Shown: positions 1 to 64,000, numbered from the stretch's first letter. The stretch: 64,000 nucleotides of DNA from Desulfosporosinus acididurans (GCF_001029285.1 NZ_LDZY01000007.1:186001-250000); one strand, 5' to 3'. Numbers and translations: made by a program. Notes: generated by a model from the letters alone, not told the origin.

Positions 1-347
1 GCATTTTGAATCATATATTCATTTCTCATAAAGGTTCCGAAAACAATAAAAAGTATAGCCTCAGCAAACATGCTAATAAAAACTGCTTTAATTAAGTAAT
101 GATCGATTCCGACGAATTTAGGGGTGTAATACAAGAACAGTCCTAATATTGCGCTGTATCCTATGTGAGATAAAACTCCTAGTGCAAGGCTACCTTCCCT
201 TATAAACATCATGCTTGTTGCCTTTGGAGCAGATATTGTAGTGAAACGAAAGTAAATCATTATTTCAGAGAATATTCCCGCAGGTATAGCACCGATTATT
301 GATAGGAACATAGCAATCAAAGGTTTGTCAAATTTTACTTCCACCAC
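1..347 (-). CDS. Membrane protein, C-terminus cut by window edge
   Basis: Reading the minus strand from a GTG at 347 (GAAGGAG just upstream) gives an open frame to the window edge. It contains at least three hydrophobic segments, including a stretch reading LIAMFLSIIGAIPAGIFSE. There are no catalytic motifs. I do not recognise the family; a small polytopic membrane protein is all that can be said. It points away from the recombinase operon and may be the chromosomal side of the mobile region. Confidence 0.55.
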   Translation of the reverse strand, partial: MVEVKFDKPLIAMFLSIIGAIPAGIFSEIMIYFRFTTISAPKATSMMFIREGSLALGVLSHIGYSAILGLFLYYTPKFVGIDHYLIKAVFISMFAEAILFIVFGTFMRNEYMIQN

Positions 348-530
348 ATTAACTCCTTCATCGTTTTTGCTATTATCATTTCTCCTCAAGTATTTTCTAT
401 ACACAAATTGAAAATAGTTCGGTTAAAGACTAGAGTAAGAATAACTATTAAATTACCTTCGCAAAAGACCCATTTAACAAAACTCTTATTAAATATTGAC
501 TTGCAATACCCACCATACAAGAGCTAACAT

Positions 531-563
531 GTCCTACGACTAGCAATCGCAGGACATTTTTTT
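531..563 (+). terminator. Leader hairpin with T-tract before recombinase pair 1
   Basis: GTCCTACGA (531-539) pairs with TCGCAGGAC (547-555) with one mismatch, followed by seven T. The same arrangement with different stem bases sits before the second recombinase pair (34142-34181), and about 65 bases upstream of both hairpins are nearly identical (from AAAGACCCATTTAAC). It is either a terminator insulating the recombinases or an attenuator controlling them. Confidence 0.6.
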
Positions 564-611
564 ACCACCAATATGTTCCCACAACCCTTGCTGAGGAAGG
601 AGACGAGCCAC

Positions 612-2222
612 ATGAAAAAAATACGCACCATTGAGAAAGCCCCAATCTTCAATAAACCTCTCCAAAAACTCAGAGTTTGCGCTTACGTTCGCGTTTCGAC
701 CAATCAAGCTGAGCAGCAAGAAAGCTTTTTTGCTCAAGTCCAGCATTACACTTCTTATATAAATAGCAATCCAGAATGGAGCTTTACAGGCATTTATAGT
801 GATCAAGGTATATCCGGTAAGAACGCAGCAAAACGACCAGAGTTTATGAGGATGGTTCAGGATGCCGAGAATAAGAAGTTTGACCTGATTATTACTAAAT
901 CAATTAGTCGCTTCGCTAGGAATACGACCGATTGTTTGGAAACCGTCCGTAAACTTAAACTACTTGGGATTGCCGTTCACTTCGAGAAGGAGGCTATTAA
1001 CACTTTAACTGCCGAAAGTGAGCTTATGTTATCCATTCTAAGCTCAGTCGCCGAGGAAGAATTAGCTTCCATCTCACAAAACATGCATTGGAGTAACCAA
1101 CGGCGTTTTAAGAAAGGGAAGTTCTCGGTCACCACCAAACGGTTTCTAGGTTATGACAAACACAAAAATGGACAACTCGTGATTAATGAAGAGCAAGCCG
1201 CCATAGTGAGACGAATTTTCAAAGACTATCTTTCAGGTCTGGGTGCTTTTCGAATCGCCAGAGGTCTTGAAGCCGACGAGATCATAAATATCTCAGGAAA
1301 TGTTAAATGGGCTGAATCAAGCATTCTAGATATCCTGAAGAACGAGAAGTACTGCGGTGACGCTCGCCTTCAAAAAACCATTACAACGGCCTTATATAAT
1401 AGGAAGAGAAATTACGGCGAAGCCCCAATGTACTATGTGAAGGATAGTCACCCAGCCATAATTAGCAGAGATGATTTTGAAAAAGTTCAGGAATTGATGG
1501 GGGCACGGGCTAAAGCGAAGGGGAATAAAGAGGGCGACCGCGAGAAATACACAAATCGATATGCTTTAACTGGAACCATTGTTTGCGGCAATTGTGGGAA
1601 TACATTTAAAAGGCATATAGATAATTGTGGTACGGTTGCGGAGTCGGTTTGTTGGATTTGCAACACCTATATAATAGGAAGAAAAAATTCTTGTGGGGTC
1701 GGGAGGATTAAAGAAGAGACCATTAAAGGCTTGTTTGTGAAAGTGTTTAACCAGCTTTATAGTAATCAGGCCAAGTTGCTAGGGGATTATAAAGCAAGGT
1801 TGGAAATGGAAAAGTTAACTGAGTTAGATAATGAGCGCATCGCGAAGTTAGATGAGGAAATTGAGAAACTCATCAAACAAGAACGGGCGCTCTTTTTAAT
1901 TGAAGAAAAGGGATATGCAGACCATAATGTAGTTAAAACTGAACACGAGGAATTAGTTAAAACATTGACCCAGCTTCAAACGGAACGATCGGATAGGATG
2001 GCTGAAATTAATAAGCGAGATAATCGAATGGTAAGAACTCTAGAACTTGAAGCTGTGCTTGAGGCGCAGGGAGGAAACCTCACAGAATTCAGCGACGATT
2101 TGTACCGGAATATGGTTGAAAAAATAGTAGTCAAGGAACGAACTAAATTAATATTTCACTTAAAAAATGGCCTTGTTTTCGAGGAAACTTACGCCTTGAA
2201 GCGAGGTCACGATATTTTCTAA
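612..2222 (+). CDS. Large serine recombinase A, copy 1
   Basis: Site-specific DNA recombinase of the large serine family. The N-terminal resolvase domain carries the catalytic serine in YVRVST (about residue 26) and the helix motif ITKSISRFARNT. A recombinase domain, a zinc ribbon (CGNCG ... CWIC), a long charged coiled coil and a short C-terminal beta region follow. The ATG at 612 has GGAAGGAG ahead of it; an ATG at 573 in the same frame is possible but has no ribosome site. Partner gene B starts 13 bases downstream. Such proteins integrate and excise elements at att sites. It is about 90% similar by eye to the gene at 34191. Confidence 0.93.
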   Translation: MKKIRTIEKAPIFNKPLQKLRVCAYVRVSTNQAEQQESFFAQVQHYTSYINSNPEWSFTGIYSDQGISGKNAAKRPEFMRMVQDAENKKFDLIITKSISRFARNTTDCLETVRKLKLLGIAVHFEKEAINTLTAESELMLSILSSVAEEELASISQNMHWSNQRRFKKGKFSVTTKRFLGYDKHKNGQLVINEEQAAIVRRIFKDYLSGLGAFRIARGLEADEIINISGNVKWAESSILDILKNEKYCGDARLQKTITTALYNRKRNYGEAPMYYVKDSHPAIISRDDFEKVQELMGARAKAKGNKEGDREKYTNRYALTGTIVCGNCGNTFKRHIDNCGTVAESVCWICNTYIIGRKNSCGVGRIKEETIKGLFVKVFNQLYSNQAKLLGDYKARLEMEKLTELDNERIAKLDEEIEKLIKQERALFLIEEKGYADHNVVKTEHEELVKTLTQLQTERSDRMAEINKRDNRMVRTLELEAVLEAQGGNLTEFSDDLYRNMVEKIVVKERTKLIFHLKNGLVFEETYALKRGHDIF

Positions 2223-2235
2223 GGAGGTTTTATTA

Positions 2236-3777
2236 ATGGCAACAGTAACAGTCATTCCAGCAAAACCGATGCAAGAATTGAAAGGTTTAGAGGCTACAGC
2301 AAAACTAAGAGTTTGCGCTTACGCACGGGTTTCCACGGATAATGAAGAGCAATTATCCAGTTATCAGGCGCAGGTTGAGCATTACACCTCATATATTCAG
2401 AACAATCCAGCTTGGGAATTTGTTGAGATTTTCTCGGATGAAGGAATTAGCGGCACGAACACTAAGAAACGTGAGGGCTTCAACCGCATGATTGATGAGT
2501 GTATGGCAGGTAAGATTGACATGGTCATTACCAAGTCAATTAGCAGATTTGCTCGGAACACTCTGGATACATTGAAGTATGTACGTCAGTTAAAAGAAAA
2601 GGGAGTCGCTATTTTCTTTGAAAATGAGGTCGTTAATACGTTAGATTCCAAGGGAGAATTTCTAATAACTTTGCTCGGAAGCCTGGCACAAGAAGAGAGT
2701 TCCAATTTGTCTCAGATTACGAAGATGGGAATTAGTTACAGGTTCCAAGAGGGTAAGGTTTTAGTTAACCACAATAAATTCCTTGGGTACACCAAGGATG
2801 AACAGGGCCAGTTAGTTATTGTTCCAGAAGAAGCCGAGGTAGTGCAGCGGATTTATCGGGAGTTCTTGGATGGCAAAAGTCCATATAAAATTGCCAGCAA
2901 TCTTCAAAAGGATGGGTTAATCACTGGGGCAGGCGGTACAAAGTGGTATGACAGTACGGTCATTGGAATACTCAAGAATGTGAAATATATGGGCGATGCA
3001 CTGCTCCAGAAAACCTACACGACAGATTTTTTAACAAAAAAGCGTGTGAAAAATACTGGACATGCTGCCCAGTATTATGTCGAGGATAGCCATGAAGCTA
3101 TTATTTCTAAGGAAGAGTTTGCTGCTGTTCAGATGGAATTTGAAAGACGAACGAATATGCGTGGGTATTCCAAGAGTGGGAAGAGCAAGTTCACAAGTGA
3201 TTATGCTTTTTCCGGGAAGTTGTTCTGTGAGAATTGTGGTTCTAAATTTAGGCGTACCAAATGGGGAAAGGGTAAGAATGAGCAGATTGTCTGGATATGT
3301 ATTAATCATCAAACGGGTGGAAATGAAGCTTGTGATATGAAGACTATCAAAGAAAAAGCTTTGGAACAGGCTTTTGTTCGGGTTATGAACAGAATCATAA
3401 TTAAGAGAGAAGCTTATTTAGTAGAAGAGATTAGTTGTGAGGAGAGTGATTATGAGGATATCGATGCCAAGATAGCGGAACTTCAACAAGAGTTGATGAA
3501 TGTGGTGCGGAATAATCAGGAATATTCATGTTTAACTAATGAGATTGAAAGGTTGCAGGTGCATAGGCAGAGGTTGAAAAGTGATGAGACCGAGAAGGCG
3601 TGGAGGGATAGGATGAGAGAAGAGTTCAAGGCCTATCTGGATGCTAGGGACGGCAGTCTGCTGGATAAGTTTGATGGGGATTTGTTCCGAAAGCTGGTGG
3701 AGAAGGTTAGAGTAGAGTCGATGGTGGAGGTGGAGTTTGTATTGAAGGCTGGGATAGAGGTTAGAGAAGTGCTGTGA
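2236..3777 (+). CDS. Large serine recombinase B, copy 1
   Basis: Second member of the tandem pair, behind AAGGAGG. The resolvase domain has YARVST (serine about residue 33), a second conserved region reading ITKSISRFARNT, and a recombinase domain with the motif GTKWYDSTVIGILKN. A CxxC-type zinc ribbon (FCENCGSKF) and a coiled coil follow. Paired large serine recombinases in one operon recall CcrA/CcrB of staphylococcal cassettes and similar clostridial elements; both may be needed for movement. The gene is complete. A close copy lies at 35854 and a 45-codon fragment at 54478. Confidence 0.93.
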   Translation: MATVTVIPAKPMQELKGLEATAKLRVCAYARVSTDNEEQLSSYQAQVEHYTSYIQNNPAWEFVEIFSDEGISGTNTKKREGFNRMIDECMAGKIDMVITKSISRFARNTLDTLKYVRQLKEKGVAIFFENEVVNTLDSKGEFLITLLGSLAQEESSNLSQITKMGISYRFQEGKVLVNHNKFLGYTKDEQGQLVIVPEEAEVVQRIYREFLDGKSPYKIASNLQKDGLITGAGGTKWYDSTVIGILKNVKYMGDALLQKTYTTDFLTKKRVKNTGHAAQYYVEDSHEAIISKEEFAAVQMEFERRTNMRGYSKSGKSKFTSDYAFSGKLFCENCGSKFRRTKWGKGKNEQIVWICINHQTGGNEACDMKTIKEKALEQAFVRVMNRIIIKREAYLVEEISCEESDYEDIDAKIAELQQELMNVVRNNQEYSCLTNEIERLQVHRQRLKSDETEKAWRDRMREEFKAYLDARDGSLLDKFDGDLFRKLVEKVRVESMVEVEFVLKAGIEVREVL

Positions 3778-3799
3778 CAAATGCAAGACTTATTCGAGA

Positions 3800-4687
3800 T
3801 TACTGGTATTTCCTAATAAAGTTCATAAAGGCAAGCAAGGTAGGACAGTAGTGTTGATCTTTGGCTGTTATTAGATAAACCCAGCAGGGCAAAGTAGTTT
3901 CATCACCCTTAACTTTCTGTAGCATCTTGAATGCTAGTTCTTCTTCAACAACTCGTGAGGGCAGAAATGCTATCCCGATACCAGACATAACAAACCGCTT
4001 GATCACTTCAGCATCGGGAATTTCCATAAACAACTTTGTGGTAATGCCCTGTCCTGAAAGATGTTCTTTGATGTTATGATCGGACGAACATTTTTCCCAT
4101 ATGATCAAAGGGTACTTAGAAAACAAAGTATTCATGGGGAGACCATCATCACTGGTAGGGCAGACTAGAATAAGATCGTCTTGGGCGAATCTTTCTATGT
4201 GGACGTTATCGGCTTCCACAGGGCCAAGCAATAGGGCCAGATCCAGTTCTCCTTCTTCAACGGAGCGAGCTATCTGTAAATCGTTATCTATTGTTAGAGA
4301 CACTTTAATGTTGGGAAAGCGGGAGTAAAACTCTTTAAGAATAGAAGGCAGCAAATAGCTTCCCACAATTGAGCTAGCTCCCAGGCGTACTTCCCCGCGC
4401 TCTAAATCATGGAATTGGTCCATCGCTCTACTTGCCTGTTGAGCAAGGATCATAATTCGATCGGCATAGTCATAAAGAGAACGGCCGGCATCAGTGAGAA
4501 TCACCTGGCGGCCTCGCTGGGAAAATAAATCGAGTCCTAGACTCTTCTCCAAGGAGGCTATTTGCCTTGATACTGCAGGTTGGCTTAAATTAAGCTCTTC
4601 CCCGGCCTTGGAATAACTTAAATGCCTGGCAACGGAGTGAAAGAACCTAAGTTGGTTAAGAATTAAATCGGTCAGCTGAACCACCAC
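3800..4687 (-). CDS. LysR-family transcription regulator
   Basis: 295 aa. An N-terminal winged helix-turn-helix (about residues 8-65, with LSQPAVSRQIASLEKSLG) is followed by a periplasmic-binding-protein-like effector domain. It is transcribed divergently from selD; the start codons are about 100 bp apart and the gap holds a dyad, so it probably controls selD and perhaps the selenium cluster. The effector is unknown. Length and domain order are normal for the family. Confidence 0.92.
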   Translation of the reverse strand: MVVQLTDLILNQLRFFHSVARHLSYSKAGEELNLSQPAVSRQIASLEKSLGLDLFSQRGRQVILTDAGRSLYDYADRIMILAQQASRAMDQFHDLERGEVRLGASSIVGSYLLPSILKEFYSRFPNIKVSLTIDNDLQIARSVEEGELDLALLLGPVEADNVHIERFAQDDLILVCPTSDDGLPMNTLFSKYPLIIWEKCSSDHNIKEHLSGQGITTKLFMEIPDAEVIKRFVMSGIGIAFLPSRVVEEELAFKMLQKVKGDETTLPCWVYLITAKDQHYCPTLLAFMNFIRKYQ

Positions 4688-4692
4688 CTATA

Positions 4693-4738
4693 ATGAATAT
4701 GCATACAACATATGCAAACTATTCATTTGTATTATAAT
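4693..4738 (+). promoter_or_regulatory. LysR operator and selD promoter
   Basis: A perfect inverted repeat TGCATA-CAACA-TATGCA (4700-4716) lies inside a wider dyad ATGAATA ... TATTCAT. A TATAAT -10 box follows at 4733-4738, while no good -35 is visible where the dyad lies. This layout fits an activator-dependent promoter for selD. Confidence 0.6.
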
Positions 4739-4784
4739 ACTTGTCATGATAATCTGTAAATACAAAGGAGGCAATGACACTAAT

Positions 4785-5813
4785 ATGCCAAAAGTAAGCC
4801 TTACATCGTATTCTCCCGGTTCCGGCTGAGCTTGTAAAATAGGTCCGGCGGACCTAATGGAAGTGTTGTCGAGTTTACCCAAGGTGGTTGATCCCAAGGT
4901 TTTGGCAGGTCGAGACGAAAATGCTGCGGTTTATAAAATAAGCGATGAACTGGCTGTTGTTCAGACTGTCGATTATATTACACCAGTGGTTGACGATCCG
5001 TACCAATTTGGAATGATTGCAGCTGCTAATTCTATCAGCGATATTTATGCCATGGGAGTCAAACCTGCCTTTGCCTTAAATATAGTGGGTTATCCCAATC
5101 AGACACTGCCCTTAAGTATTTTAGAACAAATTTTAAAGGGTGGAGCTGATAAATCTTCAGAAGCGGGAATATCGATTATCGGTGGTCATTCTGTGACCGA
5201 CCATGCTCCAAAATATGGACTGGTGGTAACTGGTTTCGCTCATCCCGAAAAGCTCATTACTAAGAAGGGTGCGAAGCCGGGGGATGCCTTGGTGTTGACC
5301 AAACCACTGGGTATTGGTGTCATCACCACTGGTATTGACCGCCGCCTAACCACGCCTGCGATGGAAATAGCTGTTATAGAGGAGATGTACCGCCTGAACA
5401 GGGATGCTTCAGAAGCTATGGTTGAAGTTGGTGTCTCGGCCTGTACCGACGTAACTGGCTTTGGTTTATTAGGTCATTTGTCCGAGATGCTCTCCTCAAG
5501 TGGTGTCGGAGCGAAGATTTACAACTCTGATGTCCCTTTGATCACCGGTGCTATAGAAATGGCCGAAGCTGGGGCCTTTTCTGGAGGGGCGCATAACAAC
5601 TTTCGCTATATGAGGGACAAGGTGACATGGGAGAATTCAATTTCGAAAGAAATGCGAATGATTCTTTGCGATCCACAAACTTCTGGCGGGCTCTTAATAG
5701 CTGTTGATCCTCAAAAGTTAGATACATTCTTGAACACACTTGGGCAGAAAAATGTAGATGCTCGTGAGATCGGAACGATAACAAAGGAAAAAACGTTTCG
5801 AGTGTTAGAGTAG
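4785..5813 (+). CDS. selD: Selenide, water dikinase with selenocysteine (TGA at 4827)
   Basis: SelD makes selenophosphate from selenide and ATP, the selenium donor for selenocysteine. The frame from ATG 4785 reads SYSPGSG-U-ACKIGPADL, with TGA as codon 15 in the place of the catalytic Cys/Sec of the family. After the TGA the frame stays open to 5813 (342 aa, normal length). AIR-synthase-like N and C domains are recognisable, e.g. ACTDVTGFGLLGHL and CDPQTSGGLL. AAAGGAGG lies 13 bases before the start. A conventional gene caller starts at 4857 and loses the active site. It supplies selenium for the selenoproteins downstream. Confidence 0.95.
4840..4856 (+). promoter_or_regulatory. SECIS-type hairpin of selD
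   Basis: TAGGTCC-GGC-GGACCTA: a perfect 7-bp stem with loop GGC, starting 11 bases after the TGA. Distance and GG loop match bacterial SECIS elements recognised by SelB. Confidence 0.85.
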
Positions 5814-5884
5814 AGAAGAACATTACGAAAAGAAAAAAACCAATGAAATTATATATCTTATGAATGTAAACGGGGGAATTATAA

Positions 5885-6145
5885 ATGGTTATCATTAAAG
5901 TGTACTCAAACAGTCCCGCAGGCCTTCGCTGAAGCCGTCTCTTGCAAATGGCCCGTGCGGTCAGCGAAAAGTTTGAGCCTGATGTGAAAGTCGATGTCAT
6001 TTACAAAGGCACCGTGGACATTGTCCTTAATAACGAGGAGGTTATCAGCCCTCCCAACCTTTATGTTGATGATGTAGAACTTGGAAAAGAGGCTACCCAG
6101 GATCAACTGGAAACGGTTGTCGCACGGAAGCTGGGGAAAAAATAA
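5885..6145 (+). CDS. Thioredoxin-like selenoprotein 1 (TGA at 5930)
   Basis: 86 aa. The frame reads MVIIKVYSNSPAGLR-U-SRLLQMAR, then a helix and VISPPNLYVDDVELGKE, i.e. beta strand, Sec at the N-terminus of helix 1, and the cis-proline loop SPP of a thioredoxin fold. The resolving residue two positions after Sec is not Cys (USRL), so it probably works as a monothiol/selenol carrier. GGGGGA precedes the ATG. The paralogue at 8133 has TGA at exactly the same codon (16), which makes recoding far more likely than mutation. It recalls the family I know as SaoT. Partner likely in the same cluster. Confidence 0.88.
5949..5963 (+). promoter_or_regulatory. SECIS-type hairpin, thioredoxin-like 1
   Basis: TGGCC-CGTGC-GGTCA, five pairs including one G-T, starting 16 bases after the TGA. 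It is weaker than the others in the cluster, but sits at almost the same distance as in the paralogue. Confidence 0.55.
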
Positions 6146-6188
6146 GCGTTTTTGTTGCACCGCCATTTTTTATAGACAGGGGGGCTCT

Positions 6189-6455
6189 ATGAATTGAAAT
6201 TATGAATGGGATGAGTATAGTGGGTATCAAATAATAGCTAGAAATATTCTTGGAGCTCCAGATAAAGCTGATATGAAAATGATTCGGTATACCTATGCTC
6301 CAAATGTTAATGTAGAGATTATTTATTAAAGTGATTTGCCTGACATACCTACTCTACCAAATATAGCAGTGGATGACAGGGTACTAGGTAAAGAAGTTAC
6401 AGCGGAAAAATTAGAAGAAGCCATTAAAGATTTATTACTTGAATCAATTTCATAA
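6189..6455 (+). pseudogene. Chimeric remnant: J-domain start joined to thioredoxin-like end
   Basis: One continuous frame from ATG 6189 (GGGGGGC ahead) with an in-frame TGA (6195) and TAA (6327). Codons 18-35 resemble the start of the J-protein at 8994 (ARNILGAPDKADMKMIR against ARKILGVPDDADVKMIR). The rest matches the end of the thioredoxin-like protein at 8133 (YAPNVNVEII ... VLGKEVT). It joins two neighbours' sequences and has no selenocysteine position or SECIS, so it is read as a recombination scar. The following ~200 bases also resemble the 3' flank of the 8133 gene. Confidence 0.7.
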
Positions 6456-6660
6456 ATGGTTTTTTTGATGAAGCAACTACTATATATAGTGGTGGTGATT
6501 TTATTTTCAGCTATATATGGTACTGTCAAGTCGGTTTTTAGGCATTATGAAATTGATTCACTTGACTGAGAATTATATATTTGAAAAGTTCCAAATCATT
6601 TTGTTATGGAATTTGCTCTCAAAGAATGAATGAAATTTATCCTGATAGTGGGGAATTTAT

Positions 6661-7059
6661 ATGGTCACTTGGTTTGAAATTTTCGATAAGTTATTACACC
6701 CTCACCGTAAAAAACAGGAAAAATTAATGTCCAGAATGATAGAATACAGGGAATTATCGTCTATAGCGTTGGAAAATGAAAACCAGGGCATGTACTCTTT
6801 GTTACAGAGGGAATTGAACGAGATGTTCTGCGAATATCTAACCTGGTCTTTTTTGGACGGAATCGGTTTTCTAATTCCTCACGTCCTAATCATGGGATTA
6901 ATTAGTATCTGGTGGCCGTACTTTGCTCTGCCATTTAAACTTCCCGTAATTGACAATCACGCTTACGTGATTGTCTGGTATCCACTTATAATAATCATTT
7001 ATTATGTAGGTCACCGGTTACTGCGTAGAAATACTGGGTCAATGTTCAAGCTTACCTGA
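6661..7059 (+). CDS. Small membrane protein with cytoplasmic helix
   Basis: 132 aa. An N-terminal charged helical part (about 1-65, KKQEKLMSRMIEYRELS) is followed by two or three membrane segments (LIPHVLIMGLISIW; YVIVWYPLIIIIYYVG). A basic juxtamembrane coiled stretch followed by Trp-rich membrane helices is reminiscent of DUF106/EMC3-like proteins, but this is weak. GTGGGGAA precedes the ATG. It sits directly before the TSUP transporter and may be its partner. Confidence 0.75.
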   Translation: MVTWFEIFDKLLHPHRKKQEKLMSRMIEYRELSSIALENENQGMYSLLQRELNEMFCEYLTWSFLDGIGFLIPHVLIMGLISIWWPYFALPFKLPVIDNHAYVIVWYPLIIIIYYVGHRLLRRNTGSMFKLT

Positions 7060-7101
7060 TGACAAGTTAAGATCGGATGAGATTATTGGAGGTGTACACG
7101 T

Positions 7102-8058
7102 ATGTTCTTTCATGTAGCGGGAGTTACCGTCAATCCTATTGTTATTATCATCTGGATGGCTTTTGTCGGTTTTGTATTTTCTACCATTGGTGCCGCCGGC
7201 GGAATTTTGGCGGGGGTAGGTCACATCACTATCTTCGGAATGAAAAAAGCCAATACTATTAAACCTATGAACCAGATTCTAACTTTAATCAGCCCAATCA
7301 TTTCTACGCCCTTATATTTACGTGAAAGACGATTGGTGGTCCCGGCAGCTGTAAGTTTAGGTTTAGGCGGCATCATTGGGGCGTTGCTTGGTTCTTGGTT
7401 TTCTACCAATTTCCTGAAAGAGATGTCAGCCTATCAACCGATCTTTGGCTTAATTACGTTTGTAATTGCCGGGCGTATGTGGTATGAAATGACCCCAGGA
7501 TTCCGGGAAAAACAACAGAAAGTAAAAAAAGCAACCAAAGCTTTTGAAGAAAAGGTCAAAGAACTAAAGGCTGCCGGCAAAATGAATGAGATCAAGGAAA
7601 TCGGCGTTCAATTTAGTGAAATGGGAATAAACAACACCTTTACATTTGCCGGAGAATCCTTTCGTTACAATGTCTTTGCCCCCTTTATTGCCGGAGTGGT
7701 TGTTGCAATTATCTCAGCAGCTCTGGGTGTGGGCGGCGGCTTCCTTTTGGTGCCGTTCCTGAGCAGTGCTCTTGGTTTCCCAATGTTCATCGTTGCAGGT
7801 ACTTCTACTATGTCTATCGTAATTTCTTCTCTGACAAGTATCAGTAACTATCTACGCATGGGAAGTCAATTAGATTTACCTATGGTGGGTTTCGAACTAG
7901 TTGGCATTCTGATTGGTTCTTACTTGGGACCAGTCCTTTCCAAACATATTAAAGGCATTTACCTGAAAGGCTTTCTGGCCGTGGTGCTTACTTATATTGG
8001 AATTGGCTATGTCTTTGGCCCGATGATTCAGCATGCTTTTGGGTTTTGGATTATTTAA
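7102..8058 (+). CDS. TSUP-family (TauE/SafE) transporter
   Basis: 318 aa. Two halves of about four membrane segments each: STIGAAGGILAGVG near the start and AALGVGGGFLLVPFL in the second half are the paired glycine-rich motifs of the TSUP family. A charged loop of about 60 residues (KQQKVKKATKAFEEKVKELK) separates the halves. GGAGGTG precedes the ATG. TSUP members move sulfite, sulfoacetate and similar anions, usually outward. Flanked by two selenoproteins, it may export or import the substrate of this cluster; it would correspond to what I recall as SaoE. Confidence 0.9.
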   Translation: MFFHVAGVTVNPIVIIIWMAFVGFVFSTIGAAGGILAGVGHITIFGMKKANTIKPMNQILTLISPIISTPLYLRERRLVVPAAVSLGLGGIIGALLGSWFSTNFLKEMSAYQPIFGLITFVIAGRMWYEMTPGFREKQQKVKKATKAFEEKVKELKAAGKMNEIKEIGVQFSEMGINNTFTFAGESFRYNVFAPFIAGVVVAIISAALGVGGGFLLVPFLSSALGFPMFIVAGTSTMSIVISSLTSISNYLRMGSQLDLPMVGFELVGILIGSYLGPVLSKHIKGIYLKGFLAVVLTYIGIGYVFGPMIQHAFGFWII

Positions 8059-8132
8059 TGACGGATATACTAAGAATCTTGTCCAAGTATCATTAGTCAA
8101 ATGATATTTAAATTTAAAAGGGAGGGCTATTT

Positions 8133-8372
8133 ATGGTAACTATCAAGGTTTTTTCTAATCGTCCTTCTGGAAAAACCTGAACTCGGCTTATCAGTCTAGC
8201 CGGTACGGTTAGGGATGCCTACGCTCCAAATGTTAATGTAGAGATTATTTGTAAAGGTGATTTATCTGACATGCCTACTCCACCTAATATATCGGTGAAT
8301 GACAAGGTGCTAGGTAAAGAAGTTACAACGGAAAAATTAGAGGAAGCCGTTAGAGATTTATTATTTGATTGA
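8133..8372 (+). CDS. Thioredoxin-like selenoprotein 2 (TGA at 8178)
   Basis: 79 aa: MVTIKVFSNRPSGKT-U-TRLISLAG ... MPTPPNISVNDKVLGKEVT. TGA is codon 16 as in the paralogue at 5885, and the downstream frame is collinear, including the PPN cis-proline loop. GGGAGGG precedes the ATG. The pair lies either side of the membrane-protein genes, so they may serve two steps or two partners of one redox relay. The frame carries no other defects. Confidence 0.87.
8196..8212 (+). promoter_or_regulatory. SECIS-type hairpin, thioredoxin-like 2
   Basis: CTAGCC-GGTAC-GGTTAG, six pairs (one G-T), loop beginning GG, 15 bases after the TGA. Confidence 0.7.
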
Positions 8373-8439
8373 AATTATATATTTGAAAGTTCCAAACTAT
8401 TTTGTTATATAATTTGCTCATAAAGAAGGGAGGACTTCT

Positions 8440-8691
8440 GTGGGGTTCAGCATAGCAGAACAGTTTAACCTACTGGATTCATTAACTCCTATGAGAATAG
8501 ACATTTTAATAAGAATATCCTTAAATCCTGGGTTATCTAATGATATAAGACTAATTGCTCTAAGTTTGTTAATTTACAATAATGCTGTAGATTTCTCCCT
8601 TTTAGAAGATATCCTATTACAAATGAAGATGACAGAGGATTTAGATACACTTTATGAGCAACTTAAGCTAACTATGGATGCTCATATCTAA
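8440..8691 (+). CDS. Hypothetical helical protein, 83 aa
   Basis: GTG start behind GGGAGG. The protein is all-helical by composition (NLLDSLTPMRIDILIRIS ... LEDILLQMKM), without cysteines or membrane segments. Unrecognised. It lies between the second thioredoxin-like gene and the J-protein, on the same strand, so it may be a small accessory of the cluster. Confidence 0.6.
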   Translation: MGFSIAEQFNLLDSLTPMRIDILIRISLNPGLSNDIRLIALSLLIYNNAVDFSLLEDILLQMKMTEDLDTLYEQLKLTMDAHI

Positions 8692-8778
8692 CTTTTTTAT
8701 TCGCTCGCGGAGTTTTTTTAATGGTCTCCACAATAACAATACTCATATAGTCTCAGCTCACCAGCATATGGATGGATA

Positions 8779-8894
8779 GCGGTTTTGTGTAACTGACGTG
8801 ATGCATGAAGCTACCGCAAAAAACCTTTCTCAGAGATGTGGAGGGTTTTGGCCTAAGGTTATTCAGGCTTCTTGTCAATTCCGAAAGACGGAAT
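8779..8894 (+). ncRNA. String of four hairpins ahead of the J-protein gene
   Basis: In the gene-free stretch 8692-8993: GCGGT/ACCGC (8779/8813), AAAACC/GGTTTT (8820/8844), GCCT/AGGC (8851/8865) and ATTCCG-AAAGA-CGGAAT (8878-8894) follow one another. There is no T-tract. It does not match a riboswitch class I can name. It could be a structured leader or a chance set of small stems. Confidence 0.35.
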
Positions 8895-8993
8895 GATGCC
8901 AAAATAAAGCTAGTTACTTAAGCACATGACAGGGGTGAAGTTGGTATCATATCAGGTGCTGAAAAGTGTTATTTTGGAAGTTGGAGTTTTAGT

Positions 8994-9302
8994 ATGAGTA
9001 CAGAGTCTATTGAGAAAAAGGCACGAAAAATACTGGGGGTGCCAGATGACGCTGATGTGAAAATGATCCGGCAAGCGTACAGGGAATTGGCTAAAAAGTA
9101 CCACCCCGATATCAATCCGAATGATAGAAGTTTACCAAAAAGATTTATTCTAATTACAGAGGCTTATGAAATTCTCAGCAGTGGAAAGAATGCCGGGAGA
9201 CATAGTGGCTTGTCCGCAACAGATGATATTGAAAATAGACCACCTTTTGGTGAGAAACTTTACTGGGATTGGTGGAAGGAAAGATTTGGGAATTTATTCT
9301 AA
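8994..9302 (+). CDS. J-domain (DnaJ-like) protein, short
   Basis: 102 aa. The J domain covers about residues 8-65, with the HPD tripeptide in KKYHPDINPND and the family opening ARKILGVPDDADVKMIRQAYRE. There is no zinc-finger or client domain; a Trp-rich tail (LYWDWWKERFGNLF) ends the protein. J proteins stimulate Hsp70. A dedicated one here may help assemble or protect a metal or selenium protein. Its first residues recur in the scar at 6189. Confidence 0.88.
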   Translation: MSTESIEKKARKILGVPDDADVKMIRQAYRELAKKYHPDINPNDRSLPKRFILITEAYEILSSGKNAGRHSGLSATDDIENRPPFGEKLYWDWWKERFGNLF

Positions 9303-9650
9303 CAAAACCTTGTTGTCTGTATTTTTACAAGTTTGAGTGACATTGTAAAACTAACTTTTGTTTTTGTTAAAGTTCAGCTTTGTATAAAAGATGAAATTTG
9401 TCAATGGCAAATAGGGATCACTTTGAAATCGAAAATCTCTCAATTTTACATATCAAGCACTAAGGGCAAAACAATCAATTCGTCCCAAATTACCCGAATG
9501 GGTAGGTATGATCGAAGTGGAATGGGCTTAAAGAGCGAATCTTTAAAAGTGCAATCAAGGATTTAAGTTAGAAAAGGGCAGAATGTATTAGAAATCAGCT
9601 CGTGTTAATAAAGATTACGCTAACTTAAATAATGGGAGAGGATTTTTATT
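9303..9650 (+). other. No convincing gene
   Basis: Between the J-protein and the double-Sec gene. A 77-codon frame starting at TTG 9333 is open, but has no ribosome site and an unstructured composition; I do not accept it. GGGAGAGG at 9634-9641 belongs to the next gene. Confidence 0.5.
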
Positions 9651-11024
9651 ATGTCAGATCTTAATAATGTAACTATTTCTAGTTCCAGTGATTGCTGAGG
9701 CAGTTCATCAGGTGCTGGTCAGCACAATGAATCTCAAACGGAGAACTGCCAAATTTGCGGAGGTTCATTAGAATACTTCAATTCGGGTCGGGAACTAGTT
9801 TGCGTTCAATGTGGCAAAACCGAAATCGCCAACATTTTCTGTCCTAATGGGCACTATGTATGCGATGAATGTCATGGGAAAGGCCTCTTTGGTGGTGTCA
9901 AAGAATATGTTTTGACCAGTAACTCGGCAAACCCTTTTGAAATAGCCGAGTATCTAATGGCTCAAAATAACATACCCATGCTTGGTTGTGAAAATGCTTG
10001 GATAGCAGCAGGAGCTTTGATGGCAGCACTCAAGAACGAAGGAACGATTGGGGTAACCAATGAACAAATTGTTGAAGCCTTGAATCGAGCCAAGAGACAA
10101 GCCATCGGAGGTTATTGCGGGCTGACAGGGGTATGTGGAATTGTTCCAGCTATTGGGGCCTGTTTTAGTGTTATTTTAGGTGCGGCTTGTCCTAAAGATC
10201 AAGAAACGGCAATGACCATGAAAGTCGCCGCAAGAATTGTTGACAAGATTGCTGACGAAACCGGTCCCTGTTGCTGTAAGAACTTTGTGAGAAACGCTTT
10301 GAGTGAAGCTGTTATTTTTGTTAAAGAGTATTTTAATGTTTCTTTGCCTTCACCCAGTAAATCAATGATATGTACTTACAGTTCACGTCACCCTCATGGA
10401 TGCAGAGAGTCTAAATGTTCCTATTTCGAGAGGAACGAGACACCTCAAAATCTTAAGATGGAGATGTCGGAGAAGGCTATTTTGAACTTAAGTCTAAATA
10501 AATATGATGATCTTGTACGTAAAGCTGCTGAACTAGGAATTGAAGAAGCAAAGATAATAGATACCAGCACTATATCGGTGGCCGAATGGGCACAATGGAA
10601 ATGTCAATATGGCTGTGCTTTTTACGATAAAGGTGCTTTTCATCCACCCCTGGCACCAAAAGCTGAAGAGACAAAACGGGTCCTTCAAGAATACGAGAAG
10701 GCGTTCCTATTAACGGGTCCTAACGGACCTGAGCTTTCCAGACAGGCCATTAAACTTGAGCATGCAGCCTATTCGCTGGGATATTATAAGGCATTTTCGT
10801 TACTCGCCCTTCCTTTTGGTGGGGCTCCTACATGACAAAAGGATAGTAATGTGACTCAGGCTGAGTCACCCGTTTCACCAAAAAAGGATCAAGAGGTTAG
10901 ACCTTTGATGGAAGCCTGCGGAATAGATGTGTTTAAGACGGCCAGAAATAATGGTTTTAACATTGATACTAAAAAGGAAACGTACGGCAAGTGGAATTAC
11001 TTTGCCCTCGTGTTACTTGAATAA
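9651..11024 (+). CDS. DUF5714-DUF2284 selenoprotein with two selenocysteines
   Basis: 457 aa read through TGA at 9696 (codon 16) and 10833 (codon 395). Order: short tail SSSSDC-U-GSSSG; Cys-rich zinc-ribbon part (CQICGG, CVQCG, CDECHGKG, about 30-80); DUF5714 (about 100-260, with CGLTGVCG and ETGPCCCKNF); DUF2284 (about 285-457). In the second TGA region APT-U-QKDS aligns with GPCLRCKEC of the plain DUF2284 protein at 52563, so Sec replaces a conserved Cys, and MEACGIDVFKTARNNGF resumes afterwards. Both TGA codons have SECIS-like hairpins. The function is unknown. It looks like the core catalyst of the cluster; I recall such a protein as SaoD. Confidence 0.87.
9712..9725 (+). promoter_or_regulatory. 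SECIS-type hairpin, first TGA of the double-Sec gene
   Basis: GTGCT-GGTC-AGCAC, perfect 5-bp stem, loop beginning GG, 13 bases after the TGA at 9696. Confidence 0.8.
10851..10869 (+). promoter_or_regulatory. SECIS-type hairpin, second TGA of the double-Sec gene
   Basis: GTGACTCA-GGC-TGAGTCAC, perfect 8-bp stem with loop GGC, 15 bases after the TGA at 10833. It encodes an insert (NVTQAESPV) absent from plain DUF2284 proteins, as if the reading frame had been adapted to carry the RNA element. Confidence 0.88.
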
Positions 11025-11105
11025 TCACAGGAAACAAGGTAGTTTAACTGGGGCATCCTAATGGGGTGCTCTTCTTAATAAACAAAGTTGGGAAGGTGGA
11101 AACAC

Positions 11106-12167
11106 TTGATACCTCCGTTTATCGCAACAGGCATTGGCAGCTTACCAAATACCGACCCAGTTGAGGCAGTTCAAATGGTGAAACAGTTCTTCCCAGACAT
11201 GCCTCATTGGCCACAGCTACCGAGTAATAATCCTGCCGAAGGGTTAATAGGCCAATATATTGCTCCACTAGTCCGTCTCGGTTTGGTGGATAAAGAATCC
11301 GGCAGTGTACCCTTCTTCACTCGGCAATCCGATTGGTTAGATCGTCTCACGGAGTTTTACGACTTGTATCTGAGAATTTCCGAAGGTGACCACGAAGCAT
11401 TAGATTTCTTTGGCTTTCCTCGTGAATATGCCAAAGGATTTTGGACATTCATCGATGAGTTGTCTAACGGTGATTTTACTCAAGCTAAATTTATTAAAGG
11501 TCAGGTTACATGGCCAATCACTCTGGGCCTACAACTCACCGACCAAAATAGAAGGTCGTCGTACTATGATGAGGAACTCCGGGATATCGTTGTGAAAACC
11601 ATAGCCTTGCAAGCTGAGTGGCAAGTTAAAACCTTAAGCAAATTCAGCAAACCGGTCGTAATTTTCATCGATGAACCAGGACTTTATGGTTACGGGCAAT
11701 CTACCCATATAACTCTCAATAAACAGGAAATCGTTGATGAACTTAACACTATTGCAGATATGATTCATTCAGCCGGTGGTACTGCAGGGATACATGTATG
11801 TGCCAGTACCGATTGGGGAATGCTGCTTGAATCTAGGATTGATATCCTAAACTTCGATGCTTTTGAGTACTTCTCAACCTTATCCCTGTATCCCGATCAA
11901 ATACAGCATTTCCTGCAAAGAGAGGGAGTTTTGGCCTGGGGAATCGTTCCGACGTCCGAAAAGGTTTTGGCTTATGATGTGGATCAATTGACCCAATTGC
12001 TTAACAGTCAGATTGAGACGTTGGTTGGCAAGGGGGTAGACAGGGATGCTCTGCGTAAACAGATTATGATTACTCCAAGCTGTGGAGTGGGTACTCTCAC
12101 CCCAGATACCGCTGAAAAAGTTTACAGTGTGACTAAAGAATTATCTGTCAAATATCATCTGGTTTGA
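11106..12167 (+). CDS. MetE/UROD-superfamily methyltransferase-like protein
   Basis: TTG start chosen because GGAAGGTGG lies 7 bases before it; 353 aa. A TIM-barrel protein of the cobalamin-independent methionine synthase/UROD superfamily: GIGSLPNTDPVEA at the start, then IDEPGLYGYGQ, GIHVCASTDW and MITPSCGVGTL. HxC plus a later Cys are the usual zinc ligands that activate a thiol in this superfamily, so it may demethylate or methylate a thiol, selenol or corrinoid. It is last gene before a terminator and so shares the transcript of the selenoproteins. Substrate unknown. Confidence 0.82.
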   Translation: MIPPFIATGIGSLPNTDPVEAVQMVKQFFPDMPHWPQLPSNNPAEGLIGQYIAPLVRLGLVDKESGSVPFFTRQSDWLDRLTEFYDLYLRISEGDHEALDFFGFPREYAKGFWTFIDELSNGDFTQAKFIKGQVTWPITLGLQLTDQNRRSSYYDEELRDIVVKTIALQAEWQVKTLSKFSKPVVIFIDEPGLYGYGQSTHITLNKQEIVDELNTIADMIHSAGGTAGIHVCASTDWGMLLESRIDILNFDAFEYFSTLSLYPDQIQHFLQREGVLAWGIVPTSEKVLAYDVDQLTQLLNSQIETLVGKGVDRDALRKQIMITPSCGVGTLTPDTAEKVYSVTKELSVKYHLV

Positions 12168-12214
12168 GTGTAAGAATGATAAATCGTTTCGGGGTACTAA
12201 CTATCAGTGAAATG

Positions 12215-12250
12215 CCGGTCGAAGTTGTGGTCTTCGACCGGTCCTTTTTA
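12215..12250 (+). terminator. Terminator of the selenoprotein operon
   Basis: CCGGTCGAAG and CTTCGACCGG form a perfect 10-bp stem (12215-12241) with a 7-base loop, followed by TCCTTTTT. Confidence 0.92.
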
Positions 12251-12297
12251 TTATTACGCTCTTTAATTTTTTAACTTAAAAAGAGGTAAAATAGATC

Positions 12298-12329
12298 TTG
12301 ACTCTGTACCTAACTATAGACTTTATAAT
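12298..12329 (+). promoter_or_regulatory. merR promoter with 20-bp spacer and MerR dyad
   Basis: TTGACT (12298-12303) and TATAAT (12324-12329) are 20 bp apart. The imperfect dyad ACTCTGTA-CCTAAC-TATAGACT (12301-12322) fills the spacer. An overlong spacer with a dyad is the signature of promoters distorted by MerR-family activators, so merR and the metallochaperone are probably autoregulated. Confidence 0.75.
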
Positions 12330-12348
12330 AGTCCTAGGGAGGTGACCA

Positions 12349-12744
12349 ATGAAGGGCTTGAAAATAGGTCAAGTGGCAAAAGAAGCCTGTGTCAATATAG
12401 AAACGATTAGATACTATGAAAGATTAAAATTAATTTCTGAACCGGAACGAACAGAATCCGGTTATCGGTTTTTTTCTCCTGAGGTAGTTCAGCGAATTAG
12501 GTTCATTAAACGCTCGAAGGATTTGGGTTTTACTCTTGCAGAAATTCAAAAATTACTTGCTTTGACTGAGAGCGTAGGAAACACATGTGATGAAGTTAAG
12601 GAATTTGCAACCCTGAAACTGAATGAGATAGAGCTTAAAATACGGGACTTGCAAAAAATCCAAAGCGTTATGCAAGACTTGTTGGGCAAATGCGCCGAAG
12701 GACAAAACAGTGTTTGTCCAATCATAAAAAGGTTACAGGAATAA
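12349..12744 (+). CDS. merR: MerR-family regulator, mercury type
   Basis: 131 aa. Winged helix at 1-70 (LKIGQVAKEACVNIETIRYYE), dimerisation helix, then metal-binding cysteines in TCDEV, GKCAEG and SVCPII. Three cysteines at these places are the Hg(II) ligands of mercury-sensing MerR proteins; a wider thiophilic-metal response is possible. GGGAGGTG precedes the ATG. It lies between the selenoprotein operon terminator and the Sec-containing metallochaperone. Confidence 0.88.
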   Translation: MKGLKIGQVAKEACVNIETIRYYERLKLISEPERTESGYRFFSPEVVQRIRFIKRSKDLGFTLAEIQKLLALTESVGNTCDEVKEFATLKLNEIELKIRDLQKIQSVMQDLLGKCAEGQNSVCPIIKRLQE

Positions 12745-12777
12745 GTGACTAATTCCTGGGTTAAAAGGAGTGTTATC

Positions 12778-13239
12778 ATGCTAATTGGGCTATCAAATAA
12801 TTCAAAAGTTATTCCCTCATGTCCTGTTTGTGGCGGGATCGGCCAAAAAGTGCGTCAAGTAACAGTTGAACATCAGGTAAAACCGGATGTAGAGGTTGAA
12901 GAAGAACAATTATTCCTGTGTAGAACCTCTGAATGTGAAGTTGCCTATTATTCTGAAGATGGAAAGAAAACAATTCTTCAAGATCAATTGATCAACAAGA
13001 TCTGGTTTAAGAATGTCCCACCCCCGGTTCCCATTTGCTACTGTGCCAATGTTACCGAGGAGGAAATTCTGCATCATGTGGCAGTCGCACAATGTTGCTC
13101 TACGTTAGAAGATATAAAGAGACATACTGGGGCCAATACCGGATGTGAATGCGCCACGAAAAACCCTGCCGGTGCCTGATGTTCAGCTGTTGTGCAATCG
13201 GTGATTGCCAAAGGTCTTGAGATGAGAAGAACAATCTAA
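12778..13239 (+). CDS. CopZ-like metallochaperone with selenocysteine (TGA at 13177)
   Basis: 153 aa; ATG at 12778 behind AAAAGGAG. The N-terminal half holds a CPVCG zinc site and a CRTSEC pair. The C-terminal half is a BFD-like [2Fe-2S] domain with CYC (in PICYCANVTEEEIL), then NTGCEC and NPAGA-U-C. In the relatives I know this last motif is NP(S/A)G-x-C-C, so TGA takes the place of the first cysteine. The frame continues for 20 codons (SAVVQSVIAKGLEMRRTI). A gene caller would stop at 13179 and lose the last ligands. It probably hands a soft metal on, under control of the adjacent merR. Confidence 0.86.
13194..13208 (+). promoter_or_regulatory. SECIS-type hairpin of the metallochaperone
   Basis: GCAATC-GGT-GATTGC, perfect 6-bp stem, loop GGT (as in the E. 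coli formate dehydrogenase element), 14 bases after the TGA. Confidence 0.87.
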
Positions 13240-13366
13240 AGCTGTGTATTTTAAAAAATTAAGAAAATTGTTTTTTATTAAAGGTATTTTAAAATTAATG
13301 TCGAATATTTGAACATATAGAAATACGTAAAGGAATTTAAGGAAAATTTAATTTTAAATAACATTA

Positions 13367-13418
13367 GACCATGGAGGTCAGCCTGGGTAAAACAGGAACG
13401 ATTCTCCACGGTCTTTTT
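13367..13418 (+). terminator. Long hairpin with T-tract before cooT
   Basis: GACCATGGAG (13367) pairs with CTCCACGGTC (13404) with one G-T. An inner CCTG/CAGG stem lies at 13382/13393, and TTTTT follows the outer stem. It ends about 20 bases before the cooT start, so it may be an attenuator or riboswitch expression platform rather than a plain terminator. The rest of 13240-13366 is AT-rich with nothing recognisable. Confidence 0.6.
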
Positions 13419-13437
13419 ACGTTAGGAGGGAAAAAGG

Positions 13438-13671
13438 ATGTGTGAAACCAATGTCTATATCAGAACAGGGGACGACCAAGAAGAATTGTTTCTTGAACAA
13501 GTCGACATAATTGAACCTTCTGAAGCAGGGCTACGGTTAGTCGATATCTTTGGCAAGCAAAGATTTATTAACGCAAGAATTAAGGATATGAATCTACTTA
13601 ACCACCGAATTGTTTTGGAGAAATTACAGACCATCGCTGCTAAAAAGTGTATAAATGGTTCAAAGGTTTGA
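13438..13671 (+). CDS. cooT: CooT-family nickel-binding protein
   Basis: 77 aa. It begins MCETNVYI and continues with the CooT fold pattern (EELFLEQVDIIEPSEAGLRLVDIFGKQ, read in two parts). CooT dimers bind one Ni(II) through the N-terminal Met-Cys. The family serves nickel delivery, for example to CO dehydrogenase. GGAGGGAAAAAGG precedes the ATG. It stands 14 bases before a NiCoT permease, which supports a nickel role. Confidence 0.85.
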   Translation: MCETNVYIRTGDDQEELFLEQVDIIEPSEAGLRLVDIFGKQRFINARIKDMNLLNHRIVLEKLQTIAAKKCINGSKV

Positions 13672-13685
13672 GGGGGAGTAAGTAT

Positions 13686-14705
13686 ATGAAAAATACAACT
13701 GCAACAACTGTCATTAACCGTCCAAAATGGCTACGTTACGGTGGAGCTGTTCTTGGAATACACCTTTTAGGCCTGTCTCTTTTATTCCCGGCAATAAGAG
13801 ACTATCCGCAATTGATAGGGATTGCCTTGTTAGCTTATACATTAGGATTACGTCATGCTTTTGATGCTGACCATATAGCGGCTATTGATAACACTGTGCG
13901 AAAAATGATGCAGCAGAAGCAAGAACCAACGGGGGTAGGCTTCTTTTTCTCGATCGGTCACTCTTCAGTCGTTTTTATAATGGCATTGGTGACTGCTTTT
14001 TCAATGGCTTGGGCCAAGGACAATATCCCACAGCTTCAAACCATTGGTGGCCTAATTGGAACAGCAGTCTCAGGAGGGTTCCTTCTATTGATTGGACTAT
14101 TTAACCTATATATCTGGTTTGATATTTATCGATTGTTCATAAAAATGCATAGAGGGGAAATGGATGAAGGGAATTTGGAGCAACTCCTTTTAAACCGTGG
14201 CTTTATATCTCGGTTTTTTGGACCTCTGTACCGATTTATTAGTAAAAGTTGGCATGTATATCCGCTTGGATTTCTCTTTGGCTTAGGATTTGATACAGCA
14301 TCGGAAGTAGCTTTGCTGGCCATTTCTGCTAATGCCGCTAGTCAAGCAATGCCTTTCACCACGATTTTATCGTTACCGATTTTATTTGCTGCCGGCATGA
14401 GCCTAATGGATACCGTCGACGGGGTTTTTATGACGACTGCCTATAACTGGGCCTTCTCTACACCGCTTAGAAAGGTTTATTACAATTTATCTGTGACCGG
14501 TATATCGGTTGTAGCTGCCTTGCTTATTGGGTTAATCGAATTAGCCCAAATTATGATTCCGAAACTAGGACTTACAGGTGGAATCTGGAGATGGATACAG
14601 AATCTTAATTTTGGTGGGATTGGTTATATACTGGTTGGGCTTTTCGTATTAGCGTGGGGAGTCTCGTTCCTATTTTGGAAGGTATTAAGGTTGGAGAATG
14701 CCTAA
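13686..14705 (+). CDS. NiCoT nickel/cobalt permease
   Basis: 339 aa, about eight membrane segments. The signature LRHAFDADHIAAIDN (HX4DH motif) is in segment II, and GLGFDTASEVALL and MSLMDTVDGVFM are the other two family motifs. This is high-affinity Ni(II)/Co(II) uptake (HoxN/NixA/NicT type). ATG 13686 is chosen because GAGGGGGAG precedes it. Co-transcribed with cooT. Nickel or cobalt could feed a corrinoid or nickel enzyme linked to the cluster. Confidence 0.94.
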   Translation: MKNTTATTVINRPKWLRYGGAVLGIHLLGLSLLFPAIRDYPQLIGIALLAYTLGLRHAFDADHIAAIDNTVRKMMQQKQEPTGVGFFFSIGHSSVVFIMALVTAFSMAWAKDNIPQLQTIGGLIGTAVSGGFLLLIGLFNLYIWFDIYRLFIKMHRGEMDEGNLEQLLLNRGFISRFFGPLYRFISKSWHVYPLGFLFGLGFDTASEVALLAISANAASQAMPFTTILSLPILFAAGMSLMDTVDGVFMTTAYNWAFSTPLRKVYYNLSVTGISVVAALLIGLIELAQIMIPKLGLTGGIWRWIQNLNFGGIGYILVGLFVLAWGVSFLFWKVLRLENA

Positions 14706-14827
14706 AAGAGCACTGATTTTAAAGGAGCTTCGGTTTGTGACGGATTAGGCGCGGAAGAAAATATCTTTGCTTATCAAATATACATTGGCTGTTAACTACT
14801 TTCGAAGACGTCGTTATAGGACTTCAT

Positions 14828-14995
14828 GTGTTTTCAAAGCCGACAAATCGCACACCCGAGGCACGTCGAGACCGTGTCGGTTCTGAAAACACTAACATTT
14901 TGAAAGTCGCTTGTAGCAAGGGTTTCGTGGATGGGATATTTTTGAAATAGGCCAAAAATGTTAAGAATGTGTTAAGGGTGCGTTCATGGGAACAT
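14828..14995 (+). repeat. R3 hairpin repeat, copy A (long form)
   Basis: A 65-base imperfect palindrome with ends GTGTTTTCA and TGAAAACAC (14828-14892) and core GGCACGTCGAGAC. About 100 bases follow that are shared with copy B at 40848. Inside the arms CCGACA pairs with TGTCGG, bases that differ in the other copies. Confidence 0.75.
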
Positions 14996-15064
14996 GTTAG
15001 AAGTAAAAATAGAGTTAACTTAGTAAAATATTCCAATAAAAGCTGGGCACATCTTTGAAATGGC

Positions 15065-15097
15065 AAATCCCTCTTCACAATAGTGGAAAGGGATTTT
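15065..15097 (+). terminator. Terminator-like hairpin
   Basis: AAATCCCT (15065) pairs with AGGGATTT (15089), followed by TTCG and a later TTTT. Reads well on both strands. Confidence 0.5.
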
Positions 15098-15196
15098 CGT
15101 GTTTTATTACAAATTTCCCCTTACTTCTCAGGGGAGGTGTGAGATATTTAGATTGCTTGTATTAAAGAGAAGAAATGATCTAAGGGGTATAGAAAA

Positions 15197-15643
15197 TTGG
15201 TTAAGACAACTAACGCAATAAGAGATTTTGTTTCATCGTTGTTTTTAGTTATTATATGTACATCCTTACTATCACCATTTATTTTGGTCTCGTATACATT
15301 AATTAAGTTTATTTCCGGGTTATTATTTAAAAATATTTTAGCTGCAAATTATATTTCTTTATTAATTTCTTTGATCATTTTTGCGAATATACCCAATAAC
15401 ACCATTGGTAAATTATCACCGATAATTGAACGGTACGTAGAAACCAATTCCAGTTACTATTCGCCTAAGCATAAAGGTTCTGTTACTATTCTTCTTATGA
15501 TTTTATTCAAGGTAGCACGTTTAAAATCACGCTTAAAGATAAGTATCTATGCTATTTCTCTTATTTTGGTTTTGATCACGAATCTTCAAGAATGTGGCGT
15601 GTATTTAATATCAAGAAGGAGTGAAATGAATGGTTCTAAATAA
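15197..15643 (+). CDS. Hypothetical membrane protein
   Basis: 148 aa from TTG behind AAGGGG. Four hydrophobic segments (SSLFLVIICTSLLSPFILV; YISLLISLIIFANI; ISIYAISLILVLITN). Unrecognised. It overlaps the next gene by 14 bases, so the two are translated as a unit, and they form the first member of the array of small + strand genes. Confidence 0.6.
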   Translation: MVKTTNAIRDFVSSLFLVIICTSLLSPFILVSYTLIKFISGLLFKNILAANYISLLISLIIFANIPNNTIGKLSPIIERYVETNSSYYSPKHKGSVTILLMILFKVARLKSRLKISIYAISLILVLITNLQECGVYLISRRSEMNGSK

Positions 15644-16094
15644 TATAAAAGCTTTTTTACTGCATTTAGGCTTAGACGTCATGGTACTGTTCTTTTTTTC
15701 CCCTATAATGGGCAAGTTTTTTTCTTCGTCCACAGTGGTACCAAGATTATTTGGGCTATTATCCGTAGTGTTATGTATTTGCCTAGGATTGTTATTAACT
15801 CCAAAAGGTACAAAATATAAGAACTTTTTATCCTGTATATTACCAGCTATTATTGGGTTTTTGGTATGGCTTTATTGTTATGTCAATTGGCCGGACAGTT
15901 TTAATAGCAACGATCCATCAGGATGGCGACTGGTGTATGCTTACTACACATGTGACTCAAATTGGATGGTTGGTTTCTTGGACAATACCGGCCGCCTATT
16001 TTATAATGCAAACTTAGCACCCCTTTTCTCATTTATACCGTCTTTCTTGTTATTTATTGGTTTAGAATTAAAGGCTAGAATTATCAAAAGGTGA
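15630..16094 (+). CDS. Hypothetical membrane protein
   Basis: 154 aa; AAGGAG ends 9 bases before the ATG. Four predicted membrane segments, with a loop rich in Trp and Asp (NWPDSFNSNDPSGW). No known motif. Translationally coupled to the preceding gene. The following 16095-16330 holds no gene. Confidence 0.65.
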   Translation: MVLNNIKAFLLHLGLDVMVLFFFSPIMGKFFSSSTVVPRLFGLLSVVLCICLGLLLTPKGTKYKNFLSCILPAIIGFLVWLYCYVNWPDSFNSNDPSGWRLVYAYYTCDSNWMVGFLDNTGRLFYNANLAPLFSFIPSFLLFIGLELKARIIKR

Positions 16095-16330
16095 TGTAAT
16101 TTATGATAATTCGGTTGTCTACTTTACGGAACCTTTTTTATAAGACTCTAATCGCACGGATCTTCGCTATGACCCATTTTCCGAACTTCGCCAAAGGCTA
16201 ATAATGTGGATCGCCGATAAATCTGCGTTAAGGCGTAAAAAAGAATATAGTGCATTAAGATCACCCCTAGCCTTTGTATCCAGCATTATCAACCTGGGTA
16301 CTACAAATCTTTCTCGCCACCATTACTTAG

Positions 16331-16460
16331 CTAACCCTCAACCCCAAATACCCGCAATGAAAAAAACCCCCAGCCCCCCGTCAACCACCGAACTCCTTAA
16401 ATCCCGCAGGATGGGATGTGGTTGCCTGGTGGATACTGGGGAAGGTGGAGGGGCAGTCTG
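16331..16460 (+). repeat. R1 repeat, copy 1
   Basis: C-rich left arm (CCTCAACCCCAAATACCC), core AATCCCGCAGGATGGGATG type, then a G-rich right arm (GGGGAAGGTGGAGGGG). Imperfect fold-back of about 130 bp placed just before the next small gene. Confidence 0.8.
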
Positions 16461-16517
16461 ATTAGGCGGTATTGCTCGTTTGTAGGATTTAAGTTTGAAA
16501 TTTCGAGAGGTGAAAAA

Positions 16518-16946
16518 ATGTCAGAGATGATTAAGCTTAAGAATAATATAGGGTTTAATGAATTAGAAGAAAAATTGAGAACATTGACGGACGATTTCGG
16601 AATGAGCACAGAATGCCTATCGAATTTGTTGGGAGTAAAAAATGATGGACATAAGTTTGAAATACCAACAGGCTATGAATTGCATTCTTTTCTGTTCTCA
16701 CTGCTAATGTTAGACAATATTGTAAATGAAGAACCAGATTTTAAATTCAAAGCATTTTTAGAAGTGCTTATTGAAGTGCATAAGATAAGTGCTAATACTA
16801 TTGCAAGATTTGCTAAAATTAAAGAGCAGGATGTTCTAGATTTTATTAATGACACTAACACAGTACCAATTGAGATAAAGTATAGACTTGCATCTGTCAT
16901 TATGACATTAAGATTTATATTCAAAGCAGTTGAGCCAAAAATATAA
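16518..16946 (+). CDS. Hypothetical protein with HTH-like repeats
   Basis: 142 aa; ATG 16518 behind GAGAGGTG. Two stretches resemble helix-turn-helix units (FGMSTECLSNLLGVKND and ISANTIARFAKIKEQDVLDF), the second reminiscent of XRE-like folds. No enzyme motif. Flanked by R1 upstream and R2 downstream. Possibly a small regulator. Confidence 0.65.
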   Translation: MSEMIKLKNNIGFNELEEKLRTLTDDFGMSTECLSNLLGVKNDGHKFEIPTGYELHSFLFSLLMLDNIVNEEPDFKFKAFLEVLIEVHKISANTIARFAKIKEQDVLDFINDTNTVPIEIKYRLASVIMTLRFIFKAVEPKI

Positions 16947-17029
16947 ATTCAGGGAGAGATACTGCTCAATATTCTGATGTTATGCATTAGAATGGAACTC
17001 CAGTCCTGTTCCGAACAGTGCAACCCGCC

Positions 17030-17240
17030 AAGCTGGTGTTCAAGTTATAGGATAAATACCCCCCACCCATGAAAAACCAAATAATCTAAACGGCTTTGCG
17101 GGAATGTAATCCAGGGCGTGTTGCTCTGGATTTATACAATTTGTCGAGGTACGGTGGTATAATTAGGAAAGAAGAGCGGTTAGAACTGGCCCGTACACCA
17201 ATTCCGTCAGTTGGCGGACAGCTCAACGTGGCAATGTTCC
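17030..17240 (+). repeat. R2 repeat, copy 1 (terminator plus promoter-like module)
   Basis: Terminator: AATCCAGGGC (17108) pairs with GCTCTGGATT (17123). Then TTATACAATTTG ... GGTATAATTAGG gives TATACAA-like and TATAAT boxes. Then CCAATTCCGTCAGTTGG, a small palindrome. The same order recurs at 23.9, 28.5, 57.9, 58.4 and 63.7 kb. Confidence 0.75.
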
Positions 17241-17315
17241 GGACAATATGATCGATAGTTATTTGGAGGGAAAGCTGGATGGGTATAGCGGCTCAATATG
17301 AGGGATGGGATAATA

Positions 17316-17651
17316 ATGGCTAAGTATGAAAAAACGATTACTGGTCAATTTGAGGAAGTGGTTAACCATTTGCAAGAGGATATTGGAAATAGTGGATTAA
17401 CTATGAATTTAGTCGATGAGAGCAATTACATTTCTGGAAATACAAATATAGCCGTTCGGGTTTACGATAAATATTTTATGAGAAATGGAAACAGAGCGAG
17501 TTTAAGCCTCACCGTAGTGGGACATGGCGATAATATTTTTATTTCTGCGATTGGTGCTGGTGGAGGGAAAGGTGTTCTTTTTAACTTCAGTCTAGGTGCG
17601 GAAGAAGATATGGTGGCCATAGTGCAAGAGAGCATTGAACGAATGGAATAA
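17316..17651 (+). CDS. DUF6054-like protein
   Basis: 111 aa. MAKYEKTITGQFEEVVNHL, VAVRVYDKY-type centre (IAVRVYDKYFMRNGNRASL) and FISAIGAGGG match my memory of the DUF6054 family, small alpha/beta proteins of unknown function in Clostridia. ATG 17316 is preferred to 17298. Stands alone between R2 and R1. Confidence 0.65.
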   Translation: MAKYEKTITGQFEEVVNHLQEDIGNSGLTMNLVDESNYISGNTNIAVRVYDKYFMRNGNRASLSLTVVGHGDNIFISAIGAGGGKGVLFNFSLGAEEDMVAIVQESIERME

Positions 17652-17704
17652 TTTCTTCTATATTTATAGAAGGCCATTTTCAATTCAGATCCTAGCCATT
17701 TAGC

Positions 17705-17825
17705 CGCACCCGCTACCCTCACCCCCAAATCCGCATAAACCCAGTCAACCCACCGAACTCATTCAATCCCGCAGGATGGGATGTGGTTGTCTGGGGGATA
17801 TTGGGAATGTGGAGGGATATGGAGC
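17705..17825 (+). repeat. R1 repeat, copy 2
   Basis: CTACCCTCACCCCCAAATCC, core TTCAATCCCGCAGGATGGGA, right arm GGGAATGTGGAGGGATATGG. Confidence 0.8.
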
Positions 17826-17888
17826 GGGGAATTGGTCATATGAATACGGATGATTAACATTATCACTAATGTGGAGAGTGATTAGAAG

Positions 17889-18053
17889 ATGAAGATACAA
17901 TTAAAGATTGCCGTAATCGTCGTATTGGTAGTATCAACCTTGTTCGTTACTATTTGGATATATATTCAACCCCCGAAGATTGACAAAAATTCTGCAAATA
18001 AAATTAATGATTATATGCATGAACATAATATGCCAGCACCAACTAAGGAATAA
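17889..18053 (+). CDS. Small single-pass membrane protein, 54 aa
   Basis: One N-terminal membrane segment (KIAVIVVLVVSTLFVTIWIY) and a short hydrophilic tail. GAGAGTGATTAG precedes, a weak ribosome site. Lies as a single gene between two R1 copies, which supports it being real. Confidence 0.5.
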   Translation: MKIQLKIAVIVVLVVSTLFVTIWIYIQPPKIDKNSANKINDYMHEHNMPAPTKE

Positions 18054-18103
18054 ATATTCTGGGTATTCTGGACACCTAATCAATAACAAATACATCGTAT
18101 CTC

Positions 18104-18210
18104 GCCCCAGCTATAAATCCCAGCCTCAGTCAAACCACCGAACTCCTTCAATCCCGCAGGATGTGGATGGACTTGGATATTGAATATTTGGACTGGAAAG
18201 GTGGAGGAAT
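18104..18210 (+). repeat. R1 repeat, copy 3
   Basis: CCACCGAACTCCTTCAATCC, GCAGGATG, then a diverged right arm ending GGAAAGGTGGAGGAATGAG. Confidence 0.75.
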
Positions 18211-18333
18211 GAGTTTATGGAGTGTTATGGTTACGAAGAGTATTTTAAAGGAAGATGAGATACGAAGGTCGGATTGGGGAAAAAGGCTAAACATAGAAAC
18301 TAAGTTAATTGACTGAGTAGCAAGGTGAAATAT

Positions 18334-18948
18334 ATGGAAAAGAGAAGAGTATGTGTCCTTGGCGATAGCATCTCGATACACTACAGCCCATTTTTGGAAA
18401 AGATAATAAGCAGTAGGTTTAAGTATCAACAAAAGTGCCAGGTTATTGAAGCTCTCAAGGATTTGGATAAGCCAAATGGGGCTAATGCGGGTGACAGTAA
18501 TATGGTCCTGGAGTATTTAAGAGATGAAGAGAAAAAAGGTGTATGTTACGACATATTGCTCGTGAATTGTGGTTTACATGATATAAGGGTAGATCGTAAC
18601 ACTAATCAAATTCAAACTGAGAAAGAGCATTATGAGGAGAATTTAAAACAAATTTGTGAAGTTGCCTTGAAAATGTCACAAAGAATGTTTTGGATTACGA
18701 CTACCCCAGTTATTGATATAATCCATAACCGTAGATCTGAAGGATTTCTAAGGTATGGCAAAGATGTTGAACTCTATAACAATTTGGCACATAAAATAAT
18801 GGACAATTATCAAATACCAATTATTGATTTATTTTCATTTACTAGCAGCCTAGGAAACAATATTTATTATGATCATGTACACTTTACAGAAGAAGTAAGG
18901 GCATTACAAGCAGCTTTTATTACTGGATGCTTATTTAGTATTGGATAA
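18334..18948 (+). CDS. SGNH/GDSL-family hydrolase
   Basis: 204 aa. Block I VLGDSISIHY (catalytic Ser), block III-like VNCGLHDIR in place of GxND, and DHVHFTEEV carrying the Asp and His of the triad. Family members are esterases or acyl-hydrolases on sugars, lipids or cell-wall acetyl groups. No signal peptide, so probably cytoplasmic. AAGGTG precedes ATG 18334. Single gene between R1 copies. Confidence 0.85.
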   Translation: MEKRRVCVLGDSISIHYSPFLEKIISSRFKYQQKCQVIEALKDLDKPNGANAGDSNMVLEYLRDEEKKGVCYDILLVNCGLHDIRVDRNTNQIQTEKEHYEENLKQICEVALKMSQRMFWITTTPVIDIIHNRRSEGFLRYGKDVELYNNLAHKIMDNYQIPIIDLFSFTSSLGNNIYYDHVHFTEEVRALQAAFITGCLFSIG

Positions 18949-18965
18949 AACAGCTGATTACTTCT

Positions 18966-19160
18966 AGCCCACCCTCACCCCCAAATCCCCATATACCCCC
19001 AGTTCGCCAATCAAACCCACCGAACTCCTTCAATCCCGTAGGAGGGGATGAACTTAGCCAGTGGATAATAAAAGTCCTTGGCGAACAGGAAAGCCGTGAG
19101 GGATGCGTTGGGTGACAACTAACAGAGCGTTTTTGGACGCTCTGTTTACTTCTTTATTGA
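18966..19160 (+). repeat. R1 repeat, copy 4, with terminator extension
   Basis: CACCCCCAAATCCCC left arm, CTCCTTCAATCCCGTAGGAG core. A terminator ACAGAGCG (19122) / CGCTCTGT (19137) with T-run follows, then GAAACGGAGGATAATCGTGG, an extension also seen after copies 10 and 11. Confidence 0.8.
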
Positions 19161-19243
19161 AGGAAACGGAGGATAATCGTGGAACTACTAAGAAGGATGG
19201 ACACTAAAATTTGAGATAGCATAATAGAAGGTGATACATTATT

Positions 19244-19798
19244 TTGCTTAATCATATCGGTACACAAACCATCATAACACAAAGACTAATTCTCCGAAAA
19301 TTTGAAATAGCTGACACCCAAAGCGTATTTGAAACATGGATGAGTGATCCAGAAGTTCAAAATAATTACGGTGAGAATGCGTGTGAAACCATTTCTGAAA
19401 CTCAACAGATATTAGAAAAATGGATCAGCTCGTATGACAGTAACGAGTTTTACAGATGGTCAATAATTCTAAAAGAAACAAATAGAAATATAGGGCAAAT
19501 TGCGTTCTATCTTATGGACAGTAAAAATCAGAGAGCCGATGTGGAATATTGCATAGGACAATCTTTCTGGGGTAATGGGTATGCGTCAGAAGCCTTAAAA
19601 GCCCTAATAGAATATGCTTTCAGAAATGTTGGTATCAATCGAGTACAGGCGTTTCATAGAAGCAAAAATATTTTATCGGGCAAAGTACTGCAAAAATCCG
19701 GGATGAAATACGAAGGGACTTTAAGGCAATATTTAATCCACAAAGATGAATTTGATGACTGCATTATGTATGCTATTATCAGGGATGATTGGTTGTAG
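19244..19798 (+). CDS. GNAT N-acetyltransferase (RimJ/RimL type)
   Basis: 184 aa. ITQRLILRKFEIADTQSVFE start, VEYCIGQSFWGNGYASEALK is the acetyl-CoA loop (its Q/R-x-x-G-x-G/A appears as GNGYAS), then NVGINRVQAFHRSKN and LQKSGMKYEGTLR. Acetylates a small molecule or protein N-terminus; no closer assignment. TTG start with GAAGGTGAT ahead. Confidence 0.88.
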   Translation: MLNHIGTQTIITQRLILRKFEIADTQSVFETWMSDPEVQNNYGENACETISETQQILEKWISSYDSNEFYRWSIILKETNRNIGQIAFYLMDSKNQRADVEYCIGQSFWGNGYASEALKALIEYAFRNVGINRVQAFHRSKNILSGKVLQKSGMKYEGTLRQYLIHKDEFDDCIMYAIIRDDWL

Positions 19799-19840
19799 TT
19801 GGAACCTACTCCCCGTATAGCAAATTACCTGCTGTTGCGC

Positions 19841-19985
19841 ACCAGCTACCCCTAAACCCAAAATCCCCACCAATGTGATAAAATCCACAGCCACCAGTCA
19901 ACCACCGGGCTCCTTCAATCCTGCAGGATGAGATGTGCTTACCTAGTGGATACCCTGGGGAAGGTGGGGATACGGGAAACCGGAT
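19841..19985 (+). repeat. R1 repeat, copy 5
   Basis: CTACCCCTAAACCCAAAATC, core CTTCAATCCTGCAGGATGAG, right arm GGGGAAGGTGGGGATACGGG. The stretch to 20204 holds no convincing gene; a 78-codon frame here runs through the repeat itself. Confidence 0.75.
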
Positions 19986-20204
19986 CGGGTGGTGGTATAA
20001 ACAACTTTATATCAGCTTATAAATTGCCGTGGCGCGATGGGCGCTTCGGCTCTTTTAATTTTGATGGTAAGATTTGCAGGGATTTAAGGGATTTTGTGGA
20101 ATTAGAATCACAAGATGGTTCCTTATTTGATAAGTTAAAGAGCCGAAAGCAAAGCATATCCTGAAGAGGTACGATTCGGTTGCTTTTTTATTACTGATTT
20201 TGTG

Positions 20205-21223
20205 ATGGACATCAACAAAATTACCCAGAATGCATGGGAGAGATTAGAGTGCAAAGAGATTTTAGGTACCTTCGTGACAAGTATGGTGAAGCTGGAGCAA
20301 GGGATATATTTGAAAAAATATGTATTAAACTATTTCAGTCAAAGTTTGAAAATACTTATGGTGTACGTGTTACTCAGGGTGATGGCGGCATAGATGTTTT
20401 CGTAGGAGATTTTGATGAAGAGATTAATGTTTATCAGTGTAAATATTTTATTGATGGAGTGGGAAATTCCCAGAAGGAACAAATAAGAGATTCTTTCAAA
20501 ACTGTAGTAGAATCAGATGCTTATAAAGCTAAGTCTTGGTATTTATGTTTGCCTTGCATTCTTTCTGTGGAAGAGCAGAAGTGGTGGTCAACGTGGAAAA
20601 CTCGTTCTTCAAGTTCTTTTGGTATTTCGATTATGCTATATGATGGAAGTTACTTAATTACTGAACTAATAAAGGCCGACTTGTACGACCGTGAGTTTGA
20701 TGAAGATATCCGAAATATGCTAAAAGAAGTATTAGAATATATTAATTTTGAGAGACAGCGTATCTACGATGAAATTATATACTCCATCAATGATTTTGAA
20801 GACGTGGATTATGATGAGTGTATTTTTATTAAAAAAATTGAAAGTGCAAAAATCACGGACACAGGTAGCTGTAAGAATGAGTTTTTCAATGCTGAAATTT
20901 CGAAAAGCATCTTAGAAAGTAAGGGCGATGAGACGGAGCTAAGAGTTTATAGGCAGCTTAAGATGAAGATTCAAAGTATATGGAACACACAATATCGTTT
21001 ATATGCAAACGAAAGTGATGGCAACAAATTACTTGCTCAGACTTACATGCGAATTGAGGATAGTGATACTACCACTCTTGAATCTTTGAATGAGATAAAT
21101 CTACTGGCTAAAAAAGGAATCCTTCACCAACTAGCGGATGAATGTACCGTTGGTTGGATAAAGAACTATGGTAAGAAGCTGGAGGAGTATCTACTTCGTG
21201 AGAAGGAGGGTGAGCAACATTGA
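20205..21223 (+). CDS. ABC-three-component system effector, Mrr-like nuclease (frameshifted near start)
   Basis: About 339 aa if one base is restored. MDINKITQNAWERLE (frame from 20205) continues in another frame as DFRYLRDKYGEAGARDIFEKI, so one A seems lost near 20253. About residues 60-90 hold the nuclease motif GDGGIDVFVGDF ... NVYQCKYF (D plus QxK of Mrr-like folds). The C-terminal half (helical, REKEGEQH end) would couple to the ATPase. It overlaps the next gene by 4 bases. ABC-three-component operons are described as conflict systems with an SMC-like ATPase, a middle component and an effector. If unrepaired, translation from 20234 gives a protein with a different first dozen residues. 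Confidence 0.75.
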
Positions 21224-21711
21224 GTATTTTTTACAATGTCTCCTTAGATACTTTTATTATTGACTCGATCCGAATTCTTGTTCTTATCTTGGCTTTTGAA
21301 GATAAACACGGGTTTAAACTAACTGATAATAAAATTAAGCTCTATGATTACTATTTGAAATTCCCCGCAACCATGTTGAGTGGCGAAGATCTAAACTCAA
21401 TCGTTAGACAAAATTTTGACGAATACTATGCTTTCTTTCATTGGAAACCAGACCTAATTCAATATAGGAAAGTAATAAATTATCTTGTGTCAAAAGACCT
21501 AATTGCTGTTGAAATAAAAGATAACGATAAATGCTACGCAATTACTAGTAGAGGGGTCGAACTAGTAAGTTCATTGAAAAGCAAATACAAGAACAGGTTG
21601 GTTAAATTTGCTACGCATGTTCAAAAGAAAATCTCAAAGATATCGGATAAAAAGATAGAAGAGGATATTCTTCAGAAAACAAATCTGCTCAAACGGGTAC
21701 TGGAGGTGTAG
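21220..21711 (+). CDS. ABC-three-component system middle component
   Basis: 163 aa. Winged-helix-like centre (DLIQYRKVINYLVSKDLIAV ... YAITSRGVELVSSL) with helical ends. Size, position between effector and ATPase, and the ATGA-like overlap fit the middle component; I cannot assign the subtype. The next gene follows after two bases. Confidence 0.75.
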   Translation: MSIFYNVSLDTFIIDSIRILVLILAFEDKHGFKLTDNKIKLYDYYLKFPATMLSGEDLNSIVRQNFDEYYAFFHWKPDLIQYRKVINYLVSKDLIAVEIKDNDKCYAITSRGVELVSSLKSKYKNRLVKFATHVQKKISKISDKKIEEDILQKTNLLKRVLEV

Positions 21712-21713
21712 CA

Positions 21714-23614
21714 ATGAAACCCAGGTTCGTGTTATTGAAACTAACCCTTGTTGGTAATAGAAAGAATTACATAGTCAAATTTAAGGATGGGTTGAACTAT
21801 ATCTCGGGTCCAACTTCAACAGGAAAAACGTCCATTCTTGAAATGATTGATTATGCACTTGGTTCTAAGGGGCATAAAGATTATATTGAAATTGGCGCAA
21901 ACTCTACTGATGTTGAGTTGGAATTAAAGATCGGTTTGGAGCAGTACAAAATAAGAAGAAAGCTCTTTAATTTTAAAGCACCAATTATCTTAGAACAATG
22001 GGATGGGGAAAAAATATTTACAGATTCTTCAATCGACTAGAGATCGATTCACCAAGCAATAACAATTCATTATCTGCTTTTTTAGTTGAGAAACTTGGTT
22101 TAGCTGACTTGAAAATAAGTAATCAAAGCTTTAGTTTTCGAGACTTATTTAAATATTCTTATTTAAAGCAAACTGAAATAGATAATGAAGACATAATGGA
22201 TGAACAAGAATGGGCAAAGAACCTTAAGAGAAAGGCAACTTTTGAGATTATATTTAATATCTATGATGAACTGCTGGCAGGTTTAAAATCTAATTTGAAA
22301 GACAAGGAAGAGGAACTTAAAGAGTATAAAATAAAATTTATTGGGATTAAAGATTTTCTCACTAATACTGAAATTGTTGATATAGAAAAGTACCAGGAAC
22401 AAAAGAAGAAAATGGAAACTGAATTGAATGAACAACGAAAGGTGCTCGCTAGTATAAAGGCCGATAAAGGTATTAAAACCAATTTATCATCGAGCCTACA
22501 AAGTAAAATTGTTAAGCTTAAAACAGAGTTAGGGTTATTAGGGGAAACAAAACACGATCAAAGGCAGTTCATTAGTAAGCTTCGACTTCTTGTTAATCAG
22601 TATCAAAGTGAAATTGATAAGAAGGAAATGGCACTTGAGGGCTACCAGGCTCTTAATAAATATGAATATATAGTTTGCCCAAACTGCCTGAAACCTGTTA
22701 ATAGACCAGATTCTGTTGAGAGTTGTTGTCTTTGTGGTAGTGAAAAAGATGATTATGAAATTAGCGAGTTACTTGTTATTAAAAAAGAAGTAAGGTCACT
22801 GAAACTTAAAATAGCAGAACTTAGAAAGTTTATTAATACAGAAGAAATCAAGTACGATGAAATTCTAAAAAAAGAGAAACTTTTAAAACTGGAATTGCTA
22901 GATGCCGAACTCGAGATTCAGCACCTTTATAAGGATTACGTTAACCCGCATATCGAACAGATTGAGCAACTGAATTATGAGATTGGTAAAAAGAATCGGG
23001 TTCTCTTAGAGCTTGATCAAAGTTTATCGATGCTGGATGAGCTTCAACGGCTAGAACTGGTGATAAAAAGTAAAGAAGAATCGATCGCAAATCTTAAAGA
23101 TAGGATTAAATCTACTGAATTAAATGCGATAGATAAGCAGGATGTAATTAGACAGTTATCAAATAAATTTTATGATATCTTAAGTGCTTTCAACTTCCCA
23201 AAACTTGATACAGCGTTTATTGAGGGAAAAACCTATTTGCCCTATGTGCGAAATCGTTTATACCGAAGTTTGGGTAGTCTAGCTGGTGTTACATTAATAA
23301 CCATGGCATATTATTTGGCGATCCTACTAGAAGCTTGTGTTGAAAATCGTAATCATCTTAATCTGCTGATAATTGATTCACCAAGAAAAAACCTTGGAGC
23401 TAAAGCTGAACAAGAGGAATTTAAAGATGAAGAGATATTTAACTCAATAATAAGATATTTTGTTACACTAGAGGAAACTCTAGGGGACAAGATACAACTA
23501 ATTGTGGTAAATAATGGTTACCCTGATTTCTTACTTAAGAAGTTTATTATAGAAGAATTTGATGGTGATGGGAAAAAGGGATTACCTTATGGTTTGATTG
23601 ACGATGCAATATAA
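21714..23614 (+). CDS. SMC/RecN-like ABC ATPase of the three-component system (frameshift at about 22012)
   Basis: Walker A is in LNYISGPTSTGKTSILEMID (residues about 27-46). The frame ends at 22038, but from 22012 the -1 frame continues in register with EIDSPSNNNSLSAFLVEKLG to 23614. A six-A run (GGGGAAAAAATATT) is the likely site of a lost base. Then come a coiled coil, a rubredoxin-like zinc hook (CPNCLKP ... CCLCG), a second coil, a signature region and Walker B LNLLIIDSPRKN. Full length about 634 aa. A programmed slip is less likely because the A-run is not in the slippery register. Confidence 0.8.
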
Positions 23615-23825
23615 ATCCAACGAATTTGGAAGTTATATTACTAAAACATGTTGGTTAATAGTATGGGGGTTGTTGATTTCTGGAAAATTTAAAATAGTAA
23701 ATTTATGTTAGGGTTAATGTGTCAGAGGTAAAGACTGAAAGGCTATCCTAGAATGTAAAAATAGAGGTAGGGGTAAAAATAGTGCTAGCAAGGAAAATTC
23801 GTAATAATGTTGATGGCTAATAAAC

Positions 23826-24120
23826 GTACTGATTAAGTCAGACCTCCAATGCTAGGGGAAAACTTAATAATCCCCACCTGCGATAGCGGGGTTAAAACCC
23901 AAATATTTAAACGGCTTTGCGAATCCAGGGCGTGTTGCTCTGGATTTTTACTTATATAGGTAAATAAGGGAGACCTTGAACAACAATTCAACAATTTGCT
24001 TAGGCACGGTGGGAAAATTTGGAATAAACGGGAGGTATTGAGCGGTTTGGTGTTGTTAGCGGAGTAACAGGCCGGACCCCAATCCCCTCAGTCAGCGAAC
24101 AACTTAACGCAGCAATATGA
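23826..24120 (+). repeat. R2 repeat, copy 2
   Basis: TACTGATTAAGTCAGACCTC lead, CCCCACCTGCGATAGCGGGG stem, terminator AATCCAGGGC/GCTCTGGATT (23922-23946) with TTTT, then diverged promoter part and CCAATCCCCTCAGTCAGCG. It follows the ABC operon and would terminate it. Nothing else in 23615-24234. Confidence 0.75.
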
Positions 24121-24234
24121 TGGCGGGGGGATGGTATTTAGTTACGATGGGTGCAGGGTTGGTAAGGAGAAGTAGAAGAGACCAGGGCTAGATCCATCCC
24201 CAACTTGAAGCGGTGTTGTAGATAAATTCGTATT

Positions 24235-24537
24235 TTACTTCCTGTTCTTTACGAAGTATGCTGTGGCTTTTTTTAGGATTTCAACCTCTTCTTCAAGTTC
24301 TTTGATACGTCGCTGAGCTTTCTTTAACTCGGCTTCATCTGGCTTCATGTTTCCTGAACCAGGAAAAGTGTTATCGGGATCGGTCTTAAATTGCTCTGCC
24401 CACTTGTAGATTGTATTAACGTGTAATCCCAGTTCTTTGGATAAACTGGAGGCTGTTCTTCGACCATCCAAATAGATTTGAGCGATCTCTTTTTTAAATT
24501 CCGAATCATAATTCTTTTTTTTTTTCATCATGACCAT
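24235..24537 (-). CDS. IS3-type transposase OrfA, orphan
   Basis: 100 aa. KNYDSEFKKEIAQIYLDGRR, helix-turn-helix (SSLSKELGLHVNTIYKWAEQ) and C-terminal leucine zipper (LKKAQRRIKELEEEVEILKK) of IS3-family OrfA. OrfB, expected just downstream on the minus strand, is absent; R2 sequence lies there instead. So it is an inactive IS remnant. Confidence 0.85.
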   Translation of the reverse strand: MVMMKKKKNYDSEFKKEIAQIYLDGRRTASSLSKELGLHVNTIYKWAEQFKTDPDNTFPGSGNMKPDEAELKKAQRRIKELEEEVEILKKATAYFVKNRK

Positions 24538-24697
24538 ATTATACTAGTCATTCTTGGTGTCCATAAAAGCCATTACAGCGCATTGTATATAAAAGTAATT
24601 AATGTATGTTATTAATTACATTCCTATGATAATATATTTAATGAAAATTATTACAAATATTAAAAGGTAAAATCGGATATTTGGATTCTCATAGGCG

Positions 24698-26098
24698 GTG
24701 TTAATTTTGTATCAAACAGTTAGGAAATGGCTTAAAAATAACTTCTTACGGGTTAAAAAATGGGCTTATAGAATTCTCATTATTATTGCAGTTATAGTTT
24801 CAAATACTATATTGAATATCGGTTCAGTAAGGTATTATCCAGATTTATTAAATTTTATAATGCAACCTTTAGAAAACTTAAAATATGATATAGATAATTA
24901 CAGGTATACATTAAGTACAATAATCCAAGGTATTTCTACCATATATGCTTTAGTTATTAGTAGTTCTCTAATATTCATGCAGATGTATCGAGATAATACT
25001 TCCATTAAAAGTTATGAATTATTTCCTAAAAAGAAGTTATATTGTTTTATGATTTTCACTCCAGTTATTATATGTGTAGATATATTTTTACTGATGACAT
25101 TACCACATGAAATCGCCGGATATTATAATATTCTAAATTTAATGATTATTTTTAATGCAATTGTTTTTATTTTCACAGGATTATTCATTATCTCCTTCAT
25201 AAACTGGTTAAATCCAGAGCGATTAATAAAGGATATCCTTATCAAGGCACAAAAAACCAAAAACATAGAAGAATTAAGAAAGCTAATAACAAGTCTTACT
25301 GAAATAATTATTAGTTCCTTAAAAGCAGGGGCTATTAATATTGCCATGTATGCTTTACAAGAGACGTATCCTATTTTAATTGATTTATCTAATAAAAACG
25401 GTTTAAGATACGCTGGGAATAAGGAAAGTGAATCTGATCATCCATTATGCATATTGGTCGATTCAATTTCAAAAATAATCTTAACAATTGGTGAAGAAAT
25501 CAAAAATAATGATTATAATGAATTGATATTTCAGATAATAACAGATTCTTTTATATGTTATTATAATTCATCTAACTCATCGCTTCTCCAATGGAAACAT
25601 CTCGGTGAAAGCATAAGAAAGTCAGTTAGTATTGTTTTGAAAGAATATATAGAAAGAAGGTTATATAAACAAGTTAAGAAATTCCTCAAGTCAATAATAG
25701 AACCATTGTTGAAATCAAGTTCTAAAAATGTAAATTTAACTTTATCTATAATTAACGATATATTACTTTTGATTTATGAAATCCCTAAAGCTGAATTTGT
25801 ACTAATATTATTAAATCAATCTAAACTATCATTAAATGAAATCGAATATGAAAATAAATTCAATGATGAAAATGATGGTCAAATAAATTTCAATAACATT
25901 AAAAACATTATTGTTCCAGAGGTAATAGGTTTAATAGAGAGTCATCTTCAATTATTTGAAAACGAGTCAAAAGATGAAATCGAGAAGATCAAAGATCTTA
26001 TAAATGAGTTAAAATCGATGATAGATATGGATAGTAGGAGAAGACAGCAAGGGGAAACTTCTGGGCCTGAGGTCGATGTCAACCTGGGAGTAGGTTAA
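24698..26098 (+). CDS. Hypothetical membrane protein with large soluble tail
   Basis: 466 aa from GTG (TTG 24707 also possible). Membrane segments at about 20-40, 75-95, 110-130 and 145-170. Then about 290 helical residues with no membrane segments, ending in a polar tail (RRRQQGETSGPE). AT-rich and unlike its neighbours. No family recognised; the arrangement resembles DUF2254-like proteins only loosely. Upstream of a diadenylate cyclase by 670 bp; a link is speculative. Confidence 0.7.
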   Translation: MLILYQTVRKWLKNNFLRVKKWAYRILIIIAVIVSNTILNIGSVRYYPDLLNFIMQPLENLKYDIDNYRYTLSTIIQGISTIYALVISSSLIFMQMYRDNTSIKSYELFPKKKLYCFMIFTPVIICVDIFLLMTLPHEIAGYYNILNLMIIFNAIVFIFTGLFIISFINWLNPERLIKDILIKAQKTKNIEELRKLITSLTEIIISSLKAGAINIAMYALQETYPILIDLSNKNGLRYAGNKESESDHPLCILVDSISKIILTIGEEIKNNDYNELIFQIITDSFICYYNSSNSSLLQWKHLGESIRKSVSIVLKEYIERRLYKQVKKFLKSIIEPLLKSSSKNVNLTLSIINDILLLIYEIPKAEFVLILLNQSKLSLNEIEYENKFNDENDGQINFNNIKNIIVPEVIGLIESHLQLFENESKDEIEKIKDLINELKSMIDMDSRRRQQGETSGPEVDVNLGVG

Positions 26099-26290
26099 TG
26101 ACTAACGGCTATCGTACTAGCGAATTGAGATATTGAATAGTGGTGGCATTAAGACTGTGAAAGAAATTTTTGAAGCAAGTGACGAAAAATTCTATCATTG
26201 AGAGATATTGGGGATTGGTACCGTCAAGAGTTTTTCGCAAATCTTCTCAGCTTGGTATGATAAAATACTCCCATTGACCCATTAGCTGAC

Positions 26291-26411
26291 TTGACATGGG
26301 GGTGAGGATGCTACCCTGAATCTCTTAGGGATGGGGCTTACCCAATAGGAATACTTCCTATGAGCCACAGCCCTCGACCCATCGAAGCATCCGAGCAGGG
26401 TCCAATGTCAA
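26291..26411 (+). ncRNA. Candidate structured RNA, nested stems
   Basis: Closing stem TTGACAT/ATGTCAA (26291/26405); then GGATGCT/AGCATCC (26306/26386); a side hairpin CCCT/AGGG (26314/26327); GATGGG/CCCATC (26330/26378); GGCT/AGCC (26335/26363); apical ATAGGAA-TAC-TTCCTAT (26345-26361). All are nested and almost all perfectly paired over 121 bases. It matches no RNA family I know. The rest of 26099-26771 has no gene, except a frame of about 45 codons ending at 26765 (ITEGIIKFLWKDLKGRIAEM) that looks like a gene end without a beginning. Confidence 0.55.
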
Positions 26412-26771
26412 GTTTAGCCCTAGATAATCCCGTTTTCCTTCAATTCGAAATTTTTTATCTACTGCCCTCTCTTCCGAGACAGGTGTACTCAAATTCCGTG
26501 GCAACTGCTCAGATTATCCGAGATGACTGCACGCAGTCAGCGAAATATTCATATTTTTAAGAAATGTGCCTGTGGATAAGACCTGGAACCCGTATGAATA
26601 AAGGAACCTATATTTTTACAGGCGCCTAAACCGGGGGAAAAATGTCGAAGCCGAGCTATAATTACCGAAGGAATTATTAAGTTTTTGTGGAAAGATCTTA
26701 AGGGAAGAATTGCAGAAATGGGTCGCTATGAGGACTTTATTGGCGAAAAACTAAAACGGAAGTGAAGAGAA

Positions 26772-28172
26772 ATGTTTGCTTTTGATTCTGAAATTATCGA
26801 ACGAAGAAACAGGCAGCATACTGAAATCAAGGAAAAAATCCAAAAAGAATTTAAAAAAATATCCAAGGATAATCTGTTTAGTAAATCAATTTTAGGAATT
26901 TATACGATTGATATTTACCTTTATCAAGACAAAGGTTCAGAACCTGAATTTTATATTTACCCCGAACATGATTTGTCACCAAAAGTAGATAATAAAATCT
27001 TGAATAGATTAAATACACAATTCATTCATGACATTAAAGACGAAAGGATTACATTGGAAATTTCAAGTTTAATAACAAATACTTTTAAGGATCTTGGCCC
27101 AACTTCAGAGTATTGGTGTAGTAATTCGGAAATATATACGGATATGCTAAAAATCAAAGATCTTTTGCACTCACATTATCATTTTGCGTTAATTGAATTT
27201 AATAAAAATAAATACAAAGACAATTTGTTTTTTAATGGTAAAATTCATCCATTTATAGAATGTATTAAGTACAAGTGGATACATAATTGGCAAGAAAATA
27301 ATTATGATGAGATTTTTCGCCGTTCAGCTAGAAATGCTAATAATTTCTTATACGCTTGCTTTGATCATATAAATATAATATCTACTTTTAAATATGAAGG
27401 TTCATTTAATTGTGGTAAATTGCTATTTATCAAAGAAAATATTGAAGATACTCTAAAACCAGACAAAAATGATGAAATGTTTGAACTAATAAAACCTGTA
27501 AAGCTAAATGACTATAAAAATATCAGGAAACTTTTACAAATGTGCAAACAAGATTACTTTTTAGTCCTTGATGAAAATTATGAAGCACATTATTTTTGTA
27601 AGATACCAGTACTTCAAGATGAACATATTTCAGTTGAGTTTTCGAGTTACTTTAGTTGGAGGGTTCTAATAGGCGGAAAAGAGTTAATTTCATGTTCAAA
27701 TATGCAAGCATTTTTACCTAGCAGGAATGAAAATGATAATGACTTACTACAAAAAATAGAGTCTACGTTTGTAAATGAACAAGTAGATACAAGTTTAATT
27801 ATGGAAATGGTAAATAATATTAAACAACAAAAGAAGGGTTCCATGCTGGTTGTGGCAAACAATGCAAAAGAGGAGGCTAACCGTTTAAGCACGTCGGCAA
27901 TAACTATTAGACCGCAAAGGATGAATGCAGCATTAGTTAATTGTATCTCCGAAATTGATGGAGCAATACTTACTAATTCTAATGGAGAGTGTTATGCCAT
28001 TGGTGTTATTTTAGATGGCCAGGCAAGTGAAAAAGGTGATCCTGCAAGGGGAGCTAGATACAACTCAGCTTTACGTTATGCACATTTACAAAGGAGCAAG
28101 CATGAAAAGTGCCTTATATTTGTTATTTCTGAGGATAAATATTTCGATGTTATATCTTCTACAGATTTATAA
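26772..28172 (+). CDS. Diadenylate cyclase (DAC/DisA_N domain) with N-terminal sensor region
   Basis: 466 aa. The last ~120 residues are a DisA_N-type cyclase: ANRLSTSAITI, ISEIDGAILTNSNGECYAIG (DGA motif) and GDPARGARYNSALRYAH, which takes the place of GTRH. The first ~340 residues have no membrane segments and no motif I know, comparable in position to the DACN-type sensor domains. It would make c-di-AMP in the cytosol. GAAGAGAA precedes the ATG. The altered RGARY for RHR-type motif may change activity. It is not in an operon with disA, ybbR or glmM, so it is not the housekeeping enzyme. Confidence 0.8.
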   Translation: MFAFDSEIIERRNRQHTEIKEKIQKEFKKISKDNLFSKSILGIYTIDIYLYQDKGSEPEFYIYPEHDLSPKVDNKILNRLNTQFIHDIKDERITLEISSLITNTFKDLGPTSEYWCSNSEIYTDMLKIKDLLHSHYHFALIEFNKNKYKDNLFFNGKIHPFIECIKYKWIHNWQENNYDEIFRRSARNANNFLYACFDHINIISTFKYEGSFNCGKLLFIKENIEDTLKPDKNDEMFELIKPVKLNDYKNIRKLLQMCKQDYFLVLDENYEAHYFCKIPVLQDEHISVEFSSYFSWRVLIGGKELISCSNMQAFLPSRNENDNDLLQKIESTFVNEQVDTSLIMEMVNNIKQQKKGSMLVVANNAKEEANRLSTSAITIRPQRMNAALVNCISEIDGAILTNSNGECYAIGVILDGQASEKGDPARGARYNSALRYAHLQRSKHEKCLIFVISEDKYFDVISSTDL

Positions 28173-28446
28173 GTCTGTGAGTGTCAAGGAGTTGTAATTT
28201 TGCTGAGGTATTTTGTAGCTCAACAAGAAAATCAACTGTCACAAATATATCTGAAGAATTGTCTACTGTATTCCGTCAAATCCCACCGGAGCGTTTTATG
28301 CGTTTGCGGTGTGGTGGATAACTGTGTGGGCTACGTTCTAAATTAACCATAACTTTCCTAATGTTTTTTAAACCTAACTTGGTTATAATGAACTTCCTTA
28401 AACCTGCGAAGATTTGATTTTTATATGAAATTTCGGGAATTTGATA

Positions 28447-28595
28447 AACTTACTGATTATGTCAGGCCTCCAAGCAAGGGGAAGACTAAAGGTAGATGAA
28501 AATGCCCACCTGTGAGAGCAGGGTTAGAACCAAATAATCTAAACGGCTTTGCAGGAATGTAATCCAGGGCGTGTTGCTCTGGATTTTTACTTATA
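28447..28595 (+). repeat. R2 repeat, copy 3
   Basis: TACTGATTATGTCAGGCCTC, CCCACCTGTGAGAGCAGGG, AATCTAAACGGCTTTGC, terminator at 28561-28585 followed by TTTTTAC; ends soon after, so it lacks the promoter part. The bases from there to 28851 hold nothing recognisable. Confidence 0.75.
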
Positions 28596-28851
28596 GCGCG
28601 TCGCACACCGATTAACTAGAGGGGTGTGTAGGCCCACTCGTCTCCGATACAAGATCGATACGCCAACCATCGTACGACGGTTTAAGGATAAAAGATGTTG
28701 GGTGTCTATTCGAGAAAAAAGACTTCGACACAGCAGAAAGCCCGATATTACGGGACCTTTTCGGCACTGTACCAAAGCCTTTTGTGTTTAGTTGGTATTT
28801 AAATTTGTAGAACGATGCGAAACAACACACCACGCTGTACAACAATGGATT

Positions 28852-29661
28852 TCACTTCAGTTTCTCACACAAAGGGAGAATTTCTTCCAGCTTGGCAACA
28901 ATACGTTTTTGCTCAGCGAGGGGCGGGAGCGGGACAGGTAGCATGCGGATTGCCTTCAATGACACGTTCTTTATCGTTGTCTGGGTTGCTTTGCTTACTG
29001 CATAGTCAAGGAAAAACTGACTACTTAATAGAATGTGAATATATTCCTTGTACATGAGCTTAATTAAAGCTATGTAGCAAGCACTTTTCCCAAGAATCAC
29101 TGGTTCGTCATTATAATACGCAATGTTACCTATGGTACCGTTAATTGAGATCAAAACGGTTGTGAGCGTCAGAGGTTTTCTATATTTCTCATACTCGTCA
29201 AACCCAACTCTTTGAGTGTCAGCTTTTAAAATAATTTTTCCGTTATCGAGATTGTTGCCGTTAATAAAATAGTAATTTCCAGTGGAATCAAAATTCGGGG
29301 TTCCATGAATACCATCACCAATATTCTCCGTGAGATCCTTCAATCGCACCCAAATCCAGGTATCGGGAATATCAAACAATTTTTCGTCCTCTGCTATCTC
29401 CGGCAGAGCATTTTCTTTTTTAATTGTTCCAGCTTTGATGAGCCGCTGTTTTTCGGCTCGAATCTGCTGATACAGTTCCTCGCCTGTGCCTTCCTCGGGG
29501 CGCTGCTCGATCAGCTTTCCTTGAATTGCCATTTGTAGGATGGATTTCTTCATATCGGTCGGGAAACGCTTGTTGAAGTCCTCAAGCTTGCTCCACGCTT
29601 TTTCATAGCGGTCAATGTATGGCAACAGCTCTTCGATTTTAGCAACAATGCGCATCTGTTC
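28852..29661 (-). pseudogene. hsdS: Type I restriction specificity subunit HsdS, first half lost to IS
   Basis: The frame begins abruptly at the IS end as EQMRIVAKIEELLPYIDRYE, the conserved region that follows the first target-recognition domain. It continues through the second domain (DIPDTWIWVRLKDLT ...) and ends with the second conserved region LAEQKRIVAKLEEILPLCEK. The first target domain is missing, and no hsdR or hsdM is in the window. DNA-sequence specificity would be lost unless half-subunits dimerise. Confidence 0.88.
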
Positions 29662-31161
29662 CAGCAGTTTAGCCTCTAGCACAATTAAACCATTGATCTC
29701 ACTGGTAATATTACAGATTTCAGAAGTGTATCAAATTCGGACTTTTTCTCTCTCTTGCTTCCTGCTAAAATCAGATTGGAAGAGAGGATGAAATGCGAAA
29801 GAACTACTTTGTAAAATTGGTAAACTACATGAAGAATGTTTATCAGATTGATCGTGGTCTGAATAAACTGTCTGACGGAAGAGTTAACCCGACTTACAGC
29901 ACGGGTCAAGTAATTTCACCTGTACTTTTTGGCTTCTTACTTAGGATAAAAAGCTTTAATGAACTAAATTTCATGATAAAGAATCATGAGTTTAGTAAAC
30001 TGTTTCCCCGAGGAACTAAGCTGCCGCAAATTGATGCCATTAGAGATACGCTGAAGGTCCTAGACCTCGAAGGGCTAAAACAAGTTAATCAAAACGTCGT
30101 AAAAACAGCCGTTGAGAATAAAGTTTTCGACAATGGAACGATTGATGGAAATACCGTGGTCGCAATCGATGGCACAAAATTCTTCGGTAGTAATAAGAAA
30201 AACTGTCCAGAATGCTTGAAAAATACCAAAGGCAATAAGATCCATAGTTTCCATAGTGGCGCTGTCATATCAATAGTAGGTAAAGGTCCCAAACTGGTGA
30301 TTGGCTTTGAAATGTACAGGCCCGGAGAAGATTCTGAATCAAAGGATGAGGGTGAGCTGAACGTTGCGAAAAGGCTGCTTTCAAGCACCATGAAGAGCCA
30401 TAAGAACTTAATGGATGTTGTTGTTTATGATGCTCTCGCCTGTAATTCCGTTTGGATTAACCACTGTAGAAATCTTGGTATCGATACCATTGTCAGGGCA
30501 AAAAACAATCATAATAATAGTTTGCGGTTCGTCAAAAAGAAGACGAACAAGTTAGACTCAGTCGATGTTTGGGAAGATGAAAGAGGATTTGAGAAAGTTG
30601 AAGTTTATGAGTCAATATTTACGATGGACAATGTTAAGCAACCGTTACGTTTTGTAAAATTTGCAATGAAACATAAGGACAAGAAGCGCACACAGATTAA
30701 GATCGTAACGACATGTAAGGATATGGCGCTTAAGACCTTGTTCAAAATAATTAGAGCACGTTGGGATATAGAGAACTCAATCTTTAACAACCTGAAAAGT
30801 GAATGTGGTTTAGAGCATTGTTTTGTGCACGGTGGGAATGCCGTAGAAGCAGTGCTCAATTTGATCTTTATTGCATCGAATATTACACAGCTATTTTTGG
30901 TAAGGCGACTGAGAAACCAATTGACAACTCAACGAGAAATGGTAAGGCTTTTATTAAAAGGCCTATATCTAATGAAGTATAAAGAAGAACTGGTTTTTAG
31001 CAGCTCATAAAGATTAGGCAATTAAAAATGAAGTGTAATTTTGGGGTAAGGGGAGATGTATCCTCTGTATAGTTAAATTAAGTAAATAATGTAGATATAA
31101 TACATACTAAGAGAATTCTTTAATTAAGAACGGTTGGAATCCTACAAAAGCTAAATTGCTG
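29662..31161 (+). mobile_element. Complete 1.5-kb insertion sequence
   Basis: Ends are terminal inverted repeats: CAGCAGTTTAGCCTCT on the left, and on the right the complement of CAGCAATTTAGCTTTT. It contains one transposase gene. It sits in hsdS on the left. No direct repeat is visible, because the right flank (ATAAATAATAGG) is not hsdS, so there has been a later rearrangement. Deleted relatives are at 41117, 54612 and 56821. Confidence 0.88.
29793..31010 (+). CDS. DDE transposase, IS4-like
   Basis: 405 aa. Three acidic motifs: VVAIDGTKFFGS, VVVYDALACN and RARWDIENSIFNNLKSE (R-x3-E-x7-K, like the IS4 signature). CPECLKNTKGNKIHSFHSG is an insert typical of this group. Start behind GAAGAGAGG. 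Intact and possibly active. The minus-strand frames within it are shadows. Confidence 0.93.
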   Translation: MRKNYFVKLVNYMKNVYQIDRGLNKLSDGRVNPTYSTGQVISPVLFGFLLRIKSFNELNFMIKNHEFSKLFPRGTKLPQIDAIRDTLKVLDLEGLKQVNQNVVKTAVENKVFDNGTIDGNTVVAIDGTKFFGSNKKNCPECLKNTKGNKIHSFHSGAVISIVGKGPKLVIGFEMYRPGEDSESKDEGELNVAKRLLSSTMKSHKNLMDVVVYDALACNSVWINHCRNLGIDTIVRAKNNHNNSLRFVKKKTNKLDSVDVWEDERGFEKVEVYESIFTMDNVKQPLRFVKFAMKHKDKKRTQIKIVTTCKDMALKTLFKIIRARWDIENSIFNNLKSECGLEHCFVHGGNAVEAVLNLIFIASNITQLFLVRRLRNQLTTQREMVRLLLKGLYLMKYKEELVFSSS

Positions 31162-31480
31162 ATAAATAATAGGATAAGGGATCACTTTTGGCAATGTATG
31201 ATAACATCTTAGAAAAGCTTGTTTTAAAGGTCATAGGATCACCTCCTAATATTTGTTTTATGGTTACCGTAATATGGGATATTATACGGTTTAATTATTG
31301 TGGCGGCCTTTTAATTCAATTTAAATTATATGGCTTATTGATATAGAGAGTCCTCACAGGACGAACACCCAGTTTCATACCAGTAGTTTTCTAGATGTCA
31401 ACATTCTAGAGAATCAAAGCAATATGGAGAATTTAGAAGATGATCGTTCGTCTAAGAAACGCTCAAAAGGCTAGAATAGA

Positions 31481-31522
31481 AAACGCCAAAATTGGCACTC
31501 ATGCCTGAATTTGGCGTTTTTT
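31481..31522 (+). terminator. Terminator hairpin
   Basis: AAACGCCAAAATT pairs with AATTTGGCGTTT, with an inner GGC/GCC, then TTTT. It lies alone in the gap 31162-31962, where I see no complete larger gene. Confidence 0.8.
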
Positions 31523-31741
31523 GAGTAGTGGATGTACTTGAAACTTGTCATAGTAGCCATTATCGGACTCATCATAAGTGGTAAATATGGTCAATTTTTA
31601 TAGAGTTAATGTAATATGGTACATGACAACTGATTACGTGTTCTGGCATTGCCTGTCAGAAGGAAATTAGGGTGAATATGGGGAATTAGGTTTGGTGAAC
31701 TTAGCAATGTTGGTTATAGGACCTAAGGAGTAAACTTAAAG

Positions 31742-31867
31742 GTGAATTTCCTTGAAATAGCTGGTATAGCAATGGACCTGGACGAAGATATTATTGTAAG
31801 AACTAGGGAATCTGGATTTTCAATTGAGGTAATCATTCAATCCCTTCGATTACGCACAGATATATAG
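31742..31867 (+). CDS. Short ORF, 41 aa, doubtful
   Basis: GTG start; AAGGAG lies about 15 bases upstream. Reads MNFLEIAGIAMDLDEDIIVR and ends at a TAG. Could be the start of a decayed gene. Unrecognised. Confidence 0.25.
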   Translation: MNFLEIAGIAMDLDEDIIVRTRESGFSIEVIIQSLRLRTDI

Positions 31868-31962
31868 GGAAAATGCTAGATGACCTCGATGGCGTTTACT
31901 TGAATTTAAATTTATAAAATGTAATGTAAGATTATCACTATTTTAAGAACGGGGAGAATAAT

Positions 31963-32574
31963 TTGATAGATTATGAAAAAAAAGCTTTGGAAGAATTCTT
32001 AAAAGAAAAGATTTTTTATAGTATTAACAATATTGATGAAAATATTTTGATAGAACTTTTGAATTTATTTGTTAAAAGGGAATATAGTCACAACGAAATG
32101 CTTGTCAAAGCCGGAGATAAATGGGATAAAGTTTTCTTTATCCATAAAGGTATTATTAGACTTTTTTATACGAATTTAGAAGGGCAGGATTATAATAAGG
32201 GTTTCTTCTGGGAGAACCAATTGTTATGGCCGATTGCTCCTTCGGCCCGTAAGAATAATAGTCTCTTCAACGTATCTGCTTTAGAAACTGTTACAGTATC
32301 AGTTTGCAATTTTTCATCTTTTTATTCCTGGTTAACTCGTCATGGTTATTGGGAAAAGTTTGCTTTACCTTATGTTGAATTATTTGTAGAGGATAAGTTC
32401 CGTAGAGAATATGAATTTCTTTCAAATTCGGCGACAGAGAGGTTTAGACATTTCTGCACTGAATATTCCGACCTTGTCGGAAGAATACCTGATTACCATC
32501 TGGCTTCGTATCTTGGCGTTACCAATGTTACCCTATCAAGAATAAAAAAATCCATTGATTTTAACCTATGTTAA
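31963..32574 (+). CDS. Crp/Fnr-family transcription regulator
   Basis: 203 aa. Cyclic-nucleotide-binding-like beta barrel (about 35-115: MLVKAGDKWDKVFFIHKGIIRLFY) and a C-terminal helix-turn-helix (IPDYHLASYLGVTNVTLSRI). No FNR-type cysteine cluster, and the cAMP-contact residues are not conserved, so the ligand is unknown. TTG start behind ACGGGGAG. Immediately upstream of an SDR gene that it may control. Confidence 0.87.
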   Translation: MIDYEKKALEEFLKEKIFYSINNIDENILIELLNLFVKREYSHNEMLVKAGDKWDKVFFIHKGIIRLFYTNLEGQDYNKGFFWENQLLWPIAPSARKNNSLFNVSALETVTVSVCNFSSFYSWLTRHGYWEKFALPYVELFVEDKFRREYEFLSNSATERFRHFCTEYSDLVGRIPDYHLASYLGVTNVTLSRIKKSIDFNLC

Positions 32575-32597
32575 TGAGAGCTTTTTATCCGTATTTT

Positions 32598-32650
32598 ATA
32601 CTACCTACTAGAGAAGAAAATTTATGATAATTTTAGGAGGTAGGTAGTAT
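32598..32650 (+). promoter_or_regulatory. 11-bp inverted repeat enclosing RBS and start of the SDR gene
   Basis: ATACTACCTAC (32598-32608) and GTAGGTAGTAT (32640-32650) are perfect complements. The right arm covers GGAGGTAGGT and the first bases of ATG 32649. It could be an operator, or an RNA hairpin hiding the ribosome site. Confidence 0.75.
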
Positions 32651-33422
32651 GAATTTGTTAATCAACAAAACAGCTATTATAACAGGAGGAAGTGATGGAA
32701 TTGGTTTTGCAACTGCTACAGCTTTTGCCGAGCAAGGAGCAAATCTGATTCTTATTGGAAGAGATAAAGAAAAATTGGGTCATAAGGAAAAATTATTAAA
32801 ACAATATGATGTAACTGTTCACACTCTTGCGGCGGATATTAGTAACAAAGACTCTATCTCTGAGATTGTCGAACAAGTTCGTTCAAAAAATATTAAAATT
32901 AACATTATTGTAAATAATGCTGGTATCGCTCGGTTTATCCCTTTTTCGAGTACGGATATCCAGGCATTGGATTATCACCTAAATTTGAATGTGAAAGCTC
33001 CTTATTTACTGACGCAAGCTTTCCTACATGATCTAATTGATTCTCAGGGAAATGTGATTAATATTTCATCTTATTTTTCCAAAAGGATGCTGCCGGATAG
33101 ACCATCGACAGCATATTCCATGACAAAAGGGGCTATAGAATCTTTCACCAAAGCCCTTGCATTTGAATTAGGCCCGCAGGGCGTTCGGGTTAATGCGATT
33201 GCACCCGGTACTGTTGCTACGCCTCAAGTTGAGAGTAATATGGAACGGCTCGATAATGAAGCAAAAAACCGTTTCAACGCAATGATTACCTCCATTTATC
33301 CGTTGCAAACAATCGGGGAGCCGAAAGACATAGCAGATATGGCAGTTTTTCTTGCATCAGAACAGGCAAAATGGATTACGGGAGGGATTTTTCCAGTTGA
33401 CGGAGGTCTTACAACAAACTAA
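32649..33422 (+). CDS. SDR-family NAD(P)-dependent oxidoreductase
   Basis: 257 aa classical SDR. TGGSDGIGFATA is the dinucleotide loop, NNAGIAR the structural motif, ISSYF and YSMTKGA supply the Ser-Tyr-Lys triad, and APGTVATP the nucleotide-side loop; GGIFPVDGG closes the fold. Substrate unknown. It follows the Crp-like regulator, so one regulated unit is likely. Confidence 0.93.
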   Translation: MNLLINKTAIITGGSDGIGFATATAFAEQGANLILIGRDKEKLGHKEKLLKQYDVTVHTLAADISNKDSISEIVEQVRSKNIKINIIVNNAGIARFIPFSSTDIQALDYHLNLNVKAPYLLTQAFLHDLIDSQGNVINISSYFSKRMLPDRPSTAYSMTKGAIESFTKALAFELGPQGVRVNAIAPGTVATPQVESNMERLDNEAKNRFNAMITSIYPLQTIGEPKDIADMAVFLASEQAKWITGGIFPVDGGLTTN

Positions 33423-33537
33423 AAGCTGTTTCCGTCGTTGTTAGCCCAGAGTAGTTTGCTTTTTTAAGAATTTTTATAGCACTGGAAATGGAATATAGCA
33501 GTTAAATTAAATGAGATAAGCGGTAAGGAGTGGAATT

Positions 33538-33903
33538 ATGAAATTTTGCTGGTGCACAATTGCGGTTCAGAATATGGAAGAATCGTTAAAGTTTTATCAA
33601 GAAATTGTAGAGCTTTCAATTAGCAGACGATTTACTGTGGAGCCAGGAGTCGAGATTTCTTTTTTAGGTGACGGAGAAACAAAAGTTGAACTTATTTGCG
33701 GTCCAAGCTATAAAGTAAAGAATGATAATATTGAGGGTATTTCTTTAGGTTTTGAAGTTAAAGCAGTTGATGAAAAGATTAAATTTATAAAAGAAAAAGG
33801 ACTGGAAGTAGACAGTGGACCTTTTCAACCTAATCCCAATATCAAATTTTTCTATGTTAAGGACCCCAATGGTGTCAGTATACAGTTTGTAGAAAACATG
33901 TAA
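33538..33903 (+). CDS. VOC-family (glyoxalase-like) protein
   Basis: 121 aa. WCTIAVQNMEESLKFYQEIV start and VKDPNGVSIQFVENM end are the two halves of a vicinal-oxygen-chelate fold. A glutamate in GVSIQFVEN and one in TKVELICG occupy usual metal positions. Could be a dioxygenase, a lyase or a binding protein. TAAGGAGTGG precedes the ATG. Confidence 0.87.
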   Translation: MKFCWCTIAVQNMEESLKFYQEIVELSISRRFTVEPGVEISFLGDGETKVELICGPSYKVKNDNIEGISLGFEVKAVDEKIKFIKEKGLEVDSGPFQPNPNIKFFYVKDPNGVSIQFVENM

Positions 33904-34141
33904 CTTTAGCTAAGTACAAAGCACTTTCTGTTGAGGGTGTTTTTTATGTGAAACATGGCATAGTTGCATATAATAATGATGGATAATATCGGCTTATCTG
34001 CTGATACTATCCTTAAATTTCTTAACTTAATCTAAAAATTATCGGATTTAATATTAGACAAGCTTTGGTTTGCTAAAGACCCATTTAACAAAACTCTTAT
34101 TAAATATTGACTTGCAATAGACACCATACAAGAGCTATCAT

Positions 34142-34181
34142 GTCCTACACCGGATAACCATCGGGCGTAGGATATTTTTTT
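34142..34181 (+). terminator. Leader hairpin with T-tract before recombinase pair 2
   Basis: TCCTAC ... GTAGGA stem extended by CC/GG pairs, followed by TTTTTTT. Same position as the element at 531. The shared sequence begins at about 34076 (AAAGACCCATTTAAC). Confidence 0.6.
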
Positions 34182-34190
34182 ACTCCCAAT

Positions 34191-35840
34191 ATGTTCCCAC
34201 AAGCCTTGCTAATGAAGGAGATGAGTAACATAAAGAAAATACGTACCATTGAGAAAGCGCCAGTCTTCAATGAGCCTTTCAAAAAGCTTAGAGTATGTGC
34301 TTACGTTCGTGTTTCAACCAATCAAGCCGAGCAGCAAGAAAGCTTTTTTGCTCAAGTCCAGCATTACACTTCTTATATAAATAGCAATCCAGAATGGACC
34401 TTTTCAAGCATTTATAGTGACCATGGTATATCCGGTAAGAACGCAGCAAGACGACCAGAGTTTATGAGGATGGTTCAGGATGCTGAGAATAAGAAGTTTG
34501 ACCTGATTATTACTAAATCAATATCACGCTTCGCTAGGAATACAGCTGATTGTTTGGAAACTGTCCGTAAACTTAAACTTCTTGGGATTGCTGTCCAGTT
34601 TGAAAAGGAACAAATCAATACTTTAACAACCGAAAGCGAACTAATGCTTAGCATTCTGAGCTCAGTAGCCGAAGAAGAACTTGCCTCCATTTCCCAAAAC
34701 ATGCATTGGAGTAATCAACGCCGGTTTAAGAAAGGTAAGTTTTCAGTTAACACAAAACGCTTCCTTGGCTATGATAAAGACCGAGAGGGAGATCTAATAA
34801 TAAACGAGGATCAAGCCGCCATTGTCAGGAGAATCTTTAAAAATTATCTTTCCGGTCTGGGTGCTTCCCGAATAGCTAAGGGACTTGAAGCTGATGAAAT
34901 TAATAATATCTCCGGGAGGGTTAAATGGGCCGAATCAAGCATCCGCGATATTTTGAAAAATGAGAAGTATGCCGGAGACGCACGCCTGCAAAAAACCATA
35001 ACAACGGCCCTATATAATAGGAAGAGAAATTCTGGCGAAGCCCCAATGTACTATGTGAAAGATAGTCACCCAGCTATTATTAGCCGAGAGGATTTTGAGA
35101 AAGTCCAGGAATTGATGAAGGCACGGGCCAAATCAAAAGGCAATATTGAGGGTAATCGAGAGAAATACACAAATCGATATGCTTTAACAGGAACTATTAT
35201 CTGCAGCAATTGTGGAAATACATTTAAAAGGCATATAGATAATTGCGGGACGGTAGCGGAGTCAGTTTGCTGGATTTGCAGCACATATATAATAGGAAGG
35301 AAAAATTCTTGTGGGGTAGGGAGGATTAAGGAAGACACGATTAAAGGATTGTTTGTAAAGATTTTTAACCAGCTTTATAACCAACGAGCCAAGCTGCTAG
35401 GAGATTATAAGGCAAAGATGGAACGAGAAAAGTTAACTGAGTTAGATAATGAGCGCATCGCGAAGTTGGATGAGAAAATTGAGAAACTCATCAAACAAGA
35501 ACGGGCGCTCTTTTTAATAGAAGAAAAAGGTTATGCAGACCACAATCTAGTTAAATCAGAACACGAAGAACTGGTTAAAACCTTAACCCAACTTCAAACA
35601 GAACGATCCGATTGGATGGCTGAAATCAACAAGAGAGATAACAGAGTAGCCAGAACTTTGGAGCTTGAAACCATACTAGAGGTACAGGGAAGGAACATCA
35701 CAGAATTCAGCGATGACCTATACGGTAAGTTAGTCGAGAAAATAGTAGTCAAGGAACGAACCAAATTAATATTGCAATTAAAAAATGGCCTTGCTTTCGA
35801 GGAAACTTACACCTTGAAGCGAGGACACGATATTTTCTAA
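34191..35840 (+). CDS. Large serine recombinase A, copy 2
   Basis: 549 aa counted from ATG 34191. The ATG used in copy 1 has become ATA here, so the start must be 34191 or an ATG directly behind AAGGAG at 34221. Same domains as copy 1: YVRVST, ITKSISRFARNT, zinc ribbon CSNCGNTF ... CWIC, coiled coil. Intact. Divergence is spread along the gene, so it is an old duplication or independent arrival rather than a recent copy. Confidence 0.92.
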   Translation: MFPQALLMKEMSNIKKIRTIEKAPVFNEPFKKLRVCAYVRVSTNQAEQQESFFAQVQHYTSYINSNPEWTFSSIYSDHGISGKNAARRPEFMRMVQDAENKKFDLIITKSISRFARNTADCLETVRKLKLLGIAVQFEKEQINTLTTESELMLSILSSVAEEELASISQNMHWSNQRRFKKGKFSVNTKRFLGYDKDREGDLIINEDQAAIVRRIFKNYLSGLGASRIAKGLEADEINNISGRVKWAESSIRDILKNEKYAGDARLQKTITTALYNRKRNSGEAPMYYVKDSHPAIISREDFEKVQELMKARAKSKGNIEGNREKYTNRYALTGTIICSNCGNTFKRHIDNCGTVAESVCWICSTYIIGRKNSCGVGRIKEDTIKGLFVKIFNQLYNQRAKLLGDYKAKMEREKLTELDNERIAKLDEKIEKLIKQERALFLIEEKGYADHNLVKSEHEELVKTLTQLQTERSDWMAEINKRDNRVARTLELETILEVQGRNITEFSDDLYGKLVEKIVVKERTKLILQLKNGLAFEETYTLKRGHDIF

Positions 35841-35853
35841 GGGGGCTTTTATA

Positions 35854-37410
35854 ATGGCAACAGTAACAGTAATTCCGGCAAAACCAATGCAAGAGTTGAA
35901 AGGTTTAGAGGCTACAGCCAAACTTAGATTATGTGCTTATGCCCGGGTTTCAACTGATAACGAAGAGCAATTATCCAGCTATCAGGCGCAGGTCGAACAT
36001 TATACTTCTTATATTCAGAACAATCCAGCTTGGGAATTCGTTGAAATTTTCTCTGACGAAGGAATCAGTGGCACGAATACTAAGAAACGAGAGGGTTTCA
36101 ATCGCATGATTGACGAATGTATGGCCGGGAAGATTGATATGGTGATTACCAAATCCATCAGTCGATTCGCTCGGAATACTCTCGACACTTTGAAATATGT
36201 ACGACAACTCAAGGAGAAGGGCGTTGCTATTTTCTTCGAAAAAGAGAGTGTCAATACGCTCGATAGTAAGGGAGAATTTCTGATTACTTTGCTCGGAAGC
36301 TTGGCCCAAGAAGAGAGTTCCAATTTGTCTCAGATAACTAAGATGGGTATAAGTTACAGATTTCAAGAAGGTAAGGTCTTGGTCAACCATAATAAATTCC
36401 TCGGGTACACCAAGGATGAACAGGGCCAGTTAATTATAGCACCCGAGGAAGCTGAGACAGTTCGCCGGATTTATCGAGAGTTTTTGGATGGCAAAAGCCC
36501 CTATAAAATAGCCAGTAATTTTCAAAAAAATGGAGTAATCACAGGTGCAGGCGGTACAAAGTGGTATGATAGCACGGTGATTGGTATATTGAAAAATGAA
36601 AAGTACATGGGCGATGCGCTGCTCCAAAAAACCTACACGGTCGATTTCTTGTCAAAGAAGCGTGTGAAAAATACTGGACATGCTGCCCAGTATTATGTCG
36701 AGGATAGCCATGAAGCTATTGTTTCTAAGGAAGAGTTTGCTGCGGTGCAGGCGGAATTTGAGAGGCGGGCAAATATGCGGGGGTATTCTAAGACAGGAAA
36801 GAGTTCTTTTACCAGCGAATACCCCTTCTCAGGTAAACTTTTTTGCCAAAACTGCGGATCAAAATTCAGTCGCCAAACATGGGGGAGTGGTAAAAATAAA
36901 AAGTACTTGTGGCGGTGTATTAACCGGGAAATCAATGGAGTGGAATCTTGTGGAATGAAATCAATTAGGGAGAAGGATTTAGAGAAAGCCTTCGTACGAG
37001 CAATGAACAAAGTCATTAGTGGGAAGGAGGCATTTTTGATTGAGGAAACCGGTGATTGTGTGGGTGGGACTGAGGAAATTGATGCCAAGTTGGAAGAACT
37101 CCAGCAAAAGTTGATGAGTGTGGTAAGAAATTTGGGAACCGATAATGAAGAATATGCAAGAGTGGTACACGAGATTGAAATTATGAGGGGTCGTAGGGTT
37201 GGCTTGAAGAATGCTGAAGCAGAGGGAGGATGGCGGAAGAGTAAGGTGGAGAAATTCAAGGATTATCTAGATGCTAGGAATGGCGAGCCACTGGATAAGT
37301 TTGATGGAGATTTGTTTAGAAGGTTGATTGAGAAGGTTAAGGTTTTGTCGATAGTCGAGGTGGTGTTTATGTTTAAAGTGGGTGTGGAGGTTAGAGAGGT
37401 ATTGGAATAA
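35854..37410 (+). CDS. Large serine recombinase B, copy 2
   Basis: 518 aa, same 13-base gap from gene A as in pair 1. The first half is nearly identical to copy 1; after about residue 330 it diverges strongly (FCQNCGSKFSRQTWGSGKNK against FCENCGSKFRRTKWGKGKNE), the part that contacts att DNA. The two pairs may therefore recognise different sites. Confidence 0.92.
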   Translation: MATVTVIPAKPMQELKGLEATAKLRLCAYARVSTDNEEQLSSYQAQVEHYTSYIQNNPAWEFVEIFSDEGISGTNTKKREGFNRMIDECMAGKIDMVITKSISRFARNTLDTLKYVRQLKEKGVAIFFEKESVNTLDSKGEFLITLLGSLAQEESSNLSQITKMGISYRFQEGKVLVNHNKFLGYTKDEQGQLIIAPEEAETVRRIYREFLDGKSPYKIASNFQKNGVITGAGGTKWYDSTVIGILKNEKYMGDALLQKTYTVDFLSKKRVKNTGHAAQYYVEDSHEAIVSKEEFAAVQAEFERRANMRGYSKTGKSSFTSEYPFSGKLFCQNCGSKFSRQTWGSGKNKKYLWRCINREINGVESCGMKSIREKDLEKAFVRAMNKVISGKEAFLIEETGDCVGGTEEIDAKLEELQQKLMSVVRNLGTDNEEYARVVHEIEIMRGRRVGLKNAEAEGGWRKSKVEKFKDYLDARNGEPLDKFDGDLFRRLIEKVKVLSIVEVVFMFKVGVEVREVLE

Positions 37411-37515
37411 TAAATAGCTTTTAAAATTAAAGTGACAGAAGGAATTTGACAGAGGATATTATCACTTTTAGTAGAATTATATGTAAGTAATTGTTAGATA
37501 GAGGAGAGAACAATC

Positions 37516-39210
37516 GTGGTGAATGCAATTGAAGCAAAGGAAATTGTTCTAAAGGATCTTTTTGATTCAAAATTTTTGTTTAATATACCGGGATATCAGC
37601 GACCATTTTCTTGGGAAGAAGACAATTTTAATCAATTATTTGATGATTTATATGAAGCCCTGGAAAATGAAGAAGAGGCGTATTTTCTTGGGAGCATTAT
37701 TATGCAGACGAAATCACTAGAATCAGACGATAGTGGTTTTTATGACGTTGTTGATGGACAACAAAGACTGACTACGTTAACAATTTTAATGGCAACGATG
37801 AGGGACCTATCAAGTTCTCAATCTGCTAAGCGTGTTCTTCATAGTAAAATTTATCAGGAGCCTAATGAATATGAAAACAAGTCGGAAAACGTTCGCTTAA
37901 AAGTACGTGATAAAGATAAACAGTTTTTTAAAGAGCATGTTTTAGAGATGGGTGGAACAAAGCGTTCAATAGAAGGAATTAAACTTACAGACTCTCAAAA
38001 AAAGGTTGTTAATGCAATTGAAGTATTTTCTAAAAAATTCCAGATTGATAAAGAGAATATTGACCAAGAATTATTAGATGAATTTATTAAGTTTTTACTC
38101 AATAAAACAGTTTTAGTTTATGTAAAGACTAGTGATTTGACGTCGGCATTTAGACTATTTTCTGTTCTAAATGCTAGAGGCTTGGAGTTAACAACGTCTG
38201 ATTTACTTAAGAGTGAAAATCTTTCAGTTATCGTTGAACGGGAACGAGAATATTATCAGAGAGTCTGGGAGACTATCGAGGACGAACTTGGCCGTGATGA
38301 ATTAGATAAATTGATTGGATTTATTAGAACGATTTTTATTAAAGAAAAGGCACGAAAATCAATATATGAAGAGTATATTGAAATGATATACAATAAAAAT
38401 AGGAGTATTAAAGGAAAAGGATTTATCGAACATCTAAATCGTGTGGCTAATGTATACAAGGATAAAGTATTAAACGCGGAGATATGTCACCAGCAAGATA
38501 GTGTTATGTTTTTTAACCTTATGACTTTGATGCGTGATCATTTGAAAATTTCCGAATGGATTCCACCTTTCATTGCATTTGCATTAAAATTTCCTCAAGA
38601 AAACTATTTTCTTCCATTCTTAAAGCAACTTGAGAAAAAAGTTGTAACTAATTGGGTTAGAGGTCTAACACCAACTGAACGTATAGTTGAAATGAATAAA
38701 GCACTACAGATAATAGAACAAAATACAAATGCTGTTGAAATAATAAATCATCCAAATTTTAATGTAAAAAATATAAAAAAGGAATTGGAAGTTACATTTA
38801 CAGATAATTACTTCTATCAAAGGAATTTTTGTAAATACATATTGCTTAGACTTGATATTTTTTTATCAGAAAACTCGAATATTAAGAAGTCATATGCAGG
38901 TACTATTAGTATTGAACATGTGCTTCCACAAAACCCCACTCAAGGAGGCGAGTGGGAGCACAAGTTTAATAGTGATCAACGTGAGGTATACACTAACAGA
39001 ATTGGCAATTTAGTCTTACTAAGTAGAAAGAAAAACTCTTCTGCAAATAATAGACCTTTTAATGAAAAGAAGATATCGTATTATCAAAAAGGGATAACAG
39101 ATTTTGATTTGACAAAAGAAATCCTAAGCTATAATGATTGGACCCCTTTGACTATTGATAAAAGACAAAATGAATGTATCCAACGCTTAAAATCGATTTG
39201 GGTTGACTAA
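37516..39210 (+). CDS. DUF262/DUF1524 protein (GmrSD-like)
   Basis: 564 aa. DUF262: YQRPFSWEEDNFNQLFDDL and VVDGQQRLTTLTIL (ParB-like nucleotide-binding motif). C-terminal DUF1524, an HNH-type nuclease: SIEHVLPQNPTQ ... NRIGNLVLLSRKKNSSANN. Such fusions include type IV restriction enzymes that cut modified DNA. GTG start behind GAGGAGAG. Followed by a small gene and a HEPN-like gene on the same strand. Confidence 0.9.
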   Translation: MVNAIEAKEIVLKDLFDSKFLFNIPGYQRPFSWEEDNFNQLFDDLYEALENEEEAYFLGSIIMQTKSLESDDSGFYDVVDGQQRLTTLTILMATMRDLSSSQSAKRVLHSKIYQEPNEYENKSENVRLKVRDKDKQFFKEHVLEMGGTKRSIEGIKLTDSQKKVVNAIEVFSKKFQIDKENIDQELLDEFIKFLLNKTVLVYVKTSDLTSAFRLFSVLNARGLELTTSDLLKSENLSVIVEREREYYQRVWETIEDELGRDELDKLIGFIRTIFIKEKARKSIYEEYIEMIYNKNRSIKGKGFIEHLNRVANVYKDKVLNAEICHQQDSVMFFNLMTLMRDHLKISEWIPPFIAFALKFPQENYFLPFLKQLEKKVVTNWVRGLTPTERIVEMNKALQIIEQNTNAVEIINHPNFNVKNIKKELEVTFTDNYFYQRNFCKYILLRLDIFLSENSNIKKSYAGTISIEHVLPQNPTQGGEWEHKFNSDQREVYTNRIGNLVLLSRKKNSSANNRPFNEKKISYYQKGITDFDLTKEILSYNDWTPLTIDKRQNECIQRLKSIWVD

Positions 39211-39254
39211 GGTTTAATACCAATACTTAAAGTTAAGGGCTTGGGGTGATAACA

Positions 39255-39425
39255 ATGTTATCTATTGAAGAGTACATTGCACGGCGAAAGAAAGAGGATC
39301 ACCTAAATGAATTCGATTTGAGTTCACGCAACGAATTGATAGGAGCTGAAAACTTAAGGTGGCTTAGCGAACATTTCAGGAGGGTATTAGTGTGTCGCTT
39401 TTGCAAGTTAAATATATATATTTAA
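39255..39425 (+). CDS. Small ORF, 56 aa, overlapping the HEPN-like gene
   Basis: MLSIEEYIARRKKEDHLNEF ... with GGGGTGAT before the ATG. Its end overlaps the next gene by 34 bases in another frame. The opening looks like the N-terminus of a longer protein cut short, or a small antitoxin-sized partner. Unrecognised. Confidence 0.45.
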   Translation: MLSIEEYIARRKKEDHLNEFDLSSRNELIGAENLRWLSEHFRRVLVCRFCKLNIYI

Positions 39426-40648
39426 GGAAAAATATCAGTACGAGTAGTGAAGATATCGATAAAGTTGTTTACCAGGCTCCATTTGAAGGAATGTTTAAGG
39501 TGTTATTTTCTAACGTTACAGATTGTTCCTTCAGCATTGATATGGGTAAAAAACTTTATTTCGTAAAATACAAATACTCGTGTAACAGAAATGGTGACAC
39601 AGCCTATTTATCTATAGAGATAGAGGGGACTCCATTTCAATGTGCAAGAGTGTTAAATGAGGTGAACAATTTACTGACGAAGGGATCACATAGAAAGGAT
39701 TACAATATTATACTTTCGTTTGACGGCATATCTTTATACTTTTGCAACAAAATTTATCCTAAGTTTAATTTGTTTGAGCGAAAAATTAGAGAGTTAATCT
39801 TTAGCATTCTAGTCAAAACTTTTGGCGCAAAATGGTATGATTCAACTATTTCAAATGAATTGAAGGAAGAAATGGCAACAAAAGGGCTGAAAAAGCAAAG
39901 CGATTTGATTGAAAGAGCACTATATGAAATGACGATTTTCCAGCTCGAGACCTATCTTTTTGCCCCATATAGGGAAGTTGACAGTAATACTGTTATAGAC
40001 AACGATTTGAGTCAAGCAGAGATTAACAAAAAAACCAAGGAAGAGATTATTAAAATTTTGGATAAATGTCGTCCTAGGTGCTTGTGGGAAAGATTCTTTG
40101 AAGGTAGTATTCAAATATCCAATTTACAAACAAACTTAGAAGCGATTAGATTCTACCGAAATTGCGTAGCACATAGTAAATACTTTTATAAAGGAGACTA
40201 TGATAATTGCAATCGGTTAATAAATAGGCTGTTAAGACAAATAGACAGAGCTATTCATGACATTGAAGTAAGGAGATTTAACAAAATTGATATAGATGAA
40301 AGTTTAAGTGTGTTCTCGGGGGCAACGGCGTTATTTTATAAAGAGATTCTTGAAAATATGACACCTGCTATAAAGGAAATTACCAAGAATATTTCTAAGA
40401 TACAACTAAATCTACATAAAATCACATTTGATACTCCGAAGATAGATCCTAAAATTATATTTCGACTTAGTCAGCTTTCGACTTCAATCAAAATAGATCC
40501 CGAGGTACATGCTAAATTAATTTCTACGATCAGTTTACCTAATGTAAAGCTCAATATAGATACTCAGAGCGTATTAGAAGCCAGTGATGCATTAAATAAA
40601 ATGATAATAAATAAAATTGATGATAACTTTATTCAAGAACAAGAGTAG
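39392..40648 (+). CDS. HEPN-like protein of a conflict operon
   Basis: 418 aa, GTG start behind AGGAGGG. The centre has IRFYRNCVAHSKYF, an R-x4-H motif of HEPN ribonuclease/nucleic-acid domains, in a helical setting (LWERFFEGSIQISNL ... NRLLRQIDRAIHDIE). The first ~130 residues are beta-rich, the last ~130 contain repeats (KIDPKIIFRLSQLSTS). Next to a DUF262/DUF1524 nuclease, so a defence or toxin role is likely. Exact class uncertain. Confidence 0.65.
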   Translation: MSLLQVKYIYLRKNISTSSEDIDKVVYQAPFEGMFKVLFSNVTDCSFSIDMGKKLYFVKYKYSCNRNGDTAYLSIEIEGTPFQCARVLNEVNNLLTKGSHRKDYNIILSFDGISLYFCNKIYPKFNLFERKIRELIFSILVKTFGAKWYDSTISNELKEEMATKGLKKQSDLIERALYEMTIFQLETYLFAPYREVDSNTVIDNDLSQAEINKKTKEEIIKILDKCRPRCLWERFFEGSIQISNLQTNLEAIRFYRNCVAHSKYFYKGDYDNCNRLINRLLRQIDRAIHDIEVRRFNKIDIDESLSVFSGATALFYKEILENMTPAIKEITKNISKIQLNLHKITFDTPKIDPKIIFRLSQLSTSIKIDPEVHAKLISTISLPNVKLNIDTQSVLEASDALNKMIINKIDDNFIQEQE

Positions 40649-40847
40649 AGCATCATGCCGGGAAACCTTTTTGTGGTCATTCAATAAATTGCTTAAGTGT
40701 GACAGCTATGAACTTTATATTTCAGGCTGATCATTGGTAGGTTGGAGAGATATTTCAACCGAAAACATTGTTGTAGAAAGTAATCTAAACTTTACGGTAA
40801 AATCCAATGTAGAATATTTTGGTTCAAATATAAGTAGTTGCAACAAT

Positions 40848-41015
40848 GTGTTTTCTACCGAGCCGATTTGGCAACTCCGGGCACGTTGAGACCGTGGTAA
40901 GTTTGAAAACACCTACATTTTGAAAGCCGCCTGTGGCAAGGGTTTCGAGGTTGGGATATTTTTGAAATAGGCTAAAAATGTCAAGAATGTGTCAAGACTG
41001 CGTCCAAGGGAACAT
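40848..41015 (+). repeat. R3 hairpin repeat, copy B (long form)
   Basis: GTGTTTTCTACC ... TTGAAAACAC around core GGGCACGTTGAGACC (40848-40912), plus a downstream 100 bases shared with copy A. The stem bases differ from A, the core does not. 40649-40847 holds no gene. Confidence 0.75.
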
Positions 41016-41116
41016 ATTTAATGTAATATGCTGTTTTTGAGCATAAAAGATTCACAATTTTGTCCCATGAACCCTATTTTCTTGGCCTCTGCCTTAGCTG
41101 GCGGGGGTCTTTTTTC

Positions 41117-41497
41117 AATTTTCAATAATTTAAAAGAATGTGGTTTAGAACATTGTTTTGTACACGGCGGAAAGGCAGTAGAAGCCGTACTTCATTTAAT
41201 ATTTATTGCATCAAATATCATGCAGCTGTTCTTAGTAAGGCGACTGAGAAACTATTTCACAACTCAACGAGAAATGGTAAGGCTTTTATTGAAAGGGCTA
41301 TATCTTCTGAAGTATAGAACTGAATTAGTTTTTAGCAGCTCATAGAAAATGCGCAATTGAATAGGAATCTGAAATTGTGGGGTAAGGGGAGACGTATCCT
41401 CAGTAGAGTTAAATTAAGTAAATAGTGTAGATATAATACATACAAAGCGAATTCTTCAATTATGATCGGTTGGAATCATAAAAAAGCTAAATTGCTG
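41117..41497 (+). mobile_element. IS remnant, right end only
   Basis: Matches the last ~75 codons of the transposase at 29793 (CGLEHCFVHGGKAVEAVLHL) and the right terminal repeat (GCTAAATTGCTG). The left two-thirds are replaced by R3 sequence and a short spacer. Confidence 0.87.
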
Positions 41498-41515
41498 GCT
41501 AGGTCTTAAATATTG

Positions 41516-41561
41516 AAAAATACAGACTAAAGCTCGCACAGCGAATTTAGCCTGTATTTTT
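41516..41561 (-). terminator. Bidirectional terminator before the kinase gene end
   Basis: AAAAATACAG and CTGTATTTTT with inner CTAAA/TTTAG and GC/GC pairs; A-tract and T-tract on both sides. Would end the minus-strand kinase transcript. Confidence 0.8.
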
Positions 41562-41636
41562 GATTGATAGTTTTTTTGGCCTTTTGATAAGAGCTTTGAA
41601 ATCTCAGACCAGTGATCCAACAGGAGCTTTTCCTGG

Positions 41637-42977
41637 CTAAGACGCAGGAATTTCTCCGGGTTCCTCCCCGTCTTCGCTGTCGCACATAACGGCGCAAAAG
41701 GTAAAGCAGTTGTCACCAAACTCTGTGCTCATGCTGCCGCGGTGGCGTTCCACGACGCTGAGGACATTTTGCAGGCCTATGCCTCCAACAGCCCCCTTGC
41801 TGGACACCAGACTGAGATGCCCGCTCCCTGCGGTGTCGCAGGCGTTTTTTATGCGCAGAATTAATCTGTCCCCGTCCCGTCTGCCCCGGATATCAATATA
41901 CCGCTTAGGGTATAGGGGACTGTGCGGCGATATCCGCTGGCAAGCCTCAATGGCATTTTCGATGCAGTTGCCCAGAACCGTGCACAGATCGTACCGGTTG
42001 ATGCCGATATTCTCCGGCAGCTCCATATCCACTGACACGGATATGTTTCGTTGCTCTGCCCGCTCGATGTATCCGGACAATATAGCGTTGGCGGCAGAAT
42101 TTTGGCAGAAGCACCGGGAAACGGTGGCATCGCACTTTTCAATCAGTTCGTATGCATACCGCAGCAGTTCGGCGAACTCTCCGTTTTTGCCCAGGGAGGC
42201 GATGGTCACAAGGTGGTGACGGGTATCGTGCATCATGCTGCGCTGTTGGATGGTGTTGCTTTCCAGCTGGGCATAATACCGCTTCTGCAGCAGAACCATC
42301 TGCTCGGTGGAGGCCAGCCGGCTCTCGATCAAGGTGCGGTTATATATCGCCTCGATTTGCCTGAACAATAGGTAATAGGTAAAAATGATCATGGCTTCAA
42401 AGAGCAGCATATAGATTACTTTATCGACGGCAGCGCCTGCTTCGATTGGGCTAAAAAGCACGGAGAAAACGACAAATGCCAGCACCGGATAGAGGGCAAA
42501 GATATGGTTGTTGCGGGCCAGCATTGCCAGGTACTTGCGTACAAAGTCCCGGGCGGAGAAAATGTACAGTTGCAATAGAATCAGACAGGAAATAAAATAG
42601 AGAATATACCGCGCGACCAGCCCCTCGTTATATCCCAGCGACAGCAGCCCCGCAATGTCTCCGCAGAGCGTGGAGACGAAGGTGGCTATCTGCCAGGTGG
42701 CAAAGTACACGAACAGTTTTTTCGCCACAGAGCCGGAATATAGATAAAGGAAACAAAGAACTTGGAGGGTAATCAAAAGATAGTAGTACAGGGTGTTCTC
42801 TACGCCCAGATACATAAGCAGTCTCCAACCACTGCATACCGTCACTGTGGACATCAGCCAGCATGTAATTTGGATGAGGAGAGGACGGCGTGTTTCCAAG
42901 GTCTGATAAAAACAAATCAATTGTGCTGTCAAGGTGATAATGGGTATAACGGGATAGTAAAGCCACTGCCACTGCAA
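41637..42977 (-). CDS. GHKL sensor histidine kinase (AgrC-like)
   Basis: 446 aa. Six or seven membrane segments in the first ~215 residues, a coiled linker, phospho-acceptor His in QRSMMHDTRHHLVTI, N-box LGNCIENAIEACQ and G-box GAVGGIGLQNV. Class is that of quorum/peptide sensors working with LytTR regulators. Clearly more GC-rich than its neighbours. Divergent from the response regulator at 43092. Confidence 0.92.
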   Translation of the reverse strand: MQWQWLYYPVIPIITLTAQLICFYQTLETRRPLLIQITCWLMSTVTVCSGWRLLMYLGVENTLYYYLLITLQVLCFLYLYSGSVAKKLFVYFATWQIATFVSTLCGDIAGLLSLGYNEGLVARYILYFISCLILLQLYIFSARDFVRKYLAMLARNNHIFALYPVLAFVVFSVLFSPIEAGAAVDKVIYMLLFEAMIIFTYYLLFRQIEAIYNRTLIESRLASTEQMVLLQKRYYAQLESNTIQQRSMMHDTRHHLVTIASLGKNGEFAELLRYAYELIEKCDATVSRCFCQNSAANAILSGYIERAEQRNISVSVDMELPENIGINRYDLCTVLGNCIENAIEACQRISPHSPLYPKRYIDIRGRRDGDRLILRIKNACDTAGSGHLSLVSSKGAVGGIGLQNVLSVVERHRGSMSTEFGDNCFTFCAVMCDSEDGEEPGEIPAS

Positions 42978-43091
42978 ATTCTGCCACCTGCTTTTTTGTT
43001 TGTGGAATTTATATTATGATAATCATATATCCTAAGCGCAGGCAGAGCAAGCCGTAGATAACACAATTCATTGTCAAAGGGGAGAACGGAT

Positions 43092-43799
43092 ATGTTTACC
43101 GTTGCTGTGTGCGACGACGAGTACGACCAGCGCAGGCGCATCATCGAGATATTGTCCACGGTGGCGGCATCCCCTTTGCAAATCAGCGAATACGCCAGCG
43201 GCGAGGAGCTGTTGGACGCCATACGCTGCGGGCACGGCGCCAATATTTACTTCCTGGATGTATTTATGGGAGTGGCCGACGGTGTGGAGGTTGCCAGGGA
43301 AATAAGGGAGTTAGACAGGAACTGCGTCATCGTCTTTGCTACCAACTCCCGGGATCATGCTGTGGATGGGTATGGCGTACATGCTTTGCAATATCTGCTC
43401 AAGCCTTTGGACGAGAAAAACGTGGCCGGAGCGCTGGCGCTGGCGCTGGAACACCTGTCCTCTCAAAAAGACAGGTTCATCTCCCTGGTCAACAAACAGG
43501 GTGTGTACCGCATAAGCTATGACGATATTCTGTATGTGGAGAGCACAGCCCGGGTAGCCGCCATTCATACCCGGCAGGAGGAAGCATTTTGCTTTTATAT
43601 CCGGCTGGATGAGTTGGAGCAGCGGCTGGATGATAAACGGTTCTACCGCTGTCATAAAAGTTTTATAGTTAATTTGGATCATGTCTATGCGGTGTCTAAG
43701 GGCGTCATGATGATGGCGGGCGGGAGCAATATCCCGGTCAGCGTCAAGATCAGCGAGGCAAGGAGCTGTTTTGCCTCCCACCTGGCGAATCGGATTTAA
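43092..43799 (+). CDS. LytTR-family response regulator
   Basis: 235 aa; ATG 43092 behind GGGGAGAACGG. Receiver domain with acidic pair CDDE, phospho-acceptor in IYFLDVFMG and Lys in LLKPLDEKN; C-terminal LytTR DNA-binding domain (VNKQGVYRISYDDILYVEST ... FYRCHKSFIVNLDHV). With the divergent kinase it forms a two-component system, likely to control the surface proteins downstream. Confidence 0.93.
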   Translation: MFTVAVCDDEYDQRRRIIEILSTVAASPLQISEYASGEELLDAIRCGHGANIYFLDVFMGVADGVEVAREIRELDRNCVIVFATNSRDHAVDGYGVHALQYLLKPLDEKNVAGALALALEHLSSQKDRFISLVNKQGVYRISYDDILYVESTARVAAIHTRQEEAFCFYIRLDELEQRLDDKRFYRCHKSFIVNLDHVYAVSKGVMMMAGGSNIPVSVKISEARSCFASHLANRI

Positions 43800-43839
43800 T
43801 GCCGCCTCTTTGTAAGCAAGCACGATAGAGATAAGCAGT

Positions 43840-43889
43840 CCCACAAAAAGCCCGGGTAGAAAATACCCGGGCTTTTTGTGGGCTTTTTT
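43840..43889 (+). terminator. Strong terminator after the response regulator
   Basis: CCCACAAAAAGCCCGGGTA and its exact complement form a 19-bp stem with loop GAAAA, followed by CTTTTTT. Confidence 0.95.
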
Positions 43890-44055
43890 ACATTTCCCCG
43901 TCAGTTTTTGACATCGACAGGCACAAACGTCCGTGAAATTCTATAATAGGTGTAAAATAAACGCGGAGGTGACATAATTCGCGCAAGGGCGGATGAGATA
44001 ACCATAAATGTGTAGAGCGTAAATATGCAGAACAGATAGAAGGGAGAGCTTCAGC

Positions 44056-46821
44056 TTGAATCAACACATTGGCCGAAAATTTTTAATAATAATATTATCC
44101 CTCCTTATTAATATTATCCCTCCTGATGATAGTTTATACGGGCGTCAGCCCGGTGTTTGCCCATGAGGAAGCTCCGCCGTTCCCAGTAATATCCGCAGCA
44201 AACGGCAGTGCGAACACAGAACCTTATTTATCTTTAGAAATGGATGACAGCCCGGTGACAACCACGCCGTCGGCAATCACGGCAGGGCAGACTCCGGTCG
44301 GGAATCCCAGCCTGACGATGATGCCCTTGACCAAACCGGTGTGGGACGGCACACCTCTTACTGCCGACCCTGATTATTCTTACAGCGGGGGCACCGGCGC
44401 GGATGAAGAAAACGCTTACCTGATTGCTGACAGCTACGATCTGGCCATGCTGGCGGCCAACGTCAAAGCAGACGGCAGCTACAGCCAAGGCAAATTCTTT
44501 AAGCTGACGGCGGACATAGACTTAAACCCGGGTGTCACCTTGACCGCTGCGAGTACCACAGCCAAGCGATGGACCCCCATTGGCAAAAGCTATGGCTACG
44601 AGTTCACAGGCACCTTTGATGGGGGTGGGCATCATGTTAAAGGTGTGTATATTAATAATCCCAGTACACCTTTCCAAGGTCTGTTCGGCTTTATTAAGGA
44701 TGCCGTGGTACAAAACCTGGGCGTGACCGACAGCTTTATTAAAGGAAGTGAAAGTGTAGGTGGCGTGGTAGGTCAAACCTATGATATGGGCAGCAGCGCC
44801 AACAATACCACAACCGCCGCCCAGGTACCGGTGACACGGCAGACCCTGAGCAACCAGCAGAGCTGGGACACCATCGCATTAGATTTCAGCCATGCTGCGA
44901 CGGCGGTTACTACCGCCACCCAAACTAATGCCAGCTTCATCCAGGTCGAAGATCCGGGAGCCGTTGCCCAAGTTCAGCTCACCGTACCGGATACGGTGGT
45001 CTCAAGCGTAACCAGCGCCGCTTTAGGCCTGAACCTGACGAGCCCCATCGGCGGAGTCCAAATCTCAGCCGCAACCTTGCAAGCGGCTTCCCCGAGAGGA
45101 ACAAATTTGGTGGCAACCGTAACTCCTGTTATCGACTCGGTTCAAACAAATCAAATCCAAGGCGCGGTCTTTACCGCAATCCAGTCGTCCGGCTCAGGTG
45201 GATTGTCTGGTTCGAATCCAACAGCAGTTATAGGCCAATCGGTGAATATTGAAACCAACTTAAACACCTCTGAGTTGGCACAAGACAGCACTCCGGCCGT
45301 CCAGATCCTGGTGCCTTTGACCGGACTGACACCTCCGAGTGATCCAGCCCAATTCGGCGAATGGAAAAATTCTCTGGGTGTGTATATTCAGCACAGTGAT
45401 GGCTCGACAGAGTATTTGACAGTGCAAAACAACCAATGCACGATTCAATATGATAGCAGCGGCAATCCCTCGGCATTAATGGTTTCAGTTAAGAGCTTCA
45501 GTATCTTCACCCCGTTTGTCTCTTATGTCCCGGTCAGCGGCATCAGCGTCACACCGACAACACTGGCTCTGACAGCCGGGGGAAGTGCTGGAACACTGAC
45601 AGCCAGTATCAACCCCAGCAACGCTTCGAATCAAAGTGTTACTTGGACGAGCAGCAACCCAAGCATTGCCAGTGTCAGCGGCAGCGGACTTACAGCCACC
45701 GTTACCCCAATCTCAGCAGGTATGGAACCATTACTGTCACCAGTGCCGACAATCCTGATAGCAGTGTAAGCTGTGTTGTGGCCGTCAGCACGGGCAGCTA
45801 TTCATCCGGCGGAGGCGGCGGAAATAGAACCGATGATGGAGGGACAGGTGTCACCACTTCAACGACACCCACAACAACGCCAATAGTCAGCAGTGTACAA
45901 AGATTGTATGGTCAAAACCCAGTTGATACTGCTCTGGCCATTGCCAAGGCAGAATACTCCAACAAATTGAGCAATGTGGTCTTAGCCACTGCCGACAACT
46001 ATCCGGATGCTTTAGCCGGAAGTGTTTTGGCTTATAAACTCAATGCCCCGATCCTCTTGGTCGGCAGCTCAGAAGCCGATCAAGCAAAAGTCCTGGATTA
46101 CATGAAGTCAAACCTTGATCCGTCAGGAAACGTTTATATTCTGGGCGGTACTGCGGTGGTCAGCACTGATACTGATATGGAAGCTAAAGTCAAAGCGGAA
46201 GGATTCAGTCAGATCACGAGACTGGGCGGAACAGACCTCTATGATACCTGCAGTAAAATCACCGATCAACTACAGGTCAAGAGCGGAACCCCAATTGTCT
46301 TGGCCTATGGCGGAAACTACCCGGACGCTCTATCCATCAGCAGTATTGCAGCGGAAAATCAATACCCCATCCTTTTGGTTCAAAATGACGGCATCAGTGA
46401 TGTCATCAAGAATGAAATAGCCACAATTAAACCGAGTAAGGTCTTTATCATCGGAGGAGACGGGGTCATCAGCTCAGCGGTGGAAAGTCAGGTTGAGCAA
46501 ATCACTTCCTTAGATAAGAGCAACATTATCAGAATTGCCGGTCAGGACCGTTACGCTACCTCTTTAGCGGTTGCCCAATACTTCAACTTAGCCGGGCAAA
46601 GCATCTGCGTTGCTACCGGCAATAACTTCCCGGATGCCTTAGCCGGCAGCGTCTATGCAGCGAATCACAATACCTCGATTATTCTGGCTGACGGAAGTTT
46701 GTCGGATCAGGTTATGGATTATTTGAAGAATAAAAAGCTGACCGGAGCGACGATATTCGGTGGTGAGTCTGTGGTAAGCAAGGGCATTGAACAGCAGCTG
46801 GGTCAGTTGATAGGAGACTAG
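44056..46821 (+). pseudogene. Cell-surface protein with GLUG-like, Big2 and cell-wall-binding repeats, out of frame twice
   Basis: TTG 44056 behind AGAAGGGAGAG begins a signal peptide (MNQHIGRKFLIIILSLL). A 19-bp tandem duplication at 44087-44124 then throws it out of frame; with one copy removed it joins exactly to MIVYTGVSPVFAHEEAPP (ATG 44126). Domains follow: GLUG-like (FTGTFDGGGHHVKGVYI), a Big2 Ig-like domain (VSGISVTPTTLALTAGG), a second shift at about 45720 inside Big2 (one G short), and three CWB2 repeats (DNYPDALAGSVLAYKLNAPI; GGNYPDALSISSIA; GNNFPDALAGSVYA) that anchor to the wall. Read through, about 915 residues. Confidence 0.82.
44087..44124 (+). repeat. 19-bp tandem duplication in signal-peptide codons
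   Basis: AATATTATCCCTCCT occurs at 44091 and 44110, the full 19-base unit being repeated with one mismatch. 19 is not a multiple of 3, so copy number decides the frame. Confidence 0.9.
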
Positions 46822-46977
46822 GGAAATATTCGAGACAATTTGGTAGACATGTCAGGAATAGGCGGTTCCTCGGGTAACTTACCTGCCTAAAAGGGACTGA
46901 GTACTTATGCTCATCAATCCGTAACGTCGAGGAGTTATGAAAAATTTGAGCTTTAAAATAGAAAGGAGTGGATAGCT

Positions 46978-49900
46978 TTGCATTTCTCCAAAGATAATCC
47001 TTTACAAAAATTTATTTCGATTTTACTGTTCGCGTTGTTTTTTCAGTTCTGTATCTTGGCCATGCCGGCCTGGGCGGCAGTATCCCCAACCATAACTGCC
47101 CAGCCGGCGGCTCAGGCGGCCGAAGTAGGCCAGTCAGCGAGCTTCAGTGTTACGGCAGTAGGGACAGGAACCTTAAGCTACCAGTGGCAGAAAAACGGAG
47201 TTCCCATAAGCGGATCGACAGGAGCGACCTTGAATATCCCCGATGTCCAGGGGGTTAATTCGGGAAGCTATTCCGCAGTGGTCAGCGATTCAGCGGGTAA
47301 TAGTGTGACAAGTAATGCGGCAACCTTGACGGTAATAGATATTACTTCCTTGAGTTCTATCACAGCTTCTAGCATCGCGGTAGACAGCAGCGGAAAGATC
47401 TATGTTGTAGACACTGGTACTGGTACTAACACCATCAAGAGAATGGATGCCGACGGAACAAACATCGTCACCCTGGGCTCGGGTATTGTTAGTCCTGTTG
47501 CCATCGCGGTAGACGGCAGCGGAAAGATCTATGTTGCAGATGCTGGTACTAACACCATCAAGAGAATGGATGCCGACGGAACAAACATCGTCACCCTAGC
47601 CTCGGGTTTTTCCATAGACTCGGGTGTTGCCAACCCTTGTAGCGTGGCGGTAGACAGCAGCGGAAAGATCTATGTAGAAGTCGCCGGTGATGGCACCATC
47701 AAGAGAATGGATGCTGACGGAACGAACATCGTCACCTTAGTTTCGGGCTTTTATAATATTGCGGGCGTAGCAGTAGACAGCAACGGGAGGATCTACTTTT
47801 TAGACAAGAATGATAACACCATCAAGAGAACGAATGCTGACGGAACAAACATCGTTACCCTAGCCTCGGGTTTTTCCATGCCTATTGGCATCGCGCTAGA
47901 CAGCAGCGGGAGGATCTACGTTGCAGACCCTTTTAATAACGCCATCTTGAGAATGGATGCCGACGGAACAAACATCGTCACCTTAGGCTCTGGCTATAGT
48001 ATTCCCTATGGCGTCGCGGTGGACAGCAGTGGGAACATCTACGTTGCAGATAATTCTGCTATTAAGAAAATACAGACAATCTATGGTGTGACTTACAATA
48101 GCAATGGAAGCGACGGAGGTAGTGTACCTACTGATGTCAAGAATTATGTTTACGGACAAAATGTAACGGTTTTAGGTAATACAGGAAATCTCGTGAAAAC
48201 TGGTTACACCTTTGCTGGGTGGAGTACAGCTACAACTGGCAGTGCCATAAGTTATCAATCAGGGGACACATTCACTATGGGGGAAGACACTGTCACACTG
48301 TATGCCCAGTGGAACCCAGTCAAAACCCTTGTGAACATCACAACCCCGGCAGCGATCACCGGCGTGGCCAACGGCACAGCCAAAACAGCGTCTGCGCTGG
48401 GACTGCCAAGCACAGTAACAATGGTGACGGATCGTGGAAATGTGCAGGCAAACGTGATCTGGAACGTAGATTCCTGCGCCTATGCCCCATCGTCAACCAC
48501 TGCGCAGGCTTTCACCATCAGCGGCACAGTAACTTTACCGGCAGGCGTGGTAAATACGAATAACGTCCCGCTGACCACCAGTATTAGTGTATCGGTCAAT
48601 GCGGTCCAGACTTCAGCCTATGCTCTGACCATCACAGCCGGCAGCGGCGGAACCATTACGGAAGGCAGCAGCGGCAACTATGCAGCGGGAGATATCATCA
48701 GCCTTGCGGCTACAGCGGATAGCAATTATAGCTTTAACGGCTGGACATCCTCCAACGGGGGAACTTTTGCCGACTCAAACAGAGCAGCGACTACCTTCAC
48801 CATGCCCGCGGGAGCAACTACCCTCACGGCGGCCTTTACCTATAACGGAGCTAGCGGCGGCAGCGGCAGCGGCGGAAGCAGCGGAAGTTCGTCGGGCGGC
48901 AGCAGCGTATCGAGCGGAGGAACGACGGTTACCGGCAGTGTTGTGGACGGAACAACTGGTGCTAATGTTTCCAATTTGACAGGAACTGTAACGACCGACA
49001 GCAACGGAAATTACACTGTGTCTCTGCCGGCAGCCCAAACTGTAACTCTCCAACAGCCGGATGGAACCGTAAGTCCTTTAAGCGATCTGACAAAAGTAAG
49101 CTATGTATCAGCAGGAGGTTCGTCAATAAGCGTTTCTGCGGATGGAACGGTCGATTTTAGCAGCTTGGTCAAAGGAACGGACAATCAATATAAGATCACC
49201 TATGATTTAGGCAATGGTCAAACTGTTACACTGGGAACCTTGGAAGTCACGGTTTCAAGCAGTGGGACCGTAAGTTTAAAATGCACCTTAATTGACCCCT
49301 ATGGAATCATCACGGATGCGGCAACGGGTAAGCCTATTGCCGGAGCAAAGGTAACGCTGTATTATGCTGACACGGAACGTAACAAGACCAACGGCAAAAC
49401 ACCGGACACGGTCGTAACCTTGCCGGGCATTGATGGAATTAAACCCAATAACAATCAGAATCCGCAGACCAGCGATGCATTGGGTGCCTATGGCTTTATG
49501 GTCTTCCCTAACACAGATTATTATATCGCAGCCTCCAAAGACGGCTATGAAACGTATACCAGTCCGACCATATCCGTAGGTCAAGAACTTGTCCACTGGG
49601 ATTTTAAAATGAGTACCCCTGTCACCGGAGTCCGTCGTCTGGCGGGACAAAGCCAGGTGGATACCGCCTTGGCGATCGCCAAAGCAAACTATACCGGAAC
49701 GCTGTCCAATGTGGTCTTAGCGACTGCCGACAACTATCCGGACGCCTTAGCCGGAAGTGTTCTGGCTTACAAACTGAATGCCCCGATTCTCTTGGTCGGC
49801 AGCTCAGAAGCCGATCAAGAGAAAGTCTTAGACTATCTGAAGGCGAATCTCGCTCCGACAGAGAATGTCTATATCCTGGGCGGTACAGCCGTGGTCAGCG

Positions 49901-50550
49901 CTGATATGGAAGATCAAATCAAAGCTGAAGGCTTCAGTCAGATCACGAGACTGGGCGGAACAGACCTCTATGATACCTGCAGTAAAATCGCCGATCAACT
50001 ACAGGTCAAGAGCGGAACCCCAATTGTCCTGGCCTATGGCGGAAACTACCCGGACGCTCTATCCATCAGCAGTATTGCAGCGGAAAACCAGTACCCCATC
50101 CTTTTGGTTCAAAAAGACGGCATCAGTGATGTCATCAAGAGTGAAATAGCCACAATTAAACCGAGTAAGGTCTTTATCATCGGAGGAGAAGGGGTCATCA
50201 GCTCAGCGGTGGAAAGTCAGGTTGAGCAAATCACTTCCTTAGATAAGAGCAATATTATAAGAATTGCCGGTCAGGACCGTTACGCTACCTCTTTAGCGGT
50301 TACCCAATACTTCAACTTAGCCGGGCAAAGCATCTGCGTTGCCACCGGCAACAACTTCCCGGATGCCTTAGCCGGCAGTGTCTATGCAGCGAATCACAAT
50401 ACCTCGATTATTCTGGCTGACGGAAGTCTTTCCGATCAAGTCGTGAATTATCTGAAAGGCAAGAAACTGACCGGAGCGACTATCTTTGGGGGAGAAACTG
50501 TCGTCAGTCAAGGGATTGAACAACAGCTTGGACAGTTGATCGGGAACTAG
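46978..50550 (+). CDS. Large cell-surface protein: Ig-like, NHL repeats, InlB-type and cell-wall-binding repeats
   Basis: 1190 aa from TTG behind AAAGGAGTGG. Signal peptide (FISILLFALFFQFCILAMPAWA). Ig-like domain (about 35-120, YQWQKNGVPISGSTGA). Six NHL-type beta-propeller repeats (about 125-365: IAVDSSGKIYV ... NTIKRMDADGTNIVTL). An InlB/Flg_new repeat (GYTFAGWSTATTGSA). A beta domain ending FNGWTSSNGGTF. A Gly/Ser linker. A carboxypeptidase-regulatory-like domain (IITDAATGKPIAGAKVTLYY). Three CWB2 repeats at 875-1190. Exported and wall-anchored; probably adhesive or ligand-binding. Its CWB2 block is almost identical to that of the preceding gene. Confidence 0.9.
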   Translation: MHFSKDNPLQKFISILLFALFFQFCILAMPAWAAVSPTITAQPAAQAAEVGQSASFSVTAVGTGTLSYQWQKNGVPISGSTGATLNIPDVQGVNSGSYSAVVSDSAGNSVTSNAATLTVIDITSLSSITASSIAVDSSGKIYVVDTGTGTNTIKRMDADGTNIVTLGSGIVSPVAIAVDGSGKIYVADAGTNTIKRMDADGTNIVTLASGFSIDSGVANPCSVAVDSSGKIYVEVAGDGTIKRMDADGTNIVTLVSGFYNIAGVAVDSNGRIYFLDKNDNTIKRTNADGTNIVTLASGFSMPIGIALDSSGRIYVADPFNNAILRMDADGTNIVTLGSGYSIPYGVAVDSSGNIYVADNSAIKKIQTIYGVTYNSNGSDGGSVPTDVKNYVYGQNVTVLGNTGNLVKTGYTFAGWSTATTGSAISYQSGDTFTMGEDTVTLYAQWNPVKTLVNITTPAAITGVANGTAKTASALGLPSTVTMVTDRGNVQANVIWNVDSCAYAPSSTTAQAFTISGTVTLPAGVVNTNNVPLTTSISVSVNAVQTSAYALTITAGSGGTITEGSSGNYAAGDIISLAATADSNYSFNGWTSSNGGTFADSNRAATTFTMPAGATTLTAAFTYNGASGGSGSGGSSGSSSGGSSVSSGGTTVTGSVVDGTTGANVSNLTGTVTTDSNGNYTVSLPAAQTVTLQQPDGTVSPLSDLTKVSYVSAGGSSISVSADGTVDFSSLVKGTDNQYKITYDLGNGQTVTLGTLEVTVSSSGTVSLKCTLIDPYGIITDAATGKPIAGAKVTLYYADTERNKTNGKTPDTVVTLPGIDGIKPNNNQNPQTSDALGAYGFMVFPNTDYYIAASKDGYETYTSPTISVGQELVHWDFKMSTPVTGVRRLAGQSQVDTALAIAKANYTGTLSNVVLATADNYPDALAGSVLAYKLNAPILLVGSSEADQEKVLDYLKANLAPTENVYILGGTAVVSADMEDQIKAEGFSQITRLGGTDLYDTCSKIADQLQVKSGTPIVLAYGGNYPDALSISSIAAENQYPILLVQKDGISDVIKSEIATIKPSKVFIIGGEGVISSAVESQVEQITSLDKSNIIRIAGQDRYATSLAVTQYFNLAGQSICVATGNNFPDALAGSVYAANHNTSIILADGSLSDQVVNYLKGKKLTGATIFGGETVVSQGIEQQLGQLIGN

Positions 50551-50566
50551 GAGAGCTTAAGTTTAA

Positions 50567-50609
50567 ACACCCCATGTGATTGAAGATTTCAAGTCACATG
50601 GGGTGTTTT
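50567..50609 (+). terminator. Terminator of the large surface protein
   Basis: ACACCCCATGTGA (50567) pairs perfectly with TCACATGGGGTGT (50594), then TTT. Confidence 0.92.
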
Positions 50610-50619
50610 CTTATTTTGT

Positions 50620-50688
50620 GTGTTTCTAAACCGACAAATTCCACTGACCGGGCACGTTGAGACGATCGTTCGCCTCACTAGAAAACAC
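50620..50688 (+). repeat. R3 hairpin repeat, copy C
   Basis: 69 bases, GTGTTTCTA ... TAGAAAACAC, core GGGCACGTTGAGACG. Followed by a small hairpin AACACCACAT-ACTAC-ATGTGGTGTT at 50715. Confidence 0.75.
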
Positions 50689-50734
50689 AACCACAAGATA
50701 TAGTACAAAAGATTAACACCACATACTACATGTG

Positions 50735-50803
50735 GTGTTTTCTATCGAGGCGTTGGCATGTACACACCGCATTGAGACGGTAGTTCGGCTCGATAGAAAA
50801 CAC
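50735..50803 (+). repeat. R3 hairpin repeat, copy D
   Basis: 69 bases whose 15-base arms GTGTTTTCTATCGAG and CTCGATAGAAAACAC are perfect complements; core CGCATTGAGACGG. 50804-51083 holds only two more short hairpins and no gene. Confidence 0.75.
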
Positions 50804-51083
50804 AACGCTAAATATAGCGTAGATCCAGTGGTATAGCCACTATATGTAGTGGTTTATGGCAATAAATCATGTGTTTCCCTATGATGCAGGAGTAGTGTGG
50901 GGAAACATTATTTTTATGTTTTTTGTACAGAAATGTGTTCCGGCTCTTCTTCCTGAGATAATTTGGTTTGGTAGTCGAGGGTGTTGCAAATGTACATAAC
51001 TGGAAGTATAAAAAATATTATTAAGGTGTAAGTTTGTAGGATTAGTGGAAGTTAGTTTTTGCTGGTCTTGGATTTATAACATC

Positions 51084-51638
51084 CTATTGTGGATAGTAAA
51101 TAACCATACATAATGTGCAGACTTCACTACCCGAATTTTTGTAACTATGTGGACTATCAGCCTTAAATCGTATTGAATTGCCTGTAGTTACTACGAAATT
51201 ATCATTATTTACACTTATGATAACCTCACCTGAAAATACAGTAATAAATTCTTGAGTACCATGAGGGTGTGCTTCTGCATCCAGATGACCCCCACCATCA
51301 ATCTCAAGCGAGTACATCTCGAATCTTCGTTCACTATCAAAAGGAAATACCGGGAAATTCCTAAATTTTCCGTTATCTTCAATAAGTGGTTGTATTTCGG
51401 TTTTATCAATACACTCAATATCTGCTTCTGGTCTGCTCATTAACTGGGTAAAGGATATTTTAAGACCATTGGAAATTTTCCATACCGTTGATACTGTGGG
51501 GTTTACCTCGCCCCTTTCAATTTGACCAAGCATACTTTTGCTAACACCCGAAAGCCTTGATACATTATCAAGGCTTAATTTTCTCTCTTCACGAAGTCTT
51601 TTTAAGTTTTCGGCGATAACATAATTCAATTTATCCAA
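51084..51638 (-). CDS. XRE-cupin transcription regulator
   Basis: 184 aa from TTG 51638, chosen because GGTGGG precedes it; an in-frame ATG at 51737 would add an unlikely extension. XRE helix-turn-helix (LSLDNVSRLSGVSKSMLGQI) and C-terminal cupin (EAHPHGTQEFITVFSGEVII). Family often senses amino acids or small acids and represses a neighbouring exporter. Divergent from a LysE-type exporter. Confidence 0.88.
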   Translation of the reverse strand: MDKLNYVIAENLKRLREERKLSLDNVSRLSGVSKSMLGQIERGEVNPTVSTVWKISNGLKISFTQLMSRPEADIECIDKTEIQPLIEDNGKFRNFPVFPFDSERRFEMYSLEIDGGGHLDAEAHPHGTQEFITVFSGEVIISVNNDNFVVTTGNSIRFKADSPHSYKNSGSEVCTLCMVIYYPQ

Positions 51639-51692
51639 AATATTATCCCACCGTCCATTGACAATATAGTGCACATTTAATATTATTATATT

Positions 51693-51702
51693 GCACATGT
51701 GC
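51693..51702 (+). promoter_or_regulatory. Palindrome between XRE-cupin and LysE genes
   Basis: GCACATGTGC, a perfect 10-bp palindrome, with a second TGCACAT at 51669. Likely operator for both divergent genes. Confidence 0.5.
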
Positions 51703-51757
51703 TGTATAAAAATCATATTGTATATTATATCATACAAAATAGAGAGAGGGGAGTCAT

Positions 51758-52360
51758 ATGCCGAATTTTACTGCTTTTTTATCGTATGTAGTTATAACAA
51801 CCTTTACCCCGGGACCAAATAATATAATGTCCATGTCAAACGCCAGTCGTTACGGATTTAAAAAAAGTATATTTTTTAATATTGGTATTTTCTTTGGTTT
51901 CTTTACAATTATTGCTCTTTGTAGCACTTTCAGTGTAACACTTTTCCGTCTTTTGCCCTCTATAAAACCAATTATGGCTTTCATCGGAGCTGTTTATATT
52001 CTTTGGCTTGCGTGGAAGACATATAAAAGTGACCATCACAGTGAGGGTAATAGTGATAGCAACGACAAAAAGAAAACAAACACTTTCCAAGCTGGATTTC
52101 TTCTTCAGTTTGTAAATCCGAAGGTTATCCTTTACGGAATTACAACCGTTTCAACTTTTATTGTGCCTTACTACAGGTCAGTGGTTGTACTAGCAATATT
52201 TTCAGCAATTCTCGCTTCCGTTGGGTTTATAGCTACTTGTTGCTGGTCACTATTTGGTTCTGTATTTCAAAAACTTCTTGTTCAAAACCAAAAGATTATC
52301 AATATTGTTATGGCATTACTACTTTTATATTGTGCTATTTCATTGTTCCTTGAAACGTAA
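51758..52360 (+). CDS. LysE/RhtB-family exporter
   Basis: 200 aa, five to six membrane segments. TTFTPGPNNIMSMSNASRYG is the family signature, and FLLQFVNPKVILYGITT the second motif. Exports amino acids or related metabolites. GAGAGGGGAG precedes the ATG. Paired with the divergent XRE-cupin regulator. Confidence 0.92.
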   Translation: MPNFTAFLSYVVITTFTPGPNNIMSMSNASRYGFKKSIFFNIGIFFGFFTIIALCSTFSVTLFRLLPSIKPIMAFIGAVYILWLAWKTYKSDHHSEGNSDSNDKKKTNTFQAGFLLQFVNPKVILYGITTVSTFIVPYYRSVVVLAIFSAILASVGFIATCCWSLFGSVFQKLLVQNQKIINIVMALLLLYCAISLFLET

Positions 52361-52520
52361 ATTGATTTTCGTTTTTCTAAGAATACAAGATTTCTATCAC
52401 GCAAATACCGATTAGTTTATATTATATTTATATTCTGTCGCATTGGTTGAATAATTGAAGGTTAGGCAAAAATCATTGGGTATGTTAATTAATCATTTAT
52501 ATTAATAGGAGGTAGGTACG

Positions 52521-53036
52521 ATGGAAAAAATGATGTTGTTATAAAAAAAATGTATATAGAAATTGCTACAAAGTTTTGGTTCAGATAGTATTAAATCCAT
52601 TGATACAAAATCAATTGTGACTGCTCCTTGGACAATCTATAAATGCCAATTTGGTTGTGGACGCTATGGAAAAAGTTGGTGTTGCCCGCCAAAATCCCCA
52701 AGTTATAAACAGACTCAAGAAATAATTGATTGTTACAATATGGCTATTCTTTTTAGATGTCATGAAATGTCTTTAGTAACAGATATTGCTGTGAAGATTG
52801 CCAAAGAAATATTTCTCGACGGCTATTACAAGGCTATTGCCTTTGGTAGTGGTCCATGTTTACGTTGTAAAGAATGCAATACACAATGGTGCAATTTTCC
52901 CGACAAAATAGCTCCTGCCATGGAAGCTTGCGGAATAGATGTTTATCAAACGGTAAGGAATAATGGCTACGAAATTTCAACCTTGAGAGGGAAGGACGAA
53001 GTTCAAAATCATTTTGGACTAATACTTATAGAATAA
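52521..53036 (+). CDS. DUF2284 protein, frameshifted near its start
   Basis: ATG 52521 behind AGGAGGT opens a frame that stops after seven codons. Restoring one A near 52530 and removing one T near 52575 gives MEKNDVVIKKMYIEIATKFG, joined to GSDSIKSIDTKSIVTAPW. The DUF2284 cysteines are all present: CQFGCGRYGKSWCCPPKSP and GPCLRCKECNTQWC, the usual metal-binding pattern of this presumed metal-binding family. It is the all-cysteine relative of the double-Sec protein at 9651. Confidence 0.75.
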
Positions 53037-53113
53037 ATTCGGAAAAAATTGCTTATATCTGCATATTTGAAATAACTCCCATTATTCTTAGCTTGTACCA
53101 TTATTTACCTAAC

Positions 53114-53361
53114 AACTAACTTCAGAAAATGTTAACAACTGGAAGTTAACAGCGACCAGTAAGGATGTTTTTGGTGTTAGATATATGCTTTCCCGAGGAT
53201 TAAGACCTGCCTTTTTGCAAAAAGCTTTGAGAGTGTACTTCGGCGGGAAAACTATACCGTGGGCTATTCCGTTTGGAGAAAGCGAAGTAAATATCATGCT
53301 TAATCAAGCAATGAATGTGCCAAATTGGTATAACAATATGCAGAACCCGGTTTCAACTTAG
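53114..53361 (+). pseudogene. C-terminal gene fragment, unidentified
   Basis: An open frame without a start (TATSKDVFGVRYMLSRGLRP ... IPFGESEVNIMLNQAMNVPN) ending at TAG 53359. It reads like real protein, but I cannot name the family. Upstream it merges into sequence with stops. Confidence 0.4.
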
Positions 53362-53430
53362 TATGCCAAATAATGACCAATAGCCGTTTATCTGTTAAGC
53401 TTAAATCCTATTATTTAGGAGGTATCCAGT

Positions 53431-54354
53431 ACGTCAGAAAACAAAAAAGTTCATTTCATACCACCGATGCCACCTAAGCATGCAAATCGTGTAGGGATTT
53501 ATGCCCGGGTCAGTACGAACAGTGCAGAGCAATTACAAAGTCTAACTGCCCAGGTATCACACTTCACAAGAGTAACAGCAGCTAATAAAAAATGGTTATT
53601 GGTAGATGTGTACATAGATATTGCTTCAAGCAAGACAGGATCTTCTCGTAGAGAGTTTACACGAATGCTTGAAGATTGCCGATCTCATAATCTGGAAATC
53701 ATACTTACGAAGAGCATCAGTCGGTTTGGACGGGATACTGTAGAGATTCTTGATGCATTGAATCAATTGAAGCTTCTCGGAGTTCGTGTCATATTTGAGC
53801 AAGAAGAATTGGATACCGCAGATGCGGATAGTGACTTGATGATTTCTATAATAGAATCAATTGCTCAAGCAGAGAATGAATCACGCAGTGATAATATTAT
53901 GTGGGGAATTAGACAACATGCGGCAAACGGCACTTCAAAACTGTATAACAGAAAGTGCTATGGGTATGTGAATGCAAAGGATGGCAGCCTGATTATTAAA
54001 GATGAAGAGGCGAAAAATGTAAAGTTGATTTTCAATATGTATCTTCAAGGTAAGAGTGTAATAGGCATTGTATCCGAATTACAGCGACTGGGAATAAAGT
54101 CTCCTACCGGAAAAGAAAAATGGTGTAAGCGGACAATCGATGTAATGCTCAGTAATGAAAAGTATACAGGAAATGTCAGGCTATTAGATGATGGAAAGCA
54201 CGCTGCACACTATCTGGCAAAAGATAACAATCCGGCTATTATAACTAAGGAAACATTTCAAGCGGTGCAGATTGAAAAACAGCATCGAAGTAATGTCACA
54301 AAGGGCGAAGATGGAAGTCGGAGAAAAAGCAAAAAATACAGTTCGAAGCAGTGA
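53431..54354 (+). pseudogene. Truncated serine recombinase with ACG in place of the start
   Basis: TAGGAGGTATCCAGT is followed by ACG TCA GAA AAC, where relatives would have ATG; an internal ATG at 53467 remains. Resolvase domain with IYARVSTNSAEQLQSL and LTKSISRFGRDT, recombinase domain ending KYTGNVRLLDDGKHAAHYL. It stops at KSKKYSSK, just before the zinc ribbon, so the C-terminal DNA-binding part is gone. A different lineage from pairs 1 and 2. Confidence 0.82.
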
Positions 54355-54477
54355 AAAATCAAAATAGCCTAATCGAAAATTTTTTATCGAGAGGTTAGGG
54401 AGGGCTTCAAACCAGCCTAAACACAGCATTTTTACTGCGTTTTGCAAAAATGTGAAATAGCCTAAAAATTTCAAGAA

Positions 54478-54611
54478 GAGAGTTCTAATTTATCTCAGAT
54501 CACCAAGATGGGAATAAGTTATAGGTTTCAAGAGGGTAAAATCTTGGTCAACCATAACAAATTCCTCGGGTACACCAAAGACGAGCAGGGGCAGTTAGTT
54601 ATAGTCCCAGA
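54478..54611 (+). pseudogene. Fragment of serine recombinase B
   Basis: Encodes SSNLSQITKMGISYRFQEGK ... GYTKDEQGQLVIVPD, matching residues about 155-198 of the gene at 2236. Cut on the left after an R3-like tail (GAAATAGCCTAAAAATTTC) and on the right by the IS end at 54612. Confidence 0.85.
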
Positions 54612-54854
54612 CAGCAGTTTAGCTTCTACCACAATTAAACCATTGATCTCACTGGTAATATTACAGATTTCAGAAGTGTATCAAATTCGGACTTTTTCTC
54701 TCTCTTGCTTCCTGCTAAAATCAGATTGGAAGAGAGGATGAAATGCGAAAGAACTACTTTGTAAAATTGGTAAACTACATGAAGAATGTTTATCAGATTG
54801 ATCGTGGTCTGGATAAACTGTCTGACGGAAGAGTTAACCCGACTTACAGCACGG
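54612..54854 (+). mobile_element. IS remnant, left end
   Basis: Left terminal repeat CAGCAGTTTAGCTTCT and the first ~37 transposase codons, as in the IS at 29662; breaks off after ACTTACAGCACGG. Confidence 0.88.
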
Positions 54855-54880
54855 TTCTTATGGCGCATAAAACTGTTAAT

Positions 54881-54967
54881 GTGTTTTCAAACCCGACATT
54901 TTGGCAACTCGCGGCAGGTCGAGCATTACACTTCTTACATTCAGAACAACCCAGATTGGGAATTCGG
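54881..54967 (+). repeat. Junction of R3 left arm and recombinase B fragment
   Basis: GTGTTTTCAAACCCGACATT is the left part of an R3 element (TTGGCAACTC as in copy B). From about 54914 it becomes recombinase B codons for QVEHYTSYIQNNPDWEF. This fragment forms the end of the TetR gene on the other strand. Confidence 0.75.
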
Positions 54968-55546
54968 TGGGATTTTAAATATCAAATCCAAAAATGAATT
55001 TATCAAACCAGTTGGATCATCAAATCCTTTTTCAGATTCTAGATGTCCGGCAGAATTGAGTTCAACAAGACCAATAATAAATGCAGATCCCATTGCGGTT
55101 AATTGTTTGGCTGATTTACTTACAGTGAGTTTTTGTTCATGAGCTTTTTCCAAACATTTATAGATGATTCTAAATAATTCAAAAGCCGAAATATGTAGAT
55201 TGGCATATTGACTTTTGTCCCATTGCTTTATGAACATTAATTGATAATGTTCATAATTTTTTATACCAAAATCATAAAAAGTATATAACATTTCAGAAAC
55301 AAGTTTTCGGGGATCGTCAATTTCTCCGAATAATTCACGAAGACGATTTATTAGCACATCAAAATTTTCAGTCACAATTGCAGCAAGCAAATCATCTTTA
55401 TTTTTAAAATGCCTATAAACTGCACTTCTGGATAGATTCATTTCTTTTCCAAGATCACGCATACTGACTGAATCAATGCCGTTGGCGTCAATCATTTGTC
55501 TTGTGACATCAAGCAGCTTTTGTTTTGTATCATTACCACTTTCCAT
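54941..55546 (-). CDS. TetR-family regulator with replaced C-terminus
   Basis: 201 aa. N-terminal helix-turn-helix (IDSVSMRDLGKEMNLSRSAV, YRHFKNKDDLLAAI) and an all-helical ligand domain. The last ~10 residues (KIPPNSQSGLF) are antisense to the recombinase fragment, so the original end was lost and a new stop recruited. Divergent from an SDR gene whose promoter carries twin palindromes. Probably still functional as a repressor. Confidence 0.9.
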   Translation of the reverse strand: MESGNDTKQKLLDVTRQMIDANGIDSVSMRDLGKEMNLSRSAVYRHFKNKDDLLAAIVTENFDVLINRLRELFGEIDDPRKLVSEMLYTFYDFGIKNYEHYQLMFIKQWDKSQYANLHISAFELFRIIYKCLEKAHEQKLTVSKSAKQLTAMGSAFIIGLVELNSAGHLESEKGFDDPTGLINSFLDLIFKIPPNSQSGLF

Positions 55547-55593
55547 ATTAACCTCATTTCTGTCTTTATTCTTTATTCATTTTACTATTACGT

Positions 55594-55645
55594 GTTGACA
55601 CTGTCAACGCTTTGGGGTATACTTATTTACGTTGACAGTGTCAAC
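55594..55645 (+). promoter_or_regulatory. Twin TetR operators
   Basis: GTTGACACTGTCAAC (55594-55608) and GTTGACAGTGTCAAC (55631-55645), both palindromic, centres 37 bp apart, in the TetR-SDR gap. TATACT lies between them as a possible -10, with TTGACA of the first operator usable as part of a -35. Confidence 0.9.
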
Positions 55646-55681
55646 GATCGGCATGTTAATTCAGTTAAATGGAGTGAAATC

Positions 55682-56656
55682 ATGTTAACAGAAATGAATT
55701 CAAGTAAAAAAACGATTATTATAACCGGCGGAAACTCAGGATTGGGCTACGCATGCGCCAAAAACATTGCCAAAGCCCATAAAAATAATCATGTCATACT
55801 CGCTTGCCGTAATGCAGCTAAAGCAAACGAAGCGGTAAATTCACTAATCAGGGAAACTAAAAATAGCAACATAACATCTTTGGAACTTGACCTTGAATCA
55901 TTAGAATCCGTAAGAGGCTTTGTAACGAAATTTTTGAATTCCGATTATCCACCCCTATATGCTCTGGTTTGTAACGCAGGGTTAATTATGGTTGATAAAA
56001 CTTATTACACCAAAGATGGCTTTGAAAGCACCTTTGGGATAAATCATCTCGGACATTTTCTATTAACCAATATGCTGCTCGGAAAAATGACCAATTCTGG
56101 CCGAATAATCTTTGTCAGCAGCGGAACTCATGACCCCGCGCAAAAGACTATCGTCGCTCCACCCGTATATGAGAACGCCAGATTGCTCGCCTATCCAAAG
56201 GAAATGAGTCAAAATGAAAGTATGAATATTGTTGGCCAACGTCGATATTCCACGTCTAAATTATGCAATATATATTGCACTTATGAGCTCAATGAAAGAA
56301 TAACAAAAGAAACAAATAAAAGCCTTACAGTCAACGCTTTTAATCCGGGACAGATGCCGGGCACAGGATTTTCCCGCACCTTTCCGCCTTTAATGAAGCT
56401 CTTGCTCAAACATATCCTTCCTGTATTGTTATCGTTTAATAAAAATGCCACAACGGCCGAAACATCAGGAAATGCACTAGCATCACTTGTATTGAATCCT
56501 GAACTGAACGAAACTACAGGGAAATATTTCGACGGTACAAAGGAAATTAAATCATCGGAGCTTTCCTATAACAAGGAAAATATGAAGGATTTGTGGAGGA
56601 CAAGTGTTGAATTGACAAAACTGAACGAAACAGAAACAATATTAAGCTTAGATTAA
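55682..56656 (+). CDS. SDR-family oxidoreductase (retinol/protochlorophyllide type)
   Basis: 324 aa; ATG 55682 behind GGAGTG. ITGGNSGLGYACAK binds the nucleotide, CNAGLI the structural motif, VSSGTHDP and RRYSTSKLCN supply Ser, Tyr and Lys. Long inserts after the triad match the light-dependent-reductase/retinol-dehydrogenase-like SDRs. Controlled by the divergent TetR; perhaps detoxifies an aldehyde or ketone that TetR senses. Confidence 0.92.
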   Translation: MLTEMNSSKKTIIITGGNSGLGYACAKNIAKAHKNNHVILACRNAAKANEAVNSLIRETKNSNITSLELDLESLESVRGFVTKFLNSDYPPLYALVCNAGLIMVDKTYYTKDGFESTFGINHLGHFLLTNMLLGKMTNSGRIIFVSSGTHDPAQKTIVAPPVYENARLLAYPKEMSQNESMNIVGQRRYSTSKLCNIYCTYELNERITKETNKSLTVNAFNPGQMPGTGFSRTFPPLMKLLLKHILPVLLSFNKNATTAETSGNALASLVLNPELNETTGKYFDGTKEIKSSELSYNKENMKDLWRTSVELTKLNETETILSLD

Positions 56657-56820
56657 GAATCAACAACGCTGGGTGAAATCTGACCATGTGATCAATTATA
56701 TACCGGCGTTAACAAAAGAACACCAAAGATGTTATTGAACGTAGAAATGCCCACCACTATGTAAAGAAGTTGGTTAGATTTATGTATCATGGCCAGCATC
56801 TTGCGTACCATACATTAACA

Positions 56821-57105
56821 CAGCAGTTTAGCCTCTACCATAGTTATACCATTGACCTCACTGGTAATATTACAGATTTCAGAAGTGTATCAAATTCGGA
56901 CTTTTTCTCTCTCTTGCTTCCTGCTAAAATCAGATTGGAAGAGAGGATGAAATGCGAAAGAACTACTTTGTAAAATTGGTAAAATACATGAAGTGAAGAA
57001 TGTTTATCAGATAGATCATGGTTTGAATCAATTATCTGACGGAAGAGTTGACCCTACTTATTGCACGGGTCAAGTTATTCTGCCTGTGCTAATTAGTTTT
57101 TTGCT
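56821..57105 (+). mobile_element. IS remnant, left end with internal damage
   Basis: CAGCAGTTTAGCCTCT left end and about 65 transposase codons with a 5-base insertion (ATACATGAAGTGAAGAATG). Ends near GTGCTAATTAGTTTTTTGC. 56657-56820 in front has no gene I can name. Confidence 0.85.
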
Positions 57106-57173
57106 GTATGGATAGCGCATTGCAGGAGATAAAAGATAATGGTGGAATTAGAACGTTATGTAACTGGCGATAA

Positions 57174-57262
57174 AACCCAGCCACCCGTCAAGCCACCAAA
57201 CTCCTTCAATCCCGCAGGATGGGATGTGGTTGCCTGGTGAATAGGGGAAGTGGTGGGGATGC
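57174..57262 (+). repeat. R1 repeat, copy 6
   Basis: CCCAGCCACCCGTCAAGCC, CTCCTTCAATCCCGCAGGAT, right arm GGGGAAGTGGTGGGGATG. Preceded by TTGCAGGAGATAAAAGATAA, the extension seen after copies 10 and 11. Confidence 0.8.
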
Positions 57263-57310
57263 ATCATATGAGATCTAATAATTCACTTTCTAGGGATTGG
57301 AGAATAAGAA

Positions 57311-57717
57311 ATGTTGGATAAAATTGAAGATGATGAACTGAATAATTTTATTAAAGAGTATGATAAGTGCTTTCTTGAAAGAAATATAGAAAAATTGAAA
57401 TCGTTTTATCCTGAAGATAATAGTGAATTAGTATATTTTGATAATCATAAAAATAATGATACATATTCCGTAGATGAGCATTAAAATTATTGAATGAATT
57501 TTTTCGAAATGGTAAAAAAACAGAATCAGGTACTGTTGAAGAATTAACAATGGAAAATATTCATTATTTTAAAACAGAAAGTGCTGCTTGTGTTTGTTTT
57601 TATGCAAGGTATAAGAGTTTTCCCAAACCAGCAGTAAGAACGACAATATATTTGGAAAGAAATAGAGGGAAGTGGAAGATGAAGCATGTACATTGTTCAT
57701 TCGAGCCGGAAAAATAG
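57311..57717 (+). CDS. SnoaL/NTF2-like small protein (frameshifted)
   Basis: ATG 57311 gives MLDKIEDDELNNFIKEYDKC up to a TAA at 57482. Adding one T there continues as HLKLLNEFFRNGKKTESGTV and ends at 57717 with TTIYLERNRGKWKMKHVHCS. Total about 135 aa. Helical start, then curved beta sheet with a basic end, as in nuclear-transport-factor-2-like folds. Function unknown. Confidence 0.6.
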
Positions 57718-57839
57718 TATGTAAAGCAGCTTCCAATTATTCTAATCTAACCTACCAATTTCTCACCGCGCCACCCACACCCAAGCTAACCTCAAGAAGA
57801 AATAACCGCCTAGCTGGTGTTCGAGTTGTAGGCTAAAAT

Positions 57840-58035
57840 CCCCCCACCTGCGAAAAACCAAATAATATAAACGGCTTTGCGAATCCAGGGCGTGTTGCTC
57901 TGGATTTTTACAATTTGTCGAGGTACAGTGGTATAATTAGGAAAGAGAGCGGTAAGAACTAGCCTGGACGCCAATTCCGTCAATTGGCGGACAAATCAAA
58001 GCGGCAATATTCCGCTCAGGATAGCGGGGATATTT
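57840..58035 (+). repeat. R2 repeat, copy 4
   Basis: CCCCACCTGCG, AACGGCTTTGCG, terminator 57882-57906, TTTTTACAATTTG, GGTATAATTAGG, CCAATTCCGTCAATTGG palindrome, then GGCAATATTCCG. Confidence 0.8.
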
Positions 58036-58036
58036 T

Positions 58037-58218
58037 TTAGTCGGGAAATTCCTCGTACCGAAGTGGTTGATCTAGTTAATTATCTAAAAGATAAATCGCT
58101 TAATATTCCGGCTTTTATAATATGTAAGGATCTTTTATTTGATAAATCACCAAAGATGATTGATAAATATTTTGAGGCACATTTTAATAGGTTTCCTAAA
58201 GGCCCTATTTTACTTTAA
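58037..58218 (+). pseudogene. Gene end without a start, about 60 codons
   Basis: SREIPRTEVVDLVNYLKDKS ... FEAHFNRFPKGPILL, ending TAA 58218. The frame runs back into R2 with no start codon or ribosome site, so the first part of the gene has been replaced by the repeat. Unrecognised. Confidence 0.45.
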
Positions 58219-58384
58219 ATTTAAATTATACTAACACTATTTAACTGTATTCCACCTAATTTTGCATAATCAGTTCAACAGAGTCAGAGTCAACGGCCCA
58301 ACATATTTTTTTGGATACTTAATTCACCTCGTCTGTAGCGCCCCGCTAAGCTCAATAAGAAATAGCCGCCATATTATAAAGTTA

Positions 58385-58720
58385 ATAAAGATAGGATGAA
58401 AATCCCACCCACGAAAAACCAAATAATCTAAACAGCTTTGCAAATCCAGGACGTGTAGCTCTGGATTTTTAAATGGAGCAACAATTTGTCGGAGTACAGT
58501 GGTATTATTAGGAATTAGAACTGACCCGGACCTCAATTTCGTCAATTGGCGGACAACTTAAAGGGGCAATATTTCGTCCAGGATAGCGGGGGTAGTTATT
58601 TATCCGGAGAGCGTTGGATGGACAAAGTAACCCAAACAGCCAATGCTGCGGGATGTCCTTACCTATCCAAAGGCGCTCACCGAACCGGAAAGCTGGAGGG
58701 ATGAGGGGATGGGTCACTTG
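58385..58720 (+). repeat. R2 copy 5 joined to an R1-like right arm
   Basis: Terminator AATCCAGGAC/GCTCTGGATT at 58443-58467; GTGGTATTATTAGG; CAATTTCGTCAATTGGCGG. Then TGCGGGATGTCCTTACCTAT and CCGGAAAGCTGGAGGGATGA, which recur in copy 12, so the two families meet here in one unit. Confidence 0.75.
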
Positions 58721-58811
58721 AGAGTGTTTAAACCGACAAGTTTGGAAGGTTGGTTTAGTTTGACTGATGGAATACGTGTTGAAGACAGAATCCATGAAAG
58801 AGGTTAAAGAG

Positions 58812-59138
58812 ATGGGAGCAACAAAATATTATGATGTAAAAATTTCGGTTCTCAAAAAACTCGATGTTGGCGATATCCATGAAAAGTACGCTTCAGAGGG
58901 AGTTCCAACAAAGTGTTCAAAATATAAAGAAGGACAAGAGTTCATAACAAAAAATTGTAATAAACCTGAAGGATTTTGTAGTTGGGCTTGGGCAGGGATT
59001 CAAGACAAGGTTGTTTATTTAGCATTAGGGCATGATTATCCTTGGGTTAGGCAGAAAGGAACTGAAATATTCTGTTGTGCCGATGGACTTCATCCAGTAC
59101 TTTATAAATTAGAGAGAATAGAAGGAACCGAGTCATAA
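58812..59138 (+). CDS. TIGR04076-family protein
   Basis: 108 aa from ATG 58812, behind AAAGAGG (two in-frame ATGs upstream are less likely). YYDVKISVLKKLDVGDIHEK, GFCSWAWAGIQDKV and EIFCCADGLHPVLYKLERI agree with my memory of the TIGR04076 family, small Cys-containing proteins of unknown function in anaerobes. Confidence 0.8.
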   Translation: MGATKYYDVKISVLKKLDVGDIHEKYASEGVPTKCSKYKEGQEFITKNCNKPEGFCSWAWAGIQDKVVYLALGHDYPWVRQKGTEIFCCADGLHPVLYKLERIEGTES

Positions 59139-59189
59139 CTTTCCTGATGCCACTGTAAGTCACTTGCACCACTTCCGCCCGTATCCCGC

Positions 59190-59320
59190 TACCAACAAGC
59201 CCAAATACCCGCCATGTTATAAACCCCAAGCCACTAGTCAACCCACCGGACTCCTTCAATCCCGCAGGATGGGATGTGGTTGCCTGGTGGATAGGGGAAG
59301 GTGTGGGGATGCGGCACATG
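59190..59320 (+). repeat. R1 repeat, copy 7
   Basis: AAGCCCAAATACCCGCC, ACTCCTTCAATCCCGCAGGA, TGGGATGTGGTTGCCTGGTG, GGGGAAGGTGTGGGGATGCG; among the best-preserved copies. Confidence 0.85.
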
Positions 59321-59368
59321 ATGCGGAGCTGCGTGGAGGGGAAATAAAGATACGCGGAGGGGCATACT

Positions 59369-59698
59369 TTGAAAAGAAAACTCGTTGTTGCGGTCATTAC
59401 GTTTATTACTGTTTGCTTTGTTTTTACATGGGATGTTGCATCCCAGGCTCACTCTACACCACAGATGGCAATAAGAACGTATTTGTTTCTATCGGAGCAT
59501 CCAATTAGTGCTTTGACCACAGGAATTGTAGTGAATCAATTTCAAACTGAATTAGACAGAAATAGTCTGGAATTACAAAACGCAAAAATTTATTCGCTAA
59601 CGAGACCCCCGATCGATACATCAGGAAACCATTTAATTAATGTAAAAGTAACAAAAAAGGGTTCTCTGTATTATGCACGATATTACGGTGAAGCTTAA
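59369..59698 (+). CDS. Small secreted or membrane-anchored protein
   Basis: 109 aa from TTG behind GGAGGGG. N-terminal signal sequence (KLVVAVITFITVCFVFTWDV, then ASQAHS as a possible cleavage site), mature part beta-rich with no cysteines. Unrecognised. Confidence 0.7.
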   Translation: MKRKLVVAVITFITVCFVFTWDVASQAHSTPQMAIRTYLFLSEHPISALTTGIVVNQFQTELDRNSLELQNAKIYSLTRPPIDTSGNHLINVKVTKKGSLYYARYYGEA

Positions 59699-59784
59699 TA
59701 TCATGTTTAGCTAAGTTGTAATATCATTAAATCAGCGGTATTCCACGGAACATTATCGCCTCCAACACACCGCTCTTCCCGCTA

Positions 59785-59915
59785 TCTCTCGCCCCCAAAT
59801 CCCCATAAAACCCTAGCTCACCTGTCAAACCACCGAACTCCTTCAATCCCGCAGGATGGGATGTCCTTGTCTGGTGGATACGGGAAGGTGGTGGGATGAG
59901 GGAGTGTATTGGCCT
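59785..59915 (+). repeat. R1 repeat, copy 8
   Basis: CTCGCCCCCAAATCCCC, ACTCCTTCAATCCCGCAGGA, GGATACGGGAAGGTGGTGGG; followed by CACCGGAGCGTTTT. Confidence 0.85.
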
Positions 59916-60083
59916 CACCGGAGCGTTTTAGAATTTCCGGTTTATTGTATTCGAGGCTTACAAAAGTAAAAGGAATATTCCGGAAAATGGAGAAGTATAG
60001 AGGTAACTAAGTCTTACTTAATTTTCATGTTTTAATAGTCATGAATGAGTAAAAGTAGACATTGGTATGGAGGGGGAAACACT

Positions 60084-60362
60084 ATGGATGAGAAACGAAT
60101 TTTCACAATTGGGCTGAAACTGGTTGGCGCTATGAATATCATAAGCGGCTTAGTCAACTTTATTAGCTTCATTCCGGTTATAATTAATGTTTTAGGTGGT
60201 CCCATGCCAAGCCGAGTAGTTGCAATGCCAAACCAAATTGTTATAAATCTTATCCAAATGATTGGTCCGATATTTCAAATTGTGGCCGGTACATATTTGC
60301 TAAAAGACGGACAAGCTGTTGTGAATTTTGCCTATAAAATTAAGTCAAAGCTAGATGAATAG
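60084..60362 (+). CDS. Small two-pass membrane protein
   Basis: 92 aa; ATG 60084 behind GGAGGGGG. Membrane segments at about 9-38 (GLKLVGAMNIISGLVNFISF) and 55-72, cytosolic Lys-rich tail. No family recognised. Confidence 0.7.
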   Translation: MDEKRIFTIGLKLVGAMNIISGLVNFISFIPVIINVLGGPMPSRVVAMPNQIVINLIQMIGPIFQIVAGTYLLKDGQAVVNFAYKIKSKLDE

Positions 60363-60404
60363 ATTGAATGCAGCAGCATATTACACTGCAGGCTTCTTGC
60401 GTCA

Positions 60405-60530
60405 CACAAACCCTCAACCCCAAACACCCATAACCCCCAGCCACCCGTCAACCCACCGAGACTCTTTCAATCCTGCAGGATGGGATGCGCTTCCTTGCTG
60501 GATACCGGGAAAGGCGGGTGGGGGATAGGT
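60405..60530 (+). repeat. R1 repeat, copy 9
   Basis: CAACCCCAAACACCC, TTTCAATCCTGCAGGATGGG, CCGGGAAAGGCGGGTGGGGG. Confidence 0.8.
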
Positions 60531-60613
60531 TGGTGTAAGGGGGTAGTGGGTAACTAGCTGTGTGAATTAATACTAATCTGGACTCCAAAGCGAAATTGAA
60601 GGAGGTAGTATCG

Positions 60614-60784
60614 ATGTTCCTTTTCCCAGCTTTTATATCCCCGTTAGAATTTGGAATTATATCACCGATTGTTGTAATTCCCGTAGCATTAATAATAGTG
60701 GTAGTCTGGTACGTTCGTAAGCTAAACAGTATTGATAAAACTTTAAAGGAAATCTTGAAAGTCATAACTAGCAGACAATCATAG
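60614..60784 (+). CDS. Single-pass membrane protein, 56 aa
   Basis: ATG 60614 behind AAGGAGG. One membrane segment (GIISPIVVIPVALIIVVVWY) and an amphipathic tail (RKLNSIDKTLKEILKVITSR). Single gene between two R1 copies. Confidence 0.7.
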   Translation: MFLFPAFISPLEFGIISPIVVIPVALIIVVVWYVRKLNSIDKTLKEILKVITSRQS

Positions 60785-60844
60785 CAATCAAAAGATACTC
60801 GGATTGATCACAGATCACAATTTCTCAACTCTTGCCACCTGTAC

Positions 60845-61040
60845 CGTCTGCTACCCCTCACCCCCAAGTCTCGGCCAATAAATCGCAGCGACCAGTCAAC
60901 TACCGGATCTCCTTCAATCCCGCAGGATGGATGTCTTACCTAGTGGATAACTGACTGGGAGGCTGGAGGGATGCGTGGGATAGGGGAGTTTTAGTAACTA
61001 ACGGAGCGTTTTCGGGCGCTCTTATTGTGTTCTTATTGCA
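60845..61040 (+). repeat. R1 repeat, copy 10, with terminator extension
   Basis: CTACCCCTCACCCCCAAG, CTTCAATCCCGCAGGATGG, GGGAGGCTGGAGGGATGCG, then GGAGCGTTTTCGGGCGCTC with T-rich tail, then GCAGGAAATGGAGGATAATG. Confidence 0.8.
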
Positions 61041-61115
61041 GGAAATGGAGGATAATGGTGGAAATAATACTAAGAATAATGATCAAATTGCCGCCAGGAG
61101 CTACTAGGAGGTGTG

Positions 61116-61323
61116 ATGGTGGAAGTTTGGCACATTATTTGGGTTGCTTCTGATTGCTTTTGGTTTGGTGATTACATTTCTCTCATCCCAGGGCTGGTAT
61201 ATTGATTGGCTCAAAGAAAGATTACCTATGGAAAGAAGAAGGCTTATTCGAGGTGAACGAATCTCTGGTATTTGCCTTATCTTTATTGGGATGCTTCAAA
61301 CCGTAAAGGCATTAATATATTAA
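61116..61323 (+). CDS. Small membrane protein, start out of frame
   Basis: AGGAGGTGTG leads to ATG 61116, but the protein-like frame is the neighbouring one: FGTLFGLLLIAFGLVITFLS ... WLKERLPMERRRLIRGERIS, GICLIFIGMLQTVKALIY, two membrane segments, ending TAA 61321. One base seems gained or lost in the first few codons (GATGGTGG). Confidence 0.5.
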
Positions 61324-61364
61324 AATGTTAACGTAGTTGAGAGAACCGAGAGGTGGGTTTGATT

Positions 61365-61542
61365 ATGGATCAATTAACGTCCTGTAAGACTTGCACAAGA
61401 GAAATGCACAGTCTGCCAAAGTATGTCCTCATTGTGGGGCCAAGCTAAAGCTAACTCTAATTGAAAAATAGTACTTTTTATTTTTGTCAGCTATGTTGCT
61501 ATGATATTGATGGGCATTATTGGAATGAAATGGTCAAAATGA
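61365..61542 (+). CDS. Zinc-ribbon membrane protein, frameshifted twice
   Basis: MDQLTSCKTCTRE, then in the next frame AQSAKVCPHCGAKLKLTLIE, then (one A short in a five-A run) KIVLFIFVSYVAMILMGIIG. Together a CxxC...CxxC zinc ribbon followed by one membrane segment, about 60 aa, a common small-protein layout. GAGAGGTGGG precedes the ATG. As written, no reading frame yields the protein. Confidence 0.55.
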
Positions 61543-61559
61543 AAGAGGGGGTAACAAAA

Positions 61560-62186
61560 TTGACAAGAACATCGTCGCCAATGCGAATTTCATTTCATCC
61601 TCCAACCGATCATTACTGCGAGGATTTGATTCTTGTTGATGAGCAAATTTGTGAATTGTTAGCTAAGCGTAAAGAATTATCAAATAATAATCCAGGATTT
61701 CCGCATCAGGATTTGATCTCAGACTGGAGCCAAAAGTTCGGTCTTAATGAGGCTTGGCTACAAAGGATCTTTTCGGCATATATGATAGGCGAGGAGCATT
61801 TTCTACCCCTCATAGAACCGACTGGGTTTTTGAAATTCGTTCCAATTTTAAAATCAGTGGCAATTGACAACATGTCGTATGCAGTGACATATATGAAACA
61901 ATACACCAATGCCAGCATAGTGTGTGTCGAAACTGAGGTCAATACATCGGAACCATTTGTTAGGTTAGGACATGCTAGCTTTGAATTGTTCATTTCACCT
62001 GAATATCATTGTAGGCAAGATGGTGGGTGTGGGTCAAGAAGGGGGATGCAGCATTCTTTTGTAGTAACACCATCTTTACCTGATGATATTAGTGGTGTGG
62101 AATTTCAATTAACGGTTAAACCTTTTCATGAGAACCTCGAATATCAAGTGGTACATTTTAAAGAAACAACCGTTACGATTAAGTAA
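61560..62186 (+). CDS. Hypothetical protein, 208 aa
   Basis: TTG 61560 chosen because GAGGGGGT precedes it; the longer frame from 61461 runs through the zinc-ribbon gene. A helical first part resembling chorismate-mutase-like helices (ILVDEQICELLAKRKELSNN), then a beta part (NASIVCVETEVNTSEPF, SFVVTPSLPDDISGVEFQLT). Unrecognised. Confidence 0.65.
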   Translation: MTRTSSPMRISFHPPTDHYCEDLILVDEQICELLAKRKELSNNNPGFPHQDLISDWSQKFGLNEAWLQRIFSAYMIGEEHFLPLIEPTGFLKFVPILKSVAIDNMSYAVTYMKQYTNASIVCVETEVNTSEPFVRLGHASFELFISPEYHCRQDGGCGSRRGMQHSFVVTPSLPDDISGVEFQLTVKPFHENLEYQVVHFKETTVTIK

Positions 62187-62224
62187 GGAACACCATTACC
62201 GGTTCTTTCTGTACTCCCAGCACT

Positions 62225-62420
62225 CGTCCCTAGCTACCCTCAACCCCAAATACCCATAAACCCCAGCCACCAGCCAACCTACCTGACTCCTTCAATCCCG
62301 CAGGATGGATGTGCTTAGCTATCGGATAACCGAACCGGAAAGTTGGAGGGGATGGTCACATAAGTATTGTGGAAACTAACGGAGCGTTTTTAGGCGCTCT
62401 TTTTACATTCTTATTGCAGG
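62225..62420 (+). repeat. R1 repeat, copy 11, with terminator extension
   Basis: CTACCCTCAACCCCAAATAC, CTTCAATCCCGCAGGATGG, CCGGAAAGTTGGAGGGGATG, then GGAGCGTTTTTAGGCGCTC and TTTTT, then GCAGGAAACAAAGGATAATA. Confidence 0.85.
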
Positions 62421-62521
62421 AAACAAAGGATAATAGTGGAATTAGATAAATATGGATTGTGCCGTGAATTATTGAGGGGGATATTTCTTGAATTGTCTGC
62501 ACCAAGATGGACCAACCATAA

Positions 62522-62999
62522 ATAAAGATTCAGTTTCATTTAATTCTAGTTGGGAATAAAGCTGTTGTAGTAAGGGCTGATTTAAATGAGCCACTAGGTT
62601 TTATAAAGGATGAGTTTTTAGATGTTATTTTATCCTCATTGACGCTTCATTATCTTAAAAATTGGAATAAGCGAATTTAATAGAATCCTAAAAAAGACTG
62701 GAGAACTTATTTTCTCTGTTCATCATCCTTTCATGGATTTTACGGTGTTTAACAGAGACAATTACTTTACAACTGAATTATTGGATGATGAATGGGATAC
62801 CAATTGCGGAAAAGTGAAAGTACAATTTTATAGACGGCCATTAAGCAAGATTGTGTCATCAGTTATTGATGCAGGATTTATAATAGAAAAACTACTCGAG
62901 CCAATGCCAATTGAACAATTCAAGATTGCTCAGCCTAATATATATGATAGATTAACAAAGAAGCCTCAATTCTTGTTCATAAGAGCAAGAAAGCAATAA
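62522..62999 (+). pseudogene. SAM-dependent methyltransferase, N-terminus missing and frameshifted
   Basis: Frame 1 encodes VVVRADLNEPLGFIKDEFLD and VILSSLTLHYLKNW, the motif II-III region of a class I methyltransferase. A shift at about 62675 continues as SEFNRILKKTGELIFSVHHP and then MDFTVFNRDNYFTTELLDDE to KPQFLFIRARK. The SAM-binding glycine motif I is absent because the first ~80 codons are gone. Confidence 0.82.
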
Positions 63000-63026
63000 G
63001 TTTTGTAAAAATGGGATGGTGACATA

Positions 63027-63287
63027 ATGTCGGATTTTATTGAAGGATTAAAAAAAGGTGCTAAAGCTATAAAAGAGTCATTTGGGCCAAGTCGGTATGA
63101 GGTTGCAAATATCAAAGTAATATGCCCTCATTGTAAAAATGACATTTTTGAAGATGGTTCTGCACAATTGAATACTGCTGGAGCGACCTTTCTAAATCTT
63201 GATTGGCTGAACAAATCAGCTACTATACTTATATGTACTAACTGTGGATTGATTCAATGGTTTATGGAGTCTCCAGAGAAGATTTAA
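63027..63287 (+). CDS. Zinc-ribbon protein, 86 aa
   Basis: ATG behind GGGATGGTG. Two CxxC pairs, ICPHCKNDI and ICTNCGLIQ, about 45 residues apart, with an N-terminal amphipathic helix (FIEGLKKGAKAIKESFG). Probably a small nucleic-acid or protein-binding zinc ribbon. Confidence 0.78.
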   Translation: MSDFIEGLKKGAKAIKESFGPSRYEVANIKVICPHCKNDIFEDGSAQLNTAGATFLNLDWLNKSATILICTNCGLIQWFMESPEKI

Positions 63288-63317
63288 TGATCGTCATCTC
63301 ATTGGAGGTTAGCTTTA

Positions 63318-63581
63318 ATGGATAAATTCATTCATAAGTGGGAAAGAAAGCGTCTGAAAGGGCCAATTAAGCATGTATTCCTATATTGCATTGCAATTTC
63401 GGTTGGAGGTCTATTTGGCGGAATAATCGGAACAGCACTTGGTCATGGAGATGTCCATAAGTTTCTTGCTAACTCATCATTTGGCGTTGCTTTTCTTTTT
63501 TTATGGGGATTAGGACTAGGTGTATTTAATTGGAAGAGAAATGAAAGGAAGTACAAAAGCTTAATTGAGAGAAATCAATAG
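63318..63581 (+). CDS. Small two-pass membrane protein
   Basis: 87 aa; ATG behind TTGGAGG. Basic N-terminus (KWERKRLKGPIKH), Gly-rich segment (ISVGGLFGGIIGTALGHG) and a second membrane helix (GVAFLFLWGLGLGVF), basic tail. Unrecognised. Follows the zinc-ribbon gene by 30 bases, so these two share one unit of the array. Confidence 0.72.
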   Translation: MDKFIHKWERKRLKGPIKHVFLYCIAISVGGLFGGIIGTALGHGDVHKFLANSSFGVAFLFLWGLGLGVFNWKRNERKYKSLIERNQ

Positions 63582-63614
63582 GAACTTACAGTAGATTCGA
63601 TTTTCCAACTTCTC

Positions 63615-63930
63615 TAAAAGTAAAGTGAAAATGCCCACCTGCGAGAGCGGGGTTAAAAACCAAATAATCTAAACGACTTTGCAAATCCAGGGCGTGTTGC
63701 TCTGGGTTTTTACAATTTGTAGAGGTACGGTGGTATAATTAGGAAAAGAGAGCGGTTAGGACTGGCCCGGACGCCAATTTCGTACACTCCCCGATCCTCA
63801 ATCTTAAATACCCAGTATTTTACAAAACCTAGCCGCTGGTTATCTGACGAACTCTTTAAATCCCGCAGGATGGGATGTCCTTACCTATCCAAAGGCGCTC
63901 AGAGAACTGGGGAGGTGAGGGGATGGGTTA
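63615..63930 (+). repeat. R2 copy 6 followed by R1 copy 12
   Basis: CCCACCTGCGAGAGCGGGG, terminator 63684-63710, GGTATAATTAGG; then at about 63785 an R1 unit (CTCTTTAAATCCCGCAGGAT, GGATGTCCTTACCTATCC, GGGGAGGTGAGGGGATGGG). Array continues towards the window end; 63931-64000 has no gene. Confidence 0.8.
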
Positions 63931-64000
63931 TAGAGGAGTGTTAGGTGTTGGGAACCAGATGGTAATCGGGCTAGCGGGATGATTCAGTTAGCATGAGATA

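Follow-up and report, generated by a model that had tools for sequence, protein, structure and literature searches.

Five genes spread over 8.5 thousand bases of Desulfosporosinus acididurans DNA contain six in-frame TGA codons, which raises the questions of whether they are selenoprotein genes and whether they serve a single pathway. The window analysed is the whole stretch of 64,000 nucleotides, and features in and around the cluster are listed in Table 1. The TGA codons are at 4827 in selD, 5930 and 8178 in two genes for small thioredoxin-fold proteins, 9696 and 10833 in a DUF5714-DUF2284 gene, and 13177 in a CopZ-type gene. As stated in the initial annotation, made from the sequence alone, all five genes stay open across these codons. 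Homology was found on either side of all six, and the profile alignments are continuous through them for SelD (379.6 bits, residues 6-311), the DUF5714-DUF2284 protein, which is an MbdU (789.3 bits, residues 9-457), and the CopZ-type protein against CopZ_Nterm_CU (112 bits, residues 14-148).

Relatives were expected to carry Cys or Sec at the TGA positions, and homologues do have TGA or Cys in these columns with few exceptions; random residues were not seen. In alignments whose rows are redundant and include copies from this genome, the codon is TGA in 4/4 rows for selD, in 6/6 for 5930, where it is kept in other genomes, and in 8/8 for 8178. The MbdU Sec16 column (76 rows) has 64 TGA and 10 Cys codons, the remaining two being Ala and Gln. 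At Sec395, TGA is found in eight of nine rows; the ninth, with Leu, comes from a stand-alone DUF2284 paralogue within the same window. The CopZ-type column (seven rows) has six TGA and one Cys. A genome search, named beforehand as a check, recovered selA (565.6 bits), selB (379.6 bits) and selC (64.9 bits), together with a second, TGA-containing (Sec-type) selD that adjoins selA.

The lowest-energy folds downstream of the TGA codons have a loop starting with GG at four of the six sites, compared with 31 of 700 control TGAs on the same strand. The combination of a GG loop, a loop start 16-24 nt past the TGA and a dG of -8.5 kcal/mol or lower was found at four of the six sites and at 1/700 controls. 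The initial annotation had counted five GG loops. Four stand as lowest-energy folds and that at 8178 appears once one closing pair is opened, but the loop at 5930 stays CGTGC. Four hairpins are therefore strong bSECIS-like candidates, 8178 is near, and 5930 is indistinguishable from chance, as its stability (-6.7 kcal/mol) was equalled or exceeded by 31% of 250 sampled TGAs. Several hairpins recur elsewhere. The Sec16 hairpin, the first in the MbdU gene, shows compensatory changes across 35 sequences, and the Sec395 hairpin has counterparts at the equivalent position in loci L049 (loop GTC), L053 (GGT) and L085 (GGC). The selD hairpin sequence is identical in L155, a locus from the same genus, where a longer fold has still lower energy. 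A stem related to that following 8178 is present in L155 (loop GTA) and in L197 and L198 (loop GGTCA), and the stem and loop of the CopZ-type gene are identical in L051 and L081, while the lowest-energy fold in L052 differs.

Because homology extends through the TGAs, the columns hold TGA or Cys, one hairpin covaries and the Sec machinery is complete, the cluster as a whole almost certainly consists of genuine selenoprotein genes in which UGA is read as selenocysteine at six sites. Taken singly, 5930 is the weakest of the six, though still a likely selenocysteine codon. That the TGAs are ordinary stops, with downstream frames that are accidental or belong to pseudogenes, is favoured only by the chance-level hairpin at 5930 and, given the same four lines of evidence, is very improbable.

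Table 1. Features in and around the selenoprotein gene cluster
Feature	Position	Strand	Evidence or details
LysR-type regulator	3800..4687	-	Divergent from selD; PF03466/PF00126
selD, selenide water dikinase, Sec15	4785..5813	+	TGA 4827-4829; TIGR00476 379.6 bits (cut-off 125)
bSECIS-like hairpin, selD	4840..4856	+	Loop GGC 17 nt past TGA; -12.2 kcal/mol
TsoC-like thioredoxin-fold selenoprotein 1	5885..6145	+	TGA 5930-5932, NSPAGLRU; NF045708 24.8 bits (cut-off 45)
Weak hairpin after TGA 5930	5949..5963	+	Loop CGTGC, no GG; -6.7 kcal/mol
Decayed remnant, J-domain-like start fused to C-terminal part of third TsoC-like copy	6187..6456	+	
Hydrophobic protein, unknown family	6661..7059	+	Upstream of TauE
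TauE/SafE (TSUP) membrane transporter	7102..8058	+	PF01925 107.4 bits
TsoC-like thioredoxin-fold selenoprotein 2	8133..8372	+	TGA 8178-8180, NRPSGKTU; NF045708 36.4 bits (cut-off 45)
bSECIS-like hairpin, TsoC-like 2	8196..8212	+	Loop (G)GTA; -11.9 kcal/mol
83-aa protein, unknown family	8440..8691	+	
J-domain (DnaJ-type) protein, 102 aa	8994..9302	+	PF00226 64.1 bits
MbdU, DUF5714-DUF2284 double selenoprotein	9651..11024	+	Sec16 (TGA 9696), Sec395 (TGA 10833); NF045648 789.3 bits (cut-off 600)
bSECIS-like hairpin, MbdU Sec16	9712..9725	+	Loop GGTC; covariation in 35 rows
bSECIS-like hairpin, MbdU Sec395	10851..10869	+	Loop GGC, 8-bp stem
Core methionine-synthase (MetE C-terminal)-like protein	11106..12167	+	NF002119 33.2 bits (cut-off 258)
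Terminator-like hairpin closing MbdU-methyltransferase-like unit	12214..12242	+	11-bp stem, T tail
MerR-type promoter	12298..12329	+	TTGACT - 20 nt - TATAAT, imperfect dyad; read by eye
MerR-family regulator	12349..12744	+	Cys80, Cys115, Cys123; TIGR02051 147.1 bits
CopZ-N-terminal-type [2Fe-2S]/zinc protein	12778..13239	+	GAUC, TGA 13177-13179; PF18423 62.2, PF04324 27.1 bits (over cut-offs)
bSECIS-like hairpin, CopZ-type gene	13194..13208	+	Loop GGT; -9.2 kcal/mol
CooT-type nickel accessory protein	13438..13671	+	PF10133 82.1 bits
NiCoT nickel/cobalt transporter	13680..14705	+	TIGR00802 390.4 bits (cut-off 333.05)

The search against selenoprotein families that the initial annotation had suggested placed SelD and MbdU over their NCBIfam cut-offs, found the GxUC motif in the CopZ-type protein and left the two thioredoxin-fold proteins below the cut-off for TsoC (NF045708), of which they are distant relatives. 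The second has an AlphaFold model with a thioredoxin/SelW-like fold (pLDDT 89.7), and the GxxU motif of both is without a second redox Cys. Positions 6283-6450 repeat 8209-8376 (85%), with a TAA within the match marking the decayed copy. For the hydrophobic protein upstream of TauE, Pfam and NCBIfam searches returned nothing at E ≤ 0.001, and the 83-aa protein had no Pfam hit and a single NCBIfam hit of 15.7 bits, far under its cut-off.

In this cluster selD lies directly upstream of a TsoC-like gene, and variants of the arrangement were found elsewhere. L155 has selD, a truncated TrsS-type radical SAM gene and a TsoC-like gene, and L197 a broken selD immediately 5' of a TsoC-like gene. The order in L198 is selD(Sec), TrsS-type radical SAM (363.4 bits, best hit, cut-off 490), NapH-type ferredoxin protein and TsoC-like(Sec), and the radical SAM frame continues past a TGA into a methyltransferase like ArsM/DVU_1556. 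The divergent LysR regulator best matches the selenium-metabolism-associated NF040786 (LysR_Sec_metab; 193.8 bits, best of 57 hits, under the cut-off of 250), likewise the best model (160 bits) for the LysR divergent from selD in L155. A first module, LysR-selD-TsoC, thus apparently represents a reduced form of a selD-radical SAM-methyltransferase-ferredoxin-TsoC operon. No MbdU match was found among the selD-TsoC stretches from elsewhere that were searched.

The second group of genes begins with MbdU, which with two Sec and a score above 600 bits belongs to NF045648, and which also matches PF18978 (178.5 bits) and PF10050 (94.7 bits). Two other full-length copies were found, 63% identical to it. 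In its C-terminal half it matches NF041536 (254.6 bits), an arsenite-methyltransferase selenoprotein with a DUF2284 tail, over that tail. The protein encoded downstream has, in the translation read by eye, His-x-Cys (HVC), Asp and Cys in that order; it misses the core methionine synthase cut-off, and no PDB relative was found by sequence. The TGA at 12165 was taken as its stop because homologues end within about five residues. The terminator-like hairpin beyond it is weak on its own, as 7 such sites were found compared with 10.1 in shuffles. The MerR-type promoter, with its 20-nt spacer, was outside the reach of the promoter scan, which covered spacers of 16-18 nt. Among 19 models, mercury MerR scored best for the regulator, short of the cut-off of 150.85. 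The CopZ-type protein has zf_CopZ and BFD domains and ends its GAUC motif with Sec134-Cys135, and scores 112 bits against the Csac_0668 model CopZ_Nterm_CU (NF045877), missing the cut-off of 190.

The density of these genes had suggested one selenium-dependent pathway, and neighbourhoods in other genomes do not bear this out. Among 43 non-redundant loci with a DUF5714-type MbdU relative, some of them on short contigs, none has selD, either TsoC-like gene, TauE, the 83-aa gene, DnaJ, MerR, CooT or NiCoT nearby. A methionine-synthase-like gene is near in four (one a partial match) and a CopZ-like gene in four (one a distant Cys form); both are present in 2/43 and neither in 37/43, and the second module is for this reason not a tight unit. 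In L081, DUF5714 has a CMD/AhpD domain as its partner in place of DUF2284, similar to the one in the ArsM_AhpD selenoprotein NF041537 (117.4 bits). Next come a methionine-synthase-like gene (85% identical), a gene for an MtrA-type corrinoid protein (PF04208, 134.7 bits) and one for a CopZ-type selenoprotein (78%). The other two full MbdU genes (L049 and L050) lack methionine-synthase-like and CopZ-type neighbours and have an isochorismatase-type neighbour in common. With the family of each neighbour cluster assigned from one representative (two for ArsR), ArsR-type ORFs occur within 8 kb in nine of the 43 loci, including both of these, and four loci each have an SBF-family transporter ORF or a URO-D methyltransferase, B12-binding and RACo set within that distance. 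The ACR3 arsenite pumps belong to the Pfam family SBF. In Pfam counts for 107 neighbours, a set in which most short genes were left out, no family exceeded three, and ArsP_2 and zf_CopZ (two each) were the only metal-type families listed.

The gene data suggest two or three modules adjoining one another here, and our best reading, to which we give about an even chance, is of two side by side, one for selenium supply and handling and one for soft metal(loid) or methyl chemistry. Its functional steps are what we infer from the genes, Sec codons, hairpins, machinery and module composition. In the first module (LysR, selD, TsoC-like, TauE, TsoC-like), selenium would be secured and handled: SelD would make selenophosphate, the LysR protein would sense selenium status, and the small GxxU proteins might serve as carriers or reductants of a soft element (Se or metal(loid)) via their single selenolate. 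The second (MbdU and methionine-synthase-like; MerR and CopZ-type) probably serves soft metal(loid) or methyl-metal chemistry, because relatives lie near ArsR genes in 9/43 loci. The N-terminal Cys-Sec pair of MbdU and its cysteine-rich DUF5714 domain could bind an ion and pass it on, and the DUF2284-Sec domain could take part in a redox or transfer step. The zinc methyltransferase-like protein might be a methyl acceptor or donor, probably via a corrinoid protein, and the CopZ-type selenoprotein behind MerR might handle the soft metal(loid) or metal-bound methyl group. The surrounding genes hint at soft-metal and methyl-group handling. An arsenic link would rest on shared domains and ArsR neighbours and a mercury link on the sub-threshold MerR score; no arsenic or mercury resistance enzyme was found among the ten cluster proteins scanned (NCBIfam, Pfam).

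It is possible, if doubtful, that no pathway is shared and that selenium, nickel and metal genes are chance neighbours in a recombinase-rich region. Large serine recombinase genes form two related pairs in direct orientation, at 573-3816 and 34191-37410 (repeats 458-537/34069-34148, 94%, and 548-847/34166-34465, 89%), with a further recombinase at 53467. The decayed third TsoC-like copy with its J-domain-like start, the nine window genes never found with DUF5714 and the terminator-like hairpin separating the MbdU unit from MerR point the same way, but both the selD-TsoC and the DUF5714-methyltransferase-like-CopZ pairing are found again in other genomes. Redox defence, with the selenoproteins as peroxide or thiol reductases supplied by their own SelD, would suit the predicted thioredoxin fold with one selenolate and the likeness of the MbdU DUF2284 half to nitroreductase folds (Z up to 7.6 with a low-confidence model, below the level at which the tool is reliable). 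It is unlikely, as GxxU is without a second redox Cys and neither a reductase partner nor a peroxidase family was found among the proteins scanned.

Two further proposals concern selenium more directly. Methylated selenium compounds might be demethylated by the methionine-synthase-like protein together with a corrinoid partner, the selenium being recycled to the cluster's own SelD. The company of selD, a methyltransferase-like gene and selenoproteins, the MtrA-type corrinoid gene in L081 and NiCoT, which L155 also has, next to a CbiJ/CobK gene, would fit, and the available excerpt of PMC10418091 ties corrinoid methyltransferase clusters to selenium genes and reports methylcobalamin:selenide methyl transfer for one enzyme. 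That enzyme is of another family (SCMT homologues, in the same excerpt), a corrinoid protein was not found among the genes of the window cluster, and selD accompanies DUF5714 in 0/43 loci, which makes this improbable. There is a similarly small chance that the first module delivers selenium to, or matures, a molybdenum hydroxylase, with metals uninvolved. In L155 and L198 a TrsS-type radical SAM gene is found with selD and TsoC. Its counterpart in this genome is full length, without a TGA (676 bits), and is clustered with genes of the types XdhC-like, DVU_1551, DVU_1553, DVU_1556, DVU_1555 C-GCAxxG-C-C, diclust_near_Sec and molybdopterin aldehyde oxidoreductase (NF045668, 1684 bits); against this, no molybdenum hydroxylase gene lies beside TsoC-like in L155 or L198 among the ORFs inspected.

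The resemblance to Sao-type neighbourhoods that the initial annotation had noted extends to several selenoprotein genes together and a soft-metal theme. The cluster was rejected as a SAO (Sec-assisted organometallic) system, as none of the ten cluster proteins scanned matched a Sao model of NCBIfam at E ≤ 0.01; the genome search for SaoL gave no match, nor did any control genome. Of the named families, MbdU does fit, and TsoC does so distantly. The TsoC-like proteins share with TsoC (the NEPxGxxU-motif selenoprotein) their length, GxxU position and a match over nearly the whole profile. They differ in score, in having N[SR]PxGxxU and in being present as two copies, one directly behind selD. 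A Tso operon was also rejected, with both scores sub-cut-off and neither TsoA nor TsoB matched by any of these ten proteins at E ≤ 0.01. In the genome, TsoB gave fragments only (best 59.5 of 805 bits) and TsoA no match, in a search where 3/150 genomes gave matches, none over the cut-off and hence no true positive control.

According to the available excerpt of PMC7857596, corrinoid proteins are the presumed methyl source of core methionine synthases, whose zinc ligands are His/Cys/Glu-or-Asp/Cys; the window protein resembles MesA/MesB in its single catalytic-domain length and, as read by eye, in the order of its candidate ligand residues, but scores poorly against the nearest model. Type 1 mlp gene clusters, as excerpted from PMC10418091, similarly have selenium genes near corrinoid methyl-transfer genes, but with another methyltransferase family. 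The ArsM/DUF2284 and ArsM/AhpD selenoproteins (NF041536, NF041537) have related C-terminal Sec domains, but their arsenite methyltransferase domain is replaced here by DUF5714. CopZ-family (2Fe-2S) selenoprotein form 1, with a GxUC motif (PMC13188914 Table 1), shares the zinc/BFD domains and GAUC, and differs in that the gene here is behind MerR and scores under NF045877. MbdU, the metal-binding double selenoprotein (same table, citing Haft and Tolstoy 2025), agrees in domain order, both Sec positions and score, with neighbours unlike those of the two other full-length copies. Most of the families (MbdU, SelD, CopZ-type with the published GxUC) are therefore already catalogued, and it is the combination of genes and the two divergent thioredoxin-like members that look new.

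Re-translation of each gene placed six in-frame TGA codons where the initial annotation had read selenocysteine (Sec) codons in five genes, namely selD, two genes for TsoC-like proteins (thioredoxin-fold GxxU proteins), the gene for MbdU (a DUF5714-DUF2284 double selenoprotein) and a CopZ-type gene. Profile matches span the TGAs (SelD, 379.6 bits; MbdU, 789.3 bits; CopZ_Nterm_CU, 112 bits; TsoC, 24.8 and 36.4 bits), and the corresponding columns in homologues are not random, being nearly always TGA and otherwise mostly Cys. TGA was found in 4/4 rows for selD, in 6/6 and 8/8 rows for the TsoC-like genes, in 64 of 76 rows for Sec16 of MbdU (10 Cys, 1 Ala, 1 Gln), in 8/9 for Sec395 (1 Leu) and in six of seven for CopZ (1 Cys). 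These rows are redundant, as several loci are the same place retrieved twice and some belong to the genome containing the window, and the independent numbers are therefore smaller. Outside this genome, TGA is present in selD of L155 (same genus), L197 (broken copy) and L198 (another family), and in the TsoC-like genes of six loci (L155, L156, L196, L197, L198 and L199) from four genomes (G019, G124, G432 and G371); the TsoC-like gene in L200 has Cys. For Sec16, 33 of the 35 rows in the hairpin alignment described below are TGA codons from elsewhere, and the remaining two are from the window's genome.

The selA, selB and selC genes that the initial annotation suggested looking for are present. 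The genome (4.64 Mb, with the window at bases 186001-250000 of contig C7) encodes SelA (565.6 bits), SelB (379.6 bits) and tRNA-Sec (64.9 bits; cut-off 47), and the SelB gene is ~1 kb from the tRNA-Sec gene on contig C3. A further selD (L017), 50 % identical to the window copy and also containing a TGA, adjoins selA, bringing the number of Sec-type selD genes in the genome to two. Given homology through the TGAs, the Sec columns and the Sec machinery, the claim of a selenoprotein cluster holds and the cluster is real. The second TsoC-like gene presumably stops at the TGA at 8370. The TGA at 12165, within the methionine-synthase-like gene, was considered as a seventh Sec codon and rejected; the two nearest homologues have a TGA one residue later, and a more distant one stops with TAA five residues later. 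ARAGORN found no tRNA within the window, and Rfam returned 0 gathering-level matches there.

When the single most stable hairpin 3' of each TGA was taken, its apical loop began 17-23 nt from the TGA at all six sites. Controls were 700 other TGAs on the same strand of the window. Spacing of 16-24 nt by itself has no discriminating power (300/700 controls). A loop beginning GG was found at 4/6 sites vs 31/700 controls, and GG, spacing and dG <= -8.5 were combined at 4/6 sites vs 1/700. At site 8178 the GG lies partly in the last closing pair, and at site 5930 it is gone (CGTGC in the window vs GGTAC in the L155 relative). For Sec16, 36 candidate hairpins were reduced to 35 gap-free rows by removing L108 (in-frame stops, another family); these include the window locus itself (L018) and a paralogue in the same genome (L062). 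The five pairs of the stem can form in 97.7 % of cells. Changes on both sides were seen in 13 cells vs 4.2 ± 1.6 in shuffles (0/500 reached 13), and slid controls gave at most one two-sided change. Pairs with a double change and further pair types were not above shuffles (314/500 equally high). Protein constraint acts on the codons, and kinship among sequences can raise counts above such shuffles, but in both double-changed pairs one side falls on a third codon position (His or Gln). For one family, recoding gains sequence evidence from the covarying hairpin.

Features of the window and of related loci, with coordinates in the sequence named
Feature	Sequence	Coordinates	Remarks
Large serine recombinase gene pairs	Window	573-3816; 34191-37410	Related copies, same (direct) orientation
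Further recombinase gene	Window	53467-54372	With both pairs, possible mobile region
selD	Window	4785-5813	TGA 4827
First TsoC-like gene	Window		TGA 5930
Chimeric remnant	Window	6187-6456	J-domain-like start and TsoC-like end, with stops
Decayed TsoC-like copy	Window	6283-6450	
Second TsoC-like gene	Window		TGA 8178
MbdU gene	Window		TGA 9696 (Sec16), 10833 (Sec395)
CopZ-type selenoprotein gene	Window		TGA 13177
CooT-type nickel protein and NiCoT transporter genes	Window	13438-14705	Directly 3' of CopZ-type gene
Dispersed repeats, ~60-100 bases	Window	16369-19944; 57177-63886	Core TTCAATCCCGCAGGATGGGATG; largest family nine copies
Two adjacent genes with repeated ~300-base blocks	Window	45910-50200	Blocks 96 % identical; by eye cell-surface repeat proteins
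Stand-alone DUF2284 gene, no TGA	Window	52563-53033	Paralogue of MbdU C-terminal half, Leu at Sec column
DUF5714 + CMD/AhpD-like genes	L081	9827-11125	Three candidate Sec per protein, in CU, CEPU and near the C-terminus (ECKTU)
	L086	9953-11122	As L081
	L026, L031		As L081
Isochorismatase-type gene beside MbdU	L049	7792-8388	L049 and L050 are both other full-length loci
	L050	8177-8728	
selD(Sec), TrsS-type, NapH-like and TsoC-like(Sec) genes	L198	7839-12707	In a row
TrsS gene, no TGA	L201 (contig C16, window's genome)		Within molybdopterin aldehyde oxidoreductase cluster, DVU_1551-1556 type

MbdU (NF045648) is a named family, listed in the accessible part of a 2026 review (PMC13188914) together with TsoC (NF045708), TrsS radical SAM, ArsM/DUF2284 and ArsM/AhpD selenoproteins and two CopZ-type forms; in that part, the source given for both MbdU and TsoC is Haft and Tolstoy 2025. 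No description of the function of either was found in the literature searched, the original family papers being outside its reach. Full MbdU is rare, with 3/298 relatives above the cut-off, including the window's genome. Some match was found in 131/298, and among the matches listed it was mostly to one half only. From the scan of named genomes, the best 27 of 80 loci were used (L075-L101; L085 has no N-terminal match). DUF5714 relatives occur in seven plasmid records, each spanning less than 80 % of MbdU. The ArsM/DUF2284 selenoprotein has a tail that matches the C-terminal half of MbdU (254.6 bits), and in L081 (Desulfosporosinus sp. BG) DUF5714 is instead fused to a CMD domain that contains two more TGAs and resembles the ArsM/AhpD tail. 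Sequence searches of the PDB gave three chance-level matches for MbdU and no relatives for the methionine-synthase-like protein. Nitroreductase/MMACHC-like matches to the predicted full-length MbdU model (Z 7.6 and 5.5) are a lead only, because the mean pLDDT of the model is 64.

The TsoC-like proteins, both of which score below the TsoC cut-off, are rarer among relatives than full MbdU. The TsoC model matched in 1/298 relatives, the window's own genome, and a two-sequence TsoC-like profile in 4/298. A four-sequence profile matched in 8/398 genomes of the phylum, four with the TGA (the window's genome, G124, G371 and G432) and four weaker and without it. No TsoC-like relatives were found in viral contigs. 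The model predicted from four sequences (pLDDT 89.7) adopts a thioredoxin fold close to that of SelW-type proteins (TM 0.66-0.70 to SelW-like proteins, up to 0.79 to thioredoxins); Sec lies at the start of its first helix, in the first turn, and Gly takes the place of a first Cys. Foldseek found no PDB match to it at E <= 0.001.

In the window a LysR gene lies beside selD and the TsoC-like genes. It matches the selenium-metabolism LysR model best (193.8 bits; cut-off 250), and the LysR in L155 scores 160 bits against that model; a subfamily of this kind was proposed by comparative genomics in the accessible part of PMC5322559. In L155, selD(Sec) precedes a TrsS-type radical SAM gene that is truncated (198.9 bits, covering positions 61-263 of 441) and TsoC-like(Sec). 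In L198, selD(Sec) is followed by a TrsS-type radical SAM gene (363.4 bits; cut-off 490), whose reading frame extends past a TGA into a methyltransferase of ArsM/DVU_1556-like type, and then by genes for a NapH-like ferredoxin membrane protein and TsoC-like(Sec). In L197 the TsoC-like gene is directly downstream of the broken selD. The simplest reading of these loci, few as they are at three, is that the LysR-selD-TsoC-like module may have arisen from an L198-type arrangement by losing genes step by step. TsoC-like genes are not always paired with selD, as no selD match was found in the stretches searched around the TsoC-like genes of L156, L196, L199 and L200.

In L081 the DUF5714-CMD gene is followed by genes for a methionine-synthase-like protein (84.7 % identical), an MtrA-type corrinoid protein and a CopZ-type selenoprotein (78 %); according to the accessible part of PMC7857596, core methionine synthases are thought to receive the methyl group from corrinoid proteins such as MtrA. 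The window MerR is nearest to mercury MerR (147.1 bits; cut-off 150.85) and has three cysteines besides Cys14, and a promoter, TTGACT-20-TATAAT, was recognized by eye upstream of its gene. The CooT and NiCoT genes downstream of the cluster point to nickel or cobalt, and L155 has a 72 % identical NiCoT gene ~1 kb from its TsoC-like gene, adjoining a CbiJ/CobK gene. Among 43 non-redundant DUF5714 loci, four have the methionine-synthase-like gene, four the CopZ-type gene and two both; neither is present in 37, which counts against these genes forming a tight unit with MbdU. As raw counts within 8 kb, ArsR-type ORFs were found at 9/43 loci (L049, L050, L057, L058, L067, L080, L081, L086 and L089), an SBF-family transporter ORF at four (L057, L058, L067 and L089) and a URO-D, B12-binding and RACo set at four (L060, L066, L087 and L088). 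These ORFs were grouped by similarity, with one or two representatives of each cluster named by Pfam. Such neighbours are in favour of metal chemistry; the ArsR counts add mild weight to that reading, and a methyl-selenium alternative takes some away. The wider clustering revealed the ArsR-type ORFs, unlike a Pfam scan of 107 neighbours from the 43 loci (within ~1.2 kb and at least ~110 aa, reduced from 234 genes by distance and length), where no family, metal-resistance families included, occurred in more than three.

A link of the cluster to soft-metal and methyl chemistry is, from sequence comparison, reasonable but unproved. A more specific proposal, and an unlikely one, is that MbdU, the methionine-synthase-like and CopZ-type proteins, Sec-SelD and the GxxU carriers together form a system, undescribed as such, for organometal methyl transfer that depends on selenium. 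In such a system, a soft metal(loid) would be held by the Cys-Sec pair of MbdU and its Sec-bearing C-terminal domain, and the zinc enzyme resembling core methionine synthases would move a methyl group together with a corrinoid protein. The MerR-controlled CopZ-type selenoprotein would deliver or remove the ion, and the dedicated Sec-SelD, with GxxU thioredoxin-fold carriers, would supply selenium.

The decayed TsoC-like copy is a sign of earlier rearrangement, and the two recombinase gene pairs are related copies. Recombination may have put the cluster together or carried it to its present place.

The families are mostly known, and what looks new is their combination and the two divergent TsoC relatives. 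The cluster gives a partly independent view of MbdU and TsoC. The DUF5714 scaffold occurs with two kinds of tail, DUF2284-Sec and CMD-Sec, each akin to arsenite methyltransferase tails, and can have a corrinoid protein and methionine-synthase-like enzyme, or ArsR genes, near by; TsoC-like proteins repeatedly adjoin selD, with apparent steps of operon loss. For a set of uncharacterized selenoproteins, this yields a hypothesis open to testing, in which selenolates would serve as ligands in soft-metal or methyl-metal chemistry and selenium would be supplied locally. The initial annotation had also seen a resemblance to Sao-type (selenocysteine-assisted organometal) neighbourhoods. This was not borne out, as no Sao model matched any of ten cluster proteins, and the cluster is therefore not filed as SAO; SaoL had no match genome-wide, but control genomes gave none either. 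The Tso operon, in the accessible part of PMC13188914, has three selenoprotein genes with further ones near by. Because TsoA and TsoB are absent among the cluster proteins and the TsoC-like proteins fall below the cut-off, the cluster is not filed as Tso either; genome-wide, TsoA had no match in a search lacking a true positive control, and TsoB gave fragments only. The CopZ-type selenoprotein of the window contains GAUC, which corresponds to GxUC, the form 1 motif in the same part of that review.
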